Source: Apium graveolens
Lineage: Eukaryota; Streptophyta; Magnoliopsida; Apiales; Apiaceae
Assembly (NCBI RefSeq): GCF_009905375.1
Contig: NC_133655.1
Location: forward strand, 40,641,593-40,705,592
Direction: 5' to 3'
DNA: 64,000 nt
Shown: positions 1 to 64,000 of the stretch, one piece after another
Layout of the letters: every line of letters starts with the position of its first letter
How positions within the stretch are numbered: position 1 is the first letter of the stretch
The notes under the pieces: model-generated
What the model was told of the DNA's origin: nothing
What the model saw: the letters and a program-made list of their open reading frames with translations, nothing else
Database searches by the model: none
Position numbers and translations under genes: made by a program

Positions 1-593
1 CACTTTCTTGGTCTTACAATTAATCTGAGCGTTATTCTCTCCTAACCAATCCATACCTAGAATTATATCAAACTCCCCCAACTTGAAGAGTATCAAGTCG
101 GCTGAAAACTTATATCCTGAAATATCGATCTCACACTTCGGACAGAATTGATTCACAGGAATCTTTTCTTGGTTCACAATTACCACATGTACTACCTCAC
201 TCATAATCATTTTATCACATTGAAGCTTATCAACAAAAGATTTTGATATAAAAGATCTTGTTGCTCCCGAATCAATCAATACTTTAGCTTTGACATTATT
301 GAGTAAAAGTGTACCTGCTATCACCTCAGAATTCTGAACAACATCCTTCATTTTCAGATCAAATGTCCTTGTTGTTGCTTGCGGGGTTGGTGCGGGTGGT
401 GGAGGTAATGCCAATACCTCAGCTGGCACTCTCGCACTGGTACTTGCCACGTTCATTAGAGCTTTGACTGGTCTGATTGCCTTACACTCCCTAGCCATGT
501 GTCCAGTCTTCCCACACTTGTAGCATGTAACTCCTGGCTTCGGCATCTTGCACTCATTCGCCAAATGTCCCTTCTGATTGCACCTATAGCATG
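1..593 (-). pseudogene. Element A: Gag zinc knuckles and protease (3' part of split ORF)
   Basis: Reading the minus strand, this stretch encodes two CCHC zinc knuckles of Gag (CYRCNQKGHLANEC and CYKCGKTGHMAREC, near 590-490). An Ala/Pro-rich linker follows, then an aspartic protease with the catalytic DSGATRSFI motif near 275-250 and the downstream LGMDWLGEN motif near 60-25. These belong to a Ty3/gypsy chromovirus polyprotein and resemble the matching parts of B and D. The ORF runs off the left edge, so reverse transcriptase and integrase should lie beyond base 1. On the right it is interrupted exactly at the TCATG duplication by element B, and the upstream part of the same gag resumes at 12360. 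The family assignment is firm. Whether the missing part is intact cannot be seen. Confidence 0.88.
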
Positions 594-598
594 TCATG
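594..598. repeat. Target-site duplication TCATG, left copy (element B)
   Basis: TCATG directly precedes the LTR start and is repeated directly after the distal LTR at 12355-12359. This proves that B is a complete insertion into element A. Confidence 0.92.
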
Positions 599-3537
599 TA
601 TAACGACTCGTGTATTTTTATTTTATTTCTAATATTTGGAAGTGTAATAAAAGTTTAAGTAAATAAATAAAAGATGTGTATTGATTTTGGCAACGGTTAT
701 TGATTGTTATTTAATTAATTATGATTTGTTGCTATGTGGAATTGAATTGTGTGATTTATTAGTGAATTACATGATTTTATTTTGCTTGTAAAAGTGATTT
801 TATTGTAATTTTAATTCCATAAATATTTGGGTTGTCTTTAAAATTGGTTTTCTAATTTTATAATTTTAATAATTATTTTTAGGACTTTATAAAATTGAGA
901 AATCAATACTTTGTTAATTTTTCATTTTTAAATAATTTCCTGAGTATGTTAAATGCTAAAATCCATATTTAATTATGGGAATCTTTAAAAATTATGAAAC
1001 TTATAATTTATTAAGTTCGTATTATTCTGAGAATTTTAAAATTATTTTGGAAATTTTCGGGAATCGTTTTACCTGCGCGTCGTTTCGTTATTTCTTAAAA
1101 AGCGGGTATAAAGCGTACCTTAAAAATTGTTTAAAATTTTTGGAAATTTATATTTTTATTTATTTCGGGATATTTATAATATTTTAGCGCTGTTTTCGTA
1201 ATTTTCGGAAATTGTTTTGCGTGCATCTCAGTCCGTTAATTTTAAATTTTGGGATAAATCGAGACTCAGAACCTCCGTGATTATCCTATAAACTACGTGT
1301 CAATTCTATAATTATAAGAGTACACGTGTTTATTGCTGGTGTTTAGTTGCAATCTCTGTTAAAAAAAAATAAAAATAAAAACCAAACCCCCCCGGCTTTG
1401 GCTGCACGCGCCTTGTCTCTTTCTCTGTTCATTCTTCTTTCAGTCTCTCTGTTTCTTTTTCTTTCTTTCTTCCGTTTCTTCCCTTCATCTCCGGCGTTAC
1501 CTCCGGTGGTGCTAATTCCGGTAATACTCCCGGCTTGCTTGCTTCAGTTCTGTTGTAATTGATTGGCTTGCATGTATATATACATGTATGTATATATCTG
1601 TGTGTGCTTCTGTGTTGTGATGTGTGTGCGTCCGTGTGTGTTGGTGTCGGGTGTGTGTGTGTGTGTGTGGCGGCCGTGAGGCCGTGCGTGCGATGGGGAG
1701 TGGTGGCTGTGCTGTTGTGGTGCGGCTGTGTTCTTTGTTGTTGGGCTCCCTGTGTTGTTGGGCTTGCAGATTGGCCTTATTTTGGGCCTTTACTGTTGGG
1801 CCAAATTCTGCAGTTGGGCTTGATGATTATAACTTTTAATTCTTATTTCCTAATTTCTGCAGGGTTTTGATTAATATTCATGATATTAATTATTTGTGCG
1901 GAGTAATTTTAAGGATTAATCGGTGAAATTTTTGCGTTGGAAACCCGAGAATTTATCGGGTACCCGCGAAATTTTGCCGCCGTCCGCGATGACTCTTTAC
2001 GAGTGGATGGTGGACGGTGATGACGATGCTCTGAGTCCTAAATTTTATAAATAAATAAAATGATTTTTCATAAAGTATTTCCGGATTTAAATAATTAATT
2101 GTGATTGGTGTTGGGATGTAAGTTGTATAAAAGGACGATGTAATATTGTGAATTGTATGATTGTTGATGTCGATTGCAATCGACAGGTAGTCTTATAAAT
2201 AAATAAGATGCTGCCAAAATTTCCTAAAAATATGTTCGAAAATATATATTTATGTGTTATCTTAACAATATTTCCGACTATGTGACTATGTGATTACAGG
2301 TTTGTGTGTATAATAATAATACGAGTCGGGTTGTCGGATTTGGGTTATTAGGACTTGAGGATATCAAGCATGTCGGTATAACTAATTAGGGTATTCTGTA
2401 ATTGTAGATCCCAATCGAGTCATTCCAGGATCGATGTCAACGTGAAAGCTATTAGGGTCTGTAAAGCGTTGCAAGATAAGTACCCCTGACCATTCTTTTA
2501 TGGTTCAGTGTATATGAATAGCTAAATGTTTATTCTAGTAATGGAACATAAATGTTTTAAGTTACGTATCCCCTGTATGTATAAAAATCATTGTTTTCGA
2601 ATTGTTTTGGGGAAAAGTAACTTCGAAAGGTACCTGTCTCAAATGAAATGATTTGCGAAACTGATTTTATATGTGTGCTGGCTAGATAAATGATTTTGAA
2701 AATGAGATAGGTACACGTGTTTTTGAAAACTGGATAAAACGGTCAGATATGGGATATATTGGGGCCAGAGTAGGCCTATTGAGGTGGCGTAAGAGGCTAA
2801 TTCGGTTGCGCACATTATAAGACCGATTAGTCCAGCAGGTCAGAGACCTAGCTAGTGTCTGAGTTCCGGAACAGGTAAATGGGATGGTAGTTAGAGCCGT
2901 CTGGTGTTGATAGCCTGATCAGCTGTCTTCACATATCCGCTATGTATCTGATTGGGATTTGTGAATTATATGAAAGCATGATTTATTGATACAACGGTTT
3001 TTATAAAATGATTAGCATGCTAAAATTGGACTCTAGTATTACGCAGTACACTATAATGTTATTTTCACAAAGCATGTTAATTAGTGTTATCCAGTTACCT
3101 TGATTATCATTATGAAATGTTGATATCATGATTAAAGCTCTGTTTCCATTATTGTTGCATTATTGTTTTAATCCGTTATTCATATTTGGTAATGCTGAGC
3201 GATTATGCTCACCCTTGCAAACTGTTACGTATATTTCGCAGATGTCTAGAAGATCTGTCAGACCGACCCGTGTTCCCGCCCCTTCTGGACCCGGCTCCTC
3301 TGAGGTAGTTTGTATCAGACCCTGAGGTCTGAAGAGTTGCTGAATAAAGTTAGTGTGTCGTAGATAGTGAATAAAGAGTTTGTAGTAATGAGAAACCTGA
3401 ATTATACTTGAACCTGGATCGGATCTTGGTTTGGGGTCAAGTTAGTACATTCTAATAATAATAACTCTGTTATTATAATTTTTGGGTAATTGTGCTTAGT
3501 GACGTCAACTCCTGACCTCGGGGTTGAGGCCGTCACA
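599..3537 (+). repeat. Element B 5' LTR
   Basis: The LTR is 2939 bp, starts TATAACGACTCG and ends GGCCGTCACA. The first dinucleotide is TA rather than TG in both LTRs of this element. Visible landmarks are a CT-rich tract near 1415-1490 (typical of a transcript leader), a (GT)9 microsatellite at 1651-1668, a cluster of TTGGGCY motifs at 1741-1821, and a short exon-like segment at 3242-3304. A TATA-like AT stretch (TCTATAATTATAAG) near 1302-1318 precedes the CT-rich tract and could mark the start of R. Short ORFs inside the LTR, including a Cys-rich one over the GT repeat, have no recognisable domain. Confidence 0.93.
3242..3304 (+). CDS. Element B accessory gene, putative exon 1 (inside LTR)
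   Basis: This is a 21-codon segment starting MSRRSVRPTRVPAPSG and ending GSSE. The bases before the ATG are ATATTTCGCAG, a good 3' splice-site sequence. The last codon is followed by GTAGTTTG, a plausible 5' splice site. It ends in phase 0, matching exon 2 at 3760. The same exon, with the same 63-bp length and borders, is found in the 3' LTR (MPRRS variant, near 12060) and in both LTRs of D. An exon of identical length occurs in A. Splicing is inferred and no transcript is available. The peptide is basic and Pro-rich and its function is unknown. Confidence 0.5.
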
Positions 3538-3539
3538 GT

Positions 3540-3551
3540 TGGTATCAGAGC
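3540..3551 (+). other. Element B primer binding site (initiator Met tRNA)
   Basis: TGGTATCAGAGC begins two bases after the LTR end. It matches the complement of the 3' end of plant initiator methionine tRNA, the usual primer of Tekay and many copia elements. Confidence 0.93.
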
Positions 3552-3759
3552 TACAGGTTCAAGTCCCTGATTCAGGTTAGGGATTGTGTCAATTAGGTGA
3601 TAACGTGAGTCTTTAAGTGTGGGTCAGCAACTCATATAGAGGAGCAAACCTTTAGAGTCAGTCGAGGGTTTCGACGGCGTTACCCTGGGATCTATTAAAT
3701 GTTTTGATAGAATTGCCTTGACCTGGTTGTGTCTTGTCTGTTTAATATTATGTTGACAG

Positions 3760-4320
3760 TGGCCTATTGCAATTTCGAGTTCTCCATCTCGGGCTTCTGA
3801 TTCGGATAGCTCAGATACGGAGAAACCCCGTGATGCTGTTGCCAAGGAGACCCCTATGCCTCCTCCACCAGTTCCTTCTTATGTACCTCGAGACATTCCT
3901 GTATCTGGTCCTCGTCCCCGTTGGGTACGTAGGTCTGTGTCTGCTGTCAGGGATTTTCCTCCTGGCTGCGGTCCCAGTTCTTCTATGATGAGACCTCCAG
4001 CACCTCCTGTGGCCCCTAGTGGTATTTCTTCACCGATTCCTTATCATATGCATAGGGCGGTGAATACTTCCTTTATCACAGACCAGAGTCCAGAGTTTGC
4101 TGCCCAGTTGGACCAGGTACCTATTGCACCATTTCAGGGTATTTCTGCCCCTTCCCCTGAGGTGCGAGCCCGTGTGAGAGCACTGACCCAGATGGCTGTA
4201 GAGAGGGCTAGGTTTGTTGACCGTTTCATTAGTTCAGAGTTCAGAGCTGTGCAGTATCAGGACCTAGTGAACTGGCTAGTGTTTGAGCTAGGTTCCATTG
4301 GAGGCAGTGGTAGAGATTAG
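3760..4320 (+). CDS. Element B accessory gene, putative exon 2 (leader ORF upstream of gag)
   Basis: An open frame begins directly after a 3' splice-like TATGTTGACAG; the TGA inside that sequence closes the frame upstream. It runs 186 codons to TAG at 4318. The first in-frame ATG is at 3856, giving 154 residues if translated without splicing. The start is Ser/Asp-rich (SSSPSRASDSDSSDTEKP), followed by a Pro-rich middle and a C-terminal helical-looking segment with EVRARVRALTQM and QDLVNWLVFELGSI. Element D has the same ORF, also 154 codons from ATG, with no stop or indel, although D's gag-pol is badly broken. The ORF sits between primer binding site and gag. No known domain is recognised. Confidence 0.6.
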   Translation, partial: WPIAISSSPSRASDSDSSDTEKPRDAVAKETPMPPPPVPSYVPRDIPVSGPRPRWVRRSVSAVRDFPPGCGPSSSMMRPPAPPVAPSGISSPIPYHMHRAVNTSFITDQSPEFAAQLDQVPIAPFQGISAPSPEVRARVRALTQMAVERARFVDRFISSEFRAVQYQDLVNWLVFELGSIGGSGRD

Positions 4321-4763
4321 ACAGAGTTGCAGTAGAGGGATGCAGAGTTCAGAGTTGGCTTTTAGGAGCTCTATGGTTGTTTACTTTGTATACGTATATT
4401 ATGTTATGATAGTTTGTAGTAGGCGAGGCTGTTTTGACAGCCAATTTTGGTGTGTATTCGGATGGTTCTTTGTATTTGGATTTTCAGTTGTACTAGTTGG
4501 ATTCTGTTGGTTACTGTAGTTCAGCTGCTTTATACTATTGTTCAGTTTTTTTTATATATATATCGTGTGTTGCTATTATTGTTGCTATTATTATTGTTGT
4601 TTCTGTTGCTGGCATTTTTTTTAGATTATAATCATTCACTCAGGACGGATCCAATTATAATGGGGGATGAGAATATTGTCTTAGTGGCAACACTCTCCTG
4701 ATGCATAAATATAAACTGCTGGAGCAATTCATTTTCTTATATATGACTATTATGTTTCAGGAG

Positions 4764-7700
4764 ATGCCACCAAAGAAAAATTCTCAGCCCAATAACGGAT
4801 CTGCCGGGGATCTTTCCATGAGTGATTTGATGAACTTGTTGCGTCAGCAGACTGTACAGCTGGCCCAACAACAACAACAATTCCAGCAACAGCAGCAACA
4901 ATTGCAACAACAACAACAACAGCAACAACACCTCATATAGCAACAACAACAGCAAATCCAACAGCAGCAACTACAAATCCGACAGCAGCATGAGATGAGA
5001 GGGGCAAATCAAGGTGTTAGTTTTAAGTCTTTTCAAGCAGTGAAGCCCCCAGAGTTTAAAGGAGAGGTAGATCCTGTTGCTGCCAGGATATGGTTAAAGG
5101 AAATGGAAAAGGCGTTTGCGCTCATTAAGGTGAGTGAGGATTTAAAGACTGATTATGCTAGTTATTTTCTGAGGAATGATTTGAATTATTGGTGGGAATC
5201 TACGCGAGCCCTAGAAGGAGAAGGTCCAGTTCCCTAGGCCAGATTCACAGAATTGTTTTTGGAAAAATACTTTCCAGCCTGTCTCCAAAGTAAAATGGAG
5301 ATGGAATTTTTGGAGTTGAAACAAGGAAATAGGAGTGTTACGGAATATGAAGCGAAGTTTACGGAGTTGGCCCGTATAGCACCGGAATATGTGAGTTCAG
5401 AAGCCCAACGAGCGAAGCGGTTTCAGCAAGGGTTGAAGCCAGAAATAAGAAGTGGAGTTGTATCCTTACAACTCAAGACATATATTTCGGTAGTTCAGGC
5501 TGCCCTGGTGATAGAGAGTGATCAGAAGTTAGCTACAAAGGAGCAGGGTGAGAAGAAGAGAAAATTTGAAAGTGGACCCGCTAGATCGGAATCAGGAATA
5601 GCGAGTCAGAAGTTTCAGCGTTGGTTCGGTAGAAATAAGAATAAAAAGTTTAAAGGGCAAAACTTTCCCCAAGTTAAGCCCGGTACAACATCAGTTAATT
5701 CTGCCCCGACGAGAATGAGTAAGCCTGTGGTTGATTGTAAGACGTGTGGGAAAAAGCACAGTGGACAGTGTCGAGAGAATGTTAATTATTTTAAGTGTGG
5801 ACAGAAAGGTCACTATTCCACGGAATATAAGTCTGAGATTCAAGGAGTTACTTGTTTTAGTTGCGGCAAACTGGGACACATAGCTAGGAATTGCAAGTCA
5901 GTGACCCAAGGTAATGCGGGAAGGAGTGTGTCTCAAGGACCAGCAACCAGTACTGCGAGAGCTAGGACTTTTAAGATGACCCAGAAGTCTCCAGTTCATG
6001 ATTCTGATGTGGTTGCAGGTACGCTTATTCTTAATTCCATACCTGTTAACGTTTTGTTTGATTCGGGAGCATCCAAATCTTTTATATCTGTCAATTGTGT
6101 GAATAAGATGCAATTGATGCTAGAAGACTTAGATGAACCCTTAACTATAGAAGTGGCTAATAAAGATAAAATACCTGTAAAACAATTTTGTCCTAGTTGT
6201 TCCCTAGAGATTTCGGGGTATATGTTCCCTGTTGACTTAATACCTTTCGAGTTGGGAGACTTTGATGTTATTTTAGGTATGGATTGGTTATCTCGATATA
6301 GGGCAAATATTGATTGTAAGAAAAAGAGAGTTGTTCTGTACACCTCAAATAATAGAAGGATCAGTTACAAAGGGGAGAGGCAAGATAGGAAGTTTCTCTC
6401 AGTGATGCAAGCAAGAAAATTGCTGAGACAAGGATGTGAAGCGTACTTAGCTCATGTAGTGGATACGAAGAAAGAGACCCCTATTTTGGATGACATCCCT
6501 GTAGTAAGAAAATTTTCTGATGTTTTTCCAGAAGAATTACCAGGATTGCCACTTGATCGTGAGATAGAGTTTTCCATTGATTTGATATCGGGAGCTGAAC
6601 CAGTTTCTAAGGCTCCATACAGAATGGCCCCGATGGAAATGAAAGAATTGGCTAAGCAACTTCAGGAGTTATTGGATAAAGGAGTTATTCGACCTAGTAT
6701 TTCCCCGTGGGGTGCTCCAGTGTTATTTGTGAAGAAAAAGGATGGAAGTATGAGATTGTGTATTGATTACAGAGAGCTGAATAAGTTGACGATAAAGAAT
6801 AAATATCCCTTGCCGCGGATCGATGATTTGTTTGACCAGCTTAAGGAAGCATGTTACTTTTCAAAGATTGATTTAAGGTCCGGCTACCACCAATTGAAGA
6901 CAAAGCCCGAGGATATCCCCAAGACTGCATTTCGAACAAGGTATGACCATTACGAGTTTTCAGTAATGTCGTTTGGATTGACGAATGCGCCAACAGCTTT
7001 CATGGATTTGATGAATAGGGTATATAAGGAGTATCTAGATAAGTTTATTATTGTATTTATTGATGACATCCTCGTATATTCGATGAATCCAGAAGATCAC
7101 GCGGTGCATCTGCAGATTGCCCTTCAAAAGTTAAGAGAAAAGCAATTGTATGCTAAATTTTCTAATTGTGAGTTTTTGTTGACGGAGCTACAGTTTCTTG
7201 GACATGTAGTGAGTAAGGAAGGTATCAAAGTAGACCCGGTAAAGATTGAAGCTGTATCAAAATGGGAGCAACCGAAGACACCCACGGAAATACAAAGTTT
7301 TCTTGGATTAGCGGGATACTATCGAAGGTTTGTGAAAGATTTCTCAAAGATTGCATCCCCACTAACCAAGTTGACCAGGAAGAATGAGAAGTTCGTTTGG
7401 ACGGAAAAGTGTGAAGAGAGTTTCCAGGAGTTAAAGCGAAGATTGGTAACGGCTCCAGTATTAGCATTGCCAGATGAGACGGGAAACTTTGTAATTTATA
7501 GTGATGCTTCTCTGAAAGGATTGGGATGTGTGTTAATGCAGCATGGCAAAGTGATTGTGTATGCCTCCATACAACTAAAGCCTCATGAACAAAAATATCC
7601 AGTTCATGACTTTGAATTGGAGGCTATAGTATTTGCTTTAAAGTTATGGCGTCACTACTTGTATGGAGAGAAATGCGATATTTATACCGATCATAAGAGC

Positions 7701-9377
7701 CTAAAGTACATATTCACGCAGAAAGATCTGAATATGAGACAGAGAAGGTGGTTGGAGTTGATTAAGGACTATGATTGTTCAGTTAACTATCACCCAGGTA
7801 AAGCCAATGTAGTGGCTGATGCCTTGAGTAGAAAGGAAAGGCTGAATATGATTAAGATTGCGGAAGAGTTGGCGCAACATTTAGAAAGAATGGAAATTGA
7901 AGTTCGAGTACCAAGTGAAATTCAGGAGCAGCTATATGAAGTTACTTTCCAGCCAGCATTAATGGAAAAGATTAGAAGATGTCAAGAAGGAGTTATGGAG
8001 CAAGAGTTGGATACTTTGACAGGAGAAGAGTTGTGTACTCAAAAAGATAGTCAAGGTTTATATAGGTTTTCGTCCAGAGTATGGATTCCTGCTGTAACAG
8101 AGTTGAAGAACGAAGTTTTGCAGGAAACACATAACTCTAGGTTTTCTATCCACCCTGGTAGTACCAAGATGTACCAGGATTTGAAGAGAAATTTTTGGTG
8201 GCCAGGAATGAAGAAAGATATTGCCAATTGGGTAAGTAAATGTCACGTGTGTCAGACGGTGAAAGCAGAGCATCAACGACCAAGTGGATTGTTACAATCT
8301 TTGGAGATTCCCCAATGGAAATGGGAAGATATTGCTATGGACTTTGTAGTAGGATTGCCAAAGACGAGAGCGAATCATGATGCTATTTGGGTAATCATTG
8401 ATAGATTGACTAAGTCGGCGCATTTTCTTCCGATTAATGAAAGGTATTCATTGGAAAAGTTTGTTAAATTATACTTGGATGGGATAGTTACCAAACATGG
8501 AGTTCCTGTTTCTATAGTGTCGGATCGAGACCCGAGATTTAATTCCAGGTTCTGGACTAAATTCCAAGAGTGCCTAGGAACGAAATTGAATATGAGCACT
8601 GCTTATCATCCTCAGACGGATGGCCAAAGTGAGAGGACAATTCAGACCATATAGGATATGTTGAGAGTCTGTGTTTTAGATTTTAAGGGTAATTGGGATG
8701 AGCACCTACCTTTGATTGAGTTCTCATATAATAACAGCTACCATACCAGTATAGGGATGCCACCTTATGAAGCTTTGTATGGATGAAAATGTAGGTCACC
8801 ATTGTACTGGGATGAGGTAGGAGAAAAGAAAGTGTTAGGCCCTGAGTTAATTCAGCAGACTAGAGGTGCTATAGTGTTGATTCAGAAAAGATTGGAAGCA
8901 GCTCAAGATAGACAAAGAAAATACGCAGATATGCATAGGAAAGACATGGACTTTGAAATAGGAGCGTTGGTGTTACTAAAGGTATCACCTTGGAAAGGGT
9001 TAGTACGATTTGGTCAGAAGGGTAAACTTAGCCCTAGATTCATAGGACCCTTTGAGGTTTTAAAGAAAGTAGGAAAGGTCGCTTATGAGGTAGCGTTACC
9101 ACCGCAGTGGCAGCACATTCATAATGTGTTCCACGTGTCTATGTTGAAGCCCTATGTCCCTAATTCGAATCAAGTCATAGAATACGAACCGATTGAGCTT
9201 CAACCATATTTGTCTTATGTGGAACAACCGGTCCAAATTTTAGACCGTAAAGAACGAGTCCTTAGGAATAAATCAATTCCAATAGTAAAAGTTTTGTGGA
9301 AAAATCCATGAGTAGAAGAGTCTACTTGGGAATTGGAGTCGGACATGCTTGATAAATATCCTCATTTGTTTAGCTGA
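4764..9377 (+). pseudogene. gag-pol: Element B gag-pol polyprotein with five in-frame stops
   Basis: A single reading frame of about 1,537 codons starts at ATG 4764 (MPPKKN), just after TTTCAG-GAG. Gag has a Gln-rich tract (4866-4990), the retrotransposon-gag fold with YWWES near 5188, and zinc knuckles near 5735-5893. Only the last knuckle ([14 protein letters not shown]) is intact; the one before it has two Cys positions occupied by Tyr. Protease has DSGAS at 6060, RT has the FIDD catalytic motif at 7056-7067, and RNase H has its first Asp at 7503. Integrase has His at 8130, the CHVC pair at 8241-8252 and catalytic Asp 8340, Asp 8523 and Glu 8631. A GPF segment and a chromodomain-like tail follow. 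In-frame stops are at 4938, 5235, 8652, 8784 and 9309. There is no frameshift. Confidence 0.95.
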
Positions 9378-9403
9378 GTCAGATTCTGGGGACTGAATCT
9401 TTT

Positions 9404-9417
9404 TAAGGGGGAAGGAA
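9404..9417 (+). other. Element B polypurine tract
   Basis: AAGGGGGAAGGAA lies directly before the 3' LTR and would prime plus-strand DNA synthesis. Confidence 0.85.
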
Positions 9418-12354
9418 TATAACGACTCGTGTATTTTTATTTTATTTCTAATATTTGGAAGTGTAATAAAAGTTTAAGTAAATAAATAAAAGATGTGTAT
9501 TGATTTTGGCAGCGGTTATTGATTGTTATTTAATTAATTATGATTTGTTGCTATGTGGAATTGAATTGTGTGATTTATTAGTGAGTTACATGATTTTATT
9601 TTGCTTGTAAAAGTGATTTTATGGTAATTTTAATTCCATAAATATTTGGGTTGTCTTTAAAATTGGTTTTCTAATTTTATAATTTTAATAATTATTTTTA
9701 GGACTTTATAAAATTGAGAAATCAATATTTTGTTAATTATTCATTTTTAAATAATTTCCTGAGTGTGTTAAATGCTAAAATCCATATTTAATTATGGGAA
9801 TCTTTAAAAATTATGAAACTTATAATTTATTAAGTTCGTATTATTCTGAGAATTTTAAAATTATTTTGGAAATTTTCGGGAATCGTTTTACCTGCGCGTC
9901 GTTTCGTTATTTGTTAAAAAGCGGGTATAAAGCGTACCTTAAAAATTGTTTAAAATTTTTGGAAATTTATATTTTTATTTATTTCGAGATATTTATAATA
10001 TTTTAGCGCTGTTTTCGTAATTTTCGGAAATTGTTTTGCGTGAATCTCAGTCCGTTAATTTTAAATTTTGGGACAAATCGAAACTCAGAACCTCCGTGAT
10101 TATCCTATAAACTATGTGTCAATTCTATAATTAGAAGAGTACACGTGTTTATTGCTGGTGTTTAGCTGCAATCTCTGTTAAAAAAATAAAAAAATAAAAA
10201 CCAAACCCCCCCGGCTTTGGCTGCACGCGCCTCGTCTCTCTCTCTGTTCATTCTTCTTTCAGTTTCTCTGTTTCTTTTTCTTTCTTTCTTCCGTTTCTTC
10301 CCTTCATCTCCGGCGTTACCTCCGGTGGTGCTAATTCCGGTAATACTCCCGGCTTGCTTGCTTTAGTTCTGTTGTAATTGATTGGCTTGCATTTATATAT
10401 ACATGTATGTATATATCTGTGTGTGCTTCTGTATTGTGATGTGTGTGCGTCCGTGTGTGTTGGTGTCGGGTGTGTGTGTGAGTGTGGCGGCCGTGAGGCC
10501 ATGCGTGCGATGGGGAGTGGTAGTTGTGCTGTTGTGGTGCGGCTGTGTTCTTTGTTGTTGGGCTCCCTGTGTTGTTGGGCTTGCAGATTGGCCTTATTTT
10601 GGGCCTTTACTGTTGGGCCAAATTCTGCAGTTGGGCTTGATGATTATAACTTTTAATTCTTATTTCCTAATTTCTGCAGGGTTTTGATTAATATTCATGA
10701 TATTAATTATTTGTGCGGAGTAATTTTAAGGATTAATCGGTGAAATTTTTGCGTTGGAAACCCGAGAATTTATCGGGTACCCGCGAAATTTTGCCGCCGT
10801 CCGCGATGACTCTTTACGAGTGGACGGTGGACGGTGATGACGATGCTCTGAGTCCTATATTTTATAAATAAATAAAATGATTTTTCATAAAATATTTCCG
10901 GATTTAAATAATTAATTGTGATTGGTGTTGGGATGTAAGTTATATAAAAGGATGATGTAATATTGTGAATTGTGTGATTGTTGATGTCGATTGCAATCGA
11001 CAGGTAGTCTTATAAATAAATAAGATGCTGCCAAAATTTCCTAAAAATATGTTCGAAAATATATATTTATGTGTTATCTTAACAATATTTCCGACTATGT
11101 GACTATGTGATTACAGGTTTGTGTGTATAATAATAATACGAGTCGGGTTGTCAGATTTGGGTTATTAGGATTTGAGGATATCAAGCATGTCGGTATAACT
11201 AATTAGGGTATTCTGTAATTGTAGATCCCAATTGAGTCATTCCAGGATCGAAGTCAACGTGAAAGCTATTAGGGTCTGTAAAGCGTTGCAAGGCAAGTAT
11301 CTCTGACCATTCTTTTATGGTTCAGTGTATATGAATAGCTAAATGTTTATTCTAGTAATGGAACATAAATGTTTTAAGTTACGTATCCCCTGTATGTATA
11401 AAAATCATTGTTTTCGAATTGTTTTGGGGAAAAGTAACTTCGAAAGGTACCTGTCTCAAATGAAATGATTTTCGAAACAGATTTTATATGTGTGCTGGCT
11501 AGATAAATGATTTTGAAAATGAGATAGGTACAAGTGTTTTTGAAAACTGGATAAAACGGTCAGATATGGGATATATTGGGGCCAGAGTAGGCTTATTGAG
11601 GTGGCGTAAGAGGCTAATTCGGTTGCGCGCATTATAAGACCGATTAGTCCAGCAGGTCAGAGACCTAGCTAGTCTCTGAGTTCCGGAACAGGTAAATGGG
11701 ATGGCAGTTAGAGCCGTCTGGTGTTGATAGCCTGATCAGCTGTCTTCATATATCCGCTATGTATCTGATTGGGATTTGTGAATTATATGAAAGCATGATT
11801 TATTGATACAACGGTTTTTATAAAATGATTAGCATGCTAAAATTGGACTCTGGTATTACGCAGTACACTATAATGTTGTTTTCACAAAGCATGTTAATTA
11901 GTGTTATCCAGTTACCTTGATTATCATTATGAAATGTTGATATCATGATTAAAGCTCTGTTTCCATTATTGTTGCATTATTGTTTTAATCAGTTATTCAT
12001 ATTTGGTACTGCTGAGCGATTATGCTCACCCTTGCAAACTATTACGTATATTTCGCAGATGCCTAGAAGATCTGTCAGACCGACCCGTGTTCCCGCCCCT
12101 TCTGGACCCGGCTCCTCTAAGGTAGTTTGTATCAGACCATGAGGTCTGAAGAGTTGCTGAATAAAGTTAGTGTGTCGTAGATAGTGAATAAAGAGTTTGT
12201 AGTAATGAGAAACCTGAATTATACTTGAACCTGGATCGGATCTTGGTTTGGGGTCAAGTTAGTACATTCTAATAATAATAACTCTGTTGTTATAATTTTT
12301 GGGTAATTGTGTTTAGTGACGTCAACTCCTGACCCCGGAGTTGAGGCCGTCACA
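9418..12354 (+). repeat. Element B 3' LTR
   Basis: The LTR is 2937 bp and nearly identical to the 5' LTR. It also starts TATAACGACTCG and ends GGCCGTCACA. Differences include scattered substitutions and a shorter, interrupted GT microsatellite near 10470. It carries its own copy of the 21-codon exon-like segment near 12060-12122, where the last codon is AAG instead of GAG. Confidence 0.93.
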
Positions 12355-12359
12355 TCATG
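12355..12359. repeat. Target-site duplication TCATG, right copy (element B)
   Basis: This is an exact copy of 594-598. To its right the minus-strand gag of element A resumes. Confidence 0.92.
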
Positions 12360-13329
12360 CTCAACTTATTACACACTCCGGGGTGCCTTCTTCCACAGTG
12401 CTTGCACTCGGGTCTCTGGAACCTGTTTTCTCCAACTTGTCCTTAGCTTGCCTGGTTGTTCCCTTTTGATTCTTGCCTTTTGCCCAAATTTCCCTTCTTT
12501 TGAAAATTTCCGCCCTTATGGAATCCGATCCTCTTTACATTCCGATGTTGTGAACTTCCGGCTTCAGACTTTTTTCCATAAAATGGAACCTTCCTCTTCT
12601 TGTTATCCCTTTCCTTCATTGACTGCGTCCCATTATTCTCAATCAGAAAAGCTTTCTGTACTACTCCCGCATAAGTTTCAAGCTCAAACATAGCCACTCT
12701 ATCTCTGATCCAAGGCTCCAATCCTTGCTGAAATTTCTTCGCTTTTTCCTCCTCGGTGCTGGTATACTTTGTTACAAACCTTGACAACTCAGTGAACTTC
12801 TTCTCATATTCCAATACAGTCATGTTCTCTTGCTTCAACTCAAGAAATTTAAGCTCCATCTGATTCTGCATGTACTTAGGGTAATACTTGTCCAAAAATA
12901 ACTTCTTAAATCTCTCCAAAGAAACTTGTTGAGTTGCTTCCATAGCTTTTACTGATTCCCACCAATAGATGACTTCACCCTTCAAGAAGTAAGTAGCATA
13001 CGGCGTCTTCTGATCGTCTCCTAACTATACCAACTCAAAAGCCCTTTCCATTTCCTTAATCCATATGTTAGCTATTACTGGATCAGTAGGATCATGGAAT
13101 GCAGGTGGATTCATATTCTGAAAAGTTTGAAAGTGATAACTTGTCTAGGTGGTACTGGTGGTTCAGGTGGTTGGTGTGGTTCACGGTTATCTTGGTTTTC
13201 AATTCACTGTTGAAGGGTTAGTTGTTGTTGAGCTATATCATTGGTTTGTTGTTGCAAAGCTTCCAGTAATCGAAGAATATTTGGGTCTGTGGTGGATGTG
13301 GTTATAGGGTTCTTCTTTTTGGGAGGCAT
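12360..13329 (-). pseudogene. gag: Element A: Gag N-terminal part
   Basis: On the minus strand gag starts at ATG 13329 (MPPKKKNPITT), four bases after TTTCAG. A Gln-rich stretch follows, then the retrotransposon-gag domain (IYWWESVKAM near 12970; LDKYYPKYMQNQMELKFLELK near 12890-12840), a basic linker, and a CKHCGRRHPGVC knuckle just before the interruption by B. In-frame stops occur at 13206-13204 and 13027-13025, and a frameshift lies between them (ATG frame versus the frame of the 12443-12985 stretch). The rest of the ORF continues at 593-1. Similarity to B and D Gag supports a Tekay-like chromovirus. Confidence 0.9.
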
Positions 13330-13647
13330 AATCCTGAAATAAGAGTTATGTCAAAACAGATATGAATGATTGAAATAATTTGAGGGTATCGCATGGCATT
13401 CTTGTTTACTTATGAGGTCAAGTTTCAAGTTAAGCAGATATGGCGATGCATATAAAAACGTAAAATAACAGTTGAGAGCAAATGGAACAATAGAGCATGA
13501 TTATTGAAATTTAAAGGTCACAATACATAGGATTAGGATAAAGTCTGATTCTAGGAACAACAGGCTTATTTAAAGGATATAATGGAAACAACTGGGAATT
13601 CTACGGAGTCTGATAGTACAACAACATGAAAAGGTAAATGGAAAGAA

Positions 13648-14004
13648 CTAAGGCTCCACTCCATCTGAACGGGGCTTGGTAGTCTTTTCCTCTCGAAGCG
13701 TCTTCACAATGCTCTGGAGCTCATCCGCCACCATCTGAATGACATACTGGCTGGTGTGGTCTCGGTGCGCTGGCATCTCCTCAAGCTTAGTGTTGACGTA
13801 CTGAACCAAGGTCTCAAGTCTTGCAGTCATTTGCTCCTTGGGCTTCCCTTCATAGTTTCGGCTGTCCAGGTACACGTTCTTTAGTCAGTCTATCAGTCGG
13901 TCGTACTTGCCCTGAAGCATGTCGAACTCGCGCCTCAACTCAGCATACACGGAGAAAGCAATGGTGTCGTCCGTCCCAAAGGATGACGAGGAATGCGCCC
14001 TTTA
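13648..14004 (-). pseudogene. Element A accessory gene, putative exon 2 (leader ORF)
   Basis: On the minus strand a frame follows the 3' splice-like GGTTTGTCAG (CAG at 14007-14005) and ends at 13648. It opens Ser-rich then acidic (AHSSSSFGTDD), as in B, and ends with a predicted helical part (LETLVQYVNTKLEEM, QMVADELQSIVKTLREE). It has two in-frame stops: TAA at the very first codon (14004-14002) and TGA at 13887-13885. It occupies the same position as the B and D leader ORFs, between primer binding site and gag. Homology by sequence alone is weak, so the link rests on position, composition and the shared first-exon design. No known domain is recognised. Confidence 0.45.
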
Positions 14005-14122
14005 CTGACAAACCAATAAAAGGAGTATTAATAATAAACTTAACCTACTCTCTCGCATATTATCTATAACCTATACATATACCCTATAACCTATTTGGGC
14101 TGTCCAGGGACTCTAAACCGTA

Positions 14123-14134
14123 GCTCTTATACCA
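14123..14134 (-). other. Element A primer binding site
   Basis: The minus strand reads TGGTATAAGAGC, one mismatch from the initiator-Met tRNA primer site, five bases after the LTR end. Confidence 0.85.
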
Positions 14135-14318
14135 AAACCTGTCACACCCCCAACTTAAACAACAAAGTAAATGTAACTATAACACCATTTAAAAATAAAT
14201 AAACATATCCAACTCCAAGATCTTACAGTTTAGGGTTTGGAACAGCCCAACACTACCACCTATTACAACTGATTTTAAATATCGAGTCCTCACACAAAAC
14301 TACTATCTCTTATTCTAC

Positions 14319-14381
14319 CTGAGCTCGAACATAAGCATCAGCATCACAGGTCTTACGGGCGGTCTGCTTGAATCTAACCAT
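14319..14381 (-). CDS. Element A accessory gene, putative exon 1, histone H3-tail-like
   Basis: The minus strand has ATG at 14381 and exactly 21 codons ending GCT CAG, then GTAGAATAAG, a good 5' splice site. Upstream, CCTGATATTACAG is a good 3' splice site 11 bases before the ATG region. The peptide begins MVRFKQTARK. After Met, seven of the first nine residues match the histone H3 tail ARTKQTARK, including both lysines. The length (63 bp) and place in the LTR equal the exon in B and D, which argues that it is a real exon. It ends in phase 0. In this copy the exon 2 frame opens with a stop codon, which may be a C-to-T change. Splicing and translation are inferred. Confidence 0.5.
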
Positions 14382-17300
14382 AGCTGCTAGCTGTAATATC
14401 AGGGTAAAGCAAGGAGTGAGCCAAATGCTCAACAAGTGCTAATCAATATGATACAAAACATAAGTTGAGATATACATTAAAGAATGTCAATGAGAGGACA
14501 TAACCAATGATATCGAGAGATAAAACTTTTGGGAGGTGGCATCATTTTGTTTGTATCAAAATAACTTCAAAATCATACTTTTAATCAAAATCATTTTATG
14601 ACGCTACGGATTACAGCCGGTGATCAGCCGCGAAGTAATCCCGAACCTCGCTGGGTTCTACAACATTAATGGGAATCCCTAGGCAACTTTTAAGCCTAAT
14701 ATAAGTATGGAAAGGACTCGCATCTCAGTCCAGATCCACTATTCAAGAAAACATTTATCCCCCTTTGGGACTGAAAACCCACATTTTATTTATTTCAAAA
14801 ACTGATGCCGAAATATAACAAAATCTCTTTTAACAGAAACATTTTATCAAGGAATTATAGATCTACCTGAAACATGGGAAATATGGTACTAAATTTCAGG
14901 GCCATGATCCACAAAACTATACTCTATTAGGGTAACTGAATGGTCTTCATATATCAAAGTTTGGACAAGGGAATTTAGCGAAGCTATTGGATATTATGAA
15001 GGGTAATGTCAAACTGGGCTAAAAACAATGGTTTCTCATCAAGGTTCAAGTGCTGGATCATCAAGAAGGTAAGCTTCATGAATACTAAGGGTTTTAAGGT
15101 ATGAAGAAATGATCTTTAGCTCAGGATTTATCAGAATTGTCAAGCTTTAAGATAAGAAAGAGGGGAAATCAATGAAGAATCACTTTGATAAATATTTGGC
15201 TTTCAGGGTTCAAGGTAAGGTTCTATAGGGGTTCAAGTATCAGGATGAGATATCAATACTTAGGAATCATTAAAATGATAATCAAGAGAATCAATCAAGA
15301 GTTGTAACTACCCTTTCTTTTATCATGGCATTCAAATTACTTTAAATTACTATCATGATAAGACTTTTGAACTACTTGCAATACGTACTCAAGGGTTCAT
15401 GGCATTTCAAGGATAAACATAAGATATGCTTGACTTAAATATATATATATCAAAATGACTCAGGATAGTTGTATCGATATAAATGAACTATTTACAGTGA
15501 ATACGAAAGACAGGTTGAATCACTTGCCTTGAGAAAGGCTGGTCTGGTCTGACTGGTAGGAGCAACTGGAAGCTTCACTTGACCTTTATGGCAAGTTTTC
15601 CGTCGTCTCGAGATCCTACATAAATAATAATAATCCTCATTATAATATATCCTCACCAACTTAACCTATTTACAACCCGAATTTAAACACGGATGGCACT
15701 TAGGCCTATATGCACTTAATTTATATTCACCTTTAAATTATAATTGCACACACATAGCCACATAATCACATATCATATATTAATACCAAATAACACCATA
15801 TACACCATAATGCAACACTTGGCTCAGATGATCTCGACTCACAACTTAAGTCACTTGGTCGCTAAACTAGACAAAGTCTTCTAATTTTTGGCTTCCCAAC
15901 TCGATGTGCCTTTACTAAACTATCCAAGACCTATTGACCCTCACTTGGGCCTTTTGCTCTACTAACCTTATACTATCTTACAACTATGATGGTCAACCTA
16001 AATCTCACTCCTAAGTGTTCTAAAACTATGTGATAAGTGAAAGTGCTCACTGGTGCAAATTTCAGAATGATATCTATGGTTTCTTGAGTGTATTAGACAC
16101 TCTTAAACTACAAGTTTTCCTTCAAAACTTTTACACAAGACCCTCCTGACCTAAGGTCATCTCCCAAACTTAATGTGGCTCAAGGGCCTGGCTTGGGCCT
16201 TCTTGGGCCTAAGCTCAAAGTCCATGGTTCCCCTGTTTTTCTGGGCAGAAAATGCCCTGACTTGAATTAACTTTTGACACATGGTTCTAACTCATATCCT
16301 ATGATCTATGGTTGGAAAAACTTCTCTGACACTCCCTCTAACTAAGTCCCAACAGATCCTAATGAGGGCCTACCCATGACATGGTCAAATATCCCTATTT
16401 CTAAGTTGCAACAAAACTGTCCCCTGCTGGACAGATTTTGTTATTCTACTTGTGCACCTAACCAAATGACATGCAAACCTCCAACCAACACCTAAAACCT
16501 TTTATATACTCCCAATACTAACTTCTGGTGGCTTGGGCCTCAAAGTGCACATCAATGACATGGTCAAAACTCACTCTAAACCTCAGGGTACTAAACTGAT
16601 TTTCTGCAGAAACTATAACTCTCCTTTCTCCAAGGTTTTGACTTGACAAACTCAACCACCAACAACCCAATACCCAAACCAAGACTTAAACATGGTGATC
16701 TACTGAACTAACTCCCTTATACTAAAAATAATCTTGGTGGAGATCATCCTTACCTAAGGTGCAATCATGGTAAAACAAAAGAAACCACATTTCACAACTC
16801 ACAAATCATCAAGTTTTTGAAATAACAAGTTATGCATTTTTATAAAAGATATACACGAATTATTACCATGCATCAAGAAGCATTAATCAATATTAACTCC
16901 TTATTCCTACTGAAATTAAAGCTTACTAATAAAATCCTTCCTAATGATCAAAATCTTCCAACATTTCAAGAGAAATTCACATGCATGCATAACTTCGAGT
17001 TTTGCAAACCAAAACAACATATTTTCTAAATATATTCTATCATAAAATTGACATTCAAGCCTAGCATAAGCTATACCTAGATGATCACTTAGCATGCAAA
17101 GAGTTTTATCAAATTTTCACTACAAGTTTCTTGCCATTATCACATAAACATACAAAAATTGAACCAAGCAACAAGAATGATCTCTAGGACCATTCATTCG
17201 GCTCCCTTAAGGTCATGGCCGAATGAAATGGAAGGAAATGTCCATTTAACATCAAGAGTTTCTTTCTCAAGACTTGGCACTTCACCATTCCTTGTAGTCC

Positions 17301-17611
17301 TCTCAAAAATAACCTTAAATCCACAAAAATCAAGGTTGTACTTTAAGTTTCAACTAAAACCTTAACATGCAACTTTAAAACTTAAACTTTTTACTCAAAA
17401 CTCCTTGGAATATATGTGATCATGGTATGGGAAATAACGTTTACTTGTGTAGAAGGTGGAAACTTGGTGGAGGAATGAAGAAAATGGGGAGGGGGTTGGT
17501 TTCGGCTGAAAAACCGAGAGAAGGAGGGGGAGGGCCGAGAGTGAGGGAGTGAGGAGGGTGGGAGGAGAAAGTGTGATGGTGAGTGGAGTGGATGATCATA
17601 TCAATTGCTTG

Positions 17612-17618
17612 CTTTATA
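17612..17618 (-). promoter_or_regulatory. TATA box of element A LTR promoter
   Basis: The minus strand reads ACTATAAAGCAAGC, followed about 25-40 bases downstream by a CT-rich transcript-leader-like tract. Confidence 0.55.
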
Positions 17619-18180
17619 GTTTTTGATTTGGCAAATGTGAGTGGGAATGAGAATTGACAAGACTATCCCTCCACCTATACTTGGTTCATTTTGCATGCAA
17701 GGGTAAAGAAGGAATTTGGCTAGAAAAATAAGAGTTAGTGGGGTTGAAATTGTCTCTTTAGCCCTTTGAATTGAATAGAGAAGAATTTGCATGCAAGGAC
17801 AACCATGTAATTTGCTAATTATGACAACTAACATTTATAAAGATTTATTTTTATAAAATAAAATACAAGTTCAAAAATTATAAAATTTATACCATAAAAT
17901 AACTTGGATTTTTAGAAATTTTATAAAACCACTTTTGAATTTTGTGAACAAAATAACTTTTAAAAAGATATTTATTGAAGGTTTAAAATATTCCTTATAA
18001 ATCAAAAATAAAAGAAATAAATAAACTTTTGCTTTGAAAAAATCATATACCACATAACGAAAATTTAAGACGCGGAAATTCTCATTCACACAAACATACA
18101 ATAGTTGAATATATTGGCATTCATCTTTAAATTTACACCAAATTTACAATTAATATTACACGAAAATGCCGGTTGTAACA

Positions 18181-21100
18181 CTAAAGATACAAGACCTAAT
18201 AAATGGGAAATTATTCTAATCATCGATTTAAGAAAGCATTTCAGAGAACTTTCTAAAGTTAATATATGACCCGGAATGTGATCTATTGATTGGACAAGCG
18301 TTGAATCTGTAAACAGATGAAATGTGGATGGCAACCAATGATATCATTCTTTTCTATAATCCTAGATATTCTTATGATTCTTATAAATCTTGAGTAAAGT
18401 ACGAACTTCTTTCATGATCAACTCTATAAGGTGACAAGAAAATTGTTGAATCCCTTTCAAATCATTCCTCCTTTAAAATATGGCTTCCTGATTGAGACAA
18501 ACAGTGTTATAGTATGACACTTTGTCGAAGTGACAAAGAGTCTGGTGGGGCACCACCTAATCATATGTTGTATGCCATATAGTATGAAAGACTGGCCATC
18601 TTGAGTACAAATATGGTTGTCTCGTTCGTATCTAAATCATCATTCATTCTTTTTTCTTCAATCATGATTTGTTGATTTATAGATCCTTCTGATTGTTTCC
18701 TTGTACCCTTATTTCTTACAAAAGGTTTCCAATCAGAATCATATACACGAATTCCTTCTTGTGTAAGATCTATTCTTTGAATATTTTAAAAGGAAGTGAA
18801 ATGAACTCATATAGAAGATGGAGTTACGTGGACAATTGTAAGCCAATAAATGATGGACATTTACGTGTAGAGAAGAACTATTATGCCGATAACGTGATTG
18901 TTATGAGGACATCAAATCAGAGGCGAAAATATGTATACATGATACGTTTGAAGTCTGAGAGTTAGTGCCAATTGGAGTAGTTAGCGAACCGTATGAGGTA
19001 AATTAACTAGAGAAATAAGAAAGTAAAGTTGCGTATATCGGATAAGGCAAATGAATGATTGGACAATGCAAGCGAATGAAGAAATTTTTATTAATAACCA
19101 GATAATCGATTAATGCGTTGTGAAGATGAAGCATACCACAGTCATGTGGGAGATATTAGTCATGAAGGTCCAAGATCGAAGAAATGCTAGTTGCGAACAA
19201 ACTTTGAGTGTGTTCATCAAGGAATGGTTGGGCTTTCCCCACTCAAGTAAGTGAGTTATGGTAAATTTGATGCTTATAACTGGGTCAGCAAAGAAGGTTC
19301 AGTATGGAAAGACATAAGGGGAGATGAAGGTATGGTGGTTTGACTGCAATAATTTTTAAGAACTGATACTTTAAAACCAAAGGAATTCATTCACAAGATT
19401 ATAATAGTGTTGGTTAAGACCACGTGCTGGTTATCAGAAGTTGAACAAGTTAACTAATGAGAATAAATGTACGTTTTCAAGGATGGATAAATTGTTAATT
19501 AGAGAGCTAGAATTGAAACACGAACTAGAAGAATTCTAGATTAATTTATAATTTAACTCACTAGTGATAATCTGTTATAATCAGAAGATATAAGAAAATG
19601 TATGGTATAATAAGAATTGTTTGCAATAATTTTAATTAGAACTAAAAATATGGGTTATACTGGCTAGTAGTATATGTAGTGGTGAAATGGTGAGTTTAGA
19701 AGATGGTAGTTGGTTGGTATATTTGTGGATGGAATGTGGGTTGTTTGATGGATTGTTGGTGTCGGCTTGAGTCCGACTGGTATTCAATAGTATAAAGGAG
19801 ATGTTTCCCAATATTTTTGGAAAATACCTTACTCTTAAAAATAGAAAGTATACATCCTTCTGTTATTGATATTCATGTTGATACTCTAAATAATTATGAT
19901 CTCGGCTCTTGAAAAAGGTTGTTACAGCCAATTTGACTATATATAATTGGTCATTGATTTCATTTGTCTAGTCATCACTTGGTGTAATTGATCAATTAAG
20001 TGAGTTAATTGGTTAATTTTACCAATTAATGGTCAGTTAGATGGAAATCGATTCCAATTAGATGAAGTCAAAGTTTGATGTAACTATCAAATCCGAAATT
20101 AAAGCAATGAGGAATTTGGAGAAGGTAAGGACATGAGTAGAATTCAGAAATTGCTGCAAGTGTGTAAAGCTTTATTTGAATGAATATGCCCTTTTTAACG
20201 GACAAGAGAAATAAAAAGTTATTTGAATGGACAAGTGAGAGAAATGTTCTCAAGAACTAAAGATTTAAGATAGAGCAAAGAGAAAGAAGGAAGGAAAGGA
20301 AAAAGGGAGGTAGAATAAAGAAGAGATTAATAACTACACCAATACGGATTTTACTAGACAATTAAATAAATTTTATCATCTGCAATAAAGTTTATTAAAA
20401 GATGTCTTGTGTCTAAATTATTTTGATAATCATACAATAAATGGTTTATCAGGTATTTCTGTTTTGGATAAAATATGAGATACAGTTTTAATCCAGTTTC
20501 TGACTGATGTTTATGCTTAGGTTGTTGTTGAATATCAAAACTGGTATTAATATAGATGATTGATGTTTACTTCAGAATGGGATATTGTGAGCATCAAAGT
20601 TCGTATTGATATCTAATTTGATATAACATTAAAATGAGTATTAATGTCAAGAGTTCGGTTCTGAATGAGCTATGAGAATGAAGAATAGAAATATGAAAGA
20701 AAGGGGAATCAAATGAATGATAAAGAAACTTTATAAAATGCCATGCTATAGGTAAGATATGGGTAATATGAGGGACATAAGTAAAGGGAAAAATTTAGGA
20801 AACATTTGTAAACTGAGATAGGGAATCCATCCCAGGAGTACGATTAAGTACTGAAGGCTAAAGAAAAATATTTAGTGACCAAACATGAAGAGAAAATGAG
20901 GGGAAACATATAAATAAATGTTATACCTACCCAAGAATTAAGGCGTGACATCAAAGAGTAGATGGATACATTTCACCAGCAGACGTCGTATTGAAGTCAC
21001 CTGAGAACCGAAGGTGAGGAAAGCATTAATTACATCATTTTTAATAGGTGGTCAACACCTCATCATTCTCTTTTATTTATAAACAGTTTGTCCAATAAGT

Positions 21101-21193
21101 GGGTTAGTTGGTGCCTAAAAAAATGGTGGTACGTCATCAGATCCAGAAATTGATTGTAAATGATCAATATTGTTTGATTTGAGATTTGACAGG
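18181..21193. other. AT-rich relic DNA without a recognisable gene
   Basis: About 3 kb lies between the A LTR and the C LTR. Frames are short and stop-rich. The longest ATG frame (18693-18965, 90 codons) matches no family I know. A short stretch at 19432-19500 resembles a Ty3/gypsy reverse transcriptase, so much of this may be an old, eroded gypsy element. I see no LTR pair or terminal repeat. Confidence 0.5.
19432..19500 (+). pseudogene. Possible reverse-transcriptase fossil
   Basis: One frame reads YQKLNKLTNENK then RMDKLL. It lines up with the chromovirus RT segment [12 protein letters not shown]...RIDDLF seen in B. The match is short and the flanks are not convincingly RT, so this is tentative. 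Confidence 0.3.
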
Positions 21194-21444
21194 TGTTGAG
21201 TGGAATTTATGACACTTTATTATGCTCTATCAAGCTTTGAATTGGTGTATTTGTACTCAAGTTATTGCTGTTTTAATGTATTTTCTAGTGTTTTTGCATT
21301 TTCAGGCATTATCTAGGTAATCAGGTAAATTAGCATTGTTTTGGTGCTAATTTGGTGTTAAGGTGGTGTTGGAACAAAAGCTCTTGGAAAACCGGCTCAA
21401 ATCAGCAAGGAAAAAGAAGAAGTCTAATTTTTATTCATGAGGTC

Positions 21445-21546
21445 AGCACGCCCATGCTGTGATAGCGCGCGCCCGCGCCCAAAGTCCAGAAATTCAGCGC
21501 GCTCGTGCTGGTTAAGCGCGCGCCAGCGCCAGGTCGAGAACAGAAA
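21445..21546 (+). repeat. Two GC-rich 51-bp tandem units in the C LTR
   Basis: Units start at 21445 and 21496 with AGCACGCCC and AGCGCGCTC, each with a second GCGCGC block about 20 bases in. The same 51-bp period and motif recur three times at 39964-40116, ahead of the env-like ORF. Confidence 0.75.
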
Positions 21547-21600
21547 TCCTGATTCTATTGGGCTTTTGATCCAGAAGACTTCTACTTTGCATGGGGATGC

Positions 21601-21608
21601 TATATATA
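21601..21608 (+). promoter_or_regulatory. TATA box of element C LTR
   Basis: GCTATATATACATAAATAAG lies 55 bases after the GC-rich repeats. It is the best core promoter candidate in this LTR. Confidence 0.5.
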
Positions 21609-22571
21609 CATAAATAAGTTCGTTTTTTATACCAAGACATAACAGAGCACAAGGATAAGGCGTAATAAAACCGTTTTAGCACAATTCAACGAAGGCGAAG
21701 AAGACCTAGTTTTAACTTGTGATTCTTTATTTAAGTTGTAACGTTCGATGCTAGTTTTCTTATTCTTGAACCTACACTCTTGTTTTGTACTTTGTTTAAT
21801 ATTTGTTTATAAAAACTACGTTTATTGTACCATGCTTTCATCGGAACCCACGTTGATGATGAGTCAGATTATGGGTTAATCTTTATCGTGGGGTTTTAGT
21901 AGATTTATTTATGGATTTCTTTAGTTGATTTGTTTTGATGCCTTAGTGTGTGGTGATTGTATGATATCCTAGTATTGGTTGTGCGTATTCTTCTTATGAG
22001 CGTCGCGAACTTATAAGATAGTGTCTTAATTCTTAATGAAGTGAAATTGAATTCAAGGATTTAGAACTTGCCATGCTAACATAGGTTCATGTGTTATTGT
22101 TATGCATGATTTATAGGTAATTTTAACCATCTTACTTTACCTATGTAATCATGATAGATAACTTGTGCATTAAACCGGTATGTTGTCAAATTCTATAGAC
22201 ATATAGGGTCTCAATATAATTGGTGTCTATTCAGCTTCTATCTTTTTTGTGGATGTCTGGTAGTATGGTATTCGTGCAACGAAGGTTGGCATTTATTAGT
22301 TTTGTGTTATCTGATTAGTGTCATCACCATTACATGGTAAGGTTAAGAACAAAATGGCTATCGAATGAAGTAATTAATGAAGTTAGAATCCCATGTTTGT
22401 CATATATATTAATTCAACCATACTTATTCTCTTAGTTATAATTGTTAGTTTAATTCGTAGTTATAAAGAATCTCAATCTTTGTGGGAACGAATCTGATTT
22501 ATATCTTATACTACTTGCGAACGCGTATACTTGCATGAATTTTAGCACGTGTTTAACCACTAACAAGTTTT

Positions 22572-22588
22572 TGGCGCTGCTGCCGGGG
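22572..22588 (+). other. Element C primer binding site (Asp tRNA)
   Basis: TGGCGCTGCTGCCGGGG follows the LTR end by a few bases. It matches the Asp-tRNA primer site used by Athila-group elements, with small differences from the usual TGGCGCCGTTGCCGGGG. Confidence 0.85.
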
Positions 22589-22705
22589 GCTCGGTGATAA
22601 TTTTTAGTTTATGTGTTTGTCATCAGTGGTCGTTAAAGTTCATTGACTCAGACATTGTTACTTATCTGTTTCCTTGCCTTATTTCAGGTATTCTAGCGAG
22701 CGTGT

Positions 22706-23834
22706 ATGCATACGCATTCTCGGTCTCGTAAGAGAACGCTGGATAAAGCCGAGGAAGGAGTTGTAGTGGTTCGAAGGGAAGTTGTTGAGGACGAAGAGAA
22801 GGTAGATAAAGAAGAGAAAGTTGAGGAACCAGTTTTAGTAGTGATGGGAGATCAAACAGAAATTCCTAAGGCTTTGATGGACTATTCTCAGCCTAAGATC
22901 AATGATATTCAGTCAAGCATCATCAGGCCAGCCATCTTGGCTAACGCTTCTGAGATCAAGTAAAGCACGATTCAGATGATACAGAATTCAGTTCAGTTTG
23001 GGGGTTCTCCTACAAAAGACCACAACATGCACATCAGGGATTTCATTGAGATCTGCGACACTTTCAAGTTCAATGGTGTGACTGAAGATGCCATCAAGCT
23101 GTGACTCTTCCTATTCTTTCTGAGGGATAAAGCAAAGTGCTGGTTACATTCTCTACCACCAGGGTCTATCACCACACGGGAGGATCTTGCTCACAAGTTT
23201 CTCATTAAATTCTTCCCTATGGCGAAGACTGCTGCAATCAGGAATGCTCATACTCAGTTTGCTTGGCGAATGGGAGAATCTCTGTGTGAGGCTTGGGATC
23301 GATATAAGGAGATGCTAAGGAAGTGCCACAACATAGCATGCTTGATTGGATGATTATAAACTATTTTTTATAATGAATTGGGTGCTATTTCTAGACCCAT
23401 GCTCGATGCAGCATCAGGAGGAGCCTTGTGGGCTAAGAGCTACAATGAAGCTTATGAATTGATTAAACTGATGGCTGCTAATGAATACTAGAATCCTTCT
23501 CAGAGGATGACTCAGGGAAAAGTAGCAAGAATTCTGGAGTTGGATGCATCAACTGCTATAGCTGCCCAACTTAATGCTTTGACAATGAAGGTGGACACTT
23601 TGATCAACTATAGAGTTAATCAAATCTCTAGTGTCTATAAGCTTTGTGTTGGTGCCCATGAGACTGATCAGTGTGTTATTTCTAGTGAATCAGCTCAGTT
23701 CATGAGCAACTTTCAGCGATCACAACAACCCGTGCCGGCCACCTATCATCCTAACAACTGCAATCATCCTAATTTCAGCTGGAGCAACGCTCAGAATGCG
23801 GTTCAACAGCCTTATCAGCGGTACCCAGCTAAGC
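22706..23834 (+). pseudogene. gag: Element C gag, N-terminal part
   Basis: It starts at ATG 22706 (MHTHSRSRKR), soon after a TTATTTCAG sequence. An acidic/basic head is followed by the retrotransposon-gag domain (FLRDKAKCWLHSLPPGS near 23110-23165; AWRMGESLCEAWDRYKEML near 23260-23315) and one zinc knuckle (LCVGAHETDQC near 23640) that has lost its first Cys to Tyr. Stops in frame include 22961, 23102, about 23350 (two) and near 23490. Gag continues at 35602 after element D. Confidence 0.85.
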
Positions 23835-23839
23835 AGTAC
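23835..23839. repeat. Target-site duplication AGTAC, left copy (element D)
   Basis: AGTAC precedes the D LTR and is repeated at 35597-35601. Confidence 0.9.
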
Positions 23840-26774
23840 TGTGACGGCCTCAACCCCGGGGTCAAGAGTTGACATCACCAAACCAAATTATGAAAATATA
23901 AACAACAAGATTATTATTAATATATGCTAACTTGACCCCAAACCAAGATCCGATCCAGGTTCAAGTATGATTCAGATTTACATTATTACAACCTATTTAT
24001 TCAACATCTAACACACTCTAACTTTATTCAGCAACTCATCAGACCTCATGGTCTGATACAAACTACCTCAGAGGAGCCGGGTCCTGAAGGGGCGGGAACA
24101 TGGGTCTGTTTGACTGGTCTTCTAGGCATCTGCGAGATATACATAACAGTTTGCAAGGGTGAGCATAATTGCTCAGCAGTACCAACATATGAATAACGGA
24201 ATAAAAGTTGTAATATAACAATAGTAGGAACAGAGCTGTAATCATGATATCAACATTATATAATGAAAATCGAAGATAACTGGATATCACTAACTAGCAT
24301 GCTTTATCAAAACAACGTAGTAGTTTGTTGTGTAAGTACCAGAGTCAAATTTTAGCATGCTAATCACATTTATAAAACCGTTGTATCAACTACTTATACC
24401 CTTACGGGAATCACAAATCCAAATCAGATACATAACGGATATGTGAAGACAGCTGATCAGGCTATCAACACCAGATGACTCTAACTGCCATCCCATTTAC
24501 CTGTTCAAGAACTCAGAGACTAGCTAGGTCTCTCACCTGCTGGACTAATCGGTTATATAATGCGCGCAACCAAATTAGCCTCTTACGCCACCTCAATAGG
24601 CCTACTCTGGCCCCAATGTATCCCATATCTGACCATTTTATCCAGTTTTCAAAACACTTGTACCTATCTCATTTCCAAAATCATTTATTTAACCAGCACA
24701 CATATGAAATCTAGTTCGCAAATCATTTCATTCGAGATAGGTACCTTGCGAAGTTACTTTTCCCCAAAACAATTTGAAAACAGTGATTTATAGCTACAGG
24801 GGATATGCAACTTAAAACGTTTATGTTCCATTACGAAAGTAAAACATTTAGCTATTCATACATACTGAACCATAAAAGAATGGTCAGGGTTACTTGCCTT
24901 ACAACGCTTTACAAAACCCTAAGTAGGTTTTACGCCGACTTCAGTCCTGGGGAAACTTCACCGGGATCTACAAATACAGAGTACCCTAATTAGTTATACC
25001 GGCATGTTTGATATCCTCAAATCCTAATAACCCAATCCGATAACCCGACTCGTATAGTTATTATACACATAATCACGTAATCACGTAGCCCGAACACAAT
25101 TAGGGGTAACACGTAGAATATAATTACGTACGTTTACAAATATATTTTTAGAAAATTTTGGCAGCAACTTCTTTGTTTATAAGACTACCCGTCAATTACA
25201 ATCGACGTCAACAATCAAAACAATCCACATTACCACTCAACCATTTTATACAACGTACATCACAACACCAGTCATAATTAATTATTTAAGTTCGAAAATA
25301 TTTTACGTAAATCATTTTATATATTTATAAAATTTAGGATTCAGAACATCGTCATCACGTCCTCCGTCCGCTCGTAACAAGTCATCTCGGCACGGCGGCA
25401 AAATTTTCTGGGTACCCAATAATTCGAATTCCAACCAAAAATTTCACCGATTATTAAATTTTTTTTTTACTGCACGGATATTTTATTTCACAAAATCAGT
25501 CAAAAAAAATTCCCGCAAGAACACAATTATTCATATTAAAACCAACTGAACACTAATTAGGCCCAGAGTTAGAGCCCAACTACTAAGCCCAACTGCCAGG
25601 TCCAATAACAGGCCCAACAGAAGGCCCAAATAATCAAGCCCAACAGATATCAACCATAGGGAGGCAATACAGCACAGGAACCACCACGACCACAACACAC
25701 ATGCGCCGCAACTCGTGCGCATACACTGCAACCACACACACAATTCACACACATGACACACACACACAACACACACAAACACTTGATACACACACATAAT
25801 AACACAATACACACATATAATCACCTACCGTCGCCACCAAACCGGAGAACCGATGGCGACAGCGGCCAGAAAAAGGAAGAAACGACGATAAAATAAAAGA
25901 AACCAGGCGGCATAGGAATTACCGAGAGGAGGAAGCAAGCGGGGGAGGAAGAGTGCGAGAAAATACAGAGATAGAGATTAAGAGAGGGAGAGAATAGTGA
26001 GATTAGAGAGAAATGAGAGAGTAGAGCTGAGAGAGTTCGAGAACAAAGAGATTGATGTCACAGCCCAAAAATCACGATACACTGCCGCGTGTAACCAAAA
26101 ATAATACTCAACCTTTTATTAACCTGAGAGCATGACACCTGTCCCGTGTCACTCTTTTGGGTAACTTCTGGCTCGTTATTTTCAATTAAACGAATCGAGT
26201 TACAGTTAAAACAACTTCGAAAAATTACGAAAATTATCTTATTTTTAAAATAATTTCTGAAACACAATTTAAACCTGCTTTTAACAAATAAACGAATCAA
26301 CGCGCGGGTGAAATTAATCTCAAAAATCCCCAAAATAATTTTAAAATTCCCGGAATATTCCCAACTTAAATAAATATCAGTTTCATAATTTTTGAAGAAT
26401 TCAGGATTTAAATATAGATTTTACAAATAAATGCACTCAAAAAATCATACAGGGCCAAATAATTGATGAAATATTGATTCCTAAATTTTATAAAATCCCA
26501 AAAATAATTATTGTAATTAAAAAATTATAAAACTAATTTTAGAGATCATTCAAATATTCATGGAATTAAGACTGCAATAAAATCACTTTTACAAGCGAAA
26601 TAAAATCGTATAACTCACTAATAAATCACATAATCCAATTCTCATACTAACATATCACAAATAATTAAGTAACAATTAACAACTGCTGCCAGAAATCAAT
26701 ACACCTTTATTTAATTATTCAGATCTTTATTACACTTTTAAATATTAAAATAAAAAATTACACGAGTCGTTACA
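23840..26774 (-). repeat. Element D 3' LTR
   Basis: On the minus strand it starts TGTAACGACTCG (26774) and ends GGCCGTCACA (23840), 2935 bp. It contains a CT-rich leader-like tract (26045-25930), a TG-rich microsatellite region (25830-25735), six RGCCCA/TGGGCY motifs (25560-25645), and an exon-like segment near 24140-24070 reading MPRRPVKQTHVPAPSG. Confidence 0.92.
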
Positions 26775-26795
26775 TCCTTTCCCCCTTCAAAAGAT
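26775..26795 (-). other. Element D polypurine tract
   Basis: The minus strand reads CTTTTGAAGGGGGAAAGGA directly before the 3' LTR. Confidence 0.85.
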
Positions 26796-26814
26796 TATGT
26801 CCCCAGAATCTGAC

Positions 26815-29800
26815 TTAGCTAAACAAATGAGGATATTTATCAAGCATGTCTGACTCTGGTTCCCAAGTAGACTCTTGTACTCGAGGATTTCTCCACAAAA
26901 CTTTTACTATAGGGATCGACTTATTCCTAAGGACTCGTTCCTTACGGTCTAGGATTTGAATCGGTTGTTCCACATAGGACAAATGAAGCTCAATCAGTTC
27001 ATATTCTATGACTTGATTCGAACTAGGGATATAGGGCTTCAACATAGACACGTGGAACACATTATGAATGTGCTGCCACTGCGGTGGTAACGCTATCTCA
27101 TAAGCAACCTTTCCCACTTTCTTCGAAACCTCAAAGGGTCCTATAAATCTAGGGCTAAGTTTACCCTTCTAACCAAATCGTACTAACCCTTTCCAAGGTG
27201 ATACTTTTAGTAACACCAGAGCTCCTATCTCGAAGTCCATATCATTTCTATGCAAATTTTCATACTTTCTTTGTCTATCTTGGGCTGCATCTAACCTTTT
27301 CCGAATTAACACTATGGCATCTCTGGTTTGCTGAACCAACTCGGGACTTTCTTTTCTCCTACCTATCCCAATACAACGGTGATCTACACTTACATCCATA
27401 CAAATCTTTGTAAAGCGGTATCCCAATACTGGCATGGTAACTGTTATTATACGAGAACTCAATCAAAGGTAGGGGCTCATCCCAATTACCCTTAAAATCC
27501 AAAACATAGACTCTCAACATATCCTCTATGGTCTAAATCATTCTTTCACTTTGGTCGTCCGTCTGAGGATGATAAGCGGTGCTCATATTCAACTTTGTTC
27601 CTAGGCACTCTTGGAATTTAGTCCAGAACCTGGAATTAAATTTCGGGTCTCGATCTGACACTATAGACACAGGCACTCCATGTTTGGTAACTATCTCAAC
27701 CAAGTATAACTTAACTAGCTTTTCCAATGAATACCTTTCATTGATCGGAAGAAAATGCGCTGACTTAGTCAATCTGTCAATGATTACCCAAATAGCGTCA
27801 TGATGTGCTCTTGTCCTTGGCAATCCCACTATAAAATCCATAGCAATCTCTTCCCATTTCCATTGGGGAATCTCCAAAGGTTGTAACAATCCACTCGGTC
27901 GTTGATGCTCTGCTTTCACCATTTGACATACATGACACTTACTTACCCAATTAGCAATATCTTTCTTCATTACTAGCCACCAAAAGTTTCTCTTCAAGTC
28001 TTGGTACATCTTAGTACTACCAGGGTGGATAGAAAACCTAGAGTTATGCGCTTCATGTAATACTTCATTATTCAATTCCGTTACATTAGGAATCCAAACT
28101 CTGGAGTAAAATCTATACAAACCTTGACTATCTTTTTGAGTACACAACTCTTCTCCCTTCAAAGTATCCAACTCTTGTTCCATAACTCCTTCTTGACACC
28201 TTCTGATCTTTTCCATTAATGTCGGCTGGAAAGTAACTTCATATAGTTGCTCCTGATTTTCACTAGGTACTCGAACCTCAATCTCCATTCTTTCCAAGTC
28301 TTGTGCTAGTTCCTCCGCAATCTTAATCATATTCAGTCTTTCTTTTCTACTTAAGGCATCAGCCACCATATTGGCTTTACCTGGGTGATAATTAATCGAA
28401 CAATTGTTGTCCTTGATCAGCTCCAACCACCTTCTCTGTCTCATGTTCAAATCCTTCTGCATAAATATATACTTCAAGCTCTTATGATCTGTAAAAATAT
28501 CGCATTTCTCTCCGTACAAGTAGTGACGCCATAACTTCAGAGCAAACACTATAGCCGCCAACTCAAGGTCATGAACTGGATATTTCTGCTCGTGAGGCTT
28601 TAACTGTCTGGAGGCATAAGCAATAACTTTGTCATACTGCATTAGCACACAACCTAATCCTTTCAAAGAAGCATCACTATAGATCACAAAGTTTCCCGTC
28701 TCATCTGGCAATGCTAACACTGGAGCCGTCACTAATCTTCATTTCAATTCTTGGAAACTTTCTTGACACTTTTCCGTCCAAACGAACTTCTCATTCTTCC
28801 TGGTCAACTTGGTCAATGGGGATGCAATCTTCGAGAAATCTTTCACAAACCGTCGGTAATATCCTGTTAACCCAAGAAAACTTCTTATTTACGTCGGTGT
28901 CTTCGGTTGCTCCCACTTTGATACGGCTTCAAACTTTACTGGGTCTACTTTGATACCTTCCTTACTCACTACATGTCCAAGACCCTGTACTTCTGTCAGC
29001 CAAAACTCACACTTAGAAAACTTCGCTTACAATTGCTTTTCTCTTAATTTCTGAAGGGCAATCTGTAGATGCATTGCGTGATCTTCTGGATTCTTCGAAT
29101 ATATGAGGATGTCATCAATAAATACAATAACAAATTTATCCAGATACTCCTTATATACCCTATTCATCAAATCCATAAAAGCCGCTGGCGCATTCGTCAA
29201 TCCAAACGACATCACTAAAAACTTATAATGGCCATACCTTGTTCTAAATGCAGTCTTGGAAATATCCTCAGACTTTATTTTCAATTGGTGGTAGCCAGAT
29301 CTTAAGTCAATCTTTGAGAAGTAACATGCTCCCTTAAGCTGATCAAATAAATCGTCGATACGTGGCAAAGGATACTTATTCTTTATCGTCACCTTGTTCA
29401 GCTCTCTATAGTCAATACACAATCTCATACTTCCATCCTTTTTCTTCACAAATAGCACTGGAGCACCCCACAGAGAAACACTGGGTCGAATGACTCCCTT
29501 ATCCAATAATTCCTGAAGTTGCTTCGCTAATTCTTTCAATTCCATTGGGGCCATCCTGTATGTAGCCTTAGAAACTGGTTCAACTCCCGGTATCAAATCA
29601 ATGGAAAACTCTATCTCTCGATCAGGTGGCAATCCTGGTAACTCTTCTGGGAAAATGTCAGGGAATTTTCTCACTATAGGAATCTCATCCAAATAGGGGT
29701 CTCTTTCTTCGTATCCACCACATGAGCCAAATACGCCTCACATCCTTGCCGCAACAATCTCTTTGCTTGCATTACTGAAATGAACTTTTTATCTTGTCTT

Positions 29801-31399
29801 TGTCCTTGGTAGCTGGTCCTTTTATTATCTGGGGTGTACATAACAACTCTTTTTTTCTTACAGTCAATATTCGCCTTATATAGAGACAACCAATCCATAC
29901 CTAAAATAATGTCAAAGTCTCCCTCGAAAGGTATTAAGTCAACAGGGAACATATACTCTAAAATCTCTAGGGAGCATCCAGGACAAAATTGACTTAAAGA
30001 TACTTTATCTTTATTAGCCACTTCTATGGTCAAAGGTTCTTCTAGGTCTTCCAATATTAATTGCATTTAATTCACACAATTCACAGATATAAAAGATTTG
30101 GACACTCCCGAATCAAACAAAACGTTAACAGGTACGGAATTAAGAGAAAACGTACCTGCAACCACATCGGAATCATGAACTGGAGACTTCTTGGTCATCT
30201 TAAAAGTCCTAGCTCTAGCAGTACTGGTTGCTGGTCCTTGGGATATACTCCTTCCAGCATTACCTTGGGTCACTGACTTGCAATTTCTAGCTATGTGTCC
30301 CACTTTTCCACAACTAAAACAAGTTACTCTATGAGTCTCAGACTTACACTCCGTGGAATAATGACCTTTTTGTCCATACATAAAATAGTTGATATTTTCT
30401 CGACACTGTCCACTATGCTTCTTCCCACACGTCTTACAATCAACCACTGGCTTACTAACCCTCGTCGGGGTAGAGTTAACTGAAGTAGTACCGGGTTTAA
30501 CTTGGGGAAAATTCTGCCTCTTGAAACTCTTATTCTTATTCTTTTCAAACCAACGCTGGAACTTCCGACTTGCTATTCCTGATTCTGACCTAGCAGGTCC
30601 ACTTTCAAATTTCCTCTTCTTCTCACCCTGCTCCTTTGCAGCTAATCTCTGATCACTCTCTATCACTAGGGAAGCCAGAACTACCGAAGTATATGTCTTG
30701 AGTTGTAAAGCTACAACTCCACTCCTTATTTCTGGCTTCAACCCTTGTTGAAACCGCTTCGCTCGTTGAGCTTCTGAACACACATATTCCGGTGCTATAC
30801 GGGCCAACTCCATAAACTTCACTTCATATTCTGTAACACTCCTATCTCCTTGTTTCAATTCCAAAAATTCCATCTCCATTTGACTCTGGAGTCAGTACGA
30901 AAAGTATTTTTCCAAAAACAACTCTGTGAATCTGGCCCAGGGAACTGAACCTTCTCCTTCTAGGGCTCGCGTAGATTCCCACCAGTAATTCGAATCATTT
31001 TACAGAAAATAACTAGAATAATCCGTCTTTACACCCTCACTTACCTTGGTGAGCGCAAACGCCTTTTCCATCTCCTTTAACCATATCCTGGAAGCAATAG
31101 GATCTACTTCTCCTAAATTCTAGGGGTTTCATTGCCTGAAAAGACTTAAAACTAACACCCTGATTTTCCCCCGTCATCTCATGCTGCTGCTGGATTTGTA
31201 GTTGCTGTTGTTGGATTTGTTGTTGTTGTTGCTGTATGAGCTGTTGTTGTTGTTGTTGCAATTGTTGTTGCTACTGGTGGAATTGTTATTGTTGTTGGGC
31301 CAGCTGTATAGACTGTTGACATAATAAGTTCATCAATTCACTCATGGAAGGATCCCCAGCAGATCCGTTATTGGGTTGAGAGTTTCTCTTTGGTGGCAT
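26815..31399 (-). pseudogene. gag-pol: Element D gag-pol polyprotein, heavily mutated
   Basis: It starts at minus-strand ATG 31399 (MPPKRN), three bases after TTTCAG, and ends at 26815. Domains in order are Gln-rich Gag, gag domain, zinc knuckles near 30440-30280 (one CCHC, CFSCGKVGHIARNC, intact), protease DSGVS near 30110, RT with FIDD near 29120, RNase H near 28700, and integrase with zinc finger near 28060-27910 and core motifs to about 27540. A GPF segment and a chromodomain-like tail (VLRNKSIPIVKVLW) end at 26815. Lesions: frameshift near 31118, stops 31002, 30894, 30069, frameshift near 29693, stops 29029, 28891, 28741, 27535, frameshift near 27360, stop 27171. Confidence 0.93.
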
Positions 31400-31830
31400 C
31401 TCCTGAAACATAACAATCATATATAAGAAAATGGATTGCTCCAAGCAGTTTATATTTATGCATCAGGAGAGCGTTGCCACTAAGACAATATCCTCATCCC
31501 TAGTTTAATTGGATCTGTCCTGAGTGAATGATTATAATCTAAAAATGCCAGCAACAGAAACAACAATAATAACAACAATAATAGCAACGCACAGTATATA
31601 AAACTGAATAATGGAATAAAGCAGCTGTAATACAATAACCAACAGAATCCAACTAGTACAATTGAAAATCCAACTGAAAAGAAACCATCCGAATACACAC
31701 CAAAATTGGCTGTCATAGTAGCCTCGCCTACTAAAAACTATCACAACATAATATACATATACAAAGTAAACAACTACAGAGCTCCTAGAAGTCAACTCTG
31801 AGCTCTATATCTCTCTGATGCATGCCTGGT

Positions 31831-32397
31831 CTAGCCACTACCACTGCCACCAATGGAACCTAGCTCAAACACTAGCCAGTTCACTAGGTCCTGATACTGT
31901 ACAGCTCTGAAATCTAAGCTAATGAACTGGTCAACAGATCTAGCCCTCTCTACATCCATCTGGGTCAATGCTCGCACACGGGCCCGCACCTCAGGGGAAG
32001 GCGCAGAAATGCCCTGGAAAGGTGTAATAGGTATCTGATCAAACTGAGCAGCCAACTCTGGACTCTGATCTCTGATAAAGGAAGTATTCACCGCTCGATG
32101 AAGAAGGTAAGGGATGGGTGAAGAAGTACCCCTAGGGGCCACAGGAGGTACTAGAGGTCTCATCATGAAAGAACTGGGACCACAACCGGGAGGGAAATCC
32201 CTAACAGCAGACACAGACCTATGTACCCAACGGGGATGAGTACCAGGTCCAGGGATGTCTCTCGGCACAAAGGAAGGAACTGGTGGAGGAGGCATAGGGG
32301 TCTCCTCAGCAACAACATCCAGGGTCCTCTCAGAATCTGAGCTATCCGAGTCAGAGGGATTCTCCCGGGATGGAGAACTCGAAATCGCAATAGGCCA
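31831..32397 (-). CDS. Element D accessory gene, putative exon 2 (leader ORF)
   Basis: The minus-strand frame opens right after the splice-like TATATTGACAG at 32400-32398 and runs 188 codons to 31831. The first ATG is at 32295 (MPPPPVPSFVPRDIP), giving 154 residues as in B. It is Ser/acid-rich at the start, Pro-rich in the middle and ends LVNWLVFELGSIGG. About 24 of 154 residues differ from B, with no indel and no stop, while gag-pol beside it has ten or more lesions. No known domain is recognised. Confidence 0.6.
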   Translation of the reverse strand, partial: WPIAISSSPSRENPSDSDSSDSERTLDVVAEETPMPPPPVPSFVPRDIPGPGTHPRWVHRSVSAVRDFPPGCGPSSFMMRPLVPPVAPRGTSSPIPYLLHRAVNTSFIRDQSPELAAQFDQIPITPFQGISAPSPEVRARVRALTQMDVERARSVDQFISLDFRAVQYQDLVNWLVFELGSIGGSGSG

Positions 32398-32606
32398 CTG
32401 TCAATATAATAAATATACGGAGAAGACACAACCAGGTCAAGGAAATTCTATCAAAACATTTAATAGATGTCAGGGTAATGCCGTCGGAACCCTCGACTGA
32501 CTCTAAAGGTTTGCTCATCTATATGAGTTGCTGACTCACACCTAAAGACTCATGTTATCACCTACTCGACACAATCCCTAACCTGAATCAGGGACTTGAA
32601 CCTGTA

Positions 32607-32618
32607 GCTCTGATACCA
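32607..32618 (-). other. Element D primer binding site (initiator Met tRNA)
   Basis: The minus strand reads TGGTATCAGAGC two bases from the 5' LTR end. Confidence 0.93.
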
Positions 32619-32620
32619 AC

Positions 32621-35596
32621 TGTGACGGCCTCAACCCCGAGGTCAGAAGTTGACGTCACCAAACCAAATTACCAAAATATAAACAACAAGATTATTATTA
32701 ATATATGCTAACTTGACCCCAAACCAAGATCCGATCCAGGTTTAAGTATGATTCAGATTTATATTATTACAACCCATTTAATCAATATCTAACACACTCT
32801 AACTTTATTCACCAACTCATTAGACCTCATGGCCTGATACAAACTACCTCAGAGGAGCCGGGTCCTGAAGGGCGGGAACATGGGTCTGTCTAACTGGTCT
32901 TCTACGCATCTGCAAGATATACATAACAGTTTGCAAGGGTGAGCAGAATTGCTCAGCAGTACCAACATATGAATAACGGAATAAAAGCTGTAATGTAACA
33001 ATAGTAGAACAGAGTTGTAATCATGATATCAACATTATATAATGAAAATTGAAGATAACTGGATATCACTAACTAGCATGCTTTATCAAAACAACGTAGT
33101 AGTGTGTTGTGTAAGTACCAGAGTCAAATTTTAGCATGCTAATCACATTTATAAAACCGTTGTATCAACTACTTATACCCTTACGGGAATCACAAATCCA
33201 AATCAGATACATAACGGATATGTGAAGACAACTGATCAGGCTATCAACACCAGACGACTCTAATTGCCATCCTATTTACCTATTCCGGAACTCAGAGACT
33301 AGCTAGGTCTCTGACCTGCTGTACTAATCAGTTATATAATGTGCGCAACTGAATTAGCCTCTTATGCCACCTCAATAGGCCTATTCTGGCCCCAATGTAT
33401 TCCATATCTGACCGTTTTATCCAGTTTTCAAAACACTTGTACCTATCTCATTTTCAAAATCATTTATTTAACCAGCACACATATAAAATCCAGTTTGCAA
33501 ATCATTTCATTCGAGATAGGTACCTTGCGAAGTTACTTTTCCCCAAAACAATTTGAACAGTGATTTATAACTACAGGGGATACCCAACTTAAAACGTTTA
33601 TGTTCCATTAGGAAAGTAAAACATTTAGCTATTCATACGTACTGAACCATAAAAGAATGGTCAGGGGTACTTCCCTTGCAACGCTTTACAAAACCCTAAG
33701 TAGCTTTTACGCCGACTTCGGTCCTGGGGAAACTTGACTAGGATCTACAAATACAGATTACCCTAATTAGTTATACAGACATGTTTGATATCCTCAAATC
33801 CTAATAACCCAATTCGATAACCTGACTCGTAAAGTTATTATACACATAATCACATAATCACATAGCCCGAACACACTTAGTGGTAACACGTAGAATATAA
33901 TTACGTACGTTTACAAATATATTTTTAGAAAATTTTGGCAGCAACTTCTTTGTTTATAAGATTACCCGTCGATTACAATCGACGTTAACAATAACAACAA
34001 TCCACATTACCACTCCACCATTTTATACAACGTACATCAAAACACCATTCGTAATTAATTATTTAAGTCTGAAAATATTTTACGTAAATCATTTTATTTA
34101 TTTATAAAATTTAGGACTCAAAGCATCGTCATCACCGTCCACCGTCCGCTCGTAACGAGTCATCGCGGTACGGCGGCAAAATTTTCGGGGTACTTGATAA
34201 TTCGGATTCCAACCAAAAATTTCACCGATTATTAAAATTTTTTTTACTGCACGGATATTTTATTTCACAAAATAAGTCAAAAAAAATTCATGCAAGAACA
34301 CAATTTATTCATATTAAAACCAACTGCACACTAATTAGGCCCAGAATTAGAGCCCAACTACTAAGCCCAACTGCCAGGCCCAATAACAGGCCCAACAGAA
34401 GGCCCAAATAATCAAGCCCAACAGATATCAACCACAGGGAGGTAACACAGCACAGCAACCACCACGGCCACAACACACACGCGCCGTAACTCATGCGCAT
34501 ACACTGCAACCACACACACAATTCACACACACGAAACACACAGACAACACACACACAAAGACTCGATACACACACATAATCACACTATACACACACATAA
34601 TCGCCTACCGCCGCCACCAAACCGGAGAACCGACGGCGACAGCTGCAAGAAAAAGGAAGAAACGGTGATGAAATAAAAGAAAATAGGCGGCATAGGAATT
34701 ACCGAGAGGAGGAAGCAAGTGGGGGAGGAAGTGTGCGAGAAAACAGAGAGATAGAGATTAAGAGAAGGAGAGAATAGTGAGATTTGAGAGAAATGAGAGA
34801 GTAGAGCCGAGAGAGTTCGAGAACAAAGAGATTGGTGTCACAGCCCAAAATTCACGATACACTGCCGCGTGTAACCAAAAAGAATACTCAGCCTTTTATT
34901 AACCTGAGAGCATGACACCTGTCCCGTGTCACTCTTTTGGGTAACTTCTGGCTCTTTATTTTCAATTAAATGAACCGAGTTACACTTAAAACAACTTCGG
35001 AAAATTACGAAAATTATCTTAGAAGGTTTTAAATATCCCAAAGTTAATAAAAACATAAATTTCTTAATTTTAAAATAATTTTTGAAACACAATTTATACC
35101 CGCTTTAACAAATAAATGAATCAACGCGCGGGTGAAATTAATCTCAAAAATCCCCAAAATAATTTTAAAATTCCCGGAATATTCCCAACTTAAATAAATA
35201 TGAATTTCATAATTTTTGAAGAATTCGGGAATTAAATACAGATTTAACAAATAAATGCACTTAGAAAATCATACAGGGCCAAATAATTGATGAAATATTA
35301 ATTCCTAAATTTTATAAAATCCCAAAAATAATTATTATAATTATAAAATTATAAAACCAATTTTAGAGATCATCCAAATATTCATGAAATTAAGACTGCA
35401 AAAAAATCACTTTTACAAGCGAAATAAAATCGTATAACTCACTAATAAATCACATAATCCAATTCTCATATTAACATATCACAAATAATTAAGTAACAAT
35501 TAACAACTGCTGCCAGAAATCAATACACCTTTATTTAATTATTCAAATCTTTATTACACTTTTAAATATTAAAAAAAAAATACACGAGTCGTTATA
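32621..35596 (-). repeat. Element D 5' LTR
   Basis: It is 2976 bp; on the minus strand it starts TATAACGACTCG and ends GGCCGTCACA. The terminal TG is TA here, as in B, while the other LTR of D keeps TG. It has the same features as the 3' LTR, including seven TGGGCY-type motifs at 34335-34425. Confidence 0.92.
32848..32909 (-). pseudogene. Element D accessory gene, putative exon 1 with 1-base deletion
   Basis: The minus-strand ATG at 32909 follows ATCTTGCAG and the segment ends GAG|GTAGTTTG. It is 62 bp instead of the 63 bp seen in the other LTR copies: one C is missing from a C run, shifting the frame before the exon end. It begins MRRRPVRQTHVPA. Confidence 0.5.
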
Positions 35597-35601
35597 AGTA
35601 C
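35597..35601. repeat. Target-site duplication AGTAC, right copy (element D)
   Basis: Exact copy of 23835-23839; Athila-like gag resumes directly after it. Confidence 0.9.
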
Positions 35602-36609
35602 AACCCCCTAGTTTTCAGCAACTGCAATATGCACCAAGACAACAACTTCCACTACAACAAACTAATGAAAAATCTGAATTAGAGGAATTGAAGCTCATGT
35701 GCAAAAGTCAAGCTATTTCTATCAAGACCTTGGAAAATCAAATTGGACAAATTTCCAATGCCTTGCTAAATCGTCAACCTGGTACACTACCTAGTGACAC
35801 TGAAGTACCAGGAAAGAGGGAAGCTAAGGAGCAGGTGAAGGCAATCACTTTGTGGTCTGGGAAGGTTGTGAATCCCGAACAAACTCAAGTTATGAATGAA
35901 GAAGCTGGGGCTGAAGAAAAAGTAGAGTAGCAGGAAGCAGAAGTGGAACGAAGGAAGACTACTGTTGAGCACACTCCTCTTAAGGGTAATACAAGGGAGA
36001 AACATATCTATCCTCCACCACCTTTTCCTAGCCGGCTACAGAAGAAAAAGCTGGATAAGCAATTTGTGAAGTTTCTGGAGGTGTTCAAGAAACTTCATAT
36101 CAACATACCTTTTGCTGAGGCTCTTGAGCTGATGCCTAGTTACACAAAGTTTATGAAAGGTATTCTCTCTCGGAAAGTGAAGCTTGATGATTTAGAGACT
36201 GTCGCTCTTAAGGAGGAATGTAGTGTTGTGCTGCAACAGAAGTTACCTCCGAAGCTTAAAGATCCGGGAAGCTTCACTATTCCGTGTACTATTGGAAAAT
36301 TGTCTTTTGACATATGCTTATGTGACTTGGGAGCTAGCATCAATCTGATGCCCTTGTCAATCTTCAAGAAGCAACTTGCCTGATCCAAAACTGACTTATA
36401 TGACTTTGCAGTTGGCTGATCATTCTATTACATATCCTCGAGGTATTGTGGAGGATGTCTTGGTCAAAGTTGATAAACTCATCTTTCCTGCTGATTTTGT
36501 AATTCTTGATTTCGAGGAGGATAAGAAGATTTTAATAATCTTGGGAAGACCTTTCCCAGCAACTAGCCGTACCTTGATAGATGTGCAGAAGGGTGAGCTT
36601 ATAATGTGA
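35602..36609 (+). pseudogene. Element C gag C-terminus and protease
   Basis: This continues the gag interrupted at 23834. Recognisable parts are SIKTLENQIGQISNAL near 35715, a Pro-rich YPPPPFPSRLQKKKLDKQF near 36010-36065 and the protease motif [15 protein letters not shown] near 36320-36365. Downstream are [20 protein letters not shown] near 36400-36460 and [15 protein letters not shown] near 36540-36590. The DLGAS active-site form is typical of Athila/Tat elements. Stops are at 35928, 36381 and 36607, and there is a frameshift near 36375. Confidence 0.88.
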
Positions 36610-38622
36610 GTGCTTGATCAGGATGTAACTTTTTATGTGTTCAATGCTATGAAATTTCCTACGGAAAATGAGGAGTGCTTCAAAGTGGAGTTGGTCGATT
36701 ATGTGGTTACTTCAGAACTTGATCAATTGCTAAGGTCTGATGCCTTAGAGAAGGCCTTGTTGGGGATAGAAAGTGAAGATGACGAAGGTGTAGAACAATT
36801 ACAATATCTGAATGCTTCTCCCTGGAAGAGGAAGATTGATATGCCTTTTGAATATCTTGGAATGGAGGAGTTGAACAAATCTCCTAAACACCTCAAGCCA
36901 TCTATTGAGGAAGCTCCCACTCTTTAGCTTAAGGTTTACCTGAACATTTGAGGTATGCATTTTTAGGTGTTGCATCTACTTTGCTTGTTATTATTGTATC
37001 TGACCTTTCAGGTAGCGATGAGGAGAAGCTTTTGAGAATTCTTAGAGAGTTCAAATCAGCAATTGGATGGACTATAGTAGATATTAAGGGAATCAACCCT
37101 TCTTATTGCATAAATAAAATTCTGCTAGAAGAAGGTAGCAAGCCTACGGTTGAGCAGCAAAGAAGACTTAATTCGATCATGAAGGAAGTAGTGAAGAAGG
37201 AAATTCTTAAGTGGCTGGATGCATGGATTATTTATCCCATTTCTAACAGTTCTTGGGTGAGTCCAGTTCAGTGTGTACCAAAGAAATGAGGTATCACAGT
37301 TGTTGCTAATGAGAAAAATGAGCTCATGCCTACTCGAACAGTCACGGGATGGAGAGTTTGTATGGACTACAGGAAGCTGAACAAGGCCACTAGGAAAGCT
37401 CACTTCCCTCTGCCTTTTATTGACCAGATGCTCGACAGGTTCGCTGGTCATGAGTACTACTGTCTTCTAGATGGCTATTCGGGTTAGAATCAGATTTGTA
37501 TCACTCTAGAGGATCAGGAGAAAACTACCTTCACTTGTTTATTTGGTACTTTCACCTTCAGACGATTTTCTTTTGGTCTGCATGGTGCATCAGCTACATT
37601 TCAGAGATGTATGATGGCCATCTTTTCTAATATGATTGGCCAAGATGTGGAGGTGTTCATGGACAACTTTTTTATATTTGGCGACTTTTGATGAATGCTT
37701 ACAAAATTTTGGAAATATTCTCAAGAGGTGTGTTGAGACCAATATGGTTCTCAATTGGGAAAAATGTCACTTTATGGTGCGACAGGGCATTATTCTTGGG
37801 CACAAGGTCTCTTGTAAAGGTCTTGAGGTGGACAAAGCCAAGGTGGGGGTCATTGAAAATCTTCCTCCACCTATTTCTGTTAAGGGAATTCACAGTTTTC
37901 TTGGTTATGCGGGTTTCTATAGGCGTTTCATCAAGGACTTCTCTAAGATTTTGAAGCCATTGTGCAGTCTTCTAGAGAAAGATGTCCCTTTCAAGTTTGA
38001 TGACGAGTGCCTTGTAGCTTTTGAAACATTGAAGAAGAGTTTAATCACGAAACCTGTCATAATTGCACCTAACTGGAATGAACCTTTTGAGATAATGTGC
38101 GATGCAAGTGATTATGTAGTTAGAGCAGTTCTTGGGCAGATAAAGAACAACATATTTCATGTGGTCTACTATGCCAGTAAGTCCTTGAATGGTGCTCAAC
38201 TGAATTATACTACTACGGAGAAAGAAATTTTGGCTATTGTCTATGGTTTTGAGAAATTTCGATCTTATCTACTTGGGACTAAAGTGACAGTGTTCACTAA
38301 TCATGCTGCAATTCGTTATCTCATCTTGAAGAAGGACTCGAAGCCTAGATTGATTAGATGGGTTCGTTTGCTTCAAGAATTTGAATTAGAGATCAAGGAC
38401 AAAAAGGGGACGCAAAATCATGTCGCTGTTCATCTATCTCGATTAGAAAACCCTAATGCTACTTCACTGGACAAGACATTGATAAATGAGTCTTTTCCCG
38501 ATGAGCAGCTGTTTGGAGTGCAAGAGGAAGAACCGTGGTTTGCAGACATTGTGAACTACCTTGTGAGTAACGTCATGCCTCCTGACTTATCATATGCTCA
38601 AAGGAAGAAGTTTCTACATTAA
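36610..38622 (+). pseudogene. Element C reverse transcriptase and RNase H
   Basis: After a protease-RT linker (36610-36927), RT begins near 36950 with SDEEKLLRILREFKSAIGW. Motifs are WRVCMDYRKLNKAT near 37350, YCLLDGYSG near 37460, FSFGLHGASATFQRCM near 37570-37615, and a catalytic box reading FMDN at 37656-37667, where the second Asp of FMDD is Asn. RNase H follows (MCDASDYV near 38097; [17 protein letters not shown] near 38210), with the usual TDHAAIRYL reading TNHAAIRYL. Frameshifts occur near 36930 and 37683; stops include 37287, about 37486 and 38620. Confidence 0.9.
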
Positions 38623-39817
38623 GTAAAGTGGTATATGTGGGATGATCCATTTCTTTTTCAACATGGAGCTGACAAAATCATCATGAGATGTATTCCTTAT
38701 AGAGAAATGGGTGGATCTTGCGAAATTGCCACTCAACGGCTTATGAAGGACACTATGGTGGAGAAAAGACAAGAGCTCGTATTCTTTAAGGAGATTTCTT
38801 TTGGCCAACCTTGTTTAAGATGCTCATCAGTTCATTTTGAAATGTGATCGATGTCAACGTGTGGGTAATATGTCTAAGAGGGATGAGATGCCTCTTAATG
38901 TGCTTTTCGAGGTTTAAGTCTTCGATGTTTGGGGAATTGACTTCATGGGGCCATTTGTCTCATCTTGTAACAATTGGCATATCTTGTTTGCATTTGATTA
39001 TGTGTCAAAATGGGTTGAAGTTAAGGCGTTGACAACGAACGATGCGAAGGTGGTGCTTAATTTTCTTCACAAGCAGATATTCACAAGGTTTGGAACTCTA
39101 AGAGTCATAATCAGTGATGAGGGGTCACATTTTTACAATCGCAAGTTCACTGCTATGATGCAAAGCTATAATGCAATTCATCACATTACCACGGCTTATC
39201 ATCCTCAGACAAATGGTCAAGCTGAGGTGTCTAACAGAGAGATCAAGTGCATTTTTGAGAAAGTTGTGTGTCCATCGAGGAAAGATTGGTCTTTGAAGCA
39301 TGATGAAGCTGTTTGGGCATATAGAATAGCATAAAAGACTCCATTGGGAATGTCGTCATTCCAGTTGGTTTATGGTAAGGGGTGTCATTTGCATGTGGAG
39401 ATCGAGCATAAGACATATTGGGCTTTGAAGAAATTGAATCTTGACTTGGATGCAGCTGGAAAGAAGAGGATGCTTCAATTGAATGAACTCGACGAGTTTT
39501 GACTGCAAGCTTATGAGAACAACAAAATGTATAAGGAGAAAGTCAAGAGGTGGCACGATAGGGGTCTAGTGCTCAAATCATTTATTCCAGGGCAATAAGT
39601 TATTTTGTTTAACTCTCGTCTCCGTCTTTTTCCTAGAAAGTTGAAGTCAAGGTGGTCAGGGCCCTTCATAATCAAAACTATATTTCCTCATGGAGTGGTG
39701 GAATTTTTTTAGAGTGATCCAGGCCAAGCATTCAAGGTCAATGGTTAGAGGTTGAAGCATTACTATGGTGACACGACAAACCGCGAGGTGGTTAGTGCCA
39801 TTTTATTGTCTGTTTGA
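38623..39817 (+). pseudogene. Element C integrase
   Basis: The zinc-binding part is eroded by frameshifts between about 38740 and 38850, but KCDRCQRVGN survives near 38845. The core keeps GIDFMGPF near 38935, FAFDYVSKWVEV near 38990, ISDEGSHFYN near 39110 and TAYHPQTNGQAEVSNREIK near 39195-39250, supplying the DDE residues. The C-terminal part ([13 protein letters not shown] near 39640) ends at TGA 39815. Further stops lie near 38918, 39332, 39499, 39596, 39709 and 39746. Confidence 0.88.
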
Positions 39818-39963
39818 TCTCAAGATTCTACATTGAGCTAACGACGTAAAACAAGCACTTCTTGGGAGGCAACCCAAGTTTGTTGTACATTAGTAGATAG
39901 AGGAAGCAAGAAGAAAAGAGAAAAAAAATCAGAAAAAAAATTTAGGGCCAACTTCAGTAGCCA

Positions 39964-40116
39964 AGCGCGCCTGTGCTGATCTAGCGCTCGGCCGTGCTGT
40001 TTTTCTAGAAGGTAAGCGCGCCCGCGCTGATCTAGCACGCGGCCGCGCCGATTTGGCTAAAGGTGAGCGCGCCCGCGCTAGTCTAGCGCGCAGCCCCGCC
40101 GGGGTCCAGACTCAGA
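39964..40116 (+). repeat. Three GC-rich 51-bp tandem units before the env-like ORF
   Basis: Units start at 39964, 40015 and 40066 with AGCGCGCC, each followed by GCTGATCTAGC-like sequence and a second GC-rich block. They share period and motif with 21445-21546 in the LTR of the same element. Confidence 0.75.
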
Positions 40117-40156
40117 AAAAAAACAACGGTTATGAAGAGAAAAATAGGATTTTTGC

Positions 40157-40163
40157 TATAAAA
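40157..40163 (+). promoter_or_regulatory. Possible internal promoter (TATA box) for the env-like ORF
   Basis: GCTATAAAATC lies about 40 bases after the GC-rich repeats and 230 bases before the env-like ATG. A C/A/T-rich, G-poor stretch follows that looks like a transcript leader. The arrangement copies that of the LTR promoter. Confidence 0.4.
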
Positions 40164-40392
40164 TCAATTTCTACACGAATTTTACTCTTCCACATCCCAA
40201 ATTTCCCTCTCCAAATCAAACCCATTATTCCCACGATTCCCATAATCAATTCCCACTTTTATTCCATATCTAATTCTCTTCTCACCACCTATATATACAC
40301 ACACTTATACACAAACTTCTCCACCACATCACAAATTCTCAAACAAAAATCTCTCTAAACACTTAGCTTTTATTCTCTCTTATTCAATCCCA

Positions 40393-40829
40393 ATGGCACC
40401 TAAGAGACAAAGAACTCAAGTAAGCAGCAGCACCACCGATTATTCTTCTGCGGGTGGTGTGAGGCCGAGGTTTTCGACTCTAGAAGCTGAAGAGGAGTAC
40501 ACAGGGCTTCTCTCGAAGCCTATAACAAAGGAGCGAGGTACTCTGCCATCAGGGAAGGATGGTAAGTTGTTGGAGATGATTCTGGAGATGGGCTAGGTTC
40601 CTTTTTGCGAGGCTCCCGCTGCTGTGCCCATGAGTGTTGTTAGAGAGTTCTATGCTAATGCGAAGGTGGAGAAGAATGACTTCATGGTGGTTAGGGGGAT
40701 GACTGTGGAGTATAGTGTTGATGCGATAAGGAGGGTGATTGAGCAGCCCGCGAGGAAGCCCAGTCAGGACACTTGGAACGATAAGACTCCAGAGGACTTC
40801 AACTTGGATCTGATTGTTGCTACTCTATG
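40393..40829 (+). pseudogene. Element C env-like / putative plant transposon protein ORF, truncated
   Basis: It starts at ATG 40393 (MAPKRQRTQVSS) in a good plant context (CCAATGGC). The segment MSVVREFYANAKVEKNDFMV near 40630-40690 and VRGMTVEYSVDAIRRVIE near 40690-40745 match the putative plant transposon protein domain found downstream of pol in Athila elements. There is an in-frame stop at 40594, and the ORF is cut by fragment E at 40829. The function of this protein family is not established. Confidence 0.7.
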
Positions 40830-41332
40830 TGTAATATCTGGGATATACTGTGTAATTATTTTTCTAATAAATAATTATTATATATGTTCAGTATTTATTC
40901 TGTGAATTATTTGTTGAGTGTTAAATATGTTTGGATGTTTAAAAATAATATTAAATGAGTATTTTAATTTTTATATGTCCAAAATAAAATATAGATAATT
41001 GTCAAATCTTTCTATTTATTTTTATGTTGATTTATGATTTTATAGAAAATATATGGATTTATAAATTCTTTTTCCGAGTATTTAAAAACTATTTTATACA
41101 ATCAGGAACTAACCGACGTCATCCGTTTTTACGTTTTTATAACCCGAAACTCTTCCGAGAACTCCTTCCTAACCCAATTGCAATATTCCGATCATCTTCC
41201 ATGTTTCGACTTTTTCAATCCGAAGTACGATTTGTCATGTGCGGGTCCCGGCGCCACATTTTCGATGCATTATTCATTTTGGTAAATCAATACAACTCGT
41301 ATTTTTGATAAACGTGATCTTTTTATTAAACT
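40830..41332. repeat. Fragment E: unclassified LTR-like sequence
   Basis: The sequence begins TGTAATATCTGGG at the exact point where the Athila ORF stops, which looks like an LTR start. It is AT-rich, with a GC-richer part near 41230-41260 (GTGCGGGTCCCGGCGCC). It is cut off at 41332 by the F array, and no CA end or partner LTR is visible in the window. Confidence 0.45.
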
Positions 41333-42978
41333 TGTAGGATTTTATGCATCACAGAAGCATGGTAAAATAATTTTCTTGATATAAAATCCAAATAAAGGCA
41401 TACAACTCGTGATTAAATCATATGGGATCGATTTCTAACCTTTAAAAGCGATCCAAGAACGATGAACGGAGATCCCTAGCAGCTGCTCCTCAAGTGTGAA
41501 GCACTCCACCAGTATCCACCAAGAGATCAATGTAATGGAGGAGGAAGGGGTGGGAGAATTAGGGTTTGCTTAACTATTTTAGGTTGAGGCAAAATTAGGG
41601 TTTATAATAGTATATTTATAGGCAAAATTTTCAGCTGAAAATTTTCCCATAAAATATTATTATTAACCCTTTATTCTTATTAACCAATTAACTAATAATT
41701 AAAATACCTTTTAATTATTAATCCTTTTTCTAAACAATTTAGAAATAATTCTCTCACTTGATTTAATTTCCAAAAATTAAATTCTTAATTAATAATATTA
41801 AGAACTTTTTCTTAATTAATTTATAATCAATTAAATCTCATTTAATCAATTATTAAATTTGCCAATTAATTATTTATTACATAAATAAATAATTATCAGC
41901 CATTATTAATTAATTCCTCCACCATTAAACCATTCTCTTTTATGGTGTGACCCTGTAGGTTCAATATTAAGCCGGTAGTAGAAATAAATAATAATAAAAC
42001 TATTTTATCATTATTTATATAAATTCTCTAATTCATTAAATATGATTAATTAATTAATCATATTTATTCTACATCATGAGGGATACTTCTGAGAATATCG
42101 CGACTATCCGGATAATACGAATTCACTGTTTAGAATACCAAGAACCCATTCAGTGAATAGTTACCGTACAATCAATTCATTCTACCCTGCAATGTCACGA
42201 TTAAATAAAAGGCATGTAACTCGTGTCAAGCCTATCTTATTTAATCATATGCTTTCCCATTCACTATGCTTAGTTCTAATTAATGTGAATTAGAAACTCC
42301 TTTCTAATTTCATTCACTCTGGCCAGAGAATCCTGAACTAGCATAGATGGATCAGCATTGAACATTCTCTTCCTTTCACTGGAAGGGGTAGATCTTTTAT
42401 TGATCATACAATATCTTCGTGTACAAATTCCTACATCCAGTAGAGCCCTTATTATTGTCCCTGGAGACTAAGAACTAAACCAAAATATAGTTCAGTGTAC
42501 ACAAGATGACTAAGATGATCTCAAGTCTAAGGATACTTGTACAACTATCACTATGTGAACATTTGCTGACACGTGAGTGAACTCCATCAGTTGTTCAGCT
42601 GTGTTAGTCTTGTTCAGTGAACTTATTCTATAATGAGCACCTACATACTAGCTATAGTGTCACCACACAAATGTCTATGAGAACAGACATCCTTCATTAT
42701 GAAGCAAGCATAGTATGTACCGATCTTTGCGGATTACTAATTACCAGTTAGTAATCCTACGACCAGGAAATATTTAAGTTCAGAGTTATCATCTTTTAGG
42801 TCTCATTATTATGATCTCATCATAATCCATAAAAAGCTTTACTCTAAACTATGGTATATCTTATTTAAACACTTAAATAGATAAAGCCCGCAATAAAACC
42901 AAAACAAGTCTTTTATTAATATCAATGAAATCAAAACAGATTACATAAAAGTTATTCCTAAATCATCATACATGATTG
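41333..42978 (-). repeat. F LTR array, unit 1
   Basis: A 1646-bp unit that starts TGTAGGATTTTATGC and ends CATACATGATTG on the plus strand. It is the most diverged unit: roughly 5-6% from unit 2 over the first 280 bp, with small indels. It lacks the last 11 bases (GACTTAGGACA) of the complete LTR. Confidence 0.9.
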
Positions 42979-44624
42979 TGTAGGATTTTATACATCACGG
43001 AAGCATGGTAAAATAATTTTCTTGATATAAAATCCAAATAAAGGCATACAAATCGTGATTAAATCATAAGGGATCGTTTCTAACCTTTAAAACCGATCCA
43101 AGAACGACGAGCGGAGATCCCTAACAGCTGCTCCTCAAGTGTGAAGCACTCCACCGGTATCCACCAAGAGATCAATGTGATGGAGGAGGAAGGGGTGGGA
43201 GAATTAGGGTTTTCTTAACTTTTTATGTTAAAACAAAAATAGGGTTTATAATAGTATATTTATAGGCAAAATTTTCAGCTGAAAATTTTCCTAGAAAATA
43301 TCATTATTATTAACCCTTTATTCTTATTAACCAATTAACTAATAATTAAAACACCTTTTAATTATTAATCCTTTTTCTAAACACTTGAGAAATAATTCTC
43401 TCACTTGATTTAATTTCCAAAAATTAAATTCTTAATTAATAATATTAAGAACTTTTTCTTAATTAATTTATAATCATTTAAATCTCATTTAATCAATTAT
43501 TAAATTTTCCAATTAATTATTTATTACATAAATAAATAATTATCAGCCATTATTAATTAATTCCTCTACCATTAAATCATTCTCTTTTATGGTGTGACCT
43601 TGTAGGTTCAATATTAAGCCGGTAGTAGAAATAAATAATAATAAAATTATTTTATCATTGTTTATATAAATTCTCTAATTCATTAAATATTATTAATTAA
43701 TTAATCATATTTATTTTACATCGTGAGGGATACTTCTCAGCATATCGCGACTATCCGGATAATACGAATTCACAGCTTAGAATACCAAGAACCCATTCAG
43801 TGAATAGTTACCGTACAATTAATTCCTTCTACCCTGCAATGTCACGATTAAATACAAGGCATGGAACTTGTGTCAAGCCTATCTTATTTAATCATATGCT
43901 TTCCCATTCACTATACTTAGTTCTAATTAATGTGAAATAGAAACTCCTTTCTAATTTCATTCACTCTGGCCAGAGATTCCTGAACTAGCATAAGTGGATC
44001 AACATTGAACATTCTCTTCCTTTCACTGGAAGGGGTAGATCCTTTATTGATCATACACTATCTTCGTGTACAAATTCCTACACCCAGTAGAGCCCTTATT
44101 ATTGTCCCTAGAGACTAAGAACTAAACCAAAGTATAGTTCAGTGTACACAAGATGACTATGATGACCTCAAGTCTAAGGATACTTGTACAACTGTCACTA
44201 TATGAACATCTGCTGACACTGAGTGAACTCCATCAGTTGTTTAGCTGTGTGAGTCATGTTCAGTGAACTTATTCTATAATAAGCACCTACATACTAGCTA
44301 TAGTGTCACCACACAAATATCTATAAGGACAGATATCCTTCATAATGAAGCAAGCATAGTTTGTACTGATCTTTGCGGATTACTAATTACCAGTTAGTAA
44401 TTCTACGACCAGGAAATATTTAAATTCAGAGTTATCATCTTTTAGGTCTCATTATTATGATCTTATCATAATCCATAAAAAGATTTACTCTAAACTATGG
44501 TGTATCTTATTTCAACACTTAAATAGATAAAGCCCGCAATAAAACCAAAACAAGTCTTTTATTAATATCAATGAAATCAAAACAGATTACATAAAAGTTA
44601 TTCCTAAATCATCATACATGATTG
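42979..44624 (-). repeat. F LTR array, unit 2
   Basis: A 1646-bp unit with the same borders. The 93-bp 5' LTR stub at 52906 matches its start exactly over the length compared. Confidence 0.9.
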
Positions 44625-46270
44625 TGTAGGATTTTATACATCATGGAAGCATGGTAAAATAATTTTCTTGATATAAAATCCAAATAAGGGCATACAAATC
44701 GTGATTAAATCATAAGGGATCGTTTCTAACCTTTAAAACCGAACCAAGAACGACGAGCGAAGATCTCTAGCAGCTGCTCCTCAAGTGTGAAGCACTCCAC
44801 CGGTATCCACCAAGAGATCAATGTGATGGAGGAGGAAGGGGTGGGAGAATTATGGTTTTCTTAACTTTTTATGTTAATACAAAAATAGGGTTTATAATAG
44901 TATATTTATAGGCAAAATTTTCAGCTGAAAGTTTTCCTATAAAATATCATTATTATTAACCTTTTATTCTTATTAACCAATTAACTAATAATTAAAACAC
45001 CTTTTAATTATTAATCCTTTTTCTAAACACTTTAGAAATAATTCTCTCACTTGATTTAATTTCCAAAAATTAAATTCTTAATTAATAATATTAAGAACTT
45101 TTTCTTAATTATTTTATAATCAATTAAATCTCATTTAATCAATTATTAAATTTTCCAATTAATTATTTATTACATAAATAAATAATCATCAGCCATTATT
45201 AATTAATTCCTCCACCATTAAATCATTCTCTTTTATGGTGTTACCCTGTAGGTTCAATATTAAGTCGGTAGTAGAAATAAATAATAATAAAACTATTTTA
45301 TCACTATTTATATAAATTCTCTAATTCATTAAATATGATTAATTAATTTATCATATTTATTTTACATCGTGAGGGATACTTCTCAGCATATCGCGACTAT
45401 CCGGATAATACGAATTCACAGCTTAGAATACCAAAAACCCATTCAGTGAATAGTTACCGTACTATTAATTCCTTCTACCCTGCAATATCACGATTAAATA
45501 CAAGGCATGGAACTTGTGTCAAGCCTATCTTATATAATCATATGCTTTCCCATTCACTATGCTTAGTTCTAATTAATGTGAATTGGAAACTCCTTTCTAA
45601 TTTCATTCACTCTGGCCAGAGATTCCTGAACTAGCATAAGTGGATCAGCATTGAACATTCTCTTCCTTTCACTGGAAGGGGTAGATCCTTTATTGATCAT
45701 ACACTATCTTCGTGTACAAATTCCTACACCCAATAGAGCCCTTATTATTGTCCCCGGAGACTAAGAACTAAACCAAAGTATAGTTCAGTGTACACAAGAT
45801 GACTATGATGACCTTAAGTCTAAGGATACTTGTACAACTATCACTATGTGAACATCTACTGACACGTGAGTGAACTCCATCAGTTGTTCAGCTGTGTGAG
45901 TCATGTTTAGTGAACTTATTCTGTAATAAGCACCTACATACTAGCTATAGTGTCACCACACAAATATCTATGAGAACAGACATCCTTCATAATGAACCAA
46001 GCATAGTATATACCGATCTTTGCGGATTACTAATTACCAGTTAGTAATCCTACGACCAGGAAATATTTAAGTTCAAAGTTATCATCTTTTAGGTCTCATT
46101 ATTATGATCTTATCATAATCCATAAAAAGCTTTACTCTAAACTATGGTATATCTTATTTAAACACTTAAATAGATAAAACCCGTAATAAAACCAAAACAA
46201 GTCTTTTATTAATATCAATGAAATCAAAACATATTACATAAAGTTATTCCTAAATCATCATACAAGATTG
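44625..46270 (-). repeat. F LTR array, unit 3
   Basis: A 1646-bp unit, closest to unit 2. Its end reads AGATTG instead of TGATTG. Confidence 0.9.
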
Positions 46271-47925
46271 TGTAGGATTTTATACATCACTGAAGCATGG
46301 TAAAACAATTTTCTTGATATAAAATCCAAATAAAGGCATAGAAATCGTGATTAAATCATAAGGGATCGCTTCTAACCTTTAAAACCGATCCAAGAACGAC
46401 GAGCGGAGATCCCTAGAAGCTGCTCCTCAATTGTGAAGCACTCCACCGGTACCTACCAAGAGATCAATGTGATGGAGGAGGAAGGGGTGGGATAATTAGG
46501 ATTTTCTTAACTTTTTCGGTTAAAACAAAAATTGGGTTTAAAATAGTATATTTATAGGCAAAATTTTCAGCTGAAAATTTTCCCATAAAATATTATTATT
46601 AACCCTTTATTCTTATTAATCAATTAACTAATGATTAAAACACTTTTTAATTATTAATCCTTTTTCTAAACACTTTAGAAATAATTCTCTCATTTGATTT
46701 AATTTCCAAAAATTAAATTCTTAATTAATAATATTAAGAACTTTTTCTTAATTAATTTATAATCAATTAAATCTCATTTAATCAATTATTAAAATTTCCA
46801 ATTAATTATTTATTACGTAAATAAATAATTATCAGCCATTATTAATTAATTCCTCCACCATTAAATCATTCTCTTTTATGGTGTGACCTTGTAGGTTCAA
46901 TATTAAGCCGGTAGTAGAAATAAATAATAATAAAACTATTTTATCATTATTTATATAAATTCTCTAATTCATTAAATATGATTAATTAATTAATCATATT
47001 TATTCTACATCATGAGGGATACTTCTCAGCATATCGCGACTATCCGGATAATACGAATTCACTGCTTAGAATTCCAAGAACCCATTTAGTGAATATTTAC
47101 CATACAATTAATTTCTTCTACCCTGCAATGTCACGATTAAATACAAGGCATGGAACTTGTGTCAAGCCTATCTTATTTAATCATATGCTTTCCCATTCAC
47201 TATGCTTAGTTCTAATTAATGTGAATTAGAAACTCCTTTCTAATTTCATTCACTCTGGCCAGAGATTCCTGAACTAGCATAAGTGGATCAGCATTGAACA
47301 TATTCTTCCTTTCACTGGAAGGGGTAGATCCTTTATTGATCATACACTATCTTCATGTACAAATTTCTACACCCAGTAGAGCCCTTATTATTGTCCCTGG
47401 AGACTAAGAACTAAACCAAAGTATAGTTTAGTGTACAGAAGATGGCTATGATGACCTCAAGTCTAAGGATACTTGTACAACTATTACTATGTGAACATCT
47501 ACTGACACGTGAGTGAAATCCATCAGTTGTTCAGCTGTGTGAGTCATGTTCAGTGAACTTATTCTATAATAAGCACCTACATACTAGCTATAGTGTCACC
47601 ACACAAATGTCTATGAGAACAGACATCCTTCATAATGAAGCAAGCATAGTATGTACCGATCTTTGCGGACTACTAATAACCAGTTAGTAATCCTACGATC
47701 AGGAAATATTTAAGTTCAGAGTTATCATCTTTTAGGTCTCATTATTATGATCTCATCATAATCCATAAAAAGCTTTACTCTAAACTATGGTATATCTTAT
47801 TTAAACACTTAAATAGATAAAGCTCGCAATAAAACCAAAACAAGTCTTTTATCAATATCAATGAAATCAAAACAGATTACATAAAAGTTATTTCTAAATC
47901 ATCACACATGATTGGACTTAGGACA
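46271..47925 (-). repeat. Element F complete 3' LTR (array unit 4)
   Basis: A 1655-bp unit. On the minus strand it starts TGTCCTAAGTCCAATCATG next to the polypurine tract and ends AAATCCTACA. It is the only unit with the complete 5' terminus of the LTR. Confidence 0.88.
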
Positions 47926-47948
47926 AATCTCTTTCAATCTCCCACTTG
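47926..47948 (-). other. Element F polypurine tract
   Basis: The minus strand reads AAGTGGGAGATTGAAAGAG immediately upstream of the LTR start, the usual copia form. Confidence 0.8.
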
Positions 47949-47965
47949 TACTAAAGCCAATCACT

Positions 47966-50298
47966 CTAGTATCTAATACCCATCTTATCTTTATGACGAT
48001 CAAAGTGACTTTGAGAAAATGGCTTTGTTAAAGGGTCTGCTATGTTGTTATGTGTGTCAACTCTTTTGACGTTGACATTTCCTCTTTCAACAATCTCCCT
48101 AATCAGATGAAAGCGTCGTAAAACATTTCCTATAAGAAGTATGTCATCCACATACAATACAAGAAATGTTACCAGGCTCCCACTAACCTTCTTGTAGACA
48201 CATGGTTCATCTATGTTTTTGATAAAACCAAACTCTTTGATTGTCTCATCAAAATGGATGTTCCATCTACGAGAAGCTTGCTTTAAACCATATATGGTTC
48301 GTAGCAGCTTACACATTAGGTGTTCATTTACCTTGGAAAGAAAACCCTCTGATTGTGTCATATACACTTCCTCTTCAAGTTTCCCATTGAGGAAGGTCGT
48401 TTTCACGTCCATCTGCCATATCTCATAGTCGTAGTAAGCAGCAATCGCAAGCAAAATCCGAATTGATTTTAACAGGGCTACAGGTGAAAAAGTTTCATCA
48501 AAGTCAATCCCTTACATTTGTTTGAATTCTTTTGCCACGAGCCTGGCCTTATAGGTCTTCACCTGGCCATCTGCTCCAATCTTTCTTTTGTATACCCATT
48601 TGCACTCAATAGGCTTCACACCCTCAGGTGCTTCAACCAAAGTCCATACATGGTTGGTATACATAGATTCCATTTCGGATTTCATGGCACTTTGCCATTT
48701 CTCTAAGTCGACACTACTCATAGCCTCATTATAGGTCATAGGGTCGTCATCATCAATGATTGACAACTCATTGTCATTCTCAATGACAAGGCCATAATAC
48801 CTATTAGGTTAGCGAGACACTCTCCCTATCCTACGAATGGGCTGTTCCACAGAAGGTTGTTCAGTCTAAATAGGTGTTTCCACTTGAACCGTAGTAGTTT
48901 GTGCTTCTTGAACTTCATCAAGTTCAATCTTGCTCCCACTGTTTCCTTCAAGGATAAACTGCTTTTCCAAGAAGGTAGCATGTCTGGAGACAAACACCCG
49001 ATGATCGGTGTAAAAGTAATACCCTAAAGTCTCTTTAGGATATCCCACAAAATTACATTTTATGGATCGAAATTCCAGCTTATCTGGGTCAACTTTCTTA
49101 ACATAAGTTGAACATCCCCAAATCTTAACGTGTTTAAGACTCGGTTTCCTTTCTTTCCATATCTCATATGGGGTTTGAGGAACAGATTTGGAAGGCACCT
49201 TATTTAGTAAATACGCTGAGGTTTCCAATGCATAACCCCACAGGAATACTGGAAGATTCACATAGCTCACCATGGACCGAACCATGTCTAACAAAGTTCG
49301 ATTTCTCCTTTCAGATACCCCATTCAACTGTGGAGTATATGGAGGAGTTCACTGGGAGACTATACCATTTTCTTTGAGATAAGCTAGAAACTCTCCATTC
49401 AAGTATTCACCACCTCGATATGATCGAAGAGTTATAATACTATGTTTGGTTTGTTTATCCACTTCATAATTATATTCTTTGAACTTTTCAAAGGCTTCAG
49501 ACTTGTGTTTCATCAAATACACATATCTGAATCTAGATCGATCATCTATGAAAGTAATGAAGTATGAAAATCCACCCATGGCTTCCGTAGACATTGGTCC
49601 ATATACGTCTGTGTGTACCAATCCTAGAAAATCTGCAGCCCTCTCTCCATGTCCACTAAATGGAGATTTGGTCATTTTACCCAATAGCCAAGACTCGCAT
49701 GTAGGATATGATTCAAAATCAAAGGGGTCAAGTAACCCTTCATTATGCAATGTCCGCAGTCTAATTTCACTAATATGTCCAAGTCTGCAGTGCCACAAGA
49801 AAGTGAGATTTTCATCATCCCTTTTTCTTTTATTAGTTTGTTCAATCTGAAGTAAATTATGCTCTATGTCACATACATACAGACCATTATTTAAAGGACC
49901 ACGTCCATAATGAACATTATCTCTAAGCATAGAACATTCATTATTCTTAATAATAAATGAAAAACCATCCAAATCCAACATAGGAATAGAAAAATATTCC
50001 TCACAATAGAGGGGATGTAATAACAATTATTCAAAATAATAGTCTTGCCCGTAGGCATATGTAAACTAAATGATCCTACATATATGGCGGCAACCCTTGC
50101 TCCATTGCCCATATTTAGAATCACCTCATCTTTTTCAAGAGTCCTACTTCCCTTTAGTCCCTGCAATGAATTGCAAATATGAGAAGCACAGGCGGTATCT
50201 AATACCCAAGTAGAAATTTGACTTAGTGACATATTAACTTCGATCATGAACATACCTGAATCAGAAGCGGTAGTCTCACTACCCTTCTTCTTCTTCAA
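47966..50298 (-). pseudogene. pol: Element F pol with stops and an internal deletion
   Basis: On the minus strand, a protease motif WVLDTACASHIC near 50200 has the Gly of D[ST]G replaced. The GAG-pre-integrase segment (LWHCRLGHISEIRL near 49800) is followed by the integrase core (VHTDVYGPMS near 49600; FIDDRSRFRYVYLM near 49540; [14 protein letters not shown] near 49320). RT follows (WVYKRKIGADGQVKTYKARL near 48570; IWQMDVKTTFLNGKL near 48420; YVDDILLIGN near 48155-48128). Directly after that, the sequence jumps to the end of RNase H (HNNIADPLTKPF). The RT thumb and most of RNase H are therefore missing, with the frame kept. A frameshift lies near 50010; stops are near 49350, 48867, 48810 and 48513. 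Confidence 0.88.
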
Positions 50299-50299
50299 T

Positions 50300-51089
50300 T
50301 CTGCAAGGTAAACCTTATAGTTCCTCTTCCAGTGCCCCGCCTTGTTACAGTGAAAGCGAACAGCTTTGCTCTTGGGGTCTTCAGCTTTTGGTGGAACCAG
50401 CTTTTTCTCACCTACTTTCTTCTTCTTGGAAGGGTTCTTCTTCCTTTTCTTAGGATTGGAACCTTCACCAATTAGAAGAACATAACTCTTCTTAGGGGAA
50501 AATTCGATTCCGCAGTCTTCAACATGTTGTGGATTTTAGGTAGGCTGACATCCAACTTATTCATGTAAAAGTTCACAACAAACTGCGAGAACGAACTCGG
50601 AATTGATTACAAGACCAAGTCTTGGCTCAGCTCCCCATCCATGGCAAAACCAAGTTGTCCAAGACGTTCAATCAAATTGATCATGTTAAGTACATGGTCA
50701 TTCACAGATGATCCCTCAGACATCCTACAACCGAACAGCTCTTTCGATATCTCATATCGAGCTGTCCTCCCTGCCACATCATACAACTCTTGTAGATGCA
50801 TAAGGATAGTGTGAGCATCCATATGCTCATGTTGCTTCTGTAGCTCAATGTTTATGGAAGCTAGCATGATGCGTTGAGCAACATTTGCATCATCTATCCA
50901 CTTACGATACACAACATGTTCATCATTATGTGCATCGCTAGCAAGTTTCGTAGGCTTAGGTGAGTCAAACACATATTCCAGCTTCTCCACCCTGAGAACA
51001 ATTCTCAAGTTTCGAAGCCATTCATCAAAATTAGGACCAGTCAACTTGTGAGCATCTAATATACTCCGGAGTGATAGTGCAGAAGACAT
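50300..51089 (-). pseudogene. gag: Element F gag
   Basis: It starts at minus-strand ATG 51089 (MSSALSLRSILDAHKLTGPN). A UBN2-type copia Gag with MLASINIELQKQHEHM near 50870 and YEISKELFGCRMSEGSSV near 50760-50710 follows. A stop at 50607 and a frameshift near 50500 break it. A zinc knuckle near 50350 (HCNKAGHWKRN) has lost two Cys positions. It continues into pol without a clear separate start, as in most copia elements. Confidence 0.82.
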
Positions 51090-51277
51090 AACGTATATAG
51101 TAAATCTGTAAATGATGAACACATAACAACACTTAGCAAATATTCAATTTCATTTCAAAACACTATATGAATCAGGTCTTTATTCATAAGTGGTTCCCAC
51201 TAGTTTATCTAATTTGTACAACCCCTAAGTGAAAATTAAGCATTCATAATGCTAGTGGGAATAGGGATCCTAGATTC

Positions 51278-51600
51278 CATCACACAACCTCGGCTGTAGC
51301 ACAAAACGTCATGTGATGTTCAATAGGCAGAAAACTGTTGTCAATTACATCTTATGTTATTCCCTAATAAAACTTTAGCCTCTTGAATAATTGAGTCACG
51401 GCTGTAGCACGACAGACTCAATATTCTAAGTAAAGTCTAACCCAACATTTCGTACAATTGAATCTGTCTCCAACGACCCACGACTGCAGCACGTAACGAC
51501 CTTTAGATTCTAATTCAATGTACACATCTTTATGTAATAGACAAGTATTTCTTATTTCAAAATCAAAGCCCTCGGATGTAGCACGAAACGACAATGATTC
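51278..51600 (-). repeat. Four hairpins with a shared GCTGTAGCACG-type loop in the F leader
   Basis: Plus-strand copies of the core are at 51290-51308 (TCGGCTGTAGCACAAAACG), 51398-51411, 51480-51496 (ACGACTGCAGCACGTAACG) and 51572-51590 (TCGGATGTAGCACGAAACG). Each is framed by a different inverted repeat: 51278-51284 with 51312-51318, 51385-51397 with 51415-51426, 51460-51465 with 51505-51510, and 51561-51565 with 51595-51599. Confidence 0.65.
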
Positions 51601-51642
51601 AAAAATAAAAACTATTTTCTACCATGTTGGAAGGCTTTGACC

Positions 51643-51661
51643 GACACAAGCCCATTGTGTC
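51643..51661 (-). repeat. Hairpin GACACAA / TTGTGTC in the F leader
   Basis: A perfect 7-bp stem (51643-51649 with 51655-51661) with a 5-base GCCCA loop, just beyond the four-hairpin set. Confidence 0.6.
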
Positions 51662-52347
51662 ATTGGCCAATTATTACTTGATATTATTTAATTTTAGAGG
51701 GATTATATTATGTTACAATCATAATCATATTATAAAGATATTCTTCATTTTAAATTAAATATTTCAAATCAATAATCGATAATCAGATGATTCCCAGATC
51801 GGGGGGAGCATTGTCAAGAGGCGTCACTTAATACCCCTTGCTTACAGATAGAAATCTGTTGTTGACAGAATCATCCTTTCTCTCAATATTGAAAATTCAT
51901 ATTCAATTATGTGTTTCATAAACACAAGAATCTCATGATTGTATTCATAATATTATTGTTAAGGCAAGAAACGATTCATATTTTAGATTTTCTAGAGCAC
52001 GCCTTATATTGATTTAAGTTTACCTAAATCTATCATCGCATGGTAAACATTGGCATATATCTCATATACAAAAATAAATAAACAAGTAAGCATGTAAGCA
52101 ATTATCATGTCACACATTGATGTAATGATGTATGAATTTATTATAGCATTTAAAAGCAATTAAAATAATTAAAACATGCTTTAAAACACTTTCGGAAATA
52201 TAAACAGTTCAAAACTTTTATATAATAAATATTTGACCACTCCATTAGATCCGTCTCGGAAAAACGAATCCAACGATATATTGCACGCCCAACACGGAGT
52301 TACGAAACTCCCAGAAATCAAATTAAAAAAAACAGATGGGCTGCAAA

Positions 52348-52481
52348 GCATTTCAGGAACGCGTGACAAGCCCTGTAACGCATTCCGGTAATGCGTTACA
52401 ACCCTTTTAAGCCATTAAAAGGTGTAACGCATTCCATGAATGCGCCATAGGGTGTAACGCATTCCCGGAATGCGCGACACC
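52348..52481 (-). repeat. Cluster of CGCATTCC palindromic hairpins in the F leader
   Basis: Perfect stems: TGTAACGCATT/AATGCGTTACA (52374-52384 with 52390-52400), CCTTTTAA/TTAAAAGG (52403-52410 with 52415-52422), CGCATTC/GAATGCG (52428-52434 with 52438-52444), and CGCATTCC/GGAATGCG (52458-52465 with 52467-52474), extended by GGTGT/ACACC (52451-52455 with 52477-52481). A weaker related palindrome lies at 52348-52365. The cluster is GC-rich within AT-rich sequence, about 0.4 kb from the primer site. Confidence 0.7.
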
Positions 52482-52892
52482 CTTTTCCCCGCGAACCTGC
52501 GCCTGTCAGAACAACCGCCGTACTTTCTTGCACAGAAAATTGTGCCGCCCACCATCACATCAGTACTATCAGCTTCTTCTCCCTTTTTTTTTGATTCAGT
52601 AGCAAATAAATATATATATATATACTATATACATATATTTAATTATGAATTTTAATTAAAACAACTTCAAAAAATCATAATAATTAATCCACTCATCAGA
52701 AAATTATGAAAAAAATACCCAGACGATCTACAACACTTGTAGAACCCAGATCAACAGTCAAAACAATTTTGAGAAACAATTTCTAATCAATCATAATTAA
52801 TCCATAATATAACTTGCAAAAATCATAATAAATTCATACAAGATCATAAAATTCTGAAATTTTTATCACAGATCTATATGCATACAACCTAT

Positions 52893-52904
52893 GCTCTGAT
52901 ACCA
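52893..52904 (-). other. Element F primer binding site (initiator Met tRNA)
   Basis: The minus strand reads TGGTATCAGAGC one base from the LTR end. Confidence 0.92.
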
Positions 52905-52905
52905 T

Positions 52906-52998
52906 TGTAGGATTTTATACATCACGGAAGCATGGTAAAATAATTTTCTTGATATAAAATCCAAATAAAGGCATACAAATCGTGATTAAATCATAAGG
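52906..52998 (-). repeat. Element F 5' LTR stub
   Basis: The first 93 bases of the LTR (TGTAGGATTTTATAC...) are cut at ATAAGG by the insertion of G. The rest should lie beyond the right side of G. Confidence 0.9.
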
Positions 52999-54216
52999 TG
53001 AAAGGCATATGTCATAGCCTATTTGTTTATTCGAGGATTTAACTCAACTCAAATAAGGATGTAACAAGTAAATAGTGGTCCTATCGTCCGAGAGATCTCT
53101 CAAAGTAACATATGTCAAAGGATTAAGTAACATTGTTCATCTACAGTCTTGAGGACTTAATTCACTGGAAGAAGCTCAAGAAATTGATCAAGCCTCAGTG
53201 ATATAAATCAAGATTGTGGATTTAATCAAGTGACAGAGATCTCGTCAGGGTATCAATTGATTACAAGGATTTAGTCTGAAGAAAATCAAGAGTATCAAGG
53301 TCAAGGCATGAAGAAACGTTACGGAAGTTAGTCACTCATGAACCAGACAGTACATCGAGTGTCAACATTGTAGTGGTGGAATTGATTCATAATTGACAGT
53401 GATTTTCAGTAATTTTCAGAAGAATGGTTGCTGCTCAAGATTGGTATTAATTCTCTATTAATTAATTAAGTCATATAATTTAATTAAGAGAATAAATTAA
53501 ATCTGCAAAGATTAATTTATTGATTAATTGAATTAATTGATTAATTAATTCAGAATTATTATTTGATTAAAATCTGTTTTAATTCAGCAAGACAATCTTT
53601 TGTACTAATATGACAATCGGTATGACAATCAATAGTCATACTGAAAGTCTTGCTAGTTCATTCTGACTGTCTTGCTAGTTCTAAGGATAGTTCTACTGAA
53701 AGTCTTGCTGAGGTAATTGGATTGTCATGCCAGCTCTTTTCTCTCGGGTTGATTGATAAAAAGAAGCAGAAGCAGATCATTTCAAGTGCAAGCATTGAAT
53801 ATCAAATACTGAAGAACACAGAACAAAATAAACCTGCAGAGAATTTATTATAAATTCACAGATTATTTATTTCTAGTATTTATTGTTAAATCCAATCCAC
53901 TAGAAATACCTTTATTGTTCTTGTGTAACTATCTAGCGGATCGAAATCCCTAGAACTTAATCTCAAATCGCTTTTAGCATTTGATCTTTTTATTTCAAAA
54001 ATAGAAAAAGTTCATGTCGAATTTATTATAGATTTGTAATAATTGACTTGAGATTAATCCCTTGTAAACGATACCGTTTGTTGTAACACCTTTCAAGTTT
54101 AATAAAAGTTTTATTTAACTTGAATTTTGTTTCATTTTTTTTATTCCGCATTTTATTCCATTAATCGGTATTGTTTGTATTCAACCCCCCTTCTACAAAC
54201 ATATTGAGACCTAACA
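52999..54216 (+). repeat. Element G 5' LTR
   Basis: 1218 bp from TGAAAGGCATATG to GAGACCTAACA, followed by the primer site. Its length matches SIRE-type LTRs. Around 53585-53740 it holds GACAATCGG and CTTGCT repeats, including the hairpin GTATGAC/GTCATAC at 53620-53626 with 53635-53641, related to the spacer hairpins at 60298-60707. Confidence 0.85.
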
Positions 54217-54218
54217 AT

Positions 54219-54231
54219 TGGTATCAGAGCC
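54219..54231 (+). other. Element G primer binding site (initiator Met tRNA)
   Basis: TGGTATCAGAGCC lies two bases after the LTR end. Confidence 0.92.
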
Positions 54232-54312
54232 TTCTGATTAACGAACAAATCAAGATCCTAGACTTTTGTGTTTCTTTCACTCCTTGAATTTTTATTTATT
54301 CAAAAATTCATA

Positions 54313-56583
54313 ATGACTACACAAAAAGTTGGAACCGTTAAAATTCCACTATTCGATAAAGAAAATTATGTTATGTGGAAGAAGAAGATGCTATTGTTTT
54401 TACAAGTTGCAGATTCCAAATATCTGGAAGTGTTAAAGAAGGGTCCTAAAATACCGATGGTTAATGAACCAGAGGTAATAGAAAATGATGTGGTGATTAC
54501 CAAAGCAAGAACTTATGTGAAAGATCCTGAGGATTTTTCTCCTGCTGAAAAAGAAGAAGCCTCCCTGGATGCTAGCCTTCAATTAATTTTGGTAGATTCC
54601 CTTGATCCCTTGATAAATAGACATGTGATGAACTGTAAAGATTCCAAACACATCTAGGAAACTATTGAGGTTATTAATGAAGGCACAGAGGAAGTTATGG
54701 AAAACAAGTTAGAAATCCTAACCTCTGAGTATGAATACTTTAAATCCAATCCAGGAGAAGGAATCACTGAAGTGTTTGAGAGGTACAATGCATTGATCAA
54801 CAACTTGAACATTAATGGTAAATACTATTCCATCAGGGAGGTCAACAAAAAGTTCCTTTTAACACTGCCAACTCATCTCGAACATAGAATCACTGCCATA
54901 AGAGAAGCAAGAGATCTGAGTGAGATTTCTTTGGAAAGGCTCTATGGTGTGTTAAAGACTTATGAGTTGGAGCAGATTCAGCAGAAGGAAGTTTACGGGA
55001 AAGGAAGAGTGGTCAGCACGTCTACTGCTCTAGTAGCTGATGAACAACAACAACAACCACAATATCAACAACAATCTCAACAGTCAGAAAGAATGGTACA
55101 GTCTTCCAAGGTTGAAGAAAATGTGATAGTAGCAGAATTTGATCCTCCTACTACAAATCAATCAGAAGATGATTTTTATTCCTTGGAAGAACTGGAGCAA
55201 TTAGAGGATGAAACAATGGCCCTGATTGTCAAGAGATTCTCAAATGTCAGATTCAAAAGGAATCCCAAGTTCAAGTACAAGTCCAACTATAACAGATTCC
55301 AGAAAGGTGGATCTTCATCCTCTAACACCAATAGTGGTGGGTACAAAACAGGGATGGTTGATCGAAGCACCATTCGATGCTTCAACTGCAATGAGTTGGG
55401 ACACTTTGCCACATAATGCAGGAAGCCAAAACAAGTTAGGAAGAACTCTTACGATTCTAATCAAAAGAGTAAATCTGAAAGGGCTTACCTGGCAAAGGGA
55501 AGAAGCTGGGATGATACTGACAGTGAACATGAAGTTGGGAATCTTGCTCTCATGGCTAGTGATGCAAACACCTCATCTTCAAGAAAAGAGGTAAAATTTA
55601 CTGATGCTGAATTAGTTTATCATCTAGGAGGTTCCTTAGATTGTGCTCGTCGTGATAATGAAATGTTAAATCAACAAATCAAAGACCTTGAGAAAGAGGT
55701 CAATGTATTAAGACTTGTGCACATTAATCAAGATAAATTAAAAGAACAAGTATCTTTTCTAGAGAATAGAGTTGACTGTTATAGACAACTCGAAACTATT
55801 CTCAAAGACAAGATCACTGGTCTTGAGGCTAAGGTTAAAGCTTACTTTAATTCTTGTTCGAAGTCCAAAGAGTTTTACAATAAGCAAGCTGTTAATTAAA
55901 CATCTGGAATAGGTTATGATTACAATGTTGCTATTGGAAAATTAGGCATAAACTCCCCTCCTCATGTCTGTGCTAAAGGCAGGGAAGTACCATATGTGCT
56001 TAAGGGTGTTGATGAACCCCTCTATAAAGAATCAATTGCTGAACCATTTTATGAGACCTCATTTATTATTCAAGAAGAAATCCGTGCTGAAGGTCATGCT
56101 AATGAGAAAGCTGTTTCCAAGTCAAGTGTGTCAAAGGTTCCAGTCAAAGTTGTGAAAGCAACTGAGACTAACTCAGACACACATGAGTTGGATAACACAA
56201 ATGCCATGTCTACCATGCATAAGTTGCCTAATGTTAATTCCTCTCATAAAGCATGTGGTGTTCCTGATTGTATGTCTTATGCTTTTAATTTGATGTATGC
56301 TTATTTTAATGGTAAGCATGTTTCTAATGATAAGACTACTCCTCGTCAGCATGTGAATAATAAGAAGCATGATAGGTCTAAGACTGCTAGTCCTCCTAAA
56401 GCTAGAAAGGAGACATTTGTGCCTAAGCCTAAACAGAAATTTGTCAAGGCTGTTCACAAGGTCAAATATCCAGTCATTGAGAAAGTTGAGAACATTAAAA
56501 TTAAGAATGTTGTTTTGCCTGATAAAGGCCAATTTTACAAGTATGTCGGACCCAGCCAAGCTTGGGTTCCGAAGAAGGTCTAA
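54313..56583 (+). pseudogene. gag: Element G gag
   Basis: It starts at ATG 54313 (MTTQKVGTVKIPLFDKENY); an upstream in-frame extension is ignored. The N-terminal copia Gag domain (WKKKMLLFLQVADSKYLEVL) is followed by EVNKKFLLTLPTHLEHRITA near 54840-54900, a Gln-rich stretch near 55040-55080, MALIVKRFSNVRFKRNPKFK near 55215-55275, and a zinc knuckle CFNCNELGHF near 55380 that is cut by a stop. A coiled-coil-like region (55650-55850) and a basic tail ending WVPKKV follow. Stops: 54655, 55414, 55897. The final TAA at 56581 may be a natural end or a frameshift, because pol continues one base over. Confidence 0.88.
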
Positions 56584-59500
56584 TCCATTTGTATTGCAGG
56601 GCATTAAACAGGTACAACCGGTAATGTGGATTCTTGACAGCGGATCGTCAAGACATATGACCGGAGATAGAGCCCTGCTATCAAATGTGGTTGAGAAAGC
56701 TGGCCCAGTGGTTACCTTTGGAGATAACAGCAAAGGTTTAACTGAGGGATATGGCTGTTTGCTAGCTGGAAATGTTATCTTTGAAAATATGTATGTTGTG
56801 CAAGGACTTGAACACAATCTGTTTAGCATTAGTCAGTTCTGTGACAACGGCTACAATTTTTTATTCGACAAGCTGAAGTGTCAGATTCTGCACAAGAAAA
56901 GTGAAAAACCCTCCTTGATGGGAATTAGGAAAGGAAATCTGTTCGTAGCTGACATGAACTCTGGAAGCAATCCTGAAGTCAATTGTTTCTATGCAAAGGC
57001 ATCGTCAGATGAGAGTTGGCTATGGCACAAGAGACTTTCTCATCTCAATTTCAAAACAATGAATTCTCTTGTCAAAAGAGATTTGGTTAGAGGTCTGCCT
57101 CAGCTGGAATTCTCCCCAGAAGGACTATGTAAGGCTTGCCAGAAAGGAAAGTCAAAGAAAGCAAGTCACAGAGGCACTGACACATCCTCCATAACTGGTG
57201 TTCTGTAATTATTGCACATGGATTTATTTGGACCAGTTAATGTCCTTTCGATGTCAAAGAAGTGTTACTGTCTTGTGATAGTTGATGACTATTCCAAGTA
57301 TACGTGGGTTTTATTCCTTCACTCTAAGGATGAAACACCACAAGTTGTGATTGATCATATCAAGTTGATCGAGTTAGATTCTAATGTCCCTGTTAGAGCA
57401 ATAAGGTCAGATAATGGAACAGAATTCAAGAATTTACTTCTCAATGGATTCTGTACAGACAAAGGGATTACCAGACAATTTTCAGCTCCTAGAACCCTCA
57501 GTAAAATGGAGTGGTAGAAAGGAAGAATCGTACATTGATTGAAGCTGCAAGAACGATGTTAAGTGAATCAGGTCTTCCAATGTACTTTTGGGCTGAAGCT
57601 GTCAATACTGCATGTTATACTCAGAATCGAACTCTAATCAACAAAGGCTTCATGAAAGCTCCTTATGAGATTTTGAATGAACAGAAACCTTCTATCAAAT
57701 ACTTTCATGTATTTGGTGCCAGATGCTTCGTGCTCAAGGATGGAGATGATCGTCGTGGTAAGTTCGAGGCAAAGGCATATGAGGGTATTTTTGTTGGATA
57801 TGGAAGAAGATCATTCGGAGTGTATATCATTGATCAACATAAAGTAACTGAAAGTGTCAATGTTACATTTGATGACACTAAACTCCCTAGTATCCAAACT
57901 GAAGATCCTTTTGAGAAACTGAAGTTTGATGATATGTCAGATTCAGAATCAGAACATGGTCTGGAACCTGAGGCTGTTGCTGGTGAAGAACCTGTTAATC
58001 ATGATGATACTCAAGGTAATGGTGATGGAAACTTTGGCAACAATGGAGATACCACTGCTACTGACGGAGAATCTTCAAGTCAACATGGCAACAACTCAGG
58101 GGGAGATGCTGAAGGATCAACTAGTAGGACACAACATCCCAATATATTTCAAGGCGAATCATCAAGATCAAATCTTCCAAGACAGACTGTCTGGAATAAA
58201 GCTCATCCTTTTGAGTTGATTATTGGTGATCCAGATGTTGGAGTCAGAACTAGACGTGCTACTCAAAATGAGTGTCAGTTCTCGGGATTTCTTTCTGAGA
58301 TGGAACCTAAGAAGATTGAGGAAGCACTGACTGATCCAGATTGGGTGATTGCTATGCAAGATGAACTCAATCAGTTTGAACATCAACAAGTCTGGAAACT
58401 GGTACCTAGACCTACACACAAGAAAGTTGTTGGTACTCGATGGGTATTCAGGAATAAACTAGATGAAGATGGTGTAATTACAAGAAACAAAGCAAGACTG
58501 GTAGCTAAAGGGTATTCTCAAGCTGAAGGCATTGATTATGATGAAACCTATGCTCCAGTGGCTAGACTAGAGGCCATCAGGATATTTCTGGCATTTGTAG
58601 CATTCTCTAACTTTAAAGTTTATCAAATGGATGTCAAGAGTGCCTTTCTGAATGGAAAGCTGGATGAAGAGGTATATGTAAAGCAACCTCCTGGTTTTGA
58701 AGATCCAGATCATTTGGATTTTGTCTACTTTCTTTTCAGGGCTATCTATGGACTCAAACAGTCTCCGAGAAAATGGTATGACACTCTCTCTGAATTTCTT
58801 ATTGAAAATAGCTTTATTAGAGGTGTCATAGACAAAACTCTCTTTCCAAAAAAGCATAAGAATGATACTATATTAGTCCAAGTCTATGTGGATGATATAA
58901 TATTTGGGTCTACTAATGATAATCTCTTTAAGAGATTTGCTAAGTTAATGCACGGCAAATTTGAAATGAGCATGATGGTAGAGCTGAAGTTCTTTCTTGG
59001 ATTACAAGTAAATCAAAGGTTAGATGGAACTTTTATTTGTCAATCCAAGTATCTCAAAGAACTCCTCAAAAAGTACAATATAGAGGATTCTGCATCAGCA
59101 AGGACTCCGTCAACTACAGTTATCAAGCTTGGACCATGTGAAAACTCCATTAAGGTAGATGTCACAAGCTATAGAGGTATGATTGGCTCGTTACTCTATC
59201 TTACTGCAAGTAGACCAGATATTATGTATGCTACATGCTTATCTGCAAGGTTCCAAGTGGATCCTAGAGATATTCATCTCGTTGCTGTTTAACGAATCTT
59301 AAGATATCTTAAGGGAACACCAAATCTAGGTATCTGGTACCCTAAAGAATCCGGTTTTAACCTTGTTGGATATACAGATTCAGATTACGCAGGAAGTGTT
59401 GTTGATAGGAAAAGCACCTCAGGGAGTTGTCAATTCCTAGGTAGCAGACTAGTCTCATGGTACAGCAAGAAACAGCAAACAATTTCAAATTCAACGGCCG

Positions 59501-59835
59501 AGGCTGAATATATTGCTGCTGGAAGCTGCTGTGCTCAGATCTTGTGGATTAGGAATCAGCTACGAGACTATGGCTCTGTATTGAACAAAATACCTATTCT
59601 ATGTGACAATACAAGTGCAATAGCCATCACCAACAACCCTGTGCAGCATACAAGGACCAAGCACATTGACATCAGGTATCATTTTATTAGAGAGCACGTC
59701 ATGAATGATACTGTTGAACTATTTTTTGTTCCAACAGAAGAACAAATAGCAGATATTTTCACCAACCCTCTTGATGAATCCACATTTACCAAATTAGTTG
59801 GTAAATTGGGTATGTTGAATAGCTTTAGTGATTAA
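56584..59835 (+). pseudogene. pol: Element G pol (protease, integrase, RT, RNase H)
   Basis: Protease has WILDSGSSRHMTGD with Asp at 56636. Integrase has the pre-integrase WLWHKRLSHLNFKTMNSL near 57020-57070, LHMDLFGPVN near 57212, VDDYSKYTWV near 57280, RSDNGTEFKN near 57405, and [14 protein letters not shown] near 57520. RT has [20 protein letters not shown] near 58440-58500, [13 protein letters not shown] near 58625, [12 protein letters not shown] near 58745 and the catalytic YVDD with Asp codons at 58891 and 58894. RNase H has YTDSDYAG near 59370 and STAEAEYIAAG near 59490, ending at 59835. Lesions are stop 57206, one-base deletion near 57492 with stop 57502, and stop 59290. RT is otherwise intact. 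Confidence 0.92.
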
Positions 59836-60297
59836 ACTTGTGAATATCTGAAATTTGTTCTTGAGTGAATTTACAAATGAATTTTTCATAAATGAAAAAT
59901 TCATTTGCAAATTTATTTTATCATTTTCCAAAATTTCTTGCTTATTTCTATATAATTTTTATTATCTTATCTTATTTATTTACTCAACTTGTTAATTTTA
60001 ATGTCTCAGAATATTTTAATTTCTCTAAAAATATTTTTCTATGAATTTTATTTGCTAAAATTTAAAAGAAATCTATTTTGGACTGAAAATATAATTATCT
60101 CTGAAATATTTTAATTCTGTAAATATTTTTTGCCATATCTATATTAGTATTTATTGTAGTTTTCTGTAATTTTATATATATATATATATGTTCTGTTTTT
60201 GTTAAAAACTGTTTGTATTTGTTTTTGTTAAAAACTGTTAATATTTGGTTTATAATATATATATATATATTTGTTTGTTTGTGTTAAGTTTATACTT

Positions 60298-60707
60298 GAA
60301 TGACAATCGGCAAGACAATTGAAATTGTCTTGCTGAAAGTCATTTCAGTATATTTATATTAATACTTAATTTAGTTTATACTAGAATGACAATCGGCAAG
60401 ACAATTGAAATTGTCTTGCTGAAAGTCATTCCAGTACAAATACATGTTTATTTTTAATTCGGGTTAATTTTATAACTGGCAAGACAATCGGTATGACTAT
60501 TGATTGTCATGCCAGTAATAAAATTAATATCAGATATTTTTTGTATTATTTTGTACTGGTATGACAATCGGTATGACTATCAGATTGTCATACCAATTAT
60601 ATTATTACTATATATTTTTTTTGTTTTGTTTGTTTTGTTTTTTTCTCAATTTGCCCGGTATGACTATCGGTATGACAATCGGTAAGACTATCCCGAATTG
60701 TCATTCC
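60298..60707 (+). repeat. Array of five related hairpins in the pol-env spacer of G
   Basis: Stems: 60310-60320 with 60323-60333 (GCAAGACAATT), repeated at 60396-60406 with 60409-60419 and an outer GAATGAC/GTCATTC at 60384-60390 with 60425-60431. Then 60476-60489 with 60502-60515 (CTGGCAAGACAATC, one mismatch), 60557-60569 with 60583-60595 (TGGTATGACAATC, perfect), and 60669-60679 with 60697-60707 (one mismatch). The common core is GACAATCGG followed by (C/T)A(A/T)GAC. The rest of the spacer (59836-61185) is AT-rich with TA microsatellites (60176-60190, 60257-60270) and a CT-rich tract near 60800. Confidence 0.75.
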
Positions 60708-61185
60708 AATTGTCTACTTAATGTTTTTTTCCTGTTTTGTATTCTAATTCATTCGGTTTTTGTTCAAAATTCCAACAGTCTTTCTTTTTCTCTCTTATTT
60801 CTCTCTCTCTCTTTCTCTCTCACTTCGAACAGATCAACTGCCTCCTTTGTCTTCTATGCTCGAGTTTTTACTCAGCATACAAAATCATCACTCCTGTGAT
60901 ATATACATACACGTATATACATACAGAAGTGCTGTCGATTTTTTGTTAAAAAAAATCAGTTTGTGTTTGTTTGATTTTGAGTAATTCTATTTAATTTTGT
61001 TTGGTGTCTTGTGTGTTTATCAAATCTGCTTTTGTGAGTTAAGAACTTTAACGAGATATATTTCTTTCTAAAATTTTCGAATATAATTGATTTAATTCGA
61101 ATTATTAAATTAATTTCATTAATTCGAATTTTCTTAATATTACTCTTAAAATTCTGAAAGTGTGTGTCTTATTATTATTTTTAAA

Positions 61186-64000
61186 ATGGCTCTCAATTTC
61201 CAAATTGTTTCGCATAATCTTGTTGGTTATTTTAATCCAGATAAATGTGATGTAGAAAAATTTAAGCCGTGGATTAGATTTTTAAATGACCATTCGATTG
61301 TTAGCTCTACTATTAAATCAAATGTGATTTTAAATGTTGATCTGCTCAGACTGATTTGCACAACCTCTACTGTGGCCGATGATTTTAAATCTTTTTCATT
61401 CACCGTGGCAAACACACAGTATGTAGTTGATGAAACAGTCGTCAATCGAGCGTTAAATTTTCCTATGGACAATTTCTGTAATTTGCCCTCTGAAAATGAT
61501 ATTTCAAACTTTTTCCATGCTATTCACTATCAGGGGGTGATTAATTTAACCAAGTTGTCTAAATCCAATTTGGTTTCTGAATGGGACATTTTCTTCGATA
61601 CACTTTCTAAAGTGTTTGCCAACTGCACTAAATCCAACTTTCACAACATCACTTCCACTTTGCAGTATATTGGTCTTGCGGTTGTTTTCAATCAAAGGAT
61701 CAATTTTGGCAAACTACTTTTACCCATTCTTTTGAGACGTCTCACTACTGCTTTACGTGATCATTCTACAAATCGTAGGGTCTCGTGCTACTATGCTCGT
61801 TTTCTCATGCTCATAGCAGAACATATTCTCTCACCTGAGCATAAAGCCCTTTTTGCTAACTCCTTAGTAACCGAACCCCCTCCGGTAAGCAAAAATATTT
61901 ACACCCGCCAAGACACAACTTTCAAATTCATGCAAGTTCCAGTACTTGTATCTGCTTTCATGGCCACTTATATTCCTTTACCTATCTTCAGTCTTCCCGG
62001 TCATGAACATCAAGCTCAACCTCCAGTGGTTCAAACCACCCAGGCTCAAACATCAGATGCTCTTCTTCTACAGGTAATAATTCCTCAAACTCAACCTATT
62101 CCTACTTCTGTTGAAAGACCCCCAGTGGTTGATAGGACTGACCATGAAGTTGTAGAACCACAGCTTCAATCCCAGGTCATAGAGCCAAACACAAAGTCAC
62201 AACCTATCTCAACCTCTTCCCCACTGTCTAAAATGTTGCCTAGAAGGTTAGTAGGAAGTAGTTTGTTAATGGATGTGAATGAACCCTCAGCTCTGCCTCC
62301 ACCCAAGAAAAGGAAAACATTTACTGAGGCATCTGAAAGCCCATCCTTGTCCTCCCAACAGGATATGGACTTTGAAATAGCCACTGAATAGTTACTAGAA
62401 ACATTCTCTCAACAGGATGAATCTATTGAAATTCGCTAGAGGGCCATGGCATCCTGTGCTGAGTCAAGCACAATTCCATTACTCACAATGGAAGTATACA
62501 GACCAGTAGATGATACTCCAGACACGGAGCGAGGAGTGCACATTGAGTCGGCTACAGTGCCTGCCATAGTTACGGCAGAAGAGCAGTCACATGCTTCTGA
62601 GGGAAAATCTGACTCTCAGCCACCTTTAATAGAGTCATTTTCTCCCCTCCCAGATCCAACACCTCTGGCTCCCTCACGGGATTCTCCACTCGCAGATTTA
62701 TCTGGAGAAAGTGGAGGGCAACTCGGTCAATCTATCCCTGAAGCAATTCAGACATCTATTTCACATGAAAAGATAGGTTTGACTGAGGATCGGGACTCGC
62801 GAATTCCCATTGCACCACCACTGACCTCTCTTGAAGAGGCTAGGGTGCTTTTAACTGCAGGTACAGAAGATCAGCATCAGGAAGACTCCTCATGAGCAAT
62901 TATATTGAGAGATACACAAGCACGTGAGTTGAGTGAATCAAACAGGAGAGATATTCAGGTGAGCGCACACACAGACACAAACACTGAAGCTCAAATATAT
63001 GATCTCAAGGAACAACTTGCAAAAAGTCAGGCTGAAGCTCAATCATTCAAAGCACAAGTGGTTGAACGGTCTTCTTCTTCCACCTCTGTCAATAATCAGC
63101 TGGCTCTCATCAGGACTGAAATATCAGATTTGAAGACATCTGTTGTACCAAAACTTAACTCAATCCAGGCATCTCCAACGTTATCAGCTGACGACATTTC
63201 AAACTTCTGCTCTCTACATACAAGAATGACTTCTCTTGAAGACTTGGTTGAAATAAATCATTCACTAGATTCTTCCAGATTTCTGAAGATAGAGACGGAC
63301 ATGGAACATCTGAATGAAGGGATGAAGCACCTGTACTACATGATCAAAAATTCTCACTGCCCTCATGAAGAACAAAGGACTTTCTTTGAAGGGCCGTCTG
63401 GTGGAGGCTCAGGCTCGGGAGGAGATGGAGGTCATGGAGGATCTAAGGGAAAGTCTGTAGAGGATTCCTCAACTAAGGGGGAGAAGTGAAAAGGGAAAAG
63501 AAAAAGATTCGTCTGTTGGAAGCACAGGGAAGCCTGATGATATCTACTATAGTGGAGAACAGGATGACTTTGATATTTGTGACGTTCCCACTGAACCAAT
63601 CTTGGAAGATAAAGATGGTTTCTTTGAAGCTGAGGAGGAAAGTGATTTTGGAGAATGGGAAGAGGAAGCTCCAGTGGATCCTCTGTTTGAGAAAGAGTTT
63701 CAGCAGTAGCATTTAGAGATGAAAAGAAAAGAAGCTGAACTCAAAAAGGTATCCCAAATCATTGACATGAGGAAAGACATCCAAAGAACAGAAACTCTTC
63801 AAAAGCAACGTCTTCATGACATTAAGGCTCAAGAAAGGAGAAGAGATGTCAGACTGAAGATTGGTGAAAAATGGGATGAAGCTAGGAGAGTACTTGATAT
63901 GCCTCAGCTGAGCACAAACAATGACAGACAGTTTCTACACCTTCTGGACAAGCTGGAGATCTCTAATCCAAACAATGACATGTACATGAATGCTATAAAG
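61186..64000 (+). pseudogene. Element G env-like ORF (partial, interrupted)
   Basis: It starts at ATG 61186 (MALNFQIVSHNLVGYFNPDK). About 270 residues of a conserved globular-looking N-terminal part follow, with TLQYIGLAVVFNQRINFGKL near 61655-61715 and RRVSCYYARFLMLIAEHIL near 61775-61830. A Pro/Gln/Ser-rich linker follows, then a Gly-rich GGGSGSGGDGGHGGSKG near 63405-63450 and long coiled-coil segments (62985-63330 and 63720-63890). Stops in the same frame: 62389, about 62437, 62893. A frameshift at about 63485 is followed by a stop at 63706. It occupies the env-like position of SIRE elements. I see no signal peptide or clear membrane segment, so an envelope role is not supported by this sequence. 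Confidence 0.7.

Follow-up and report, generated by a model that had tools for sequence, protein, structure and literature searches.

A predicted LTR exon matching the histone H3 tail in a probably Tekay-type retrotransposon of Apiaceae

Some groups of Tekay/Del-type chromoviruses have long LTRs and carry an additional ORF between LTR and gag. The extra ORFs of retrotransposons have been reviewed (PMC7264820), and in sunflower group-2 elements the 5'aORF is conserved in 500 of 523 (PMC11728184). The Tekay 5'aORF proteins of sunflower (Tekay 13-2), maize, sorghum and rice are encoded, as at the locus described here, by a sense ORF between LTR and gag (PMC11728184). Likened by description, they also share with the protein studied here a small size, a partly disordered and partly helical make-up and the lack of a known domain. 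In contrast to these 5'aORFs, the first coding exon predicted here lies within the LTR and is H3-like; the main text of PMC11728184 makes no mention of splicing, introns or histones. Short copies of H3 in unrelated parasitic proteins are described for viruses, namely ARSK in influenza NS1, ARKS in coronavirus ORF8 and KXXR in hepatitis delta antigen (PMC10208167). These viral mimics copy few residues, away from the N-terminus, whereas the gene models of Heracleum described below follow H3 over their first eleven residues, including K4 and K9. The carrier also differs, as it is a plant LTR retrotransposon, and its protein is a candidate mimic. A functional parallel is offered by VANC of the Arabidopsis VANDAL transposons, likewise a plant transposon accessory protein proposed to act against host silencing (PMC10398659). 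The parallel is one of function only: VANCs recognise specific DNA sequences of the elements that encode them, and nothing here suggests sequence-specific DNA binding. Among the matches listed in open-licence PMC papers, judged by titles and the starts of abstracts, no retrotransposon-encoded histone mimic was found.

The window, i.e. the whole stretch of DNA analysed here, comprises 64,000 nucleotides of the celery (Apium graveolens) genome and contains three related elements, A, B and D, each with extra ORFs between LTR and gag. Element A, on the minus strand, is partial in the window, and its integrase lies outside it. Its LTR (14140..18180, minus strand) ends in ..GGGGGTGTGACA at 14140; the start at 18180 was placed from TGTTACAACC and a weak likeness to the LTR of B, because the window does not include the partner LTR. 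Just past the LTR end lies the primer-binding-site-like TGGTATAAGAGC (14123..14134, minus strand), which we take to be of the tRNA-Met type. The gag gene (12446..13329, minus strand) starts with an ATG at 13329 just past an acceptor-like TTTCAG, and its capsid part (12446-12985) matches Retrotrans_gag in Pfam. Element A is interrupted within gag by element B and resumes past it at 1..598 (minus strand) with a frame for zinc knuckle and protease, both recognised by eye. Element B is a related full-length element (599..12354, plus strand) flanked by the target site duplication TCATG at 594-598 and 12355-12359. Its domain order of protease, RT, RNase H and integrase is that of a Tekay/Del-type chromovirus (Ty3/gypsy), and the LTRs of B and D are about 2.9 kb long. 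The gag DNA of A is about 60% identical to that of B and D, and element A is probably Tekay-type.

Several further features were seen in the window. In the LTRs of B and D (23840-35596) the first bases are TATAACG and the last ..GTCACA, which makes a non-canonical TA..CA pair, and the 5-bp target duplication is TCATG for B and AGTAC (plus strand) for D. An acceptor-like TTTCAG stands just upstream of the gag ATG in all three elements, at around 13336 (A), 4760 (B) and 31402 (D), hinting that their gag may perhaps also come from a spliced message. Away from these elements, a tandem array of four 1.65-kb units with about 95% identity occupies 41333-47914, and a Ty1/copia remnant with gag, pre-integrase and reverse transcriptase domains lies at 54697-59289.

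The putative first coding exon of the accessory gene of element A lies in the LTR on the minus strand (14381-14319, 63 nt), 179 bases from the LTR end, and encodes MVRFKQTARKTCDADAYVRAQ. The first-pass annotation had proposed that this exon begins MVRFKQTARK and repeats seven of the nine residues of the H3 tail after Met. This is confirmed: the residues equal to ARTKQTARK are R2, K4, Q5, T6, A7, R8 and K9, and the H3-like stretch is a real sequence feature of the LTR, with the proposed coordinates and size correct. To put the match into proportion, we compared the H3 tail with every ATG-led peptide of 10 residues without a stop in the window, 1320 in all over both strands. The exon ranked first for H3 with 7/9 matches and the runner-up had 4/9, while the equivalent scan of the window's ATG-led peptides with the H4, H2A and H2B tails gave a maximum match of 4. 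The annotated 63-bp length and splice-like borders hold as well. The donor after the exon, CAG|GTAGAA, fits the donor consensus at 6/9 positions. Together with the acceptor-like TTTGTCAG, whose last base is at 14005, it delimits a predicted intron (14005..14318, minus strand) that takes in the end of the LTR, the primer-binding site and the first part of the internal region. An acceptor-like AG also stands 9 nt upstream of the ATG in A. Upstream of gag, exon 2 (13648..14004, minus strand; 357 nt including the final stop) encodes a 5' accessory protein that is small and predicted to be helical. Two in-frame stops (14004-14002 and 13887-13885) break the exon in this copy, so the full protein cannot come from copy A; its relatives have an open reading frame at both stop positions. 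These features mark 14381-14319 as a predicted coding exon that matches the histone H3 tail and lies within the LTR of an Apiaceae retrotransposon, probably of Tekay type. Our main reading, to which we give a probability of roughly 40%, is that in intact relatives the exon would start an accessory protein serving as a decoy for host readers and writers of K9 (and K4), which would ease silencing.

The LTR-exon design is wider than the H3 likeness, since B and D carry an LTR exon that lacks the H3 tail. In B, the corresponding 63-nt exon (3242..3304, plus strand; second copy in the 3' LTR at 12059-12121) encodes MSRRSVRPTRVPAPSGPGSSE, which is not H3-like, and is followed by an open exon 2 of 186 residues (3760..4320, plus strand). 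In D, the 3' LTR copy (24067..24129, minus strand) encodes MPRRPVKQTHVPAPSGPGSSE and exon 2 is again open (31831..32397, minus strand). The equal exon size that had been claimed for B and D thus holds for B and for the 3' LTR of D (63 nt), but not for the 5' LTR of D, whose copy at 32848..32909 (minus strand) has 62 nt, one base short. These exons start with MSRRSVRPTRV.. in B and MPRRPVKQTHV.. in D, with an AG immediately upstream of the ATG. The upstream LTR sequence, the exon slot and the donor of A align with those of B and D, and KQT is present in the 3' LTR copy of D. This suggests, without proving it, that the H3 core may have grown from an older exon. Exon 2 of B and D differs with a dN of 0.083 and a dS of 0.359, and the ratio of 0.23 indicates that their accessory gene is under purifying selection.

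The composition of these sister exons bears on the most serious alternative, a plain basic leader: the exon would make the N-terminus of the accessory protein basic, so that it can enter the nucleus or bind nucleic acids, and this composition would resemble H3 only incidentally. The exons of B and D are Arg-rich yet not H3-like, and the 5'aORF proteins of sunflower and grass Tekay elements are predicted to be nuclear (PMC11728184), both of which such a leader would explain. It leaves aside that the uncharged Q5 and T6, and mostly A7, are kept alongside the basic residues. Moreover, with the amino-acid composition of the three exon peptides (A, B and D) as background, at least 7/9 matches to H3 are expected with p = 7e-7 per try. 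We regard a plain basic leader as less likely than the decoy reading, but as the most probable of the alternatives.

We then looked for the exon in gene models. Three protein searches, one of which scored the 7996 candidates sharing most words, yielded 23 different proteins, made up of 11 NCBI gene models and 12 single ORFs. The 11 gene models with exon 2 come from Apium graveolens (seven) and Heracleum sosnowskyi (four), and all named matches belong to these two genera, which represent separate tribes of Apioideae. Exon 1 is present in 7/11 gene models (4/7 in Apium, 3/4 in Heracleum), and in all seven it is joined to exon 2 by an identical ..AQ|Q.. junction, in agreement with the earlier proposal of an LTR-located H3-like exon. 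The other four models (P0009, P0015, P0017 and P0018) have different N-termini without exon 1, and none of the 12 single ORFs contains it, as expected for unspliced ORFs. The exact exon 1 peptide of A recurs in the models P0016 and P0021. Conservation of KQTARK across copies had been proposed as a check, and the motif is kept in 7/8 exon 1 peptides (copy A and the seven models) from the two genera, the remaining one reading KQTSRK; a KQTARK unique to copy A is thereby excluded. K4, Q5, T6, R8 and K9 are kept in 8/8. The departures from H3 are F or I at T3 in Apium, I at R2 in one model, S at A7 in one, and V for A1 in all.

The likeness is strongest in Heracleum. The three Heracleum models with exon 1 start MVRTKQTARKSSNGV, and their peptide MVRTKQTARKS shares 10/11 residues with H3 including Met, or 8/9 after Met. 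The H3-like stretch is N-terminal only in these three models and internal in all four exon 1-bearing Apium models, so that an N-terminal position is less well supported for Apium. These four models are chimeric, and the predicted exons upstream of the H3-like stretch are unrelated to it: P0019 has a lipase-like fragment before exon 1, and P0016 and P0021 have other upstream exons. As a separate observation, the celery model P0006, whose exon 1 begins MVIFKQTARK, fuses a protease piece of the A family (as in 1-598, minus strand) to exon 1 and exon 2, and looks like an element interior spliced into a downstream LTR.

To compare rates of change along the gene, we aligned Apium models with Heracleum P0007, leaving out P0006. 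The first ten residues of exon 1 are identical at 9/10 (P0016), 9/10 (P0021) and 8/10 (P0019) positions, against 5/11 in each for the remaining exon 1 and 61/118, 35/67 and 44/85 for exon 2, respectively. The one-sided Fisher p values for P0016, P0021 and P0019 (0.017, 0.020 and 0.076) are modest, with one above 0.05, and are not independent, as all share P0007. The H3-like feature is thus old enough to be present in two genera, and its core changes less than the sequence around it.

The closeness of the Heracleum peptide to H3 raises a further possibility, that the start of the coding sequence of a host H3 gene was captured into the LTR of a common ancestor of A and the Heracleum elements and has since decayed at differing rates, with or without a function. 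Besides the 10/11 residues, 5 of the next 20 residues in Heracleum match H3 in register, which only 0.4% of shuffles equal, in a post hoc comparison. A capture sits poorly with the alignment of the upstream LTR, exon slot and donor with the non-H3 exons of B and D, and the KQT in the 3' LTR of D fits a stepwise change of an older exon instead. Decay alone also leaves unexplained why the core is better conserved than exon 2. We consider this origin improbable. Slightly less probable still is a chance likeness within a gene-prediction artefact, in which the arrangement of an ATG, a GT and an AG is coincidental and the models reproduce one false exon. The chimeric Apium models and the four of 11 gene models with other N-termini are what it would predict; set against it, peptide and junction are common to two genera although about half of the exon 2 residues differ between them, and the core changes less than the remainder. 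Chance alone as the main reading is rejected on the window peptide scan together with the two-genus conservation.

We next examined the accessory protein using P0007. No histone family was found in it by Pfam at E values up to 10. In a phmmer search against PDB chains, H3-type chains were among the matches listed, with a best E of 0.06 over about the first 50 residues. The AlphaFold2 model, built from 17 sequences, has a mean pLDDT of 66.6 and a pTM of 0.41. Residues 1-34 have a pLDDT below 50, which in this low-confidence model is consistent with disorder and applies to the N-terminal motif of Heracleum, the Apium motif being internal; helices are predicted at 40-70, 78-99, 106-128 and 139-154. 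The accessory protein has no fold match in PDB or BFVD at E ≤ 0.001, PADLOC gave no match for P0007, and no relatives were found in viral contigs or in prokaryote genome contigs. With neither a Pfam histone family nor a PDB fold match in P0007, a real histone gene is rejected as an explanation.

The first-pass annotation had also pointed to a chromodomain-like tail on the integrase of related elements. Such a stretch is visible by eye at the integrase end of B and D, and B has no Pfam chromodomain match. A link between the exon and the element's own chromodomain is unsupported, and the idea is further weakened because in plants the group II chromodomains are missing an aromatic residue that the classical reader uses in methyl-lysine reading (PMC3350952). 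The least probable reading, that recognition of the H3-like tail, either by the chromodomain of the element's integrase or by heterochromatin readers, brings the pre-integration complex to silent chromatin, can draw on this stretch in B and D, and is opposed by the missing Pfam match in B, the position of A's integrase outside the window, the aromatic residue absent from group II chromodomains and the competition with nucleosomes that the protein would face.

We return to the decoy reading, in which the H3-like accessory protein would compete with host silencing factors; we consider such competition more likely than the other options raised in the first-pass annotation, such as a link to the element's chromodomain or help in directing integration. 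The decoy reading is supported by the H3 match, by the junction and the core residues kept in both genera and by the purifying selection on the accessory gene of B and D, and it is weakened by the broken copy A, the internal position of the motif in Apium and the absence of the H3 tail from B and D. In Arabidopsis, AGDP1/ADCP1 detects the combination of H3K9me2 with unmethylated K4, and the mechanism of SHH1 has been likened to it (PMC7218100). H3K9me2 is recognised by CMT2 and CMT3 and written by SUVH4/5/6 (PMC7218100). Our hypothesis for the function of the H3-like protein, drawn from its predicted sequence, starts from the message. The predicted splicing would drop the LTR end and the primer-binding site from the accessory message. 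Since the primer-binding site lies in the predicted intron, this message would be subgenomic and separate from the genomic RNA, and it could not template a new copy. Removal of Met before Val, which we take to occur, would then yield the N-terminus V1-R2-T/F3-K4-Q5-T6-A7-R8-K9, in register with H3. This predicted disordered tail would sit on helices that may pair, displaying several tails. SUVH4/5/6-type enzymes are candidates for methylating the tail at K9, and AGDP1/ADCP1, SHH1 or CMT2/CMT3 are candidates for binding it. Carrying K4 and K9 in register with H3, and perhaps presenting them several times per complex, the protein would compete for silencing factors. The complete scheme is more tentative than the decoy reading by itself: a retrotransposon lineage would have acquired an H3 N-terminus of its own (K4, R8 and K9) through an LTR exon spliced off the primer-binding site, and its helical, multivalent protein would soak up K4me0/K9me2 readers and K9 writers, loosening heterochromatic silencing.

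Histone mimicry against silencing is a viral strategy, and the open-licence PMC matches listed include no retrotransposon case. The near-perfect, conserved H3 tail described here offers a concrete hypothesis for what an accessory ORF of these retrotransposons may do, namely counter-silencing through histone mimicry.
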